DNA from: Candidatus Zhuqueibacterota bacterium
GTDB lineage: Bacteria; Zhuqueibacterota; Zhuqueibacteria; Oceanimicrobiales; Oceanimicrobiaceae
Assembly (NCBI GenBank): GCA_029262035.1
Contig: JAJDAE010000028.1
Location: 1-42,132, forward strand
Direction: 5' to 3'
Length of the DNA stretch: 42,132 nt
The position numbers and the translations under genes are program-made. The notes under the pieces were generated by a model. It was not told where the DNA came from and made no database searches. It worked only from the letters and a program-made list of their open reading frames with translations. This document shows positions 1-42,132 of the stretch, piece after piece (the first letter of the stretch is position 1; the number at the start of each line of letters is the position of its first letter).

Positions 1-89
1 AACATTCGTGCAGGGCCTCGACCAGATGTTATCAATTTCTTCAAGGTCGAACGTTCATCGTTGGATAATCGAACATTATATTTTTTCAT
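1..89 (-). CDS. IS630-family transposase, N-terminal fragment (cut by window edge)
   Basis: Reading leftward from an ATG at 89-87, the frame is open to the window edge and gives about 29 residues beginning MKKYNVRLSNDERSTLKKLI. From memory, this matches the start of the helix-turn-helix region of IS630/Tc1-type transposases, which often begin MKKY-x-V-x-L-x-x-E-R-x-x-L. The rest of the gene, including the DDE domain, lies outside the window, so it cannot be seen whether it is intact. The ATG is preceded on its own strand by GGGTGACT and a 9-bp inverted repeat. The element lies just downstream of the sugar kinase gene and closes the sugar block on this side. The family call rests on a short match and is moderately sure. 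Confidence 0.6.
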   Translation of the reverse strand, partial: MKKYNVRLSNDERSTLKKLITSGRGPARM

Positions 90-94
90 AGTCA

Positions 95-130
95 CCCTCA
101 AAGCATATATCAATATGGCTACTTTGAGGG
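95..130. repeat. 9-bp inverted repeat at the presumed IS630 element end
   Basis: CCCTCAAAG at 95-103 is exactly mirrored by CTTTGAGGG at 122-130, with an 18-base spacer. It lies in the 5' leader of the transposase fragment, next to AATATA at 131-136, which offers TA dinucleotides of the kind IS630 elements target. It may be the subterminal part of the element's end or a hairpin in the transposase mRNA. The other end is outside the window, so the true terminus cannot be fixed. Confidence 0.45.
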
Positions 131-203
131 AATATACTCACGGGCAACTTAACATGCAACAATATCACCCAACTTTATTGTATTGACTTGACACTAGGCC
201 CTA

Positions 204-1670
204 CTATGAGATTTGGTCAAATCGCCTTAGAGTTAAATTGCCAAACGCCGCCGCGCCCGAAGAAGATTTCCTGAAAACATGAGAATGATAACCGGTTTCA
301 AGTGCGTATTTACCTGCTATTTCCTCGATAGATACTTCAGCCCCTTTCAGCCCAAGAACCGCAACTGTCCCGCCACTGCCGCCCCCGGTAATCTTCGCAC
401 CATACAGTCCTTTTTCATGTCCGGCGTCCCGAACCAGATTAACAAGTCGATCTGTAGCGGTCGAACCCAGACCGCACGCCGAATAACTTGCATGTGACTG
501 GTACATCAAATCTCCTAACAATTCCGGCTGTCGTGATTCTGTTTTGTCAACCAGCAATTCGCAAAAAGTTCGAACGCGTGCGTACTCGTAAATTGGATGA
601 GCCGTGGGCGTACGAACTGCATAGGTTCTATTAGGATCGATTTCAGTTACAGTATCCGTGGTGCCGCCATATTCGGCAATGAATTTATTTCCCTGGATGG
701 CTTCAGGCAAAAACCCAGAATAAGTTTCCTCAAACTCGGACACTGAAATGTTCGCAAGATATCCGCTCCACCTTGGGTCTTCCACTTGGACAAAATCTTC
801 ACCGCCAATTTTGTTCACAACAAGCTTGGCCAAATCCGCAATTATCCTATAGCCCATAAATGCCCCAATCCGAACTGAGCTGTAATCTGAGCCGGAAACT
901 GAATGACGTACGCCTGAATCAATTCCCCAAAGCGCTAAATGTTCAGGCAGATCCACAGTTCCCTTGATTTCAGCAGGTTGACAGAGCAAGGCAAGCAAAC
1001 GATCACTTTCCCCGCAAACAGATGTCAATTGATCCATCACACCACACGGTGCGCCAACTATCAGATTTTCCACTTTCTGGCACAACAGGGCCATTGAGCG
1101 GGGCTCCAGTGTGATATCAAATGCCGTGCATATCGCCTGCATTGTGGCTACTTCAAGAGCAGCTGATGAACTGACACCTTTCCCCTCCGGAATTTCTGAG
1201 CAGATCATAATGTTTGCACCGTGCTCAAATTCTACCTGCAACTCTTGCATTAGAACTAAAAAAGCACCTGCAACATATGCGGCCCAGCTATTTTCAGGAT
1301 TCTGCTTGAAATAGACTTGTGCTGTCGAATAATCTACTGGATGGTGATGCCGTTCAAACACTGACAAAGGCATTGTGAATACCAGGTCCCGATTATTTCC
1401 CTCTGCCCCTAAACTAAGAATATGCAACTCACGGGTTGGAGTACGCTGCAAAGCCACCAAAGTGGCTTCCTGAATAGGTAATTGTAAAACCAAAGATCCG
1501 GAATAATCGGCAATACCTCCCATGACATCCAAACGTCCGGGCGCCCTGGTAACGATGATATCACGCCCCGACTCGAAGAGTTCAGAAACAATGCGCTCGG
1601 TATTGATTTTCTCCACAAAAGCTTTAACCTCAGAAAGACGTGGAGAAGAATTTTTTATTATCTTATACAC
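204..1670 (-). CDS. GHMP sugar kinase, L-arabinokinase (ARA1)-like
   Basis: This enzyme would phosphorylate a sugar at C1 using ATP in the cytoplasm; L-arabinose is the likely substrate and galactose the alternative. Residues (numbered from the TTG) show the three GHMP motifs: APGRLDVMGGIADYSGS at 44-60, GKGVSSSAA at 164-172 and GGGSGG at 430-435, plus the base Asp214 in CGVMDQLTS. The first motif is that of plant ARA1 arabinokinase (GRLDVMGGIADYSG) and not the galactokinase form GRVNLIGEHTDYN; long stretches such as CQKVENLIVGAPCGVMDQ also recall ARA1. GTG at 1670 is preferred over TTG at 1673 because GGGAG then sits 6 bases upstream. It is last in the sugar block, 48 bases after the uridylyltransferase that could use its product. 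The clade call is from memory of the family; the substrate is inference. Confidence 0.85.
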   Translation of the reverse strand: MYKIIKNSSPRLSEVKAFVEKINTERIVSELFESGRDIIVTRAPGRLDVMGGIADYSGSLVLQLPIQEATLVALQRTPTRELHILSLGAEGNNRDLVFTMPLSVFERHHHPVDYSTAQVYFKQNPENSWAAYVAGAFLVLMQELQVEFEHGANIMICSEIPEGKGVSSSAALEVATMQAICTAFDITLEPRSMALLCQKVENLIVGAPCGVMDQLTSVCGESDRLLALLCQPAEIKGTVDLPEHLALWGIDSGVRHSVSGSDYSSVRIGAFMGYRIIADLAKLVVNKIGGEDFVQVEDPRWSGYLANISVSEFEETYSGFLPEAIQGNKFIAEYGGTTDTVTEIDPNRTYAVRTPTAHPIYEYARVRTFCELLVDKTESRQPELLGDLMYQSHASYSACGLGSTATDRLVNLVRDAGHEKGLYGAKITGGGSGGTVAVLGLKGAEVSIEEIAGKYALETGYHSHVFRKSSSGAAAFGNLTLRRFDQIS

Positions 1671-1718
1671 CAACTTCTCCCGGGCAGATTCGGAGTGAAC
1701 TCAGACAGACTATTTTTT

Positions 1719-2750
1719 TTAAGCTGTGGATTTGTAATGCACATCCGGCAGAGAACGCAGTTCGGCTGCTTTTTCATCAGGGGATGTGTCACTTAAAAAA
1801 TTTCCACCTCCTATTTCGGGGCCTGCGAGATACTTCAACAGATTTGGTTTTCGCAGCGGTGGATGAAATTCGATATGAAAATGGAATCCACTATAGTCGC
1901 CCCCGTCGGTCGGGGCTTGGTGCAATGGCATGACATAGGGAAAAGGCATCTGCCACAAATTATCGAATTTTACGAGAACCTGTTTGAGAATTTTTGCAAA
2001 GTCGCGAAGCTCATCATCAGATAAATTGGCCAAGCTAGCACAAGTTGTTTTCGGAGCGACAAAAATTTCATAAGCATACCTGGCAAAATAAGGTATGAAC
2101 GCGATTGCAGAGTCATTTTCACAAATCACACGCTTGGCGTCCTCTTTTTCTGCAGCGATTATATCCCGAAACAAAATTCTACCGGTTTCAGCCAAATAAT
2201 TCTGACTTACCCGAGCCTCCGTCGCAATATGTTTGAAAACAAAATTTGTTGCGTAAATCTGACAGTGCGGATGAGGATTTGAAACGCCCACCACTTTCCC
2301 GCGATTTTCAAAGATTAAAACATGCGAAATTTTCGGATAGTTGCCCAATTCGATATATTGCTGCCGCCATGTACGAACGAGTGTTTCCACCTCATGGTCA
2401 TCAAGTTCAGCGAGAGAAAGATTGTGTTTCGGACTATAACAAACAACACGGGCAACGCCATATGCTGGTTTGTTGCGATTAACGTCTCCAGGAGCTGGTT
2501 CTAGTTCACGATTGACATCCTGCGCAACGCACGGCAAATCATTGTCAAAGACGAAAACCTGTTCATAGTTAGGATTCTGGTTTCCACCGATGCGTGTATT
2601 GCCCGGACACAAATAGCAGTCCGGGTCAAAATCTGCAATTTCTTCAGAGCTCGAGGATGCCATCTCACCCGTCCATGGCCTATCCTGGCGATGGGTCGCT
2701 ACAATAACCCACTCCTCGCGCAACGGGTGCCATCTTTGTTCCCAGACCAA
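1719..2750 (-). CDS. galT: Galactose-1-phosphate uridylyltransferase family (GalT)
   Basis: The family transfers UMP from UDP-glucose to a sugar 1-phosphate through a uridylylated histidine. Visible residues are the zinc pair C45-x-x-C48, H109 (PKHN), and the active-site HPH at 160-162 in [11 protein letters not shown], where H162 is the nucleophile. The C-terminal half carries [11 protein letters not shown], typical of the family, and 343 residues is a normal length. It starts at TTG (2750) with an AGGGAG ribosome site that overlaps the stop of the upstream gene (10-base gap), so the two are probably translationally coupled. Placed directly before an arabinokinase-like kinase, it may act on arabinose 1-phosphate instead of, or as well as, galactose 1-phosphate. 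The family call is firm; the acceptor sugar is open. Confidence 0.9.
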
Positions 2751-2760
2751 AGAAATCTCC

Positions 2761-5067
2761 CTAAATCTTCCACATTATACTGTCATCTATTCTCGGCTCT
2801 ACCTGCCGATACTTTTCCATCAGGTCAATTTTTCGCTGCACGAGCTCACCCAAATTCTCTCCATAAATATAGCTCGTCTCACCGGATTTTGATACCACCA
2901 TGAAATTGACTTCGCTGGATTCCCACAATTCAAGCAAATCTTTGGCATTCTGAATCTCGCTGGACATCATTTCATCAAGGTAATCTCGTCTGGATTTTTT
3001 TTGCTCATCCGATTCTGCTGCCAGATAACCATACACTCCTGCTACCCAACCAGCCACACTACGCTGTGTAATTGTCCAGCAACGTAAAGCTCGAAGGCGA
3101 TCTCTTTGGTCTATAAAAACCTCCCGAGCCCCGTCTGAAGTGGTAGAATCTTTAATTGCGTTCCCAGCCAATTCTATTGCAGAATTGAGTTTGCCCAAAA
3201 CATTCTCATCAACACGCTCCACATATTTCTCGCCATATTCTTGAGTTATCAAATCAAAAAGCACATCTCTACCCAAATCCACGAGATTGGTATTATTTGT
3301 TGTGCTCACCATGTAGTCCTCATAATATCTGCGGTCAGTTTCCGGGACAGCATGCAAATCGGGTATGATGGGGCGCACCCAAACACGTAACCAGACAAAA
3401 CCAAAAACTGAATATAATGGCATTGGTGGCAACCATCGCATAGCTTCTTCAGCCTGTTTCCAAACCTCCACAAGCCGGTCTGCACTCGACTCGCCAACCC
3501 AATCCACCGCTTTGCCCTTGATGAATTTTGTGATGTCGGTTTTCGGATCGAGAGAAAAAGCCCTGAAAACTTCCTGATTGATATGATAAGGGGCAAGTGC
3601 GGATGGCGTAAATCCACCTAAATTCGCAGCATGTTCAACGCCGTTGTCAACCATGGCCTGCAACTTTTGATGCAAAAGTCCGGGAAAAGGAATGCCAACC
3701 AGGGGCTCCAGATTATAGCCATTTCCATGAGAATAAATGAGGTGTGAATTCACTCCTTGCTCCTGGTGCTGCCGGATCATTTTATTTTCCTGTGGTTCCA
3801 TGTGAATGTGTTGGATGCTTCCGGCCACTCCGGCAATATCAGGATATTTGTCATGATGATAAGGCAGATCGTAACCGCGAACCAGCAAGGAAGGAACTTC
3901 GATATCCAGACGATCTTCAAGATGCTTCATGATTTCATCATGCTCAACCTTAAAGGGTTCAAGGCGAAGTGTCACATGAAAATCAGGATTGATATCAGAA
4001 GCGGCATCCCGAAGAATTTTCATGAAATGAACAATATTTTTCCCGGCAACCTCAGCAATCTGTTCATGAGTACGCCATTCGCGGATCAAATACGGCCCGC
4101 CGTTTCGGCCAACATAAAGTGAGCTGGTATATTCAAATCCGGCGCCGCTATCGTTGCTCCAAACACTCATGTAAGCCAAGTCCGGAACTTCATGCAATAT
4201 CTTTTGCAGCATTTCCCGGTAATGGTCTTGCACCATCGGATGAGAGTGCGTTAATGTATATCGAGGTAATCGGCTGCGAAATGGATGATCCACCCTGGCA
4301 CCGCGTAGTGTCGGATATTTTTGCAATAATTTTTCGGGAACAGTGCGCGGCTCAAAGCAAAGAATACCCGGTTCAAGACCATATTTGCGGCCAAGTTCTG
4401 CGTATCTTTTCAGGAGCGTTAAATTCGCCGTTAAGTAGTCGTTTGGATAAATACCTTTATTCAAATCACTATAAACATATTGATCTAATCCAAGACAATA
4501 GGAATAAAACTGCGAGTAAAATTCACCGGGAATGGCCTCTTCGTAAGGCACCGGCATTGCTAATCCATTCACCTCAATATGGGTATAGCCTGCTCTTGCC
4601 AGTTCTTTGATGTGTTCTTCGGGATTAAAATTTCGGGCGGTTCGCCAGGTTTGAGTCAGCAAATAGTCAAACAAAGGACGGTGCCACCGGAATGCCGTGG
4701 TTTGGTACGAACCATTTTCAAAATCAGCGGCCGGCAGCTTACTCCACTCTTCGAGCAAACGAGTTGTAAAAGCATATAATACCGATGAATGTGAAACAAT
4801 TAATTCCCCGGCACCATCCTGGCCTATTCGGAAATAAGTCCAGTTTTTATCAGAAGGGGCGCCACTTTCGATCCCATCAATTTCAAAATCTGCATTACTG
4901 CAAACAGCTACTTTAAATATTCCTGAAGATTCAGAAAGCGAGTTCCTCGTACTGATGTCGATATTCAAAGTCTTCTGGATTTCACCGGCGCTTGTTTCTT
5001 CTACGGGTAAAGGTTTTACCGGAATCTGAATTGTTTTAATTTTCTGCAATGCATCTAAAACTGTCAT
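2761..5067 (-). CDS. Large cytoplasmic glycoside hydrolase-like protein (GH67/GH20-type layout)
   Basis: I cannot name the exact family. The 768-residue protein has no signal peptide or membrane segment. An N-terminal alpha/beta domain of about 120 residues leads into what looks like a TIM barrel starting near residue 130 ([18 protein letters not shown], then [20 protein letters not shown]). The barrel has acidic and aromatic strand-end motifs such as [15 protein letters not shown] and [10 protein letters not shown]. The last 200 residues are helical. This arrangement resembles alpha-glucuronidases (GH67) and GH20 enzymes, which also carry a small N-terminal domain before the barrel. AGGAG lies 6 bases before the ATG. 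It overlaps the galT ribosome site and follows a DapA-family gene. A role on uronic-acid- or arabinose-bearing oligosaccharides taken into the cell is inference. Confidence 0.5.
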
Positions 5068-5106
5068 TAAGAACTCCTAATCGTTATGTGTAATATTTAT
5101 TCAATT

Positions 5107-6183
5107 TTATTTTAACCAATCATCCAAGTGTTCTTTTACAAATGCATCATCGTTTAGATGCGGGTACGAAGAATAGACTCGATCAATTTCTGCAAGCTGA
5201 CCGGGTGACAATTGTTCATCCGGGTTGAGCGTCCATAACCCTTCCAGCAAACCCTGACGGCGCAGCACCTCATGAATGCCGGGAATACAGCCGGCAAAAT
5301 TATTATGCGGATCAAAAACTGCTGCATTTGCATCTGTGATTTGGTGGGACAAAGTCAAAAGGCCTGCTGAGATACTTTTCTGTTTCGCTCCCATTTTATG
5401 AATCTCATCGACAAGCTCGACTGCTCTTTTCGTCCAAAAGGCCCAATGGCCCAAAAGTCCGCCGACAATTCTGACAGTTTTCGTGCTAGTCTTTTTCCCA
5501 AAATTGAATTCACTGAGAAGATCGACAACAATATTATCATCATTGCCCGTGTAGAGTACAATCTCATTTGCTCTCCCTGATTCGAGAACAGCCCTGACAA
5601 CATCAACTGTGTAATAGCGATTAAAAGGCGAAATTTTTATGGCCAGCAAATTTTCGATTTCAACGGCCTTGCACCAAAAATCGTAATCTAAAACAATTCC
5701 TCCAACTGAGGGCTGGAGATAGAATCCCATGATTGGAATGACTTCTGAAACTGCCCTGAGATGGTCAACCAAGTCTTTGTTACCGGCATTTCTGAATGCG
5801 CTGAGACTGACCAGACCGAGGTGATATTTCGTATCCACAGCGAACCTCGCCTCGGCGACTGCCTGTTCCGTTCTCCCGGTAATCCCTGCAATTCTAATAA
5901 AAGACTTTCCCGTTGAGTTCGTAATTGAATCCAAAGTTTCTGCAGCTAATTCCAAAACCGGTTTAAATAACCCTATCTTTGGTTCGCGTATTTCGAACTG
6001 GGTTGTATGTACTCCAACAGCAATGCCACCTGCACCCGCCTCACAATAGTAGCGTGTGAGTGCACGTTGGCGTTTCTCATCGAGCTTTCTTGCGGCATTC
6101 AATGCCAGAGGATGGGCAGGAATGACCACTCCTTTGCGGAGTTGTGAAATAATTTGTTGTGGCGGAAAGGGCAATGAACTCAT
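5107..6183 (-). CDS. DapA/N-acetylneuraminate-lyase family class I aldolase
   Basis: Members cleave or form C-C bonds in 2-oxo acids through a Schiff base on lysine in a TIM barrel. Here the lysine is K183 in LLAIKISPFNRYY, and the partner tyrosine is probably Y155 in MGFYLQPSVGG. The N-terminal GVVIPAHPLALN and GAGGIAVGVHTTQF fit strands 1-2 of the barrel. At 358 residues it is longer than DapA (about 290), as is common for the sugar-acid branch found in catabolic clusters. There is no lysine-biosynthesis gene nearby, so a 2-keto-3-deoxy sugar acid is a likelier substrate than pyruvate plus aspartate semialdehyde. No clear ribosome site precedes the ATG. The superfamily is sure; the substrate is not. 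Confidence 0.75.
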   Translation of the reverse strand: MSSLPFPPQQIISQLRKGVVIPAHPLALNAARKLDEKRQRALTRYYCEAGAGGIAVGVHTTQFEIREPKIGLFKPVLELAAETLDSITNSTGKSFIRIAGITGRTEQAVAEARFAVDTKYHLGLVSLSAFRNAGNKDLVDHLRAVSEVIPIMGFYLQPSVGGIVLDYDFWCKAVEIENLLAIKISPFNRYYTVDVVRAVLESGRANEIVLYTGNDDNIVVDLLSEFNFGKKTSTKTVRIVGGLLGHWAFWTKRAVELVDEIHKMGAKQKSISAGLLTLSHQITDANAAVFDPHNNFAGCIPGIHEVLRRQGLLEGLWTLNPDEQLSPGQLAEIDRVYSSYPHLNDDAFVKEHLDDWLK

Positions 6184-6218
6184 ATTTTTTTCTACTAGAT
6201 TTTCTGATTAAACTACTT

Positions 6219-6235
6219 AGTGGTTAACCGAAAAC
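6219..6235. repeat. Orphan copy of the terminal repeat of the 14416-14560 element
   Basis: AGTGGTTAACCGAAAAC at 6219-6235 differs at two positions from AGTGATTGACCGAAAAC, the left end of the MITE-like element at 14416. It stands 21 bases before the other MITE-like element (6257). No matching right end was seen nearby, so it looks like a leftover end of an older insertion. Chance similarity is possible because the match is only 17 bases. Confidence 0.35.
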
Positions 6236-6256
6236 TCAAATTGATGATATTTTTTA

Positions 6257-6429
6257 CTGTCACAAAAGTCCGCACCTTCACCCCGAGCGGAGTCGAAGGG
6301 TAACGTAAGTGCTGTAAAATCAAAACGCTTCGACTAAATTTATCCCTTCGGCAGTGCTCAGGACAGGCTCTGAGCCTGACGAAGGGCTCAGCATGAAGTG
6401 CATGGCTCGAAGTAGGACTTTTGGGACAG
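6257..6429. mobile_element. MITE-like element with 15-bp terminal inverted repeats
   Basis: The ends are CTGTCACAAAAGTCC (6257-6271) and GGACTTTTGGGACAG (6415-6429), an inverted pair with one mismatch; a second matching patch (CTTC/GAAG) follows inside. The 173-bp interior holds more inverted and repeated words built from CTTCGAC, CCCTTCGGC, GCTCAGGACAG and GAAGGGCTCAGCATGAAG, a composition common in dispersed non-coding repeats of environmental bacterial genomes. No ORF of note is inside. It fills most of the 287-base gap between the SDR gene and the DapA-family gene, so transcription through the block must cross it. No clear target duplication is visible. Confidence 0.6.
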
Positions 6430-6470
6430 CCCCCGAGCAGTTTTCGTACAAGTACTCGGTATATATTGAT

Positions 6471-7517
6471 TTAAAATTTGCCATCTCGGGTCTCAAAATG
6501 TGTTGGTTTTGCGAGAGTAGGTAAATCCTCCTGCACCCAAAATGCTGTCCATTTAATCATATCTTCCAGCTTAACCAATGGGTGGTCAAATAATTTATTT
6601 GACAGACTTGCGTCACTCAAAAGAGCCGTCTCAGCTTCAGCCCCCTTAAAAACAGGCTTAATATTAAATATTTTACCGAACCGTTCAGCAAGCATGCGAA
6701 TTGATATAATCTCCAAGCCCGTTACATTGAGCACAAATGGTGGCGCTTTTGCGAGTTCAAAAGAACGCAATGTGATCAAGTTTGCATCACCCTGCCAGAT
6801 AAAATTTGCATAACCCGTAACAAGGCTGATAGGCTCTTTAGCAAAAACCCTTTGAGCAACATCAAGTAAAACACCATATCTAAGATCAATGGCATAGTTA
6901 AGCCGGATAATTGTACCGGGGATTTCATGGTTTCGTGAAAAGTGTTCGAAGATGCGCTCCCGGCCTAAGACAGATTGAGCATAATCACCAATCGGTCCCA
7001 CCGGATCCGTCTCCTTACAGCCGCCGGAGTTTACCGGTGTTAGCGGGTAAACATTACCACTTGAAAATACAGCAAAACGTGCTCCTTTAAATCGTTGAGC
7101 AACTACGCCGGTGAGATAGACATTGACAGCCCAGGTTTCAGCTTCCCTACCCGTAGAACCAAATTTCATCCCAACCATATAAACGACGTTTTTTGCATCA
7201 GGTAGTTTTTGGAGATCGGATTCATTTGTAAGATCACAGGAAATCGTTTTGACTCCTGCTCTTATCAATTCCTTCCGCGCTTTAGAGTTAGAAAAACGGG
7301 AAACAGCAATGACTTTTTTACTGACACCGGCTTCTTCAATTGCCCGCTTTGCGAGGATAGCAAGTGAAATACCCATCTTACCACCGGCGCCAAGGATCAA
7401 AAAATCCCCGGATATTTTCTTCATCATTTCGACGAGCGGCTTTGTCGGCCTTGTCATGTGCTCATCTAACTCCTGAACATTTGTTAGCAGTTCTGTATTT
7501 TTCATTTTATCATTCAT
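6471..7517 (-). CDS. NAD-dependent epimerase/dehydratase (SDR)-like protein lacking the catalytic lysine
   Basis: The Rossmann dinucleotide motif is clear: LILGAGGKMG with glycines 43, 45, 46 and 49. The extended-SDR strand FSSGNVYPL follows at 151-159 and the presumed active tyrosine is Y179 in GDYAQSVLGRE. In a normal YxxxK motif residue 183 would be lysine; here it is valine, with R186 the nearest basic residue. At 348 residues the length suits an extended SDR such as a nucleotide-sugar epimerase. The gene begins 9 bases after the arabinofuranosidase stop, so it is in the same transcript. It could act on a sugar or nucleotide sugar with an altered mechanism, or be a binding protein. Function unknown. 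Confidence 0.7.
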   Translation of the reverse strand: MNDKMKNTELLTNVQELDEHMTRPTKPLVEMMKKISGDFLILGAGGKMGISLAILAKRAIEEAGVSKKVIAVSRFSNSKARKELIRAGVKTISCDLTNESDLQKLPDAKNVVYMVGMKFGSTGREAETWAVNVYLTGVVAQRFKGARFAVFSSGNVYPLTPVNSGGCKETDPVGPIGDYAQSVLGRERIFEHFSRNHEIPGTIIRLNYAIDLRYGVLLDVAQRVFAKEPISLVTGYANFIWQGDANLITLRSFELAKAPPFVLNVTGLEIISIRMLAERFGKIFNIKPVFKGAEAETALLSDASLSNKLFDHPLVKLEDMIKWTAFWVQEDLPTLAKPTHFETRDGKF

Positions 7518-7526
7518 TATACTTTT

Positions 7527-9005
7527 TTATTCAGAAACCTCAAGCATGACGATAGATTTGGCGGGCTGTTGCAAAACCAATTCAGTACCATTCATTTTCA
7601 CTTCATCAAAGGCACCAGGCTTTACAGCCTCAGGGTTTTCAAAAGTATTGTGGGCATTCATCACTGGCGCCGTTAGAATTTGGCCGGTCACTTGTACAGG
7701 TTTTATTCCCGGGAGTTCACACTTAACTTCTATCGCGTTTTTGGGATCAATATTACAAATAGAAATATGGATCAACCCATCTGCCGAGCGAGAAGCAGAA
7801 GCACTAATTGCTGGTATAGAATCATTGTTAAAGGCGTACTCTCCGGAATTTATCTTTAACGGCAAGGCCATTGCATCCTGGTGCACCGCAAACATCCTGA
7901 AGACGTGGTAAGTAGGTGTGGTGATCATTTTCTCAGCATCGGTGAGAATCATAGACTGAAGTACATTTACGGTTTGAGCAATGTTCGCCATTTTCACACG
8001 CCCGCAGTAGCGATTAAAAATGTTCAGTGTCAAACCGGCAGCTAAGGCATCCCGCAGAGTGTTCTGTTGATAAAGGAAATTCTTATTTGTATCAGGCTCT
8101 ACATCATGCCAGAGCCCCCATTCATCCACGATTAATCCAACACGCTTATCAGGGTCATATTTATCCATAATCTTAGCATGTTTTTGAACGAGTTCCTCCA
8201 TGAATATTGCCTTCTTCAACGTGAGAAACCATTCTTCCTCACTGAATTGTATGGCGAAACCTTTCTCCTCCCAGGTTCCGGGAAAAACATAATAGTGTAG
8301 AGACAGCCCACTCATTTGCGCTGCTGCTTCTCGCATTAACACTTCGGTCCAGTTATAGTCTTCGCCGTAAGCCCCACAAGCAATTCGAAAAAGCTTGTTA
8401 TCACCGTAATCTCGCACGAAAGTCTGATACTGTCGATACAAATCAGCATAATATTCCGGACGCATATTACCGCCGCAAGCCCAACTTTCATTGCCAACGC
8501 CCCAGTAAGTCATTTTCCAGGCCTGGTCGCGGCCGTTCTCACGCCTTAAATCAGCCATGCAACTCTTACCCGCGAAAGTCAGATACTCTACCCATTCCTG
8601 CATCTCACCCACGGTACCACTTCCGACATTGCCACAGATATAGGGCTCACACCCGAGCTGCTCGCAAAGGTCCAGAAATTCATGGGACCCAAAATGGTTG
8701 CTGTCTGTGACCTGCCCCCAGTGGGTGTTTACGATCTCTGCTCTCTTTTCTTTGGGACCAATACCATTTTTCCAGTGGTATTCATCAGCGAAACAGCCGC
8801 CAGGCCAACGTAAGTTTGGGATCCGAATTTCTTTTAGTGCCTCCACCACATCCTTACGGATACCGCGAGTATTCGGAATGCTCGAATCTTGTCCTACCCA
8901 AATGCCATCATAGATGCAACGGCCGAGATGCTCTGCAAAATGCCCATAAATATGCCGACTAATTCGCTCTTTTCCCTGATCAGCATTTATGATGATCTTA
9001 GTCAA
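7527..9005 (-). CDS. abfA: Alpha-L-arabinofuranosidase, GH51, intracellular
   Basis: The enzyme removes terminal alpha-L-arabinofuranosyl units from arabinan or arabinoxylan fragments with retention. Both catalytic glutamates are visible: the acid/base E173 in YWGVGNESW and the nucleophile E295 in [11 protein letters not shown], at the positions usual for GH51. [19 protein letters not shown] and [19 protein letters not shown] are other family hallmarks. At 492 residues it is the standard single-unit length, with no signal peptide, so it acts on short oligosaccharides already imported. The start is TTG (9005), with GGAAG 6 bases upstream. It precedes the SDR gene and follows the PfkB gene by 87 bases. 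Its product, L-arabinose, has no araA/araB in the window to receive it, but does have an arabinokinase-like gene. Confidence 0.93.
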
Positions 9006-9092
9006 GAAATACTTCCGTGGTGATAGTTTTCATTTGCGATAAATCTCCATTTCAAGAAGGTTTTAACCACTATATTAATATGAAATAAGCTA

Positions 9093-10289
9093 CTAGTTTT
9101 TTGATGAATCTTGTTTTCTCTCCCAAATGTCAGAAGACGAAATTGGGTTCCAACTGTCATCAAGAAAATCCGCTGAAGCAGGTGTAAGGTTTGTCAGGAG
9201 CTCATCAGTTTCCTCGTAAGTCCCGATCCCGCTAACAGTATCGAGTGCACGCAGATTTTGATATCCAAGACAATTGCCCCATCTTAGTGTTTCTCCTGCA
9301 GATTTTCCCTGCAACAGAGCTGCCAATATTCCCGCTACAGCGGAATCGCCAGCGCCGGTTGCTGATATAATAGTCTCGATTTCATAGCTCGCTCCCCAAA
9401 GTTCTCGATTAGACCAGGATTCCAGCCTATCGTTTTCTATCAATTTTATTTCAGCCATGCGGGTTGAATCTGACGACTTCAAATATATACCACGGTCCCC
9501 TGCTTTTAAAAAAGCCACTCTACAACCGAAGTCCAAAAGTTGCTTTGAAATATCACAGTAAGAGGTGACTGGCACAGCATCCACGAAATCCATTTTCAAA
9601 GCACGGTATTTTTCCCATTGCGTTCTGTCCAAAAAGAATAACATCTCTTCTATACTGGGCATAAAAAAATCTACATGAGGGAGAACATTCCCAAACCATT
9701 CAGGCCAGTCGATCTGTCCGGCTTCACTCGTGGGCTCCGTTAGCGCCATATCAAGCGAAGTTGAGACTCCCATAGTTTTAGCAGTTTTAAGAATATTCGC
9801 CAATTCAACCCCATTATTTCTAAAAAGAGATTTCATAATGGGCGGATAGCCTAAATGAAAAAGACGTGCCGATGAAACGATTTCCCAATTAATATTTTCA
9901 GCGGTGAAATAGTCATTGCAACCGGAGTTGTGTAGTATTATGCGATCGATTGAAGGAATTGCCAGAATGACCGAATAAGAGCTGCCAACATTTTCATTTC
10001 GAACAAAGCCTTCGACACTCCCGTACTTGGCCATTTTCTCAATGATGATATCGCCGAACTCATCATTGCCAACGCTGGACATAAAACCTGTCTTACATCC
10101 AAGTTTGCTGAGTGCTATTCCTGTATTTGAAACAGCCCCTCCTGTGCTAATTACCGCGTCACCCACTTTAAGAAGTTTTCCGGGTTTTAATATGCCGGCA
10201 ATATCCAGCTCCCCCTTGCCGGGAATTTTAGGGGTTACATCAAGGCAGATATGACCTGCAACAATAACATCATAATTCATCGACATCAT
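9093..10289 (-). CDS. PfkB-family carbohydrate kinase
   Basis: This ribokinase-type kinase uses ATP to phosphorylate a sugar. The N-terminal substrate signature is seen as YDVIVAGHICLDVTP and STGGAVSNTGIALSKLG (48-64). The C-terminal signature is SATGAGDSAVAG (309-320), where D315 is the catalytic base. The usual GAGDSF/A and anion-hole glycines are kept. At 398 residues it is longer than ribokinase (about 310), with an insert before the C-terminal signature. Its ATG overlaps the stop of the DUF4432 gene as ATGA (10286-10289), which indicates translational coupling. With a lyxose/mannose-type isomerase and a class I aldolase in the same block, a ketose such as xylulose, ribulose or fructose is the likely substrate. 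That is inference from neighbours. Confidence 0.8.
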   Translation of the reverse strand: MMSMNYDVIVAGHICLDVTPKIPGKGELDIAGILKPGKLLKVGDAVISTGGAVSNTGIALSKLGCKTGFMSSVGNDEFGDIIIEKMAKYGSVEGFVRNENVGSSYSVILAIPSIDRIILHNSGCNDYFTAENINWEIVSSARLFHLGYPPIMKSLFRNNGVELANILKTAKTMGVSTSLDMALTEPTSEAGQIDWPEWFGNVLPHVDFFMPSIEEMLFFLDRTQWEKYRALKMDFVDAVPVTSYCDISKQLLDFGCRVAFLKAGDRGIYLKSSDSTRMAEIKLIENDRLESWSNRELWGASYEIETIISATGAGDSAVAGILAALLQGKSAGETLRWGNCLGYQNLRALDTVSGIGTYEETDELLTNLTPASADFLDDSWNPISSSDIWERKQDSSKN

Positions 10290-11380
10290 TTTACCACATT
10301 CAAAACTGATTTTTTATTTTGAATATTATTAACCAATTCTCTAACATCCGTTTCTCCGGACATCGCACCAAGGCATAAAACCGTCTTCCGGACTTCTCCG
10401 GGTAAAAGCGTATGCAGGGTTCTTTGCTGCCTTTCATATTCTCTCCCGAGAACAAGGCAATTTGCGGGCTCAAGTCCCAAAACATATTCCTTGCTGCCCA
10501 TCTGTTTCCATTCTATTAAATTGGGTAGTTCATGCTTGCGAAATGAGACAAAACCAGCAATGGAAAGCTCATCATTCACAATTGCGGCTGTAACGTGGCC
10601 TTGTGTGTCGGTGTTTGGATCGTGAAAAAATACCTGCTCGTCATACCCTGGCTGAGGGGATTCCATAATTAAATGATTCTGCATTCCTTTTTTTGCGATG
10701 TCATCCCGGGGACGTACGGAGCTTTGGCTGAGTACCAACCTGGAACCTTGCGCAACAAGCGGGAAGCCGAAATTACAATGATAAAGCAACATAAATGGAG
10801 ATTCTTTCGCACTCAGATTTTCTATACTGTCTTCTATTTTCAGATGACTTTCTCCAAGACGGGTACTAAACCGACGGGTTAGTTGCATATCAAATCCAAA
10901 AAAAGATGTTTCCCGAATGCTCGCCTCGAGCCAAAGTTCATATTCATTATCTTGCCATCGACCGCCATAGCTGATTAAAGTTGCCGGCAAATTTGACGCC
11001 CGCCCGTGCATCTCGAAGTTGCCGATTTCATCCTTCCCGCTAAGCCCAACATTTGTCAGCCCACATGTATTGAGCCAACCGCCATGAAAATTCCGCAACC
11101 AGCCGGCATCTTCAGGTTCATAATAGGATGAGTGTTTAATTCCACCTGGCGATTGAAAGGCCACAGGCATCCCGTTATAGCTAGCCTCTCCGATATCCAT
11201 CCCGCGATCAATTAACACCGTGAAAGCAAAACCGGAACCTGTTTTAAAATCAGCCACACGAACTCCGCGACCCGGCCCATTACTCAATTCCGAAAGACGC
11301 ACATCGGCAATTTGGCGGATGTCGCCGATGTGTTGAAGTAATTTTTCACGCTTCCAATTTTTACCGTACAAATTGCACAT
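10286..11380 (-). CDS. DUF4432 family aldose-1-epimerase-like protein
   Basis: The protein has the galactose-mutarotase-type beta-sandwich pattern of the DUF4432 family: GRGVRVADFKTGSGFAFTVLIDRGMDIG near the N-terminus, then GWLNTCGLTNVG, EMHGRAS and a late EPANCLVLGR. Relatives bind sugars and are often found beside isomerases and kinases. Mutarotation of the sugar that the next-door isomerase handles is the simplest role. It is 364 residues with no signal peptide. It begins 16 bases after the isomerase stop and its own stop overlaps the kinase start, so isomerase, this protein and the kinase form one tight unit. The family call is good; activity has to be inferred. Confidence 0.78.
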   Translation of the reverse strand: MCNLYGKNWKREKLLQHIGDIRQIADVRLSELSNGPGRGVRVADFKTGSGFAFTVLIDRGMDIGEASYNGMPVAFQSPGGIKHSSYYEPEDAGWLRNFHGGWLNTCGLTNVGLSGKDEIGNFEMHGRASNLPATLISYGGRWQDNEYELWLEASIRETSFFGFDMQLTRRFSTRLGESHLKIEDSIENLSAKESPFMLLYHCNFGFPLVAQGSRLVLSQSSVRPRDDIAKKGMQNHLIMESPQPGYDEQVFFHDPNTDTQGHVTAAIVNDELSIAGFVSFRKHELPNLIEWKQMGSKEYVLGLEPANCLVLGREYERQQRTLHTLLPGEVRKTVLCLGAMSGETDVRELVNNIQNKKSVLNVVK

Positions 11381-11396
11381 ACTAATATCTTATCAA

Positions 11397-12068
11397 TTAA
11401 ATTGGATATTCATTGCAGAGATAATAGAGGGGTGATTCATCTTCCTCAATTTGTGAAAATCGCGACACTGGTTCAAGGAATCGATTATCTTTTTCGTCAT
11501 CATTAACACGTGATACTTCCCCAACGAGCACCATTCCTCTACCCTTTTCCCCATAAAATTGATGATATAAATTAGGAGGCAGGGTTACACTTTCACCCGG
11601 TTTCAAAATAATCTTTCCCCTGGCGTCAAACTGCCTTGTAATCCCATCAACCTGAACCGTCACTAATGTGTCCGCAAGTAATTCATCTTCAGTGGAATTA
11701 CAAACCTGCATCACCAGATTTCCTCCACCTCTATTGATAATGTCTTCCATTTTGTGCCAGTGGAAATGCCAGGTTGTAAATTGTTCTTCACGGACAATCA
11801 TAATTTTTTCCGCGTAATCTTTGCCATGGGAACCACCGGGTTTGCCATTTCTAAGCGTGAAAAGAATTAGACCAACTTTGTAAAAATCACCCGATCCAAA
11901 GTCAGTCAGGTCCCAACCGAGTTTGTTTTCTATCACCTCACCAGCATAACTGTGATTGTTTTGCCAATCATCGCCAGACCAAAATGCCCATGGAGGCAAA
12001 TGGAATTTTTGTTTTTCAAAAAAAACCACAGCTTCTCTCAAAAACGCATTGATTTCGGAACGTTTCAC
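11397..12068 (-). CDS. D-lyxose/D-mannose isomerase (cupin fold)
   Basis: The enzyme interconverts D-lyxose and D-xylulose, and in this family also D-mannose and D-fructose, using a divalent metal in a cupin barrel. The metal ligands are visible as H101, H103 and E108 in WHFHWHKMEDI, with H169 in LPPNLYHQFYG. The spacing H-x-H-x4-E and then 61 residues to the last histidine matches what I recall of the E. coli O157 D-lyxose isomerase. 223 residues is the family's length. The start is GTG (12068), with GGGA about 7 bases upstream. It leads the tight isomerase-epimerase-kinase unit. Whether the physiological sugar is lyxose, mannose or L-ribose (same C2/C3 configuration) cannot be read from the sequence. 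Confidence 0.88.
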   Translation of the reverse strand: MKRSEINAFLREAVVFFEKQKFHLPPWAFWSGDDWQNNHSYAGEVIENKLGWDLTDFGSGDFYKVGLILFTLRNGKPGGSHGKDYAEKIMIVREEQFTTWHFHWHKMEDIINRGGGNLVMQVCNSTEDELLADTLVTVQVDGITRQFDARGKIILKPGESVTLPPNLYHQFYGEKGRGMVLVGEVSRVNDDEKDNRFLEPVSRFSQIEEDESPLYYLCNEYPI

Positions 12069-12150
12069 AAGTTCATCCCATACAGTTAAACTTCAACTCC
12101 TTGAAGAAGTCAACATAATGTAATATTTTATAATTATATTTTCTTAGACC

Positions 12151-13302
12151 TTAAAGCTGTATTGCTTTGCCACTCTTGCCAGACTCAAGTGCTGCTGTTA
12201 GGATTTTATGCTGTAAATATGTTTCTTCCGGCGTGATGCAACCAAACGGCATGTTTTTCCCGGGCTCTGTAAATTCATCAATTACTGCTGCCCACATTTG
12301 CAGAATTGCATCGGTAAAGCCAAACTCAAAAATAGACCCGGTTATGGTTTTATATGCAGTGTTATGCCCAATATCTGTGTGTCTCCATTCCTGCGTTCCG
12401 CCATTTTCATAATGCATCGTTTGAAGGGTTTTGGGATATTTGGTGCTGAATTTTGCACTGAACTTTGTACCAATTATCTCAATAAACCACGTATTGGTTT
12501 CACCGGGTGCAATCCGGTAAGTTTTAAGGGTCATAGGAAAAGAATAACCATCGCTTGGGTGCTCAACGTTGCAGGTGATTGTCCCGTTGTCCCATGTCTC
12601 ACACGGTACTTTTTCACCTTTGCTATCCGGTCTTTCTGTTACAATGTTTGAGAGTGACGCATACACTCCATTGGGAATCCAGCCGGCTCTAAGCGGGATA
12701 TGCATGGCATGCATGCCGAGATCGCTCAAGCAGCCATACTCACCATTCATCGCTATCATTCGCTTCCAGTTTATCGTCTTTTCAAAATTGATGTCTGATG
12801 AATGCAGAAGGCCGCTATGTACTTCAAGAATCTGTCCCCAGGGATTTTCAGCAATATATTTTTGAATTTGATGTCCGCCGGGGAAGAAAGGAAATTCTGA
12901 AGAACACCGTACGAAAATATCCGGATGTGTTTTAACAACCTCTAAAATTCTTTCATTGGCTCCAATGTCGATACCAAATGGCTTCTCACCAAGGAGATGT
13001 TTCCCTGCGCGAATGATGTCTGTATAAAATTTTTCATGTAAATTGTGGGGTACAGCACAATAGATTAGTTCAATGTTTTTGTCGGCTAATAAATCTTCAT
13101 AATTTGTGGTGTAAGTCTTTATCGAATCGAAATTGCTTTTATACCATTCGAATAAATTCTCATTCAAATCACAGATTCCAATAATTTCAGGAGAGGCTTG
13201 CATATCAACGAGTGCAGGCCAACGAGCAGCTGCAACAGCAAACTCTCTACCCATTAAGCCGCAGCCAATAAGTCCAACTCGAATTTTTCGTTTAGCTGCC
13301 AT
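12151..13302 (-). CDS. Gfo/Idh/MocA family NAD(P)-dependent oxidoreductase
   Basis: The N-terminal Rossmann motif IRVGLIGCGLMG and the EKPFGID motif (EKP at residues 106-108 from the chosen start) define the family, which oxidises or reduces sugars, inositols or their derivatives. The C-terminal substrate domain carries ENGEYGCLSDLGMHAMHIPL-like features (GCLSDLGMHAMH), the usual region of the catalytic histidine. I chose ATG at 13302 (383 residues) because the longer TTG start at 13314 lies only 2-3 bases after AGGA. It sits between the aldolase and isomerase genes on the same strand. The substrate is unknown; a sugar of the same pathway is likely. Confidence 0.82.
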   Translation of the reverse strand: MAAKRKIRVGLIGCGLMGREFAVAAARWPALVDMQASPEIIGICDLNENLFEWYKSNFDSIKTYTTNYEDLLADKNIELIYCAVPHNLHEKFYTDIIRAGKHLLGEKPFGIDIGANERILEVVKTHPDIFVRCSSEFPFFPGGHQIQKYIAENPWGQILEVHSGLLHSSDINFEKTINWKRMIAMNGEYGCLSDLGMHAMHIPLRAGWIPNGVYASLSNIVTERPDSKGEKVPCETWDNGTITCNVEHPSDGYSFPMTLKTYRIAPGETNTWFIEIIGTKFSAKFSTKYPKTLQTMHYENGGTQEWRHTDIGHNTAYKTITGSIFEFGFTDAILQMWAAVIDEFTEPGKNMPFGCITPEETYLQHKILTAALESGKSGKAIQL

Positions 13303-13535
13303 AGTTAATCTCAATTCCTGTTAGGCCAAGATGATATTTTTTTGCCACGAGGGCACTAAGTCTCAAAGAAATCACTAAGCTACCGCATGAAGTCAGTTTT
13401 CAAACCATAACTTAAAAATTCAAATATTCATGGTCGAATTCCAAATAAATTATAACTTTGTGACCCTTGGAGGCTAATAATCCTTCAAGCTTGTTCAAAA
13501 TTTCTTATTATGTTTCCCGTTTATGCGGTATCCGT
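13303..13535. other. 233-base gap between aldolase and oxidoreductase genes
   Basis: No gene was seen. The patch around 13340-13380 (TTGCCACGAGGGCACTAAG and the following CTCAAAGAAATCACTAAG) resembles the widespread GCCACGAAGGCACTAAG type of dispersed repeat, so this may be a decayed repeat. No clear terminator or promoter was found. Confidence 0.4.
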
Positions 13536-14363
13536 TTATCCTTTCAAAATTGACAACGCTTGCTCCACATCCGCATCATCATGTAGAATTGCCATAAGTG
13601 CTTTGGTCATCAACGGGGGATTTTCATGTTGAATAATATTACGACCGTAGACGATTCCTTTTGAGCCTTGTTGAACCAGGTCATAAGTGCGTTGCAGAAC
13701 TTCTCTTTCCGGTGCTCTTCCTCCACCGCGTGGTAAAACCGGCCTCCCTGCAATTTCGATAACACGATGATATTCAGAAACATCATCACATGGATCCGCT
13801 TTAATGATATCTGCGCCTAATTCGCAAGCCTGGCGAACCAACGGCAAAATTTTGTCGATGTCTCCATCAACCATATAGCCACCCTTCTCTTCGTTCGCTT
13901 GCATGACCAGAGGCTCGACCATCAGCGGCATGCCATAATGATCACACTCCGGCTTAAGTGCGCAAATATTCTCGATGCATTGATGTGTCAACTCTGGTTG
14001 AGCAGGGAGTCGAAGCAAATTGACAACCACACAAGCTGCATCCAGAAAAACAGCCTGACCCACCGGATCGTCTATGAGCTGGCTGAACAAATATTCCGGC
14101 AACTCCGGGTTGTAGCAATTGGCAACATCTGTTCTCAAAACCAGGGCTGGTTTATCTTTGCCAGGAATATTTTGCAGAATTTCCGCCTGGCCAATTGTCA
14201 ATTGAATGGCGTCCGGCTGGGCATCGACGATTGTATGTATCGCCTTTTCCATATTCTCAATACTTCCCAAAAATGCTTTTTCGTTAAAGAAACCATGATC
14301 GATGGCAACATCCAGACACTTACCTTGCTTGCTAAACAGTCTGTTCATGCGATATTTTTTCAC
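13536..14363 (-). CDS. Class I aldolase of the DeoC/FbaB/LsrF family
   Basis: This TIM-barrel aldolase would cleave a phosphorylated ketose through a Schiff base. The lysine is K188 in LGADIIKADPCDD, preceded by the strand-1 motif LDVAIDHGFF with D22 and H23, and followed by the phosphate-binding GGGRAPEREVL and KGIVYGRNI segments, all typical of the LsrF/FbaB branch. 275 residues is usual. The start is GTG (14363), with GGAG 8 bases upstream. It is followed by the oxidoreductase and isomerase genes. Together with the PfkB kinase it could split a ketose 1-phosphate into dihydroxyacetone phosphate and an aldehyde, which is inference. A thiolase-like role as in LsrF is the alternative. Confidence 0.8.
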   Translation of the reverse strand: MKKYRMNRLFSKQGKCLDVAIDHGFFNEKAFLGSIENMEKAIHTIVDAQPDAIQLTIGQAEILQNIPGKDKPALVLRTDVANCYNPELPEYLFSQLIDDPVGQAVFLDAACVVVNLLRLPAQPELTHQCIENICALKPECDHYGMPLMVEPLVMQANEEKGGYMVDGDIDKILPLVRQACELGADIIKADPCDDVSEYHRVIEIAGRPVLPRGGGRAPEREVLQRTYDLVQQGSKGIVYGRNIIQHENPPLMTKALMAILHDDADVEQALSILKG

Positions 14364-14415
14364 AGCTACATCTCCATATTAAATTCTTCTGATTTGCAAT
14401 GAAATCTTTTTAATT

Positions 14416-14560
14416 AGTGATTGACCGAAAACACATTCAACGCCCCGTCATTGCGCGGCGTTTTTTGCCGAAGCAATCTCCTTCCGTGCCTAAAACTGAG
14501 ATTGCTTTGCTGAGAAGTGCTCGCAATGACAGCAAAAAACTATATTTTCGCTCAATCACT
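14416..14560. mobile_element. MITE-like element with 16-bp terminal inverted repeats
   Basis: AGTGATTGACCGAAAA at 14416-14431 and TTTTCGCTCAATCACT at 14545-14560 are inverted copies with one mismatch. Inside are nested inverted arms: GTCATTGCG (14447-14455) with CGCAATGAC (14522-14530), and AAGCAATCTC (14471-14480) with GAGATTGCTT (14498-14507). The 145-bp element would fold into one long hairpin and carries no gene. The inner words GTCATTGCG and GCAATCTC are familiar from dispersed repeats in many environmental genomes. It fills the gap between the symporter and aldolase genes. Confidence 0.65.
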
Positions 14561-14579
14561 ATTTATTACTCAACTAATA

Positions 14580-16691
14580 CTAACCGCCGATGTTTACAAT
14601 TAGCCACATGATAAATACAACCAATCCTACCATAGCCCAGGTACCAAAAAATCCGAGATAATCCATTTTTGACGGCTTGTGAATCTCCCATTGCGTCCGG
14701 GGAAACAGCTTACTCGAATCAAATATTGCCATGTTGCCGGCATTTTCTTTAACTTTTTCAATATCAGCTTCCGGGGTTGGCTGAACCGGCGTATGAACCT
14801 TGGCAAAGAAATAGTCCAGTGTCTTTTTGCTGGCAGGTTTGGTGAAATAACTCAGCAGAAACAAGAGAGCAAAAGGAAAAAGCGCTGCGAACAGGAATCG
14901 GACGGTCACAAGTTGGGCTTTACTAAAATTGGTAAAATCGATTCCTAGCAGACTTATTACCCAAGCTTCTGCGTTAAAACGGCCGTAACCAATTAAACGC
15001 GAGTTGGGATCCTCAGGATTTTCGCGGGCAATTCTATCGAAAAAGATTGGGTATGCCGGCACCATTCTCTGCTTCTCGATCTTTTGACCAATTTTGTCGG
15101 CAAGTCCCTGTTCAACATCCAAAGTCAGGGCTTTTGTTGTGACCGTAATTTGGCGCTCAACGGTTTGTTTCAGGAAAGGTTCGTGAGAGCGTGCGGTCAG
15201 AGAGGACTGAAAAACGTTTGGAATAATTACCATAATCATAAAAGATACTATTATTTGAATGCCCACGGCCCAGCGACTCAATCTTCTCCAGGTGAACCCG
15301 AGCCAAATTGGTGCACCAAAAATTGCCGGCATCGAAATAAAATATTTGAAAAGTTCCAGCAGGTTAGAAATGTAAAGCGCCATACCAATTCCGCCATAAA
15401 TCATGAAGACAATGATTATCCGGCCAACAAAAATGTAGTGCTTTTCAGACTTGTTGGGTTGCAGTGGCATGTAGACCTGCCGGACAAAAAGTGCAGATAA
15501 AGATACGGAACCGGCATCAAGGCTTGACATGTTGGCTGCAAGGACGCCAACCATCATAATCCCAATCAATCCGGGGCCTAGCAGCTGCCTTGTCATGAAA
15601 CCCCAAATTAAGTCAGGATCATGTAATTGGCCGGCATACAGGCCAATGGCGATTAGGCCGGCCAATGCCCAAAATAACATCATAACCCGTTTAAACATCA
15701 TGCCGCCGATGAGACCAAAACGGGCCGTATTTTCATCCACGGCGGAACCACTGACCTGCATGCCGGATGCCACGCCAATTATGGCCACCAAATTTGCAAA
15801 CGCCATTGCGGCAATCGTGTACCAGGCATATTCGCTCATTGTATCTGTACCAAACAACCAGAACATGTGCTCTGGCACTGCCGCGTGCAACCCTTTAAAC
15901 CCGCCAATTGCGACCAATCCAAAGGGTATAAGAACGCAGGAGAAAAAAATCATTAAAATCCCCTGAAACAGGTCGGTTATTGCAGCTGCGGCAAATCCGC
16001 CCATCACAACATAAACACAAACCAGCGTACCATAAATGAAATAGAAATACACTGGCTCTACATAAGAAATATAAGACCGCAGTTTCCCCTGGTTATCCAG
16101 ACCTTTCAATTCTTCATACCGATCGCTATCCGCGTCGGGGAGATTTCCTGCCAAATAAACTTCACGCAGATCGCGATATTCCATATATTGCGCCACGCTG
16201 AGTTGTTCTTCAACCGTATATTCAACCGCCGGCTTGGGGGTGAGAGCCATAAAGGTTTTTGCCGCAACCATATATCCCACCGCACTTCCAATCAGTACAG
16301 TAACAATGGTAAATGTCGCATATGCTACACCCAGGGATTTGCTTTCAAACCGTTCTGAATAAAAATCTCCAACAGTGGTAAGGCGGGAACGGCGAAAAAA
16401 CAAGGCTGTAAACCAGTAGAATGGTGTGAGAAATAAAACAAGGAATTGAATCCACATCCCTGCAATACCCTGACGATAAATTTCCCGCGAAACGGCCGCC
16501 GCCTGACTCGCATCAGTAGATGCGCCAAAACTGAGAAAGAACTGGTATAATTTGCCCATCTTGCGACCTGCAAGAAAGTAATCATTAGTATTATGCATTC
16601 GCTGCTTGAGCCGCTTGCCTATCCAGAGAATTATCACAAAATAGAGGACGATAAGAAAAGCATCGATTATGTGCAGACCCATAATAGTCAT
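14580..16691 (-). CDS. Sodium:solute symporter (SSS family), sugar transporter
   Basis: An inner-membrane cotransporter driven by sodium. The first helix LHIIDAFLIVLYFVIILWIG, the loop NDYFLAGRKMG and the following SFGASTDASQAAAVSREIYRQGIAG are clear SSS features, with about 13-14 hydrophobic segments in all. It has 703 residues, longer than the usual 500-550, through two extramembrane inserts: one after helix 4 (roughly 150-205) and one of about 80 residues near 495-575. AAAGGAA lies 6 bases before the ATG. It is the first gene of the minus-strand sugar block and is divergent from the TonB receptor across 705 bases. It probably imports the mono- or oligosaccharide that the block degrades; which one is unknown. 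Confidence 0.88.
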   Translation of the reverse strand: MTIMGLHIIDAFLIVLYFVIILWIGKRLKQRMHNTNDYFLAGRKMGKLYQFFLSFGASTDASQAAAVSREIYRQGIAGMWIQFLVLFLTPFYWFTALFFRRSRLTTVGDFYSERFESKSLGVAYATFTIVTVLIGSAVGYMVAAKTFMALTPKPAVEYTVEEQLSVAQYMEYRDLREVYLAGNLPDADSDRYEELKGLDNQGKLRSYISYVEPVYFYFIYGTLVCVYVVMGGFAAAAITDLFQGILMIFFSCVLIPFGLVAIGGFKGLHAAVPEHMFWLFGTDTMSEYAWYTIAAMAFANLVAIIGVASGMQVSGSAVDENTARFGLIGGMMFKRVMMLFWALAGLIAIGLYAGQLHDPDLIWGFMTRQLLGPGLIGIMMVGVLAANMSSLDAGSVSLSALFVRQVYMPLQPNKSEKHYIFVGRIIIVFMIYGGIGMALYISNLLELFKYFISMPAIFGAPIWLGFTWRRLSRWAVGIQIIVSFMIMVIIPNVFQSSLTARSHEPFLKQTVERQITVTTKALTLDVEQGLADKIGQKIEKQRMVPAYPIFFDRIARENPEDPNSRLIGYGRFNAEAWVISLLGIDFTNFSKAQLVTVRFLFAALFPFALLFLLSYFTKPASKKTLDYFFAKVHTPVQPTPEADIEKVKENAGNMAIFDSSKLFPRTQWEIHKPSKMDYLGFFGTWAMVGLVVFIMWLIVNIGG

Positions 16692-17285
16692 TTGGTTTCC
16701 TTTCGGTTAATCATCAAAAACCATTGAGCAAAAAGTAAACAAGTTTATTTTTGCTTTTGTTAAAAAATAAAATCTATTTTAATTCCACCAATGCTGAAAG
16801 TTTATCAACAAAATCCCTTAAAGGTGCAGAATAATTGGTGAATATGTTGAAGGATGAAAAGGCAATTTGATTTCAGCCATAGTTTTTTTTATTTTAAAAA
16901 TAATAACTTCACCAGTATTATTTCACTGAATTATTCAGGACATAAATCCTGTCAACAACTCCTAAAAACCTAAGTTAAACTATTGTTTTTCATGCTTAAA
17001 AAATTGCTTCCTTAGTTAGACAAGCCTTGCTGTTTCTGTATTAAGGGTACATAACCAAAAAGTCCGAATCAAGTATTTTCAAGCTCAGATTAGCCATTTT
17101 CTATATGTGCAATATTTTTTAGCATAAGTTGCAAAGATAATTGTTACCAATCTGTTAGATTTTAGCGTATATCTATATATTTTTCATAATTTTAAGCCTT
17201 AAGTTCCACTTTCGTACACTCTTATCAACATTATGCACAGAAGTAATATTTACTTTAACGCTTTAAATATTAAGGGAGGTGCATC

Positions 17286-17294
17286 ATGCCCTAA
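17286..17294 (+). other. Two-codon ORF (Met-Pro-stop) behind a strong ribosome site
   Basis: AAGGGAGGTGCATC is followed by ATG CCC TAA. The GGGAGG is better placed than most ribosome sites in this window, yet the frame closes after proline. It lies about 100 bases before the TonB receptor ATG. It may be a leader that sets ribosome occupancy, or the decayed start of a lost gene. No other evidence supports either. Confidence 0.3.
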
Positions 17295-17308
17295 GTTACA
17301 GTTGAGGT

Positions 17309-17331
17309 TTAAACAGTTTAAATCTGTTTAA
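17309..17331. promoter_or_regulatory. 8-bp palindrome, candidate operator
   Basis: TTAAACAG (17309-17316) and CTGTTTAA (17324-17331) are perfect inverted copies around 7 bases. They lie 66 bases before the TonB receptor start, and downstream of the mini-ORF, within the probable leader. It could be an operator or a small RNA hairpin. No regulator can be assigned. Confidence 0.35.
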
Positions 17332-17396
17332 GATTACAACAGTTAATTCTTTCTAACATTAATTGTACCTAACAAAATGAAACGGAGGACAGGAAA

Positions 17397-20300
17397 ATGA
17401 GGATATTTCCCTCCAAGCTAAATAGAATGTTATCTATCTTAACATTTATAACAATTCTAATGGCTTATGGCTCGCTGGTTTTTGCACAAACAACGGGCAA
17501 GATAGCAGGTGTAGTAAAAGAACAAGCAAATGGCGAAGTAATGCCTGGTGTGAATGTGATCATTGTGGGCACATCATTGGGTGCCAGTACAGATTCACAA
17601 GGACGTTATTTTATAATAAATGTCCCTCCCGGCACATTTACTGTTAAGGCCAGCTTTATCGGTTATAAAGCAATCGCCACAGAAAATGTTCAGGTCAGTG
17701 TAGGTTTGACGTCACATCATAATTTCCTTCTCGAAACAAGTGTAATTGAGGGAGAGGAAGTTGTTGTTCTCGCTGAAGCGCCACTGGTCGAAAAATCTCA
17801 GACCGCCACGGCGTCTAAGTACGGAGCAACTGAGCTCAACAATACACTCCCGGTTGCGAATATCAACCAGCTTATAGAATCCACACCTAGTGTTTATCGT
17901 GGATTTATTCGCGGCGGTAGCAAAGCTGAAACCAAGACTCTGGTCGACGGCGTTGATGTAACAGATGCCTATTTTTCCCGGGGTCAAGGCGCTTACGGTC
18001 GTGAGGCTGGACATTTCCATTTTAACATGACTCCTACCGATGAACGTGACAACGGCGGACTGACGGTCTCGGCCAGTGCCTTGCAGGAACTCCAGGTTTT
18101 CTCTGGTACTTTTGGTGCAGAATTTCCTGCCGCCACTGCAGGTATTGTCAATGTTGTCACTAAAGAAGGTGGACGGAAATTTACATTCAATGTATTTAAC
18201 AGAACCCAGGTAACATCCGGTAAAGAGCATCAGGGATCTAATATTTATCACGATGCAGATGCCTATTTAGCAGAAGGGCAAAAATTCACCGATGAAGACA
18301 GCCCTCGGGGTGCCCTTTACACATGGACACCGCAAAAAGCTAAGGATGAGTACAATTATGATCCGAGTAGTGGTGAAAGTCTGAGTCGTTCACATGAAAC
18401 TAACTTCACTGTTTCCGGTCCTCTTGGTAAAAAGGGTGGATTTTTCGTGGATGCTGGTTTAAACCAGACCGACGGAGCATTTCCTTTTGACCGTACTAAG
18501 AGAATTAATGGCAGCTTCAAGGCACATTATAATCTGGCTTCTAACCAGAAACTAACCGGAATGTTTCAATTCAACGATGGCGGCGAATTTTTCGATTTCG
18601 TTAATTGGAAATATAACCCCAGATATAAGTTCTTCATGGAGGGCGCTCCCCGATATAAGGATCTCTCCACAGTAGGGTATCTCAAGTATACCCATACCCT
18701 TAATGCCAAAACATTTTATGAAGTCAGGGCTTCACGTACGACCAATATTTCAAAGATTGGTTATCCTGATGACGATGGTGATGGCACACCTGGGTTGGAT
18801 GATACGGGTGACTTTATCAAATTCGATACAATTGATGAATACATCAAATATGTAGGCGGTAATGGTGAGGTTGGCTCGGAAAATGGTTTTGTTTTTGGGT
18901 CTACAGACCAACCGGTATTTTTTAGTTCCACGCTTAATCCAGCGGGTTGGCAAAAACTAAATCAAGCCGAATTTCCAGTTGGTGGGATTGGTGTAAACGG
19001 CCAGTACCTGACCTCTTATCCAATTGCAATGTATCAGGAATTTGGCAGAGATAAAGTCAACCTCAAGGTGGATTTAACCAGTCAGGTGACGTATAATCAT
19101 CAAATCAAAGCCGGAGCCAGTTACACCAGACACAGTGTAGAGGTTAATACATTTGTACCTGAGTTGTATGGTAGAGGTGAAGAGTTCCCGACCTCTAAAG
19201 CTCATGTTCAATTCCTCGATTTTCAGCCACAAGAATTCGCTGCGTATATCCAGGACCAAATCGAATTTGAAGGCTTGATAGTCAATATTGGCGCTCGTGT
19301 CGATGGTTTTGATAATGATACCGAGTTGTTCAGCAATGAATGGGATCCTGTGGATCAGGTCAACAACGAAGATGGTGATTTTCTGCGCTATGATGTCAAG
19401 CGTGGCGATGCGGTTGGTTATGAATGGTTCTTCAGTCCGAGAATTGGTGTATCCCATCCGGTAACAAATGACCTGGCCATGCATTATTCATTTGGTCGTT
19501 ATTTTCAATATCCAAATTATGCAACCCTCTATGAAGATTATAATTTCACCAATTATGCAGCTTCGCCCTCACCTCCATCTGTTCGTCCCGATCAAGATCC
19601 GATTCGGTCAATCAACTACGAGATTGGCGCTCAGTGGTCATTTACGGATGATTACCTGATCACCGGTACCGGATACTATCGTGATGTTGAAAAGACAGGT
19701 TCCCGAGCCTATACCTTGACAACTTCCGAAAATCTTCCAATCCGATTCAATACGACATGGGGATATTCGGATGCGCGTGGTATTGAGCTTGAACTAAGCA
19801 AAAGACCCGGCAAATGGTGGGGCGGACGTCTTTCTTATGCGTTTAGCTACATCAAGCAAGCCGGTGGTGTAGGAAGTTTTCAAGAGGCTTTCAGTGCAGG
19901 ACAGGACAGCACCGAGTTCGCGCGTCTTCCTTGGGAAGAACTTGAACGCCGACCTTCACGTGAACGTAATATTATTGTAACCCAGGGTGGCTCAAATCAA
20001 CTGTCAGGTGGCTTTGATCGTCCACATCGTTTGAATGGTACTTTGCAGCTATTCTTTCCGGCAAAGGTAAATGCCACGTTTATTGGTGAATGGACAAGTG
20101 GGTTCTATTACCAGCAGTTCCACGATGACCCTGATAATCCTGATGCATTTTTTGATCGCAATCTTAATCTGGGGATCGGTCCGAGTACTTACTTTGTGAA
20201 TGCTCGCCTTTCAAAACTCTTCAATTTCTCATCCCTGGGTTTGGAGCTGTTTTTTGAAGCTCGCAACCTGTTCAACCGCACGAACATCCGTAGTATTTCA

Positions 20301-20507
20301 AATGAACCCGCACGAGAGACTTTTGATCGGGAAATTTGGGAACTCGGCAGACCAGACAACGACCCGGATGCAGCGGCAGGAGCAAGGCTGAGTGATTCAG
20401 AAGAAGATCCAGAAGGTAGTTTACAGATGCCAACAGACTCGTTTGGCAGACCCTATTATCTTAACGCAAGAGAATTTTATCTTGGGGTCAACATAAACTT
20501 GAAGTAA
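17397..20507 (+). CDS. SusC-like TonB-dependent outer-membrane receptor
   Basis: This would be a 22-strand outer-membrane barrel taking up large substrates with energy from TonB. A signal peptide ends at about residue 31 (GSLVFAQ). A carboxypeptidase-regulatory-like domain follows at 33-115 (GKIAGVVKEQANGEVMPGVNVII, then GRYFIINVPPGTFTVKASFIGY). The plug domain spans about 130-260 (SVYRGFIRGGSKAETKTLVDGVD) and the barrel runs to the C-terminal strand FYLGVNINLK. 1036 residues is typical. GGAGG lies 8 bases before ATG. It heads a plus-strand group with a secreted 863-residue protein and a PorV/PorQ protein, and is divergent from the sugar block. No SusD lipoprotein follows. The substrate is probably the glycan handled by the neighbouring enzymes; a role in protein export with PorV is the alternative. 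Confidence 0.88.
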   Translation: MRIFPSKLNRMLSILTFITILMAYGSLVFAQTTGKIAGVVKEQANGEVMPGVNVIIVGTSLGASTDSQGRYFIINVPPGTFTVKASFIGYKAIATENVQVSVGLTSHHNFLLETSVIEGEEVVVLAEAPLVEKSQTATASKYGATELNNTLPVANINQLIESTPSVYRGFIRGGSKAETKTLVDGVDVTDAYFSRGQGAYGREAGHFHFNMTPTDERDNGGLTVSASALQELQVFSGTFGAEFPAATAGIVNVVTKEGGRKFTFNVFNRTQVTSGKEHQGSNIYHDADAYLAEGQKFTDEDSPRGALYTWTPQKAKDEYNYDPSSGESLSRSHETNFTVSGPLGKKGGFFVDAGLNQTDGAFPFDRTKRINGSFKAHYNLASNQKLTGMFQFNDGGEFFDFVNWKYNPRYKFFMEGAPRYKDLSTVGYLKYTHTLNAKTFYEVRASRTTNISKIGYPDDDGDGTPGLDDTGDFIKFDTIDEYIKYVGGNGEVGSENGFVFGSTDQPVFFSSTLNPAGWQKLNQAEFPVGGIGVNGQYLTSYPIAMYQEFGRDKVNLKVDLTSQVTYNHQIKAGASYTRHSVEVNTFVPELYGRGEEFPTSKAHVQFLDFQPQEFAAYIQDQIEFEGLIVNIGARVDGFDNDTELFSNEWDPVDQVNNEDGDFLRYDVKRGDAVGYEWFFSPRIGVSHPVTNDLAMHYSFGRYFQYPNYATLYEDYNFTNYAASPSPPSVRPDQDPIRSINYEIGAQWSFTDDYLITGTGYYRDVEKTGSRAYTLTTSENLPIRFNTTWGYSDARGIELELSKRPGKWWGGRLSYAFSYIKQAGGVGSFQEAFSAGQDSTEFARLPWEELERRPSRERNIIVTQGGSNQLSGGFDRPHRLNGTLQLFFPAKVNATFIGEWTSGFYYQQFHDDPDNPDAFFDRNLNLGIGPSTYFVNARLSKLFNFSSLGLELFFEARNLFNRTNIRSISNEPARETFDREIWELGRPDNDPDAAAGARLSDSEEDPEGSLQMPTDSFGRPYYLNAREFYLGVNINLK

Positions 20508-20555
20508 ATCCTTTGGGTTTACTTGATTCAAACTAGGATAATATGAGGAGCTAAC

Positions 20556-23147
20556 ATGAAAATCAAAGAAAGAATCCTGATGCTCGGCTTGGTTATTGCC
20601 GTCGGGCTGACGATCGTATTTACAACAAGCGCTAATGACCCACGTGGCAATGGTGTCATCGTGGCTGGTAACTTCTGGGCATCCTACAGGCCACCACATA
20701 CTCCCGGCGCTTGGCCGGGCAGAAACTCCTACGTTGATGATTTTCAAGCGCGTGGGGATAAGGAATCAGCAAACGGAAACTGGCTTTTCTTTCAATCTCG
20801 CTATGTGAGTAGCGGGCGGTTTGGCAACACTGTTGCAGCCTGGCCGCTTGGAAAAAATATTGCCGGAGGTTGGGGCGAACCACTAGCAGCTTCGGTCTAT
20901 GATCCAAGTCTGCAATTTGCAGATGCCAATCTTAAAAATTTTGCGCAAGTCCCGCTGGAACCAAAAGACTTGCAGTATTCCTATTTGAGATATGGAAGCA
21001 AAGTTCCCGGCGCTGGAGATCCGGCACGGGATTATGTGCGGCCCGGCGGCAAAAGTGAAGGCGGCGCGTTTTTCAAAGATGGGCGTAAAGGTGTGGTTTA
21101 CTACGAGGCTGGTTGGCCTACTAATGTGGGCATAGATGTCAGAATGCGTGCGATTTCCATGACCACGCCATGGGGCAACCTGGACGACCAGCAAATCGTT
21201 GAGGTTGAGTTTCACAACACCGGTGAAGCGGATATTGATGGCGACGGCGTTGTTGATCTTTCCAACCATCGTATCGAATCGTTGGCCATGCAGTATCACG
21301 GTGAACCGTGGTATATGTCGATGACCCCTGCCGGTACCCGTTGGTACAATACCGGTGGTTACCGTCCGGGCTTCCATGATGCCACACCGGATGAAAATGG
21401 CGCTCCCTGGTCCATCAGTGGTTATGGCTTTGGCGCAGTTAACCGGGATTTCGAGAATGACCCCGGTCTCTCTGCCAACCAGGGCACCAATACCGGCTGG
21501 TATCATGATATAATATACGGCTGGACCTATCTTGGCGCCAAGAAAATCGAGAATGGGGCGGTAGTTGGCGAAAAAATGCTTGCATTTAAAAACTCTGCCG
21601 GGGAAGAAGTGGTACCTCCGGTCGGGGAAGGTGAGAGAAGAGGCTGGTTTATGGCTAATACCACCACGGAAAGTTGGCAAGGTGGTGTTGGCACATCTGC
21701 TCGTGGTCACCATCTCACCGCCACTGCCCAGTTTTTTGTTGCCGGCAGTAAGAACCGGTCCAGTACGGATGTTGACTTTAACCCGAATCCTGCATTGTTT
21801 GCCTCTGGCAACGAAGATGATCTGAGTTCTTTTGTTGTCAAGGATGATCCGAATACCTGGGAATATCCTGATGGCGCTTTTGAGTTGGTGCCGCCGGTAA
21901 CCAGTCACCAGGGCATCACTTTGCCGGGACCCAATCCAATTCCGACATTTGGTGGCTCTCAAAATCGTCCGTTTCAGGCCGATCTGCTGCATGAGGGTTT
22001 CGTCTCTGAGGCTGCATTTAACGAAAACCCAACAGGTGGTTTCGGTCCATTTGCTCTTGAAGTTGATGAGACGATTCGGATTTATTTCGTTCGTGCCATG
22101 GGCCATCGTCTAACCGGATTACGCGCCGCTATCAAAGGTGCCCGGGCAATGTATGACGGTATTCAGCCTGATGGTTCTTTCCTGGATCCAGGGGCTCCCG
22201 CTGTTCCGGATATCAAGGTAACCGGATCAACCAATGTAAAACCGTTGATCATGTTTAACTCGGTTGCGGATGCCGATGGCTACAAAGTCTACCGGTCCAA
22301 GGCCTGGCCACCATACGATCCTACTGTAGACGGCATAATCTATGAAAGCGTCTACTGGAAAACCAACACGCCCGGAGAGGAAAACCGTCCTACCCCGGAT
22401 CCTCTTAATCCGATGTTGACAGATTTTACCCGCGTAAGGGAAAGGCCAGGCGAGTATTGGGGGCCGTATTCACTTCTTGGCATTATTTCAAATGCCGAAC
22501 TGGATAATTTCCAAAATCCTCGCGGGGTGGACGCCTCAGAATTCCCTTATGCTTTGGAAGATGATCAGGATGCCTTCACGCTGCCGGGACAAACATTTTT
22601 TTATTACGTGGCGGCCTACAAAAACACTACCCCTCCTGCTCCATATGATCAGTTGGAGGGCGGCTCAGTTAGCTGGATAGAGAGTGGCAAAGTCAACGTC
22701 AACGGGCGCTCTGGCCTTTGGGAAAATACCTGGCCAAACACACCGCGGGATCCATTTTATCCCGATGCGACCGATGTTGAAGCGTTGAAAGATATAGGTG
22801 CAGATTATGTACTCGTATCACCACCCGCCACTCCGGCTGATTTGGAACTTAGTCGAGCTAATATCGTTGTGCGGCCAAATCCTTACAAGCGGTTGGCGTT
22901 TCATGATGTTGGTTCAGAACATAAGATCCTTTTTGCCAATCTACCTACCCGTGCAACTATCACAATATTGGATCTGTCCGGACAAATCATCGATCGTATC
23001 GATTATGAGTCTCCGACTGAGGCTAATGGCACCTTTTTCTGGAAAATGTTCTCGAAAAATGGTGTTGAGGTAGCAAGCGGTGTATACATTTGGGTAGTTG
23101 AGCATGACCGTGGCGTTGAAAAAGGCCTTTTATCAATCTTAAGATAA
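20556..23147 (+). CDS. Large secreted protein with C-terminal T9SS/FlgD-like sorting domain
   Basis: I do not recognise the main domain. An N-terminal signal peptide ends near residue 26 (TTSAND). The body of about 750 residues is rich in Gly, Pro and aromatic residues. It includes a calcium-type loop DIDGDGVVD near 223-231 and a fibronectin-like stretch near 560-600 (VKPLIMFNSVADADGYKVYRS). The last 90 residues (NIVVRPNPYKR, LDLSGQIIDRI, NGVEVASGVYIWVVE, ending KGLLSILR) have the form of a T9SS type A / FlgD Ig-like tail. GAGGAG precedes the ATG, 48 bases after the receptor stop. Being paired with the receptor, it may be the surface-exposed partner that in Bacteroidota would be SusD. That is inference. 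Confidence 0.7.
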   Translation: MKIKERILMLGLVIAVGLTIVFTTSANDPRGNGVIVAGNFWASYRPPHTPGAWPGRNSYVDDFQARGDKESANGNWLFFQSRYVSSGRFGNTVAAWPLGKNIAGGWGEPLAASVYDPSLQFADANLKNFAQVPLEPKDLQYSYLRYGSKVPGAGDPARDYVRPGGKSEGGAFFKDGRKGVVYYEAGWPTNVGIDVRMRAISMTTPWGNLDDQQIVEVEFHNTGEADIDGDGVVDLSNHRIESLAMQYHGEPWYMSMTPAGTRWYNTGGYRPGFHDATPDENGAPWSISGYGFGAVNRDFENDPGLSANQGTNTGWYHDIIYGWTYLGAKKIENGAVVGEKMLAFKNSAGEEVVPPVGEGERRGWFMANTTTESWQGGVGTSARGHHLTATAQFFVAGSKNRSSTDVDFNPNPALFASGNEDDLSSFVVKDDPNTWEYPDGAFELVPPVTSHQGITLPGPNPIPTFGGSQNRPFQADLLHEGFVSEAAFNENPTGGFGPFALEVDETIRIYFVRAMGHRLTGLRAAIKGARAMYDGIQPDGSFLDPGAPAVPDIKVTGSTNVKPLIMFNSVADADGYKVYRSKAWPPYDPTVDGIIYESVYWKTNTPGEENRPTPDPLNPMLTDFTRVRERPGEYWGPYSLLGIISNAELDNFQNPRGVDASEFPYALEDDQDAFTLPGQTFFYYVAAYKNTTPPAPYDQLEGGSVSWIESGKVNVNGRSGLWENTWPNTPRDPFYPDATDVEALKDIGADYVLVSPPATPADLELSRANIVVRPNPYKRLAFHDVGSEHKILFANLPTRATITILDLSGQIIDRIDYESPTEANGTFFWKMFSKNGVEVASGVYIWVVEHDRGVEKGLLSILR

Positions 23148-23199
23148 TTTGCCATTTAATACTTAAATTTCAGTATTTTGCAATTGTGAGGAGAAACCT

Positions 23200-24189
23200 A
23201 TGCAAAACAAAAAATACTTAACAGCATTTATCATCGTCGTGGTTATGCTAACGACGACGATGGGCTTTGCTCAAAAACCTGGGCTCACCGGAGCTTCATT
23301 TTTGAAGATTGCGGTTGGTGCTCGTCATACCGCCCTGGGTTCCGCCGTGACAACGGTTGCCGGCGATCCAACAATGATGTTTTGGAACCCGGCGGGCATC
23401 TATTCTGAAAAAACCAATATTTCTTTTAGCCATAATGATTGGTTAGTAGCCATGACTCATGACGCACTCGCTGCCACTTTCTATCTTGATGGCATCGGCA
23501 CCATTGGCGCCGGTATTATCTATCTTGGCAAGAGTGACATTACTGCGAACCGAGACATCGCTCCGACCCCTGGCACTGCATCTCAACAAGCAGATCAGGC
23601 AACTGGAGCTACTTATGACTTCTATGATTTGGCTGTAAACCTTTCCATATCCCGGAAATTTACAGACAAGTTAACGCTTGGCGCCAGCATCAAATTGATC
23701 CGTGAAAAGATCGACGATCTTGATGCCAGTGCGATCGCGGGTGATTTCGGGGTTATTTACAATTCAGGTTGGAGAAATCTGACATTCGGCGCTCGCTTGA
23801 CCAACCTTGGCGGCGACCTTGAATACTTTCAATTTGGTGCGCCGATTCCCCTGACCTTTTCAATTGGTGCTTCCTTTGGTATAGCAAATGAAAAGGACAA
23901 TAGACTTACCGCATATATCGATGCAACCAAGCCGCAAGACAATGAGCAGTCCTATTTCGGTGGCTTGGAATGGGAAATATTAGAGAAACTTACTTTACGT
24001 GGAGGCTATAAATTTGGTCTTTCCGGAACAGAAGATTCCTTTAATATCGAGAATACCGATGAAGGCGCTTCATTCGGTGGCGGACTTGTGATCCCCTGGA
24101 GCAGTGCAGATATGAGTATAGACTATGCCTTTACAGACTTTGGTCTACTCGACGATACGCATAGATTCTCTTTCACAGTATCATTCTGA
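23200..24189 (+). CDS. PorV/PorQ family outer-membrane protein
   Basis: A FadL-like beta-barrel. The signal peptide ends at about residue 24 (TTMGFAQ). The mature start shows the family signature GASFLKIAVGARHTALGSAVTTVAGDPTMMFWNPAGI. Later come repeated beta-strand motifs (LGASIKLIREKI, TFGARLTNLGGDLEY, LTLRGGYKFGLSG), ending in HRFSFTVSF. In T9SS bacteria PorV shuttles sorted cargo, and in FCB genomes such proteins are often encoded just after a TonB receptor and a cargo with a sorting tail, as here. 329 residues is the common size. The ribosome site is GAGGAG. Other T9SS core genes (porT, sov) are not in the window. Confidence 0.85.
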   Translation: MQNKKYLTAFIIVVVMLTTTMGFAQKPGLTGASFLKIAVGARHTALGSAVTTVAGDPTMMFWNPAGIYSEKTNISFSHNDWLVAMTHDALAATFYLDGIGTIGAGIIYLGKSDITANRDIAPTPGTASQQADQATGATYDFYDLAVNLSISRKFTDKLTLGASIKLIREKIDDLDASAIAGDFGVIYNSGWRNLTFGARLTNLGGDLEYFQFGAPIPLTFSIGASFGIANEKDNRLTAYIDATKPQDNEQSYFGGLEWEILEKLTLRGGYKFGLSGTEDSFNIENTDEGASFGGGLVIPWSSADMSIDYAFTDFGLLDDTHRFSFTVSF

Positions 24190-24210
24190 AAAGAATCCAT
24201 GTTATAAGCT

Positions 24211-24246
24211 AATTCTGGCGGACAACCATTGTTGTCCGCCAGAATT
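24211..24246. terminator. Perfect 16-bp hairpin after the PorV/PorQ gene
   Basis: AATTCTGGCGGACAAC (24211-24226) and its exact complement (24231-24246) enclose a CATT loop. It begins 21 bases after the PorV/PorQ stop. It probably ends or processes the receptor transcript. No U-run follows on either strand, so it is not a canonical intrinsic terminator; a role as an mRNA 3' stabiliser is equally possible. Confidence 0.55.
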
Positions 24247-24288
24247 AAGTAAATGTTCGTACTTCTGGGTTAGGCCAGGTTGATTTAA

Positions 24289-26181
24289 ATGAAACTCCTT
24301 TTCAGAAACAAGGCATACCATCACATAGCTAATATATTAACAACTCTCTTTCTATTTTTCTCATTCCCGTTACTCTTTTCTAATTCAATTTCTGCGCAAA
24401 CCTTTAAATTACAACCCAATCAGACAGGTCTTTCAAATGCCTACTATGGAAATGGCGTTGCTGCAGCCGATTACAATAACGACGGCCACATTGATATTTA
24501 CTTCGTGTCCAGCGATCCCAGACACCCATCCCACCCTGGCTCAGCTAATTCACTTTTCAAAAATAATGGAGACGGCACCTTTACAAATGCTGCCAAAGAG
24601 GCCGGCATAGAGGGCATTATCGATACCACAGCCAGTCCTCAAAATCAATTGGTTGAAAATTTCGGTGCATCGTGGGGAGATTTTGACAATGACGGCGATG
24701 TTGATTTGTATTTGAGCAACAAAGGAGTTGATGAACTGTATGAGAATTTAGGAGATGGAACTTTCAGAAATATCACACAAAGTGCCGGCCTTGATTTATT
24801 GATTAGGGACAGTGTCAACGCTGTTTGGTTTGATTTGGATAAAGATGGCAATCTCGATCTTTATGTTTGCGGCTACGGGAAACACGGCTTACATGCTAGC
24901 AGCGACAATATAATGTACCGCAACAACGGCGATGGCACATTCACTGATGTTACCGCCGTCACACGGCTGGGCGAACCCGGCTTTACCTACACGGCATTAA
25001 TATTAGATGCCAATATGGACGACTGGCCGGATATTTATTGTGTGAACGATTTTGGCCGCAACGTCTTTTATTTAAACAACAGCGATGGCACCTTTCATGA
25101 GGCTACAAAAGAATACGGATTGGAAAATGATGGCCATGGCATGGGCGCCGCCATTGGGGATTACAATAATGATGGCCTTTTCGATATTTACTATACCAAT
25201 ATTGGCGATGATATTAACCTGGAGTGGAGTCCACTGGTCCGTCACACAGCATCCGGTATTTATGAGGACGTTAGCCGGAAGTCCGGAACTGCAATTACAC
25301 ACTGGGCCTGGGGTTGTGAATTCCTTGATTTCGATTTAGATGGAGACCTCGATCTTTATGTCGCTAATGGATTTTTTGGAGAAAACTATGGCAACCTTCT
25401 TTATCGAAACAATGACGATGGTACATTTGAGGATATCAGCGCGCTGAGCGGCGCCAACCATCAACCGGAAGCCCGGGGGTTATGTGTAGCCGATTTTAAC
25501 AACGATGGCCGGCTTGACATGGTGGTAGCAAACTTGAGGACCACTGCAAATTTGTATATAAACACAACACGTAATGGGAATTATTTAAAATTAAACCTAG
25601 TTGGAACTCAAAGCAATCGCGATGGCCGGGGAGCCGTAGTTAGCATTACTGCAAGTGACAGGACTCTTCATAGAACTAACGACGGTATTGAGTTACATGG
25701 ACAGTCGAAGGTACCTGTCCATTTTGGTTTGGGTAATGAAACGATTGTAGATATTAAGGTGAAGTGGCCATCCGGCATTGAACAAGAATTTTTCACTGTG
25801 TCCGCAGCAAATCAGTCACTCACGATTACCGAAGGCATGGGTATGGAAAAGACCATCATCTCAGCTGTTGTGAAAAATGATGGCCCTGTACCAGACGAAT
25901 TTTCTTTGCTAGATAACTATCCAAACCCTATACTCAATAGCACCAAACTTCGTTTTCAGTGCGCTTTTTCAGCGCGTATTAAGATTGAAATTTACAATTT
26001 AAATAATCATCTTATTGCCACTCCGGTTGAGGGATATTTTAGAGCGGGTGAACATGGCATAGCCTGGGATGGCGCCGACAAAAATGGGACCCCCCTCTCT
26101 TCCGGAATCTATATTCTAAAATTCTCGAGCGGAAACTTTGTAGCACAAAAAAAATTAATTAAATTGGACAACTTTCATTAA
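24289..26181 (+). CDS. Secreted CRTAC1-type beta-propeller with ASPIC/UnbV domain and sorting tail (copy 1)
   Basis: The signal peptide ends near residue 36 (NSISAQ). Seven FG-GAP/VCBS blades each carry a calcium loop of the form DxNxDGxxDIY (first DYNNDGHIDIY, last DFNNDGRLDMV), which suggests a seven-bladed propeller over residues 45-430. An ASPIC/UnbV domain follows at about 440-520 (NRDGRGAVVSITA, HFGLGNE, VKWPSGIEQEF). A T9SS/FlgD-type tail closes the protein (LLDNYPNPILN, GIAWDGADKNGTPLSSGIYILKF). It probably sits on the cell surface. The ligand is unknown; related proteins are seen as adhesive or enzyme-associated. The next gene is a close paralogue. The ribosome site is weak, and the gene follows the hairpin that seems to close the receptor transcript. 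Confidence 0.85.
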   Translation: MKLLFRNKAYHHIANILTTLFLFFSFPLLFSNSISAQTFKLQPNQTGLSNAYYGNGVAAADYNNDGHIDIYFVSSDPRHPSHPGSANSLFKNNGDGTFTNAAKEAGIEGIIDTTASPQNQLVENFGASWGDFDNDGDVDLYLSNKGVDELYENLGDGTFRNITQSAGLDLLIRDSVNAVWFDLDKDGNLDLYVCGYGKHGLHASSDNIMYRNNGDGTFTDVTAVTRLGEPGFTYTALILDANMDDWPDIYCVNDFGRNVFYLNNSDGTFHEATKEYGLENDGHGMGAAIGDYNNDGLFDIYYTNIGDDINLEWSPLVRHTASGIYEDVSRKSGTAITHWAWGCEFLDFDLDGDLDLYVANGFFGENYGNLLYRNNDDGTFEDISALSGANHQPEARGLCVADFNNDGRLDMVVANLRTTANLYINTTRNGNYLKLNLVGTQSNRDGRGAVVSITASDRTLHRTNDGIELHGQSKVPVHFGLGNETIVDIKVKWPSGIEQEFFTVSAANQSLTITEGMGMEKTIISAVVKNDGPVPDEFSLLDNYPNPILNSTKLRFQCAFSARIKIEIYNLNNHLIATPVEGYFRAGEHGIAWDGADKNGTPLSSGIYILKFSSGNFVAQKKLIKLDNFH

Positions 26182-26239
26182 GGCAATGCAGAAAAGCTTA
26201 GCCCTTGTAACGGTGACCTCGGTCTACGGATAAAGAGAT

Positions 26240-28078
26240 ATGAAAAAAATTTGCTCGGCCTTAATACTGAATTTATCCATTTTCTTACTTATATCCACGT
26301 CATCATTTGCACAGCCATTTCAACTAAAAACTCTGCAGGTCGGCTTGGAATATGCCTTCTATGGCAATGGTGTTGCCGCCGCCGATTATGACAATGACGG
26401 ATTTATTGATATTTATTTTGTGTCCAGAGCTCCCAACTCCTCTTCCCACCCTGGCTCACCTAATTCACTTTTCAAAAATAATGGAGACGGCACCTTTACC
26501 AATGTTGCTAAAAATGCTGGCGTAGAGGGTATCATCGATACCACAACCATTCCGCAAAATAACTTGGTTGAAAATTTCGGTGCTTCGTGGGGAGACTTTA
26601 ACAATGACGGTGATGTCGATTTGTATCTGACCAATAAAGGGGTTGACGAACTTTATGAAAACTTAGGGGATGGTACTTTCAGGAATATCACACACAGTGC
26701 CGGGCTGGATTTATTAATACGCGACAGTTCCACTGCAGCTTGGTTCGATCTGGACAAAGATGGTGATCTCGACCTTTATGTTAGTAGCTACGGTGAACAC
26801 GGCTTAACTGCCAGCAGCGACAATGTCATGTATCGTAACAATGGAGACGGCACATTCACGGACATTACAACTATCACGGGCCTGGGCGAATCCGGAAATA
26901 CTTACGTGACAATGATATTGGACGCCAATATGGACGGCTGGCCGGATATTTATTGCGTGAATGACTTTGGTGATAACTATTTTTATCTAAACAGAACCGA
27001 TGGCACCTTTCGGGAAGCCACGCAGGAATACGGGTTAACGAACAACGGTCACGGTATGGGAGTCACCTTGGGAGATTACGACAATGATGGTCTCTTTGAT
27101 ATTTACCATACTAATATTGCAGACGACCTTAACGGAGAGTGGAGTCCCCTTTTCCGCCACACAGGCTCCGGAAGTTTTCAGGACGTTACGCAGCAGACCG
27201 GAACAGGAATAACAAACTGGGCCTGGGGCTGCGAATTTTTTGATTTTGACTTAGACGGCGACCTTGATCTTTATGTAGCCAATGGTATTTTTGGAAACGC
27301 ATTTCACAACCTGCTTTTTAGAAACAATGGTAATGGTACCTTCGAAGATTTTAGCGAACAGAGTGGTGCTAACGGCCAGGCAGAAGCTCGAGGATTATGC
27401 GTTGCGGACTTTGATAATGATGGTCGGCTTGATATAGTGGTGGCAAATTTGAAAACCGCTGCATATTTATATCAAAATGCAACACAAGATGGCAATTACT
27501 TGAAAATCAATTTAATAGGAACACACAGTAATCGGGATGGCCGTGGGGCCGTAGTTAGAATTACGGTCGACAATAAGACTTACCACAGACCAAACGATGG
27601 CATTGAGTTTTTTGGACAGTCGAAAACACCAATTCATTTTGGCTTAGGCAGTGCGCAGACTGTGCAGAATATCAAAGTAGAATGGCCATCCGGAATACAA
27701 GAAGAATTTCAGAACATACCAGCAAACCAAACAATAACGATAAAAGAGAATTTGGGTATTGTAACCGGGATAAAAATTAAAAACAGCACACCGCCAAAAG
27801 GTTTCGCCTTACTGAATAATTATCCCAATCCATTAAACAATCGCACCCATATCCTATTCAGGGCGGGTGCATCAGCCCATATTAAAATTGAAATATATGA
27901 TATATTAGGCCGTCTCGTTGCTATTCCGGTACTGGCTCGCTTTGCGGCCGGGGATCATTCTATATCTTGGAACGGAACTGACAGAAATGGTCAACCTCTT
28001 CCCTCGGGGATATACATACAAAAATTTTCAAGTGGTCATTTTATAACCTATCGCAAGTTAACAGTGCTGAAGCAATGA
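26240..28078 (+). CDS. Secreted CRTAC1-type beta-propeller with ASPIC/UnbV domain and sorting tail (copy 2)
   Basis: This paralogue of the preceding gene has the same order: signal peptide (to SSFAQ, about residue 24), seven calcium-loop blades (first DYDNDGFIDIY, last DFDNDGRLDIV), ASPIC/UnbV domain (NRDGRGAVVRITV, HFGLGSA, VEWPSGIQEEF) and sorting tail (LLNNYPNPLNN, SISWNGTDRNGQPLPSGIYIQKF). Many stretches are nearly identical to copy 1 at protein and DNA level, for example NLVENFGASWGDF and DELYENLGDGTFRNIT. It starts 58 bases after copy 1. The differences cluster in loop residues, which could change ligand preference. Function unknown beyond surface location. Confidence 0.85.
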   Translation: MKKICSALILNLSIFLLISTSSFAQPFQLKTLQVGLEYAFYGNGVAAADYDNDGFIDIYFVSRAPNSSSHPGSPNSLFKNNGDGTFTNVAKNAGVEGIIDTTTIPQNNLVENFGASWGDFNNDGDVDLYLTNKGVDELYENLGDGTFRNITHSAGLDLLIRDSSTAAWFDLDKDGDLDLYVSSYGEHGLTASSDNVMYRNNGDGTFTDITTITGLGESGNTYVTMILDANMDGWPDIYCVNDFGDNYFYLNRTDGTFREATQEYGLTNNGHGMGVTLGDYDNDGLFDIYHTNIADDLNGEWSPLFRHTGSGSFQDVTQQTGTGITNWAWGCEFFDFDLDGDLDLYVANGIFGNAFHNLLFRNNGNGTFEDFSEQSGANGQAEARGLCVADFDNDGRLDIVVANLKTAAYLYQNATQDGNYLKINLIGTHSNRDGRGAVVRITVDNKTYHRPNDGIEFFGQSKTPIHFGLGSAQTVQNIKVEWPSGIQEEFQNIPANQTITIKENLGIVTGIKIKNSTPPKGFALLNNYPNPLNNRTHILFRAGASAHIKIEIYDILGRLVAIPVLARFAAGDHSISWNGTDRNGQPLPSGIYIQKFSSGHFITYRKLTVLKQ

Positions 28079-28424
28079 AGCCATGTCTTCAACCCGAAAA
28101 AATGTTCAGTCTAGGTGCGAGGTCTGCGCTGTATGAATTCAACTATTTAAAATGATTTTTCTTACCCTTATGTTTTTTTTGAACTTGTTGATTATTTGTC
28201 TTTTAATCTAATTTTATTTAAATCGAACCAAAGTTGATGACTCTTTGGTTTCCTATGGTTCTAACAGTAGTACATATATAGATTATCATTACAATTAATA
28301 ACTTAATCCGTTAATATATTTGATTGTAAGATAATCACTTCTCATTCAGATTCATGATAAATTGGCATGGACAACACAGGTATCGTCCATGCCGAAGACA
28401 CCAAACTCTTGGGAGGTAAACCGC
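28079..28424. promoter_or_regulatory. 346-base AT-rich gap before the cytochrome operon
   Basis: No gene was seen. It is very AT-rich, most strongly at 28140-28225 and 28260-28335, and probably carries the promoter of the cytochrome set. One inverted repeat, AACCAAAG (28226-28233) with CTTTGGTT (28243-28250) around 9 bases, is the only clear structure. It has no U-run and could be an operator. An in-frame ATG at 28362 exists but lacks a ribosome site. Confidence 0.45.
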
Positions 28425-30509
28425 ATGAATAACCTACAGACACAGGAAACCAAGGCCAGGGAATGGCAGCATAAGCTACTCTATTTCGTTTCAGGATTTT
28501 TACTTTTTGAAACCTTGACAGGGTTGTCTATTTACTTATTGCCCTTCAATGTTTCAAATCAGATTACGGTGTTGCTGCATACGGTAGTGGGTCTAATATT
28601 TATCATTCCCTATGTCTGGTATCAAATTCGTCATTGGCTCATCTACCGTGCCGCGACCATGAACCACATCAAGCTCACGGGATACCTTGCCATGGCGATC
28701 ACCATTGTGGCTTCCGTTTCCGGGCTACTTCTTACTTATCAATCTTTTTTTCAAACCAGAATTAACTACACGTGGGATCTGATTCACATCCTCTCCACGT
28801 TTGCATTGATCGCTTTTTTGGTTCCGCACCTTGCTGTTATTGTAATTCGCAATATCAAAGCAGGCAAGCTCGAAACACTGGCACCGGTGACCTCGGCTCA
28901 AAGGCGTTTTGGTTTCAATAGTTTGTTGATCGTTGTTTTTCTATTTGTCGCTGTCGGCCTGTTGGCTTATGCTTACGAACCTGTTCAGTTAGTAAATGAA
29001 CTTCCACAAGATTACAGTTACCTGTATGGACCGGAGCGCCCGTTCGCCCCAAGTTTAGCCAATACCAGCACCAATGGAGCCTTTGATTCGCGATCCCTGA
29101 GCGGGTCAGAGAGTTGTGGTACCTCCGGATGCCACCAACAAATTTATCAGGAATGGCAGGTCAGTGCCCATCGCTACTCGGCAATGGATCCGGCGTTTCA
29201 GGCTGTACAAAAAGTAATGGCTGAACAGAATGGACCGGAGTCGACTCGATATTGTGGCGGTTGCCACGATCCGATTTCACTCTTTTCCGGCACAAAGAAT
29301 ATTTTCACTGAAGACCTCACCAATCTCGCAGGCTATCAAGAGGGAATCTCCTGCATTGCCTGCCATGCGATTAAGGAAACAGACATCAAAGGCAACGCAA
29401 ATTATGTGATGACTCAACCGAAACGATACATGTTTGAATTAAATAAAAGCAAACCGGCTCGTCTGATCAGTGATTTTTTAATACGCGCCTACCCGCGTTA
29501 TCATGTTGAGAGTCTCCAACATCGCATGTTCAAGAGTCCGGAGTTCTGTGCGGCTTGCCATAAGCAATTCATCGATCAAGAAGTCAATAAAGTCGGCTGG
29601 GTGCAATTACAAAATCAATATGATAATTGGCGCAAAAGTCAATGGAATCATCCCGGGGATCCGACCAAAACCATTCAGTGCCGAGAATGTCACATGCCTC
29701 TAAGTGAATCGTCTGATCCGGCGAGTGGTGACGACCTGGACTATAACCGCACGACTGGCGATAAAAAACACCGGAGCCACCGTTTTCTGGGAGCCAATCA
29801 GTTTGTCCCCAAATTTTTGAATCTACCTGGAGCGGATGAACATACGGCGTTAACCGAAAAATGGCTGCGCGGTGAATTTGAATTACCTGAGATCGCCGAT
29901 AAATGGCGATCAGGCCCTGCCGTACCTCTTGATCTGGTTGTGCCGGAAAAAATTGTTCCCGGTGAAGAAGTTAAGATTCAAGCCTTTATGAGTAATTCTA
30001 AGGTGGGTCATGATTTCCCGACCGGTCCGCTGGATATTATACAAGCCTGGGTTGAATTGAATGTAACTGATCAGAATGGTAACCAAGTCTATAGTTCTGG
30101 TACAAGGGACGACCGTCATTTCATCGAGGAGGGTTCTTTTATCTTCAAGGCTGAGGCCGTGGACCAATATGGCAATTTGATCGATAGACATAACCTGTGG
30201 GAGATGGTTGGCGTAAGGTTCAAACGCGCCATGTTCCCGGGTTTTTCAGATAAGGCAGAGTTTACTTTCCCCTGCCCCACCAGCATGACGGTCAATAAAT
30301 CCAAGCGTCGTGAAAAAGAAGAATTTCAATTCAAATTGCCGAATAAACCAATTACTGAACTGCGGATCGAGGCAAAGTTGATGTACCGGAAAGTCGATCA
30401 GTTCCTACTCAACTTTCTCTTTGGTGAGGAAGCGGGTGTAACCGCTCCCATCACGGTAATTTCTGAAGATCGAGAAACGATAAAAGTAGAAACGATGGGG
30501 ACCTGGTAA
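28425..30509 (+). CDS. Membrane cytochrome b-like / pentaheme cytochrome c fusion
   Basis: Four hydrophobic helices at about 17-143 carry paired histidines (LLHTVVG H52, IRHW H70, LIHILS H121, VPHL H135), like a di-heme b-type anchor. A fifth helix at about 165-183 leads to a periplasmic part with five c-type heme sites: C231-H237 (CX4CH), C277-H281, C310-H314, C375-H379 and C419-H423. The C-terminal domain has SKVGHDFPTGPLD, a motif known from multiheme cytochromes related to c554. It would pass electrons between quinones and an unknown periplasmic partner. I chose ATG 28425 (694 residues) because GGGAGG lies just upstream; the longer reading from 28362 has none. It leads a compact operon, 4 bases before the CRTAC1 gene. 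Confidence 0.82.
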   Translation: MNNLQTQETKAREWQHKLLYFVSGFLLFETLTGLSIYLLPFNVSNQITVLLHTVVGLIFIIPYVWYQIRHWLIYRAATMNHIKLTGYLAMAITIVASVSGLLLTYQSFFQTRINYTWDLIHILSTFALIAFLVPHLAVIVIRNIKAGKLETLAPVTSAQRRFGFNSLLIVVFLFVAVGLLAYAYEPVQLVNELPQDYSYLYGPERPFAPSLANTSTNGAFDSRSLSGSESCGTSGCHQQIYQEWQVSAHRYSAMDPAFQAVQKVMAEQNGPESTRYCGGCHDPISLFSGTKNIFTEDLTNLAGYQEGISCIACHAIKETDIKGNANYVMTQPKRYMFELNKSKPARLISDFLIRAYPRYHVESLQHRMFKSPEFCAACHKQFIDQEVNKVGWVQLQNQYDNWRKSQWNHPGDPTKTIQCRECHMPLSESSDPASGDDLDYNRTTGDKKHRSHRFLGANQFVPKFLNLPGADEHTALTEKWLRGEFELPEIADKWRSGPAVPLDLVVPEKIVPGEEVKIQAFMSNSKVGHDFPTGPLDIIQAWVELNVTDQNGNQVYSSGTRDDRHFIEEGSFIFKAEAVDQYGNLIDRHNLWEMVGVRFKRAMFPGFSDKAEFTFPCPTSMTVNKSKRREKEEFQFKLPNKPITELRIEAKLMYRKVDQFLLNFLFGEEAGVTAPITVISEDRETIKVETMGTW

Positions 30510-30513
30510 AATA

Positions 30514-32319
30514 ATGCTGAGTAGATTTTCGCGCCGACGGCGACTTATTATTTTTACTACAGGTCTCGGCGTGCTTTTTTTAGGAACAGTATCTCTGACA
30601 ATCTGGTTGCAGTCAGAAAAAAAACCGTATCTCCCAGGGGAAAAGATCGACGGTGTGGTTGCAAGGCTTACCCGCAATCTACCTGACAATTATCCTAAAA
30701 TAACTTTTGTGGATGCCAGCAAAGATGCCGGCATCGAGTTTCGCCATTTTTCAGGCCAACGTAGCTCACAACTCCCTGAGGACATGGGATCCGGAGCTGC
30801 GTGGGGAGATTACGACAACGATGGCTGGCCTGATCTATTCGTCGTCAATCAGGTTGGCCCACTGACCCTTTCTGATGAGGGGATCTCACAATCTCCGGCA
30901 CATTGCGCTCTTTATCACAACAACCGTGATGGCTCTTTTACTGAAGTAAGTGAGCAGGCAAGCGTTGATTTCAGGGGCTGGGGAATGGCTGCTGTTTGGG
31001 GAGATGCGAACAAAGATGGTTGGCTCGATCTTTTTGTAACCAATTATGGAGAGAATATATTTTACCAAAACAATGGCAATGGCACTTTCAGCAACAAGAC
31101 CAAAGAAACAGGTTTGGGAAATTTAAGAGGTTTCTGGGCCGGTGCTTCCTGGGCTGATTTTAACCGCGATGGATTTTTGGACCTGTTCGTTTGCGGTTAT
31201 GTGAAGTATGAAGATCTTAGAGATCTTGGTACCGCCATGCAATATAATGTGGCTACGCCAGCAAGCATTAATCCCTCTACTTTTGCCCCTGAAAGAAATC
31301 TGTTATACCAAAATAATGGCGATGGCACTTTTACAGAAATAGCGATGCGGGTCGGTGTAGCTGGACAAAACGGCAAAAGTCTAAACGCCGCCTGGTGCGA
31401 TTTTGATGATGATGGCTGGCCTGATCTCTATGTAGCAAATGATGTTTCGGATAATGTGTTTTTACGCAATTTGGAGGGAAACGTTTTCGAAGAAATCAGC
31501 CACAAAGCGATGGTAGCCGATTACCGTGGCGCCATGGGCATCGGCATTGGTGACTGGGATCGCGACGAGGATATGGACATGTTTGTCACCCATTGGATCG
31601 CTCAAGAAAACGCGCTTTATACCAACAAATCCGGAGAATTTTCACATAACGATTCCAAGGTGAAAGCGATCAGGTTTATGGATGAAGCCGATCGTTATGG
31701 CCTGGGTCAAATCGCACTGGATTATATCGGCTGGGGGACATCCTTCTTTGACTATGATAACGACGGACGTCTTGACTTATTCGTTGCCAACGGCAGCACG
31801 TTCCAGCAAAAGGAAAATTCGCATCTATTGCTCCCGATGCGGGATTTATTGTTCTGGAATGCCAGTGTGGATGAGGGCTTTTTTGATGTTTCTCTGGTCA
31901 GTGGGAAGATATTTAACACTAAAAAAGTTAGTCGCGGAGCCGCATTTGCTGACTACGACAACGATGGGGATGTTGATATTTTTGTTGTCAATAACGGCGA
32001 ACAATGCATCCTTTTAAAGAACGAAGGGGGCAACCAAAACAACTGGCTAAAAGTCGAGCTAACGGGAGAAAAAAGTAATCCTCAGGCAATCGGGGCTAAG
32101 CTGCGAGTGGTTACTCAAGATGATATTCAAATTAGGCAGGTGGGTGCGCAATGTTCCTATATGTCGCAGAACAGCCTGGTTGAGCATTTTGGCCTGGGAA
32201 GCCAAAGCCAATCTGATACTCTTGAAATAATCTGGCCGAGTGGATTAAAGCAGGTTTTTGAAAATCTTTTAGCCAACCAAACCTTAAGGATCACGGAAGG
32301 TAAAGATATTAAAAAATAA
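30514..32319 (+). CDS. Membrane-anchored CRTAC1-type propeller with ASPIC/UnbV domain
   Basis: One N-terminal helix (residues 11-32, after an Arg-rich start) anchors the protein or acts as an uncleaved signal. Seven calcium-loop blades follow (DYDNDGWPDLF, DANKDGWLDLF, DFNRDGFLDLF, DFDDDGWPDLY, DWDRDEDMDMF, DYDNDGRLDLF, DYDNDGDVDIF), then an ASPIC/UnbV domain (GAKLRVVTQDD, EHFGLGSQ, IIWPSGLKQVF). Unlike the two upstream propellers it has no sorting tail, so it should stay in the periplasm on the inner membrane. Its start is 4 bases after the multiheme cytochrome stop and the TPR gene follows after 6 bases. Cytochrome, propeller and TPR protein therefore probably work together. Its function is unknown. 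Confidence 0.82.
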   Translation: MLSRFSRRRRLIIFTTGLGVLFLGTVSLTIWLQSEKKPYLPGEKIDGVVARLTRNLPDNYPKITFVDASKDAGIEFRHFSGQRSSQLPEDMGSGAAWGDYDNDGWPDLFVVNQVGPLTLSDEGISQSPAHCALYHNNRDGSFTEVSEQASVDFRGWGMAAVWGDANKDGWLDLFVTNYGENIFYQNNGNGTFSNKTKETGLGNLRGFWAGASWADFNRDGFLDLFVCGYVKYEDLRDLGTAMQYNVATPASINPSTFAPERNLLYQNNGDGTFTEIAMRVGVAGQNGKSLNAAWCDFDDDGWPDLYVANDVSDNVFLRNLEGNVFEEISHKAMVADYRGAMGIGIGDWDRDEDMDMFVTHWIAQENALYTNKSGEFSHNDSKVKAIRFMDEADRYGLGQIALDYIGWGTSFFDYDNDGRLDLFVANGSTFQQKENSHLLLPMRDLLFWNASVDEGFFDVSLVSGKIFNTKKVSRGAAFADYDNDGDVDIFVVNNGEQCILLKNEGGNQNNWLKVELTGEKSNPQAIGAKLRVVTQDDIQIRQVGAQCSYMSQNSLVEHFGLGSQSQSDTLEIIWPSGLKQVFENLLANQTLRITEGKDIKK

Positions 32320-32325
32320 CGCAAT

Positions 32326-33198
32326 ATGAAAAAATTACTACCTATTTCAGGCATCACAATTATAATTCTATTCGCAACCATCACTTGGTTTAAAAGCAGA
32401 TCCCCCTCGGTTGATTTGCAGACCGATAATACAGCATTGAGCGAGGAAGATAAAAACAGAACACAACAATTTTGGCAAATCTATCGCCAGGCGGGAGAAC
32501 ATCGCCTGGCAGGTAGGCTGGAAAAGGCCAACGAGAGTTATAAACATGCGCTCCAACTCAAACCAGACCATGAAAACACGTTGTACTACTTTGGAAGCAT
32601 TTCGTTTGCTTTGAGTAAATTCACTCAGGCAGAAAAGGCTTGGAAGCAATTGCTTGTTGTTGATTCCACCAATGCCCGCGCTCACTATCAGCTCGGAAAT
32701 TTATACCTGAACACTGAGCATGAAGAATTCTTTAATATCCAAAAAGCTGAAGCTCAATTTCGCTCGGCCCTCAGAATAAATAAGGAAGAATCCAGTCCGC
32801 ACCTGCGTTTGGGTCATGTGGCATTGATTAATGACAACTTGCAGCTGGCCGGACAGCACTTTGATGCTGTGCTGGGCTCCAACTTTAAAAGTATCGAAGC
32901 CTATTTTTTGAGAGGTTATGTCGCCTGGGAAAAAGGAAATTTTGAAAAAGCTCTATCTATGTTGGGCAATGCCAGAAAGCATTCCAAGCCTGTGCAACCG
33001 ATTAAAGGCGTTCGCGGCGAAGGTGATACTAAACCGGGAGGACTTTTTGAGCAACTGAAGTTGTCAAGACGTAAGTCAATGTTCCACCCTTTTTTCGACG
33101 AAATTTTAAAATTAGACGAATCAAAAATATCACATCCGGTTATGGAAAAGAAATACCAGGAACTGCAATTTTTTCTAAATAAAATAAGGAAAATTTGA
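32326..33198 (+). CDS. Membrane-anchored TPR protein
   Basis: A hydrophobic N-terminus (residues 2-22, LLPISGITIIILFATITWF) is followed by about four to five tetratricopeptide repeats. The clearest are GRLEKANESYKHALQLKPDH, FTQAEKAWKQLLVVDSTN, AEAQFRSALRINKEE and GNFEKALSMLGNARKHS. TPR domains hold protein complexes together. The gene starts 6 bases after the CRTAC1 gene and most likely scaffolds the periplasmic complex of the cytochrome and the propeller. TPR and CRTAC1 genes are often neighbours in other environmental bacteria, as I recall. No enzyme motif is visible. Confidence 0.78.
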   Translation: MKKLLPISGITIIILFATITWFKSRSPSVDLQTDNTALSEEDKNRTQQFWQIYRQAGEHRLAGRLEKANESYKHALQLKPDHENTLYYFGSISFALSKFTQAEKAWKQLLVVDSTNARAHYQLGNLYLNTEHEEFFNIQKAEAQFRSALRINKEESSPHLRLGHVALINDNLQLAGQHFDAVLGSNFKSIEAYFLRGYVAWEKGNFEKALSMLGNARKHSKPVQPIKGVRGEGDTKPGGLFEQLKLSRRKSMFHPFFDEILKLDESKISHPVMEKKYQELQFFLNKIRKI

Positions 33199-33345
33199 GG
33201 CTAAGGCATATCTGTTTCAGACATTTTGCTCATAGCTTAAAAAAATAAAAATCTTCACTTTCATTACCCTTAACCGTTTGCTTTTTTGAGTATATTTTAT
33301 TAATTTATATTAATGTTTTGACTATGCGAGGAGCAGTTGATATCT

Positions 33346-34113
33346 ATGAATGAAAAAATGAAAAGCGGAATATGGGCCATCCTAATAATAACAGCAATCA
33401 TACTGATTATGACCTTTGTGCTAAAGCCCCTAACACAGCAATCAGACTCTTTAGAAGTAAACAAGAAGTCAGTAACTATGATAACGGAAGATGGCATAGA
33501 GCTTTCTGCTGACCTATACAACCCGAACTCTGATAAGGAGAAATATCCCGGAGTTGTCCTTCTCAGCCCTTTTGGAGAATCCAGAGAAATTTATTCCGAC
33601 CTTGCCACCGAGCTTTGTAATAATGATTTTGTTGTGCTGTCTGTTGATGTTAGAAATTCAGGTGCCTCACAGATTGACAATGAGTCAGTTGTGGAAAGCA
33701 TTGCTAACCTGGGGATTGATGCCGACACGGCTGTACACCTCTTACTTGAGCAATCCAATGTAATGCCTGATAAAATAGCAATTCTGGGTACGGCATTAAC
33801 TGCGCGAAGCGCTTTGATGGTTACTGACTTGAACAATAAGTTAAGTGGTGCTATTCTGGTCTCGGCAGTGATGGATTCAGCTGGATATAATACAATCGAG
33901 GACTCTCCTGACTGCCCGATATTGGTACTGGTTAGCATTCAAGACGTGCACTCAGCTTCACAGGCTCTTGCTATTTATCAAACAAGTCAAAACCCATTAA
34001 GCAAAATTGAAACGTATATCAATGCCGGTGGAGGAAGCGATCTGTGGCGTTCACAAGCAAAATTCGAAATGACATCTCTTATTACAGAATGGCTGACTAA
34101 GGTTCTTTTGTAA
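33346..34113 (+). CDS. Alpha/beta-hydrolase-fold protein without catalytic Ser and His
   Basis: A hydrophobic N-terminus (about 8-28) anchors or exports the protein. The fold is recognisable: GIELSADLYNP, YPGVVLLSPFGESRE (oxyanion region), FVVLSVDVRNSGAS, KIAILGTALTARSAL and CPILVLVSIQDVHS. In active relatives the nucleophile elbow reads G-x-S-x-G; here it is GTALT (148-152) with alanine at the serine position. Where the catalytic histidine is expected (after INAGGGSD) there is none, while the acid region (D200) is kept. It is probably a non-catalytic relative. ATG 33346 was chosen; TTG 33337 in the same frame lies closer to GAGGAG and is the alternative. It lies 147 bases after the TPR gene and 20 before a dioxygenase. 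Confidence 0.65.
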   Translation: MNEKMKSGIWAILIITAIILIMTFVLKPLTQQSDSLEVNKKSVTMITEDGIELSADLYNPNSDKEKYPGVVLLSPFGESREIYSDLATELCNNDFVVLSVDVRNSGASQIDNESVVESIANLGIDADTAVHLLLEQSNVMPDKIAILGTALTARSALMVTDLNNKLSGAILVSAVMDSAGYNTIEDSPDCPILVLVSIQDVHSASQALAIYQTSQNPLSKIETYINAGGGSDLWRSQAKFEMTSLITEWLTKVLL

Positions 34114-34133
34114 CCTTACTTTAGGAGTTTACT

Positions 34134-35018
34134 ATGGGAATTCGCCCATTTGTTGAATCTCAGGATTTGCTCGATCAACCAACCGCCCTTAGAAATCGCT
34201 TAAATGAAGATGGCTATTTATTTTTTAGAAATCTTATCGATCGCGAACCTTTGCAAAATCTTCTTATTGAGATACTTAATATTTGCAAAAAATACGGTTG
34301 GCTATTAGAAGGTTCGGATCTACTTGCCCGGAAAGGCAAGTCCGATGCATATAGTGGATATTTTGAATTTACCGATGTCTACAGCGAGATACAGAAATTA
34401 GAAAACTTCCATCTTCTTGCCAATCATCCCAAAATCATTTCAACTCTTTCTGGTATTTGGGGTGGTCATGTATTCCCTCATCCACGTAATATTGCCCGTA
34501 TTACGCTGCCCGGATCCTCAAAAAAGACGACGCCATCACATCAGGATTATGTCTTTATTCAAGGTAGCCAGGAATTTCATACGGTCTGGTTCCCTCTGAG
34601 TGATTGCCCTAAAGAATTAGGTGGATTGTTGGTTGCACGCAATTCTCATAAAGCTGGCATTCTACCTACTCAAGAAGCTGAAGGGACAGGTGGACTATGT
34701 GCAGTTGTGGACGATGAAGCTCAGGAATGGCTTAGCACTGATTTTCAATTAGGCGATGTTATTATTTTTCATTCCCTAACAGTTCACAAAGCTTATCCCA
34801 ATATTACGGACGAACTTCTACGTGTTTCATGTGACTTTCGTTATCAGGCCATGAATGAGCCTGTGGTGGTGTGGGATACGCTTCGCCCCCACATGCAATT
34901 ACATAGCTGGGAGGAAATTTATTCAGATTGGGCTCGAGATGACCTTAAATATTATTGGCATAAATACAAATTACAGGTAGTTCCAGTCTTGGAACCTGGA
35001 GACGTTCCACCAACTTGA
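34134..35018 (+). CDS. PhyH-family Fe(II)/2-oxoglutarate dioxygenase
   Basis: Phytanoyl-CoA dioxygenase-like enzymes hydroxylate small molecules using iron, oxygen and 2-oxoglutarate. The HxD pair is H136/D138 in TTPSHQDYVF, the distal histidine is H218 in FHSLTVHKAYPN, and R230 in ELLRVSCDFRY is the likely 2-oxoglutarate anchor. The N-terminal LRNRLNEDGYLFFRNLI is the family opening. It has 294 residues and no signal peptide, so it is cytoplasmic. AGGAG precedes the ATG. It lies between the hydrolase-like gene and the GWxTD gene, on the same strand. The substrate is unknown. Confidence 0.82.
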   Translation: MGIRPFVESQDLLDQPTALRNRLNEDGYLFFRNLIDREPLQNLLIEILNICKKYGWLLEGSDLLARKGKSDAYSGYFEFTDVYSEIQKLENFHLLANHPKIISTLSGIWGGHVFPHPRNIARITLPGSSKKTTPSHQDYVFIQGSQEFHTVWFPLSDCPKELGGLLVARNSHKAGILPTQEAEGTGGLCAVVDDEAQEWLSTDFQLGDVIIFHSLTVHKAYPNITDELLRVSCDFRYQAMNEPVVVWDTLRPHMQLHSWEEIYSDWARDDLKYYWHKYKLQVVPVLEPGDVPPT

Positions 35019-35101
35019 AATTAACCAAACCAAAAGCCGGCTTCTGTCTCAGTATGTATCATGACCACAGCGCCCTTTTGCAACAAAGAGGTTTAAGCGA
35101 A

Positions 35102-36493
35102 ATGTTTAGATATTTAAAACTTACTTTCTTTTGTTTGATGCTGCACACTCTGATTTTTCCAGACTTTGTAGCTGGGCAATTGGCTCAACCTCAAAAACCT
35201 TTAAGATTAAGTGTGGATGTTGCCAAATTCCGGGGAGATGTTACTCACACAAAGCTTGAAATTTATCAAAGTATAAACCGTCAGGGGTTGACGTATCAAA
35301 ACAATAACCCAGGCTACATTGCACGATTTAAGCTGGATACGAAAATCATTCAAAAAGACTCCGTTGTTTTTCAAGAAGAAATTGTTGAAACTGATACTGT
35401 TTTTAACAATGATCTTATCGAACCCGGCCAACAGTTTATTTTTACACAACCCTTCTTTTTGAAGCCGGGCCATTATCAAATACTGACAACCCTACAGGAT
35501 ATTAATAACGGCAGCAAATCCTCTAACCGTGTGCCGGTAGAAATTTCAACCTTCCCTGAGGATTCACTTGTGCTAAGTGATATCCAGTTTGCCTCACACA
35601 TTAAGAAAGCTACAGATGTCAACAACCCCTTCGTCAAGAACAATCTGCACGTCATGCCAAATCCCCAATCGCTATATGGTGATGGAATGGAAAATCTCAC
35701 TTTTTATGCAGAATTGTATAATCTCGGTTTTTCCAATGGCTCTGAGGGAACCTATTGCGTCGACTATATCATTGAGAATACTGAAGGTAAAACTCTGAGT
35801 CGCATTCGCGGCAAGCAACGCCCCCAGAGAGGTAAAAATGCAGCAATCTATACTTCCTTCGATCTTTCCACCCTTGAGAGCAATCGATATATTCTCAAGT
35901 TGGATGTAATTGATAACACCTCAAATAGACATACAGATATTTCAAAAACATTCTCAATATTCAGAAAGGCCGATGCTTTAGCGCTCGAAATTGATCAGGA
36001 GCGCAAAGTGTATCGGGAATTTGATGAACCTGCCTTGCAAAACTATTTCGAACAAATTGCTTATATTGCAACCAATGAGGAAAAAAAAGTATTTAAGCAG
36101 TTGGAGTTAAAAGGAAAGAGAGAGTTCATATTCCAATTTTGGCAAACCAGAGATCCTAGCCCTGACACACCGGAAAACGAATTCAAAAATGACTATATCC
36201 AGCGGTTGTTCAAAACTAAAATCAATTTTTCCGTTAGTGAAACTGATGGCTGGAAAACCGATAGGGGGAGAATCTTTTTAATATATGGCCCACCCGATTT
36301 CCTTGATCGGGAACCTGCTTTACTTGATAGAAATGCCCATGAAATTTGGAGCTATGAAACGCTTCAGGGTGTACAAGGCCAGTCTATATTTGTATTTATA
36401 GATTTAGCCGATAACGGCAAATATCGCCTTATCCATTCTGACTATCGTGATGAAATAACTAACCCGGCTTGGGAATCATATCTCTACAAATAA
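35102..36493 (+). CDS. Secreted GWxTD domain-containing protein
   Basis: The C-terminal domain carries the name motif in ETDGWKTDRGRIFLIYGPPDF, followed by EIWSYETLQGVQGQSIFVFID. Upstream is FIFQFWQTRDPSPDTPENEFKNDY, also typical of this domain, which occurs at the C-terminus of exported proteins of Bacteroidota, Acidobacteriota and related groups and has no known activity. The N-terminal 290 residues look like beta-rich Ig-like repeats. ATG 35102 gives a clean signal peptide (MFRYLKLTFFCLMLHTLIF, to about VAGQ) and has AGAGG 10 bases upstream. The longer reading from TTG 35015, overlapping the dioxygenase stop, would bury the signal peptide. It ends the plus-strand set. Confidence 0.75.
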   Translation: MFRYLKLTFFCLMLHTLIFPDFVAGQLAQPQKPLRLSVDVAKFRGDVTHTKLEIYQSINRQGLTYQNNNPGYIARFKLDTKIIQKDSVVFQEEIVETDTVFNNDLIEPGQQFIFTQPFFLKPGHYQILTTLQDINNGSKSSNRVPVEISTFPEDSLVLSDIQFASHIKKATDVNNPFVKNNLHVMPNPQSLYGDGMENLTFYAELYNLGFSNGSEGTYCVDYIIENTEGKTLSRIRGKQRPQRGKNAAIYTSFDLSTLESNRYILKLDVIDNTSNRHTDISKTFSIFRKADALALEIDQERKVYREFDEPALQNYFEQIAYIATNEEKKVFKQLELKGKREFIFQFWQTRDPSPDTPENEFKNDYIQRLFKTKINFSVSETDGWKTDRGRIFLIYGPPDFLDREPALLDRNAHEIWSYETLQGVQGQSIFVFIDLADNGKYRLIHSDYRDEITNPAWESYLYK

Positions 36494-36527
36494 ACGATTT
36501 GAGTGTTAAATTTTGAGGGGATTTGTT

Positions 36528-38552
36528 TTAAGGAAACAATATTTCTATATCCAAATCACGTTTGGGCATATCGATTAATATCCCGCACTTAACATAAGGA
36601 TGAACTACCCCATCTATTTTGAATGCAGCCTTGCAGTTATCCTCAACTTTCTCTAAATTTATATTCAACCTGAAATTCCTTAACCGGATTGATGCCTCTC
36701 CTTTTTCGATCCCGCTAAGTATTCTTGGCCGTATCAGCAGTTTATTCCATGTGGGTCGAATGCCAAGTAAATGGTGGACAAAAAAGATGAGTTGCTCTGC
36801 CCATGTCCATGGAGCAATACCAATTTGAGGGCATGGTGGAATAGGCCGTGGTCCATAAAATTCAAACCATGTACCTGATTTTGAACCAGCAACTGAATTT
36901 AACCATTTGAGTATTCGCCAGACTTTTTCATCCTCTTCCATCTCAAGATATGCTTTTGCAATAAATAGAGACGGGAATGGCCAAGGCCCCGGTGAATCAG
37001 GTTCTGAGGTCACATTGTATCGACTATACCCTCCACCCTGCCATGTTTGGTTCCAGAGTTTCTCAACCTGTTCCAACGTTTTTTTTGCAAGCTCTGATTT
37101 GGGATCGACGAATTCAAAGGCAATCGGCAAGACTGAAGAACTATCCGGATTCAAATAATGTTTACCCGGCGCAAGGATTGGGATATCTTTAGGTAGCGCG
37201 GTACCATTTTTGACGTGTACTTCAGACTGTATATTTCCATTTATATATCGTCGCTTAATAAAATGTCCGTTGTGAATGAGTGCAAATTTTGGATCGGATA
37301 GTATTCCCTGTTTGATGTCTTCAGCTGCTAGCCGCCATTTTTTCATCTCGGCGCTATGCCCAAGTAATTCAGCCAGATAGGCGGCGCTCGAAAGCCCTAT
37401 AGATACAAATAGCTGATATGCCAATTCCATGCCATCTTCAATACCGTACAAAGCATGGCGTTCCCAGTACTCCCTTTGATTGTGGAGCAGAGCTGTACCA
37501 GGCTGACGAAACACCGTTTGCAATGGAAAATTTGCGGTAGCACAAACCTTTTGCCAATGCTTCTTTACGATAGCAAGATCCCCGGTCCAGTCAACATAAG
37601 TCCGCAAGGCAAGCAAAAGCTCGCCATTTTGATCCAATTCTACTTCTGACGTAGGCCTCTCTTGACTGGAGTCTAAAGTATCACCCTTTTCAGTAACAAA
37701 CTTGGATAGTAATCTATCCATGATTATACGTGCAGGTTCAAATTGGCCGGAAACAATAAGCCCCAAAGCGATCATGGCCTGATCTCTAACCCATTCCAGA
37801 TTGTATTGCCAAATACTCGCATCGAGTCTGCCAGAATCAGCAATATTTGCTGAAAGCTGATTCCGTGAAGCTGTAAAAAAATGATTAAGGAGAGGAGAAT
37901 CGAATTGGCAGGAAGCTATCTTACGCCAGTAGTTTGTAGTATCTTGTGCAATCTCTGGCTCGTCAACCCAAGATAATTCAACTACAATTTTAGCCTGCTC
38001 TCCCCCCAACTGATACTCTAAAAACCGAACCTCTTCCTCCTTATACCTTAAAACAAGTGGCGTTTCGAGACTTCGTGTTCGAACCCCCGTTTGAATGTTA
38101 ATGAAGACTGGAGAAACCGAATAGCTGGTCAGATGAATTTCGCGAATAATTCTCGAAAACTTGAGATCCGGGCAATAAAATCTCTCAGTAATTTTGAGTT
38201 TATCGTTTCCCCAGTTTGCCTGAATCACAGGGAGACCATTTAGATCTTCCCACCAAACATCCGCGTTCGAGGAATCAGGAATTAAGGTAAAATTTTGAGA
38301 AGTGACTTTTAAACTTGTTTGGGCGAGACCACTTTGGGAATCGAAGGTTAGAGCATTTCTTTTTGGGCCGAAAATTTCAGGATGCGTTAGAATAAGGCCA
38401 AGAGTAGTTCCTTCCCCTGAGGAGCAAAGTTGTACGGCTGCAGTAATCAAGCCGTTGCCAACAAAGAAGTAATCAACTCCTTTGAGGGTTGTACGAGCAT
38501 CCGCAGGTCCAATTGAGGGATCATCCGTGTAAAAATGCTCTTCAGCTTCCAT
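36528..38552 (-). CDS. Six-hairpin (alpha/alpha)6-type glycosidase-like protein
   Basis: The N-terminal 220 residues are beta-rich (DYFFVGNGLITAAVQL, LTHPEIFGPKRNALTF) and the rest looks like an (alpha/alpha)6 barrel, as in GH15, GH63 or GH65-type enzymes. Barrel motifs are WQYNLEWVRDQAMIALGLIVSG, TSEVELDQNGELLLALRTYVDWTGD, the aromatic-rich WQGGGYSRYNVTSEPDSPGP and APWTWAEQLIFF. Possible catalytic acids are in EWVRDQ and the SEVELDQ segment, but I cannot assign them. It has 674 residues and no signal peptide, so a cytoplasmic role on imported oligosaccharides is likely. It converges with the GWxTD gene (34-base gap) and follows a MetE-like gene by 40 bases. The exact family is open. Confidence 0.55.
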   Translation of the reverse strand: MEAEEHFYTDDPSIGPADARTTLKGVDYFFVGNGLITAAVQLCSSGEGTTLGLILTHPEIFGPKRNALTFDSQSGLAQTSLKVTSQNFTLIPDSSNADVWWEDLNGLPVIQANWGNDKLKITERFYCPDLKFSRIIREIHLTSYSVSPVFINIQTGVRTRSLETPLVLRYKEEEVRFLEYQLGGEQAKIVVELSWVDEPEIAQDTTNYWRKIASCQFDSPLLNHFFTASRNQLSANIADSGRLDASIWQYNLEWVRDQAMIALGLIVSGQFEPARIIMDRLLSKFVTEKGDTLDSSQERPTSEVELDQNGELLLALRTYVDWTGDLAIVKKHWQKVCATANFPLQTVFRQPGTALLHNQREYWERHALYGIEDGMELAYQLFVSIGLSSAAYLAELLGHSAEMKKWRLAAEDIKQGILSDPKFALIHNGHFIKRRYINGNIQSEVHVKNGTALPKDIPILAPGKHYLNPDSSSVLPIAFEFVDPKSELAKKTLEQVEKLWNQTWQGGGYSRYNVTSEPDSPGPWPFPSLFIAKAYLEMEEDEKVWRILKWLNSVAGSKSGTWFEFYGPRPIPPCPQIGIAPWTWAEQLIFFVHHLLGIRPTWNKLLIRPRILSGIEKGEASIRLRNFRLNINLEKVEDNCKAAFKIDGVVHPYVKCGILIDMPKRDLDIEILFP

Positions 38553-38592
38553 AGAAACTTAATAGATTAAGGGTGATTCATTAACTCATAAG

Positions 38593-39603
38593 CTAAGATA
38601 TTCTTCCTGCAAACAGATCACGACCCTTGACAAGGACACGTATTTTTTCATCTGCAACTGACCGCGGCAACATCCACATTCCGCAATCGGGATGCACATA
38701 GTGAATTCTTTCCTGCCCACAGATTTTGGCCGCCGATTCAATTCTTTTGGCAATGATATCTGGAGACTCAACCTGGTTATCTTTAATGTCTATGACGCCG
38801 AGTCCGACACCTATCTCCGGCTTTATCTCCCGTAATATTTTCTCGTCTGCCTGAGGGCGTCTCGCCATTTCCAGAACCACATGATCACATGTCAAACTAT
38901 TGATGAATCCTATCAGACAATCATAAGTCCCTTGCTGCACTGTTTGTCCACCATAATTACCAAAACAAAGATGTACACCTTTCCGTCCTTTTACATGTTT
39001 AAATGTACGATTTATTGCTTGGGCAGCAATTTCTGCATCTTCAGGATGACCTGTGAGATTTGCTTCGTCAATTTGAATTACATCTGCATCAATGTCAATT
39101 AACTGGTCGGCAAGAATCTCAGCAATAGCCATTACAAGTTCATTGAAATCACTGTAAAGTTTATTTGAAAGCACACGTGCAAGCATATACGGACTTGTGA
39201 TTGTAAATTTCAGCGGTTTATGACAAAATTGTTTGACAAATTCATAATCTTTAAGCAAATTCAAGTTGCCCGGCCCCAGTTTATCAACAACTATTCCGGC
39301 CGGCTCACTACGATAAGCCATTCCTCTCTGATTGCGATAACCATCTGATTCTATGCGAGTAAGAGACTTCCGTATTCCATGCATTGGACCGATAAAATAA
39401 TCAATCATGCCATTAGTTTCACCATGATTAATATTCCAGCGGTACAATTCACCATCAACCAAGAGGTCTAGTCCGGCATCCTCCTGAATCTTAAGTACAA
39501 GCATGATGGCATCACGTAAATTATCCTTTGTACTAAATGACCTCAGCCAGATAGGTGTTGGATAACTTCCAACCGTTGTAGTTTCCGGAATTTGTGGATT
39601 CAT
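38593..39603 (-). CDS. Stand-alone MetE C-terminal-like methyltransferase (cobalamin-independent methionine synthase II type)
   Basis: The protein matches the catalytic C-terminal barrel of MetE without the N-terminal half. Probable zinc ligands are H211 and C213 in GVHLCFGNYGG, E245 in HVVLEMARRP and C307 in YVHPDCGMWMLPRS. IQIDEANLTG fits the homocysteine-binding DEP-like strand. It has 336 residues. Such stand-alone proteins often use other methyl donors or substrates, and here the gene sits between a glycosidase gene and a divergent AraC regulator rather than with methionine genes. A methyl or thiol-related reaction on an unknown substrate is therefore as likely as methionine synthesis. 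The ribosome site is weak (AGAGAAAG). Confidence 0.75.
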   Translation of the reverse strand: MNPQIPETTTVGSYPTPIWLRSFSTKDNLRDAIMLVLKIQEDAGLDLLVDGELYRWNINHGETNGMIDYFIGPMHGIRKSLTRIESDGYRNQRGMAYRSEPAGIVVDKLGPGNLNLLKDYEFVKQFCHKPLKFTITSPYMLARVLSNKLYSDFNELVMAIAEILADQLIDIDADVIQIDEANLTGHPEDAEIAAQAINRTFKHVKGRKGVHLCFGNYGGQTVQQGTYDCLIGFINSLTCDHVVLEMARRPQADEKILREIKPEIGVGLGVIDIKDNQVESPDIIAKRIESAAKICGQERIHYVHPDCGMWMLPRSVADEKIRVLVKGRDLFAGRIS

Positions 39604-39672
39604 AATTTAACTTTCTCTTGTTCTGATTATTCTTAGTTTTATTGGATACTACAAAATAGAAACAAAAAGCAC

Positions 39673-39700
39673 TTGACTTTGTTGTTATACAATTTATACA
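39673..39700 (+). promoter_or_regulatory. Candidate sigma70-type promoter of the AraC regulator gene
   Basis: TTGACT (39673-39678) and TATACA (39695-39700) are separated by 16 bases, on the plus strand, about 50 to 90 bases before the possible starts of the regulator. The region 39604-39750 also has to drive the divergent MetE-like gene. The match is reasonable but AT-rich sequence makes chance likely. Confidence 0.4.
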
Positions 39701-39792
39701 TTATTGGTGATTATTCTTTGTATCACGGGCACTAATTTTTTGTAATTAAAGTGGATAGGGTTAATAAATTAACTTTAGTTAAGGAAAAAGTA

Positions 39793-40710
39793 GTGATAGA
39801 CTCAATACTTGAGCAAGAAAAAATAAAGACTACCAAATATCCGCTTTCAATAGATATTCCTGATTATGGCATTTGCGTAGTCGAAAGCCACCATCAGTCC
39901 AATTTTGTAATGGAACCGATGGACAATCATTTTACAAAAATCTACTATATCCTTGAAGGTGCCGGGGATTGTTATATCAATTCAAAACCAATTCACTTGG
40001 AAAAAGAGCATCTATTTGTAATTCCCAGTGACATTGAACATTACCTGAAAGACAAAGATGATACTCCACTCTCTCTATTCATACTCGCAATAGAAAACCC
40101 ATGTATGGAACAACTGAGTACTTTTTGTCGACAAATTGACCAACTGAACCAATTAGCGCTAACCCACTTGAGACCCTTAACCCACCATGAATATACGGCC
40201 TATGAAATCCCAAGAATGTTTCGAAAAATTTTGAATGAACAACGTGCAAAAACTGGTGGATTTATTCCGGCAATCCAGGCAACGTTATTAAATATGATTG
40301 TTGCAATTAATAGAATTTATGAAAATGTGCCAGCGATTGATCAGATAGATTCTTCAAACCCCACATTTGCCAGAATTCAAAAGGTTGCAGACTACATCTC
40401 CAAAAATTTTTACGAACCGATTTGTATTGAAAATATGGCAAAAATGGCCTGCCTGAGCATTCGGCAATTTACAAATCAATTCAAGGCTGTTTACGGGGTC
40501 ACATTCATACAATATTTGCACTACCAACGTATTCATTTTGCACAAAGGTTATTATCCGAAACAGATCAACAAATCGCAGCAATATGTTTCGAGTCCGGCT
40601 TTAATGACTTGGCGCATTTTTATCGTGTGTTTAAAAAGATGACCAAAATCTCACCACGTAAATACCGGATGAATTCAAGGCACGGTCTCGGGATGTCGGA
40701 CAAAGACTAA
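39793..40710 (+). CDS. AraC-family transcriptional regulator with cupin sensor domain
   Basis: The N-terminal half is a cupin (HFTKIYYILEGAGDCYINSKPIHL, then HLFVIPSDIEHYLKD) that would bind a sugar-like effector. The C-terminal 100 residues hold the two AraC helix-turn-helix units: ICIENMAKMACLSIRQFTNQFK and IAAICFESGFNDLAHFYRVFKK, ending SPRKYRM. I chose GTG 39793 (305 residues) because AAGGA lies 7 bases upstream; GTG 39751 adds 14 residues and has no ribosome site. It diverges from the MetE-like and glycosidase genes and converges with a PhyH gene. Control of those neighbours is likely, as is usual for divergent regulators; effector and sites are unknown. Confidence 0.85.
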   Translation: MIDSILEQEKIKTTKYPLSIDIPDYGICVVESHHQSNFVMEPMDNHFTKIYYILEGAGDCYINSKPIHLEKEHLFVIPSDIEHYLKDKDDTPLSLFILAIENPCMEQLSTFCRQIDQLNQLALTHLRPLTHHEYTAYEIPRMFRKILNEQRAKTGGFIPAIQATLLNMIVAINRIYENVPAIDQIDSSNPTFARIQKVADYISKNFYEPICIENMAKMACLSIRQFTNQFKAVYGVTFIQYLHYQRIHFAQRLLSETDQQIAAICFESGFNDLAHFYRVFKKMTKISPRKYRMNSRHGLGMSDKD

Positions 40711-40732
40711 AGCAGATATTATCTGTTTTTTG

Positions 40733-41578
40733 CTATAAACTCATATTGGCTTCATTCACTTCATCACAGCGCTCATTCCACTGTTCTGCCTCTTTAAACT
40801 TCATATGTTTTCGTTCAACATATTTGGGCCAAGAATTATACTGATTGATATCGGGAACAGCCTTTCCTCTGAGAAGAAAAGCACTCGGATGCAATTCTTC
40901 AGTAATGATACGGGTGGTCACAGGTATATAACGAATCGTCAAACCACGCCGCCATCTTGCAGACGTATTGGCATGTGAACCGTGAATCAAGTTGGAATGA
41001 TGAACAGAAATATCGCCGGCCTTGAGAATAATATCCACAGCCTTCGATTCATCAACCTGTGCTGGATCGATACCCGAACCAAGCACATTTTTACCATCAT
41101 TTTTCTGTTGCAATTCATCTTCCGAAAATAGACGCATTTCTTGGGTTTTAGGAATTACCCTCATACAACCATTTTCACAATCAGAATCATCTAGAGCCAG
41201 CCAGAAAGTCACAACCTCCATTGGCTCCAGAGGCCAGTACGTACCATCCTGATGCCAGAGAACTGACTGGCCATCCAACGGGGGTTTAGAGACGTAGTGA
41301 GAGGCAAACAGAGCGATGTTGGGTCCAACGAAACTCTCCACGATATCTAACAATCTATCATCACTTATTAATCTGACCCAGAATGGATCGTCCTGCATAA
41401 GGAAATGGTGCAGTTGTTCCGGCCGAGTACCCGGATTTTTCTTTAAAAGCCAATCAACATGGTCCCGGGCCTCTTGAATGAGTGCGCTGTCCAGAACACC
41501 CTGAAAAATAGCGTAGCCTTGCGAATCATAATTTGTCTTTGCTTGCTGCACAACCTGTGTATCTAAATTATCTGTCAT
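40733..41578 (-). CDS. PhyH-family Fe(II)/2-oxoglutarate dioxygenase (second, more typical)
   Basis: The iron ligands are H109 and D111 in VLWHQDGTYWPL and H199 in HHSNLIHGSHANTS, and R211 in RWRRGLTIRYI should hold 2-oxoglutarate. This is the classical PhyH pattern, with WLALDDSDCENGCMRVIPKT between. It has 281 residues and no signal peptide. GGGGA precedes the ATG. It is the gene after an aldo/keto reductase on the same strand (33-base gap), so the two may act on one substrate in turn. It is only distantly like the PhyH protein at 34134. Relatives include many uncharacterised environmental enzymes, so no substrate is proposed. Confidence 0.88.
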   Translation of the reverse strand: MTDNLDTQVVQQAKTNYDSQGYAIFQGVLDSALIQEARDHVDWLLKKNPGTRPEQLHHFLMQDDPFWVRLISDDRLLDIVESFVGPNIALFASHYVSKPPLDGQSVLWHQDGTYWPLEPMEVVTFWLALDDSDCENGCMRVIPKTQEMRLFSEDELQQKNDGKNVLGSGIDPAQVDESKAVDIILKAGDISVHHSNLIHGSHANTSARWRRGLTIRYIPVTTRIITEELHPSAFLLRGKAVPDINQYNSWPKYVERKHMKFKEAEQWNERCDEVNEANMSL

Positions 41579-41611
41579 TGATTCATTCCCCAGTATTTAA
41601 TTTGGATATCA

Positions 41612-42132
41612 TTATGCTGCTTGAAACTCTTTTCGATGCAGCGACCCGGCCTTTTGCATCTCATTTTTGGTATAACCAACTGAGTCTGAAGCGGCAGCAC
41701 ATTCAAGGATTTCCTTATTGTTCCTGGCACCGGATAAAACCAGAGAGATCTCAGGATGCCCCAACACCCACCGCATCGCTGCCTGCGGCATACTCTTTAT
41801 CTCATCTCTCACTAAAAACGACAAGCGTTCCACTTGTTCCACCCGCTCAACAATCTCATCCCTTGAATAACGAGAATTTAGATTATTTGATGAGAAACGT
41901 GTTTCTTTCGTGATTGTACCTGATAAAAAACCATTTGCCAATGACTCTCTGGCAACGATACCAATTTCTTCTTTTCCAAGGAAGTCAATCAAACTTTTTG
42001 CCTCACGGTTTAACAAACTGTAAACCACCTGCACAACATCGATCTTTCGCTCGGAAGCCCAGTCCCGTGCCATTTGCTCGGTATCCTGAAACATAGAGAT
42101 TGAATGGCCGACAAACCTTATTTTCCCTTCAT
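41612..42132 (-). CDS. Aldo/keto reductase, C-terminal part (5' end beyond window)
   Basis: The reading frame is open from the stop at 41612 to the right edge. The visible 173 residues begin EGKIRFVGHSISMFQDTEQM, the GKIR-x-x-G-x-S strand of aldo/keto reductases, followed by IDVVQVVYSLLNREA, EEIGIVARESLANGFLSG and AAMRWVLGHPEISLVLSGARNNKEILE, where ARNN holds the NADP end of the site. The catalytic Tyr and Lys lie in the missing N-terminal half. The ATG inside at 42094 is not the true start. It is co-directional with the PhyH gene 33 bases away. It would reduce or oxidise a sugar or aldehyde with NADP(H); the exact substrate is unknown. Confidence 0.82.
   Translation of the reverse strand, partial: EGKIRFVGHSISMFQDTEQMARDWASERKIDVVQVVYSLLNREAKSLIDFLGKEEIGIVARESLANGFLSGTITKETRFSSNNLNSRYSRDEIVERVEQVERLSFLVRDEIKSMPQAAMRWVLGHPEISLVLSGARNNKEILECAAASDSVGYTKNEMQKAGSLHRKEFQAA

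Follow-up and report, generated by a model that had tools for sequence, protein, structure and literature searches.

Several described systems share parts with the locus analyzed here. CbcL of Geobacter sulfurreducens is described, in the available sections of two papers, as an inner-membrane bc-type quinone oxidoreductase that draws electrons from menaquinol and passes them to periplasmic cytochromes (PMC9129911, PMC12307469). The pentaheme cytochrome c552 fold group is linked to ExtKL, to the pentaheme cytochromes (PHC) of cable bacteria and to an archaeal cytochrome nanowire in the accessible part of a further report (PMC11976967). Finally, HZS-like alpha/beta-gamma clusters are reported, in the accessible part of that source, to contain an FG-GAP gene annotated as CRTAC1 that adjoins genes for multiheme c proteins carrying cytochrome c554 domains (PMC12758564). 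The locus compared with these systems lies in what we call the window, that is, the whole stretch of 42,132 nucleotides that was analyzed.

The cytochrome gene is located at positions 28425-30509 on the + strand, including the stop codon, and encodes a cytochrome b-like/pentaheme c fusion of 694 aa (P0001). A ribosome-binding-like site, GGGAGG, can be read directly 8 nt upstream of the ATG (28411-28416, +). From the N- to the C-terminus, the chain consists of five membrane helices with four histidines, one CX4CH site, four CX2CH sites and an Ig-like domain. The open frame, the five helices, residues H52, H70, H121 and H135 and the five motifs bear out the proposal of an earlier note on this DNA that one polypeptide joins a histidine-paired membrane part to five c-heme sites; as the note also stated, the first site, CGTSGCH at residues 231-237, has four residues between its cysteines. 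When the protein was shuffled 20,000 times, a mean of 0.008 and a maximum of 2 heme motifs were obtained, so that the five motifs of the real protein lie far beyond chance. The only Pfam family above its cut-off in the cytochrome is PF13435 (cytochrome c554 family; 28.9 bits vs 20.8, residues 235-314). In the AlphaFold model, based on an alignment of 52 sequences, the N-terminal part forms five long helices, which are followed by the helical heme region and by a beta domain at the C-terminus; the model was built without hemes, and its mean pLDDT of 81.5 (pTM 0.79) includes segments below 50 near residues 293-297, 383-392, 589-599 and 621-639. The stretch holding a hairpin 5' of the gene occurs once in the genome, and no evident counterpart of the hairpin was seen in the six relatives compared. 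Plasmid records gave partial matches only, with less than 60% identity (18 records).

The membrane domain covers residues 17-183 (28473-28973, +). Its five helices are found in the AlphaFold model at residues 17-38, 43-74, 81-109, 115-146 and 150-183, and hydropathy likewise predicts five membrane segments. The candidate heme b ligands are H52 (28578-28580, +) and H121 (28785-28787, +) on the outer, periplasmic side, and H70 (28632-28634, +) and H135 (28827-28829, +) on the inner side. Since H52 and H70 lie on helix 2 and H121 and H135 on helix 4, each pair can ligate one heme b, the first near the outer face and the second near the inner face. The K+R counts per loop, which depend on the loop bounds that we set, are 2 and 3 after helices 2 and 4, and 0, 1 and 0 after helices 1, 3 and 5, which places the heme c domain outside the cytoplasmic membrane. 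The two nearest families, DUF4405 (PF14358) and prokaryotic cytochrome b561 (PF01292), both remained below their cut-offs (23.9 bits vs 26.7 and 16.1 bits vs 30.1, respectively); at E <= 0.1 they matched 26 and 9 of 34 membrane domains. The predicted binding of two hemes b by the two histidine pairs therefore rests on the placement of the histidines. A comparison of the membrane domain with PDB sequences gave nothing credible (best E 0.08), and the structural matches of the cytochrome described below barely test this domain.

In the periplasmic part, heme c site 1 (29115-29135) is followed by site 2, CGGCH (29253-29267), site 3, CIACH (29352-29366), site 4, CAACH (29547-29561), and site 5, CRECH (29679-29693), all on the + strand and identified by direct reading and conservation. 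The model and the structural matches further delimit an Ig-like C-terminal beta domain at residues 496-692 (29910-30500, +), with a histidine in the motif VGHDFPTG, H529, that is invariant (59/59). The heme region matches the pentaheme c552 of Thermochromatium tepidum (5ze8) with E 1.8e-4 by phmmer and E 1.2e-10 by Foldseek, and VIA-align superimposes 339 residues at an rmsd of 3.6 A (Z 22.5), covering residues 223-686. In the model, the five-heme domain together with the Ig-like domain thus has the fold of the pentaheme c552/PHC family. Besides the heme motif histidines, H249, H360, H452, H529 and H589 are present in 59/59 complete relatives and H449 in 58/59, so that with six conserved spare histidines every c heme could receive a second ligand. 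The catalytic heme site of NrfA is CX2CK. Such a site is absent here, as all five heme sites end in CH.

Relatives were collected by scanning species genomes with six short peptide patterns taken from the window protein. Exact matches were required, and one of the patterns includes a heme Cys-His pair, so that the scan favours close relatives. The scan gave 70 loci that encode a relative, 37-73% identical over the best segment. A complete ORF is present in 59 of them; the column counts exclude the other 11, of which seven are cut by contig ends and four showed stops or frame breaks as read here. H52, H70, H121, H135, the ten heme cysteines and the five heme histidines are conserved in all 59 complete relatives. 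Site 1, the conservation of which the earlier note had proposed to check, is CX4CH in 58/59, the exception being the CX2CH of L101, an Elusimicrobia MAG; with partial ORFs counted, CX4CH is found in 65 of the 66 loci readable there. According to their record titles, the loci belong to nine phyla: Acidobacteriota, Verrucomicrobiota, Poribacteria, Planctomycetota, Chloroflexota, Krumholzibacteriota, Elusimicrobiota, Pseudomonadota and Fidelibacterota. In a likelihood tree that covers the window and 58 loci but not L057, whose frame is overlong, the window groups with KSB1, FCB-group and Fidelibacterota MAGs (100/99 support). The tree requires four changes for Acidobacteriota and two for Poribacteria, which may reflect transfer, paralogy or binning error. 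L101 and L088 form long branches.

Wider relatives were sought in three sets of genomes: 82 from the window's phylum, 7 that carry scan loci and 119 from the phylum of the acidobacterial MAG L043, 30 of the last set matching at E 1e-25. The 60 stretches with higher-scoring matches contained 58 cytochrome ORFs; five were orthologues, leaving 53 wider relatives. The related proteins found in these genomes are mostly 840-1060 aa long and include forms without the membrane bundle, two of them (L002 and L004) in the window's own genome. Of the 53 distant pentaheme relatives, 20 have CX4CH at site 1 and 33 have CX2CH, so that CX4CH was rejected as a functional signature and a special role of this spacing is not supported. 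The outer pair H52/H121 is present in 40 of the 41 wider relatives with a membrane bundle, the exception (L119) being cut by a contig end. All four histidines align in 19/41 and not all in 22/41, in a helix alignment that is uncertain, as two alignments disagree at site 135 in some rows. Homologues without the membrane part and unconserved membrane histidines, which the earlier note had named as evidence against its reading, thus both occur among the wider relatives, whereas nothing varies within the orthologous group. In the seven longer membrane-bundle relatives scanned, a TPR within the cytochrome chain itself scored above the Pfam cut-off in six and just below it in the seventh.

The earlier note had not covered the two genes that follow the cytochrome gene. 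The first (30514-32319, +), 4 nt downstream, encodes a protein of 601 aa with an N-terminal hydrophobic helix, and the second (32326-33198, +), after a further 6 nt, a Pfam-detected TPR protein of 290 aa with an N-terminal hydrophobic segment; neither protein contains a heme motif. The 601-aa protein is a CRTAC1/ASPIC-UnbV beta-propeller with FG-GAP and ASPIC domains: it passes PF07593 (75.8 bits vs 23.4) and PF13517 (159.5 vs 26.9), and the best fold match of its model (pLDDT 90.9) is murine CRTAC1 (9etn; E 2e-29, TM 0.69/0.75). An ASPIC/FG-GAP propeller of this kind is encoded directly after the cytochrome in all 66 loci that extend 500 nt or more beyond it. A script located the propeller frame within 600 nt in 65 of the 66, and the remaining one, L093, was read from its ORFs, with the propeller ORF (2127-4985) at the end of the cytochrome match (459-2421). 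The other four loci have less than 500 nt downstream, three of them 1-314 nt and one (L094) 451 nt with a partial match. A single ORF matches both the propeller and the TPR queries in 46 loci, and the TPR protein is encoded by a separate gene in the window and in L035, L036, L037 and L047.

The pairwise identities of cytochromes and propellers are correlated with r = 0.93 (57 loci, 1596 pairs; none of 2000 permutations as high), a value partly due to shared species history. The 5.3 Mb genome holds just 13 ASPIC domain matches, so that abundance does not explain the constant adjacency. Moreover, the operon propeller scores 843 bits against that of L123, compared with 202 and 192 bits for the two ASPIC proteins encoded upstream in the window, which indicates pairing with one propeller lineage and not with the window's other ASPIC proteins. 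Among the wider relatives, 27/53 (27/50 with at least 900 nt downstream) have a propeller gene on the same strand no more than 600 nt away; the pairing therefore recurs across architectures and is exceptionless only in the orthologous group. In the window's phylum, all six longer relatives with a propeller gene in the stretch have the four histidines, and the 11 without a propeller do not. As a propeller marker, the inner histidine pair failed in the wider sample, in which a propeller is adjacent in 13/19 relatives with four histidines, 8/22 in which not all four align and 6/12 without a membrane bundle. We found no description of the cytochrome-propeller pairing in the open-access full-text library searched.

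Beyond the operon, recurrent neighbour clusters of 9, 9, 4 and 4 loci were identified as RIC, NnrS, Rrf2 and Crp/Fnr-like genes. NnrS and RIC respond to nitric oxide. The largest cluster (12 loci) is an antisense reading of the operon. Representatives of the iron-sulfur repair protein RIC exceed the equivalog cut-off (219.1 and 230.6 vs 204.7), as do those of NnrS their own (33.8 and 37.1 bits vs 28); the Rrf2 neighbours pass the superfamily cut-off and are not NsrR by NCBIfam (37.6-54.9 vs 182). When all ORFs of 90 aa or more in the 70 loci were searched with profiles of these clusters, RIC was detected in 10 loci, NnrS in 9, Rrf2 in 8 (six above 200 bits) and Crp-like proteins in 5. In 16/70 loci, all titled Acidobacteriota, one or more of RIC, NnrS and strong Rrf2 occur on either side of the operon and at differing distances from it; NnrS immediately follows the propeller in L073, L076, L077, L087 and L102. 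G121, one of the Acidobacteriota drawn without selection, also has a RIC gene 4 kb from the cytochrome.

In the 60 stretches of wider relatives the same profiles found one RIC (in L192, itself an orthologue), one weak Crp and neither NnrS nor Rrf2 (flanks 796 kb vs 490 kb), and comparable neighbours of the distant relatives show no RIC/NnrS/Rrf2 excess. In a Pfam search of 110 orthologue neighbours, partly hand-picked, hemerythrin (14), ScdA_N (9) and NnrS (8) were the commonest families; none of the three is among the 25 families listed for 115 control and 89 other orthologue neighbours, a list in which single members would not show. Full RIC matches over the cut-off number at most two per genome in the 20 carrier-related genomes searched, with none over it in ten and RIC wholly absent in five, and this rarity makes chance closeness unlikely. 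No RIC, NnrS or Rrf2 gene lies near the window operon, the genome's RIC gene being on another contig, and the neighbourhood is absent in the other phyla examined. For the acceptor, the acidobacterial neighbourhood suggests nitrogen-oxide chemistry as the leading candidate.

On balance, we favour the view that 28425-33198 encodes an inner-membrane complex that oxidises quinol and passes electrons through heme b and the pentaheme head to a periplasmic acceptor docked by the propeller and TPR proteins. Subunit 1 would hold two hemes b in its five-helix domain, one at the outer pair H52/H121 and one at the inner pair H70/H135. This domain, which probably takes electrons from the quinone pool, would oxidise quinol and deliver the electrons to the periplasmic c552-type domain, which would pass them to the acceptor. 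The propeller and TPR proteins would probably serve as a platform in the periplasm, either docking the acceptor or giving the complex its shape. The gene neighbourhood in Acidobacteriota points to a setting of nitric-oxide or nitrogen-oxide chemistry, and the complex possibly serves nitrogen-oxide reduction; the acceptor could be a nitrogen oxide on the pentaheme domain itself or another enzyme fed by the complex. Of the electron route proposed in the earlier note, from the quinone pool straight to a periplasmic acceptor, the general course is plausible, since the layout, the invariant histidines and the loop charges agree with a di-heme b domain that delivers electrons to a periplasmic pentaheme c domain. 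No quinone site could be named from the cytochrome sequence. The outer pair and the head are kept in relatives that seemingly do not have the inner histidines, and we infer that the outer heme may suffice for the core reaction. Genes for cytochrome b (PF00033) and NrfD (PF03916) proteins and for the heme-copper oxidase family are present in 8/8 carrier genomes searched. Since the carriers possess further quinol oxidase genes of the complex-III type, no evident gap is left for the complex to fill, and it would be an additional branch, not the sole quinol outlet; a role as a replacement for complex III is not supported.

It is important to consider whether the pentaheme domain could itself act as the terminal enzyme that reduces nitric oxide or another nitrogen oxide, supplied with quinol electrons by the fused membrane domain and serving respiration or detoxification. 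Judged from the genes and motifs, this is possible but somewhat doubtful. It would account for RIC (10 loci), NnrS (9) or strong Rrf2 (6) in the flanks of 16/70 loci, for NnrS directly after the propeller, with RIC and NnrS representatives that reach their cut-offs, and for the RIC gene near the unselected G121 cytochrome; in addition, relatives of the c552 heme fold are discussed as possibly catalytic in the available part of PMC11976967, and CRTAC1-annotated genes adjoin HZS-like multiheme clusters in that of PMC12758564. However, 54/70 loci, including the window's clade, have no such neighbours, five of 20 genomes have no RIC at all, and the Rrf2 proteins fall short of NsrR. The domain also does not have the CX2CK site of NrfA, and its spare histidines are enough for five bis-histidine hemes.

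The same histidine data bear on the direction of flow. One heme near each face is what a charge-separating inward transfer needs, and the inner pair is never lost in the orthologues (59/59), so that a periplasmic donor might instead reduce the pentaheme domain and, through both hemes b, the quinone near the inner face. We regard such reverse flow as unlikely: several longer relatives keep the outer pair and appear to have no inner one, and no periplasmic dehydrogenase family recurs among the scanned neighbours. The strict pairing with one propeller lineage and the propeller Cys227, kept in 57/61, could also be read to mean that the cytochrome serves the propeller/TPR protein, keeping an envelope protein reduced for assembly or maturation and not for respiration. 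This seems very unlikely, as the propeller has no heme motif and this one well conserved Cys, and as the pairing is with this lineage and not with the other ASPIC proteins of the window (843 vs 202 and 192 bits).

If the outward, quinol-oxidising reading is right, the complex is a quinone-linked electron outlet common to Acidobacteriota, Verrucomicrobiota, Poribacteria, KSB1/Fidelibacterota-like lineages and others, and bacterial CRTAC1-like propellers gain a candidate function. The family libraries searched know the cytochrome and its partner only as a generic multiheme or TPR protein. A nitrogen-oxide role, if true, would bear on NO and N2O turnover in soils. A bolder proposal, which we consider doubtful, is that of a widespread, undescribed quinol-driven complex that reduces nitrogen oxide, most likely nitric oxide, and comprises the b-type membrane cytochrome, the c552 head and an obligate CRTAC1-like/TPR subunit, co-inherited and present in MAGs whose record titles name nine phyla. 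HZS acts on nitric oxide; if this proposal were true, CRTAC1-like propellers would, together with the CRTAC1 genes at HZS-like clusters, be a recurring partner of nitrogen-oxide multiheme enzymes. The cytochrome and propeller would offer a compact target for expression or deletion.

Proteins that fuse a b-type part to a multiheme c part belong to a known kind. No account of one that combines this membrane domain with a c552-type head and a constant CRTAC1-like partner came up in the open-access full-text library searched. Murine CRTAC1 and the partner protein share the same fold, whereas the partner is bacterial, has an N-terminal hydrophobic helix, lies next to a cytochrome and is often fused to TPR. 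The NrfA nitrite reductase differs from the window protein by its CX2CK site. The HZS-like proteins are homologues of a soluble enzyme, with no b-type membrane domain mentioned in the accessible part of the source (PMC12758564); the window protein has one. T. tepidum c552, ExtKL and the cable-bacteria PHC share with the window protein the heme-domain fold (residues 223-686), the five heme sites and the Ig-like domain, and the available part of the report mentions no membrane domain for them (PMC11976967), whereas the window protein has one. The window protein also misses the cut-off of the ExtKL equivalog NF040886 (33.5 bits vs 250), a model that matches weakly in 49/52 members. The comparison with CbcL, made by description, concerns the whole architecture. 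Like CbcL in the available sections of its reports, the window protein joins, in one chain, a membrane domain with two histidine pairs, here predicted to bind heme b, to a periplasmic multiheme c domain (PMC9129911, PMC12307469). CbcL has six helices and nine c hemes, whereas the window protein has five helices, five c hemes in a c552 fold, an Ig-like domain and a CRTAC1-like neighbour. By this analogy, and as part of the reading that we favour on balance, the window complex would work like CbcL with other parts.

Two ASPIC/FG-GAP proteins are encoded on the forward strand a short way upstream of the cytochrome gene, the first at 24289-26181 and the second at 26240-28078, and both are paralogues of the operon's propeller (30514-32319). 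The second protein ends in a sorting tail for type IX secretion, with scores above the cut-offs in both Pfam and NCBIfam; the corresponding match in the first protein lies under the Pfam cut-off (23.1 of 27). Adjoining these sorting-tail proteins, a candidate PorV-like outer-membrane protein is encoded at 23200-24189 (+), with a weak match under the Pfam cut-off.

A hairpin of 13 pairs was observed at 28364-28393, 31 nt 5' of the cytochrome start. This stretch occurs only once in the genome, and no evident counterpart was found upstream of the six relatives in which one was sought. On the other side of the operon, at 34134-36493 (+), the gene of a PhyH-type dioxygenase and the reading frame of a GWxTD-domain protein overlap by 4 bases.

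A decayed copy of the cytochrome is located at 6486-7133 on the reverse strand of locus L122 (genome G027). Its membrane part retains 58% identity and is interrupted by two in-frame stops, and the heme part is mostly gone; intact cytochrome copies are found elsewhere.

Among the wider pentaheme relatives, which fall outside the orthologous group of this cytochrome, six that do not have the multi-helix membrane part and are predicted to have one N-terminal helix likewise adjoin an ASPIC propeller gene, which lies downstream at L171, L172 and L176 and upstream at L165, L169 and L174.

Follow-up and report, generated by a model that had tools for sequence, protein, structure and literature searches.

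A cytochrome gene, a CRTAC1-type propeller gene and a gene for a TPR protein, lying close together on one strand, form a module which is almost certainly real and deeply conserved. The module is apparently undescribed, as we could not find an account of a CRTAC1/UnbV, multihaem cytochrome and TPR unit in the open-access full-text literature, and it is built on a known pentahaem cytochrome family. The window, i.e., the whole stretch of DNA analyzed, is an entire contig (G000:C191) of 42,132 bp. It belongs to a metagenome genome of 5.3 Mb (96% complete), among whose nearest relatives is a genome of the candidate division KSB1. The original prediction had postulated six plus-strand genes as one undescribed envelope redox system, the first three being 4 and 6 bases apart. 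All six genes were found and their domains are backed by Pfam and NCBIfam (Table 1). The gaps along the genes amount to 4, 6, 138 and 20 bp, followed by an overlap of 4 bp. The notion of an undescribed redox system held for the first three genes, but had to be given up for those encoding the hydrolase, PhyH and GWxTD proteins.

Table 1. Features of the six-gene region, numbered from the first nucleotide of the window.
Feature	Position	Strand	Properties
Upstream region	28079-28424	+	346 bp; presumed own promoter
b-c cytochrome	28425-30509	+	694 aa; ATG behind GGGAGG; Pfam Cytochrome_C554
CRTAC1-type propeller	30514-32319	+	601 aa; FG-GAP and UnbV_ASPIC; polybasic N-terminus, membrane anchor
TPR protein	32326-33198	+	290 aa; own N-terminal membrane anchor
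Hydrolase-like (alpha/beta-hydrolase)	33337-34113	+	Pfam/NCBIfam; outside three-gene unit
PhyH	34134-35018	+	Pfam/NCBIfam; outside three-gene unit
GWxTD	35015-36493	+	Pfam/NCBIfam; outside three-gene unit

Orthologs of the cytochrome (identity about 37-73%) were collected by scanning one genome per species, which yielded 70 loci. They span about ten phyla, with the labels Acidobacteriota, Verrucomicrobiota, Planctomycetota, Poribacteria, Fidelibacterota (Marinimicrobia), KSB1, Krumholzibacteriota, Chloroflexota, Pseudomonadota, Elusimicrobiota and Aminicenantes, of which those given to MAGs may err. CRTAC1 is located directly 3′ of the cytochrome gene and on the same strand in 67 of the 70 loci, while in the other three the contig stops less than 400 bp past the cytochrome gene. 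CRTAC1 is thus the next gene wherever there is room for it (67/67), which, in a set chosen by cytochrome similarity, shows that the cytochrome goes with CRTAC1 and not the converse. The grouping of the three genes is far above chance. This agrees with the original prediction, which had named them the firmest unit and had made this unit depend on co-occurrence in other genomes. No further gene was seen to recur throughout the 70 loci. The genome of the window contains 13 matches to UnbV_ASPIC, one of which belongs to the unit.

TPR repeats follow CRTAC1 in 57 of the 67 loci. They are in frame with CRTAC1 in 44 loci, with two more frames open at the contig end, and reside on a separate gene in eleven, an arrangement also present in the window. 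The fusion of CRTAC1 and TPR is backed by Pfam, e.g., in the verrucomicrobial locus L074. In seven loci the TPR status was unreadable because of the contig end, and in three the repeats are absent, namely in two loci of Elusimicrobiota and in one whose frames are broken. Most free-standing TPR proteins possess an N-terminal membrane segment of their own, while the fused ones have none, as would be expected if both CRTAC1 and TPR must sit at the membrane. Diverged cytochromes (25-30% identity), several of which adjoin CRTAC1 genes, carry a TPR tail themselves, which together with the CRTAC1-TPR fusions indicates that TPR has been joined to either partner. The cytochrome and CRTAC1 co-evolve; their pairwise distances gave a Mantel r of 0.95 (51 loci), to which shared ancestry contributes. 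For the cytochrome and TPR a value of 0.89 was obtained.

Shared strand and tight spacing in the window are in favor of a single pathway made up of all six genes. Hydrolase, PhyH and GWxTD genes, however, were not found near the orthologous unit at any of the ortholog loci. Moreover, a genome of the same family (G005, locus L142) contains the order of the window without the cytochrome triplet. It starts with a 20556-type protein, a PorV-like protein and a T9SS-tailed CRTAC1, continues with thioredoxin-like, porin-like and YVTN genes (read from translations) and ends with hydrolase, PhyH, GWxTD and a MetE-like gene. In G003, hydrolase, GWxTD, a TonB receptor and a 20556-type gene occur, likewise without the triplet. 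This synteny refutes the six-gene pathway, to which we assign next to no chance, and indicates that a resident locus of the TonB/PorV type has received the triplet as a cassette. To this locus, and not to the unit, the genes for hydrolase, PhyH and GWxTD must be assigned, so that the reservation made at the outset, that the last three genes might be separate, proved justified. Describing the hydrolase as dead was reasonable as well, since GTALT replaces GxSxG at the expected position. The G005 version reads GTGIT, and the retention of a hydrolase devoid of GxSxG in two genomes of the same family argues for a conserved non-serine form. Upstream of the unit, after a PorV-like gene (23200-24189), region 24289-28078 encodes in tandem two secreted CRTAC1 proteins that bear T9SS-type/FlgD-like tails; they belong to another CRTAC1 branch than the CRTAC1 of the unit.

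The AlphaFold2 model of the cytochrome (pLDDT 79) revealed five membrane helices, a pentahaem region and a C-terminal Ig-like domain. Four CXXCH motifs (C277xxCH, C310xxCH, C375xxCHK, C419xxCH) and one CX4CH motif (C231x4CH) were identified, whose cysteines and histidines are invariant in 62 sequences. More than 100 positions of the protein are invariant in this set, among them His52 and His70 in helix 43-74 and His121 and His135 in helix 115-146 of the model. These four histidines on two helices are predicted to hold two b haems. Two b haems held in this way by four histidines on two membrane helices would conform to a membrane quinol-cytochrome oxidoreductase. As five histidines outside the motifs (249, 360, 452, 529, 589) are invariant too, all five c haems could be six-coordinate and hence non-catalytic.

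The only strong PDB match was 5ze8, the pentahaem cytochrome c552 of Thermochromatium tepidum (E 8e-8, TM-score 0.61 on the target). This cytochrome, ExtKL and GSU2801 have been united as the PHC family in a 2025 study on cable bacteria (PMC11976967). Our protein shares with them the five c haems, the fold of the c domain (model compared with 5ze8) and the C-terminal Ig-like domain. The known members are soluble or secreted, whereas the cytochrome of the window has an additional N-terminal five-helix domain, predicted to be a di-haem b domain, and is accompanied by CRTAC1 and TPR partners. It is related to ExtKL but is not ExtKL, judging from a score of 33.4 bits against an equivalog cut-off of 250. 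A nitrite reductase of the NrfA type was rejected, since every motif ends in CH, CXXCK being absent, and Pfam Cytochrom_C552 (PF02335) was not matched at E 0.01.

CbcL-type b-c quinone oxidoreductases of Geobacter likewise combine a b-type domain in the membrane with a multihaem c domain. Compared by description only, CbcL resembles the cytochrome of the window in this combination and differs from it in domain order and haem number. The b-c fusion might mean that the complex is a quinol oxidase of the inner membrane which serves, like CbcL, as a gate for extracellular electron transfer, passing electrons via periplasmic carriers to minerals and using CRTAC1-TPR as docking scaffold. That ExtKL of Geobacter belongs to the PHC family would fit this explanation, as would, by analogy, a cultured Bryobacterales isolate that reduces Fe(III) and possesses membrane multihaem cytochromes (PMC8407742). 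We nevertheless regard it as unlikely, though deserving serious attention, because neither an outer-membrane beta-barrel porin, as in a porin-cytochrome conduit, nor a second multihaem cytochrome recurs in the flanks of the unit, where NO-type genes recur instead.

The CRTAC1 protein of the unit contains an FG-GAP propeller and a UnbV_ASPIC domain, as is typical of this family. Its model (pLDDT 90.7) matched murine cartilage acidic protein 1 (CRTAC1, 9etn) with an E value of 3e-29. Propeller and ASPIC fold are common to both proteins, but the bacterial one has a membrane anchor, which is kept in orthologs, and is associated with a cytochrome and TPR. Bacterial CRTAC1 proteins thereby gain a concrete molecular partner.

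In Acidobacteriota, the units adjoin RIC, NnrS, haemerythrin and Rrf2/Crp genes. Among 288 flank proteins of these loci, haemerythrin ranked first in the Pfam tally (14), and ScdA_N, NnrS, Rrf2 and Crp families were among the commonest. The identity of RIC is backed by NCBIfam and that of NnrS by Pfam above the cut-off. In nine of the genomes that were searched, RIC is located close to the unit, compared to a chance estimate of about 0.1 (based on about 31 RIC genes and genomes of about 7 Mb), and these loci are spread over several parts of the tree. Upstream of the cytochrome gene, the CRP/FNR-type palindrome NTGAY-N4-RTCAN was detected in 21 of 65 regions, while random windows gave a mean of 2.5 and a maximum of 11. 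All seven verrucomicrobial loci exhibited an FNR-type box (TTGAY-N4-RTCAA) at this place. The box of the Acidobacteriota is mostly GTGAC-N4-GTCAC, and the same palindrome precedes cytochrome and RIC genes. The pattern GTGACT-N3-GTCAC, which occurs 2 to 11 times in a whole genome and in most cases clearly more often than the reversed control, was found at most 250 bp upstream of all eight RIC genes of six genomes, but not directly at RIC in three further genomes (G118, G119, G124). These sites point to a putative small regulon comprising RIC and the cytochrome unit. In the Acidobacteriota genomes G116-G134, GTGAC-N4-GTCAC was also noticed upstream of NnrS, Crp and glutamine amidotransferase genes besides RIC (putative regulon).

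The proposal that we favor, with somewhat less than even confidence, is that the products of the triplet form a periplasmic, quinol-linked multihaem complex anchored in the inner membrane, whose most likely task is the reduction or removal of NO or a related N-oxide. It builds on the gene set, its order, the fusions, the co-evolution, the predicted topology and the conserved haem ligands, and in Acidobacteriota on the context and boxes common with NO-stress genes. Electrons from the quinol pool would pass to the two b haems of the helical domain and on to the five c haems, the multihaem head being the site of N-oxide reduction or removal. The calcium-propeller CRTAC1 with its TPR arm may act as a dedicated periplasmic partner for docking, assembly or substrate gating. 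We infer the direction of electron flow, the substrate and the role of the propeller. An N-oxide role of the module is plausible in view of the RIC, NnrS, haemerythrin and Rrf2/Crp flanks, the GTGAC-N4-GTCAC and FNR-type boxes and the HZS-like neighbors described below. For the c part, there are the match to 5ze8 and the PHC family, some members of which are fused to truncated haemoglobin and have been classed as potentially catalytic (PMC11976967). What speaks against the N-oxide proposal is that CRP/FNR boxes can signal low oxygen rather than NO, and that the five invariant histidines outside the motifs could render all c haems non-catalytic. The hosts are not classical denitrifiers, and classical denitrification was dismissed, since the copper nitrite reductase NirK was above the cut-off in only three of 38 host genomes. 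In Acidobacteriota and Verrucomicrobiota, which abound in soil, an unnamed respiratory module appears to share its regulation with NO-defence genes. It might fill a gap in NO or N2O conversion or offer a new outlet for electrons, and the promoters or neighborhoods common to the unit and NO-defence genes in several lineages make its function testable.

The binding folds of TPR and propeller and the more than 100 invariant positions would also suit a membrane redox sensor or a protein-folding assembly whose multihaem head would inform the CRTAC1/TPR adaptor of the redox state. Yet a signalling domain was found in none of the three proteins, and we deem this explanation very improbable.

Neither NO genes nor a CRP/FNR-type box occurs near the unit in the window, including its 346-bp upstream region, or in FCB relatives. 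Hence, the NO reading applies to the copy of the window by homology, and we infer that this copy acts like those of the Acidobacteriota. RIC is present elsewhere in the genome (C359), whereas NnrS was not matched there in a search whose control genomes were silent too; the same NnrS model matched in 13 of 38 other genomes. Promoter and terminator scans gave signals at or below shuffle level. Position 28364-28393 harbors a perfect dyad, GGCATGGAC-N12-GTCCATGCC, with 9-bp arms, 31 bp before the cytochrome ATG. It was discarded as a conserved operator, being unique in the genome save for hits with three mismatches and absent upstream in relatives.

Genes resembling hydrazine synthase adjoin the unit at two loci. 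In L041 (Fidelibacterota; 14735-17888), an HzsA-like (alpha) gene lies 1 bp behind another CRTAC1 gene. L074 contains the end of a CRTAC1 gene, an HzsA-like (alpha) and an HzsB-C-like (beta-gamma) gene (1-3782; E 2.9e-47 for the latter), which are separated from the cytochrome by one further gene and a pair of periplasmic-binding-protein-like genes, of which NCBIfam confirmed one. As their scores are far below the curated family cut-offs, these HZS-like proteins are relatives rather than hydrazine synthases. The layouts of both loci match published clusters, in which CRTAC1 stands beside hydrazine-synthase homologs, i.e., multihaem nitrogen-cycle-like proteins; a cytochrome-CRTAC1-TPR unit is not described in the text of that study (PMC12758564). 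The neighbors might hint at a reverse flow, in which a reduced nitrogen compound (hydroxylamine- or hydrazine-like) is oxidized together with the HZS-like proteins and electrons enter the quinone pool. With two loci only, low scores and a regulation pattern that suits stress or low oxygen, we consider such a flow improbable. Returning to NO reduction, it is rather unlikely, albeit conceivable, that the module represents a new class of quinol-dependent NO (or hydroxylamine) reductase, consisting of a b2c5 PHC cytochrome and an obligate CRTAC1-TPR subunit, occurring across about ten phyla and in some cases coupled to HZS-like enzymes.

Two loci showed peculiarities. In L112 (G027:C27), a decayed copy of the cytochrome gene was detected, whose N-terminal part is about 58% identical and which is interrupted by stop codons. 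At L115 (1184-8447), an orthologous CRTAC1-TPR pair adjoins a diverged TPR-tailed cytochrome and the CRTAC1 belonging to it, an arrangement possibly reflecting partner exchange.
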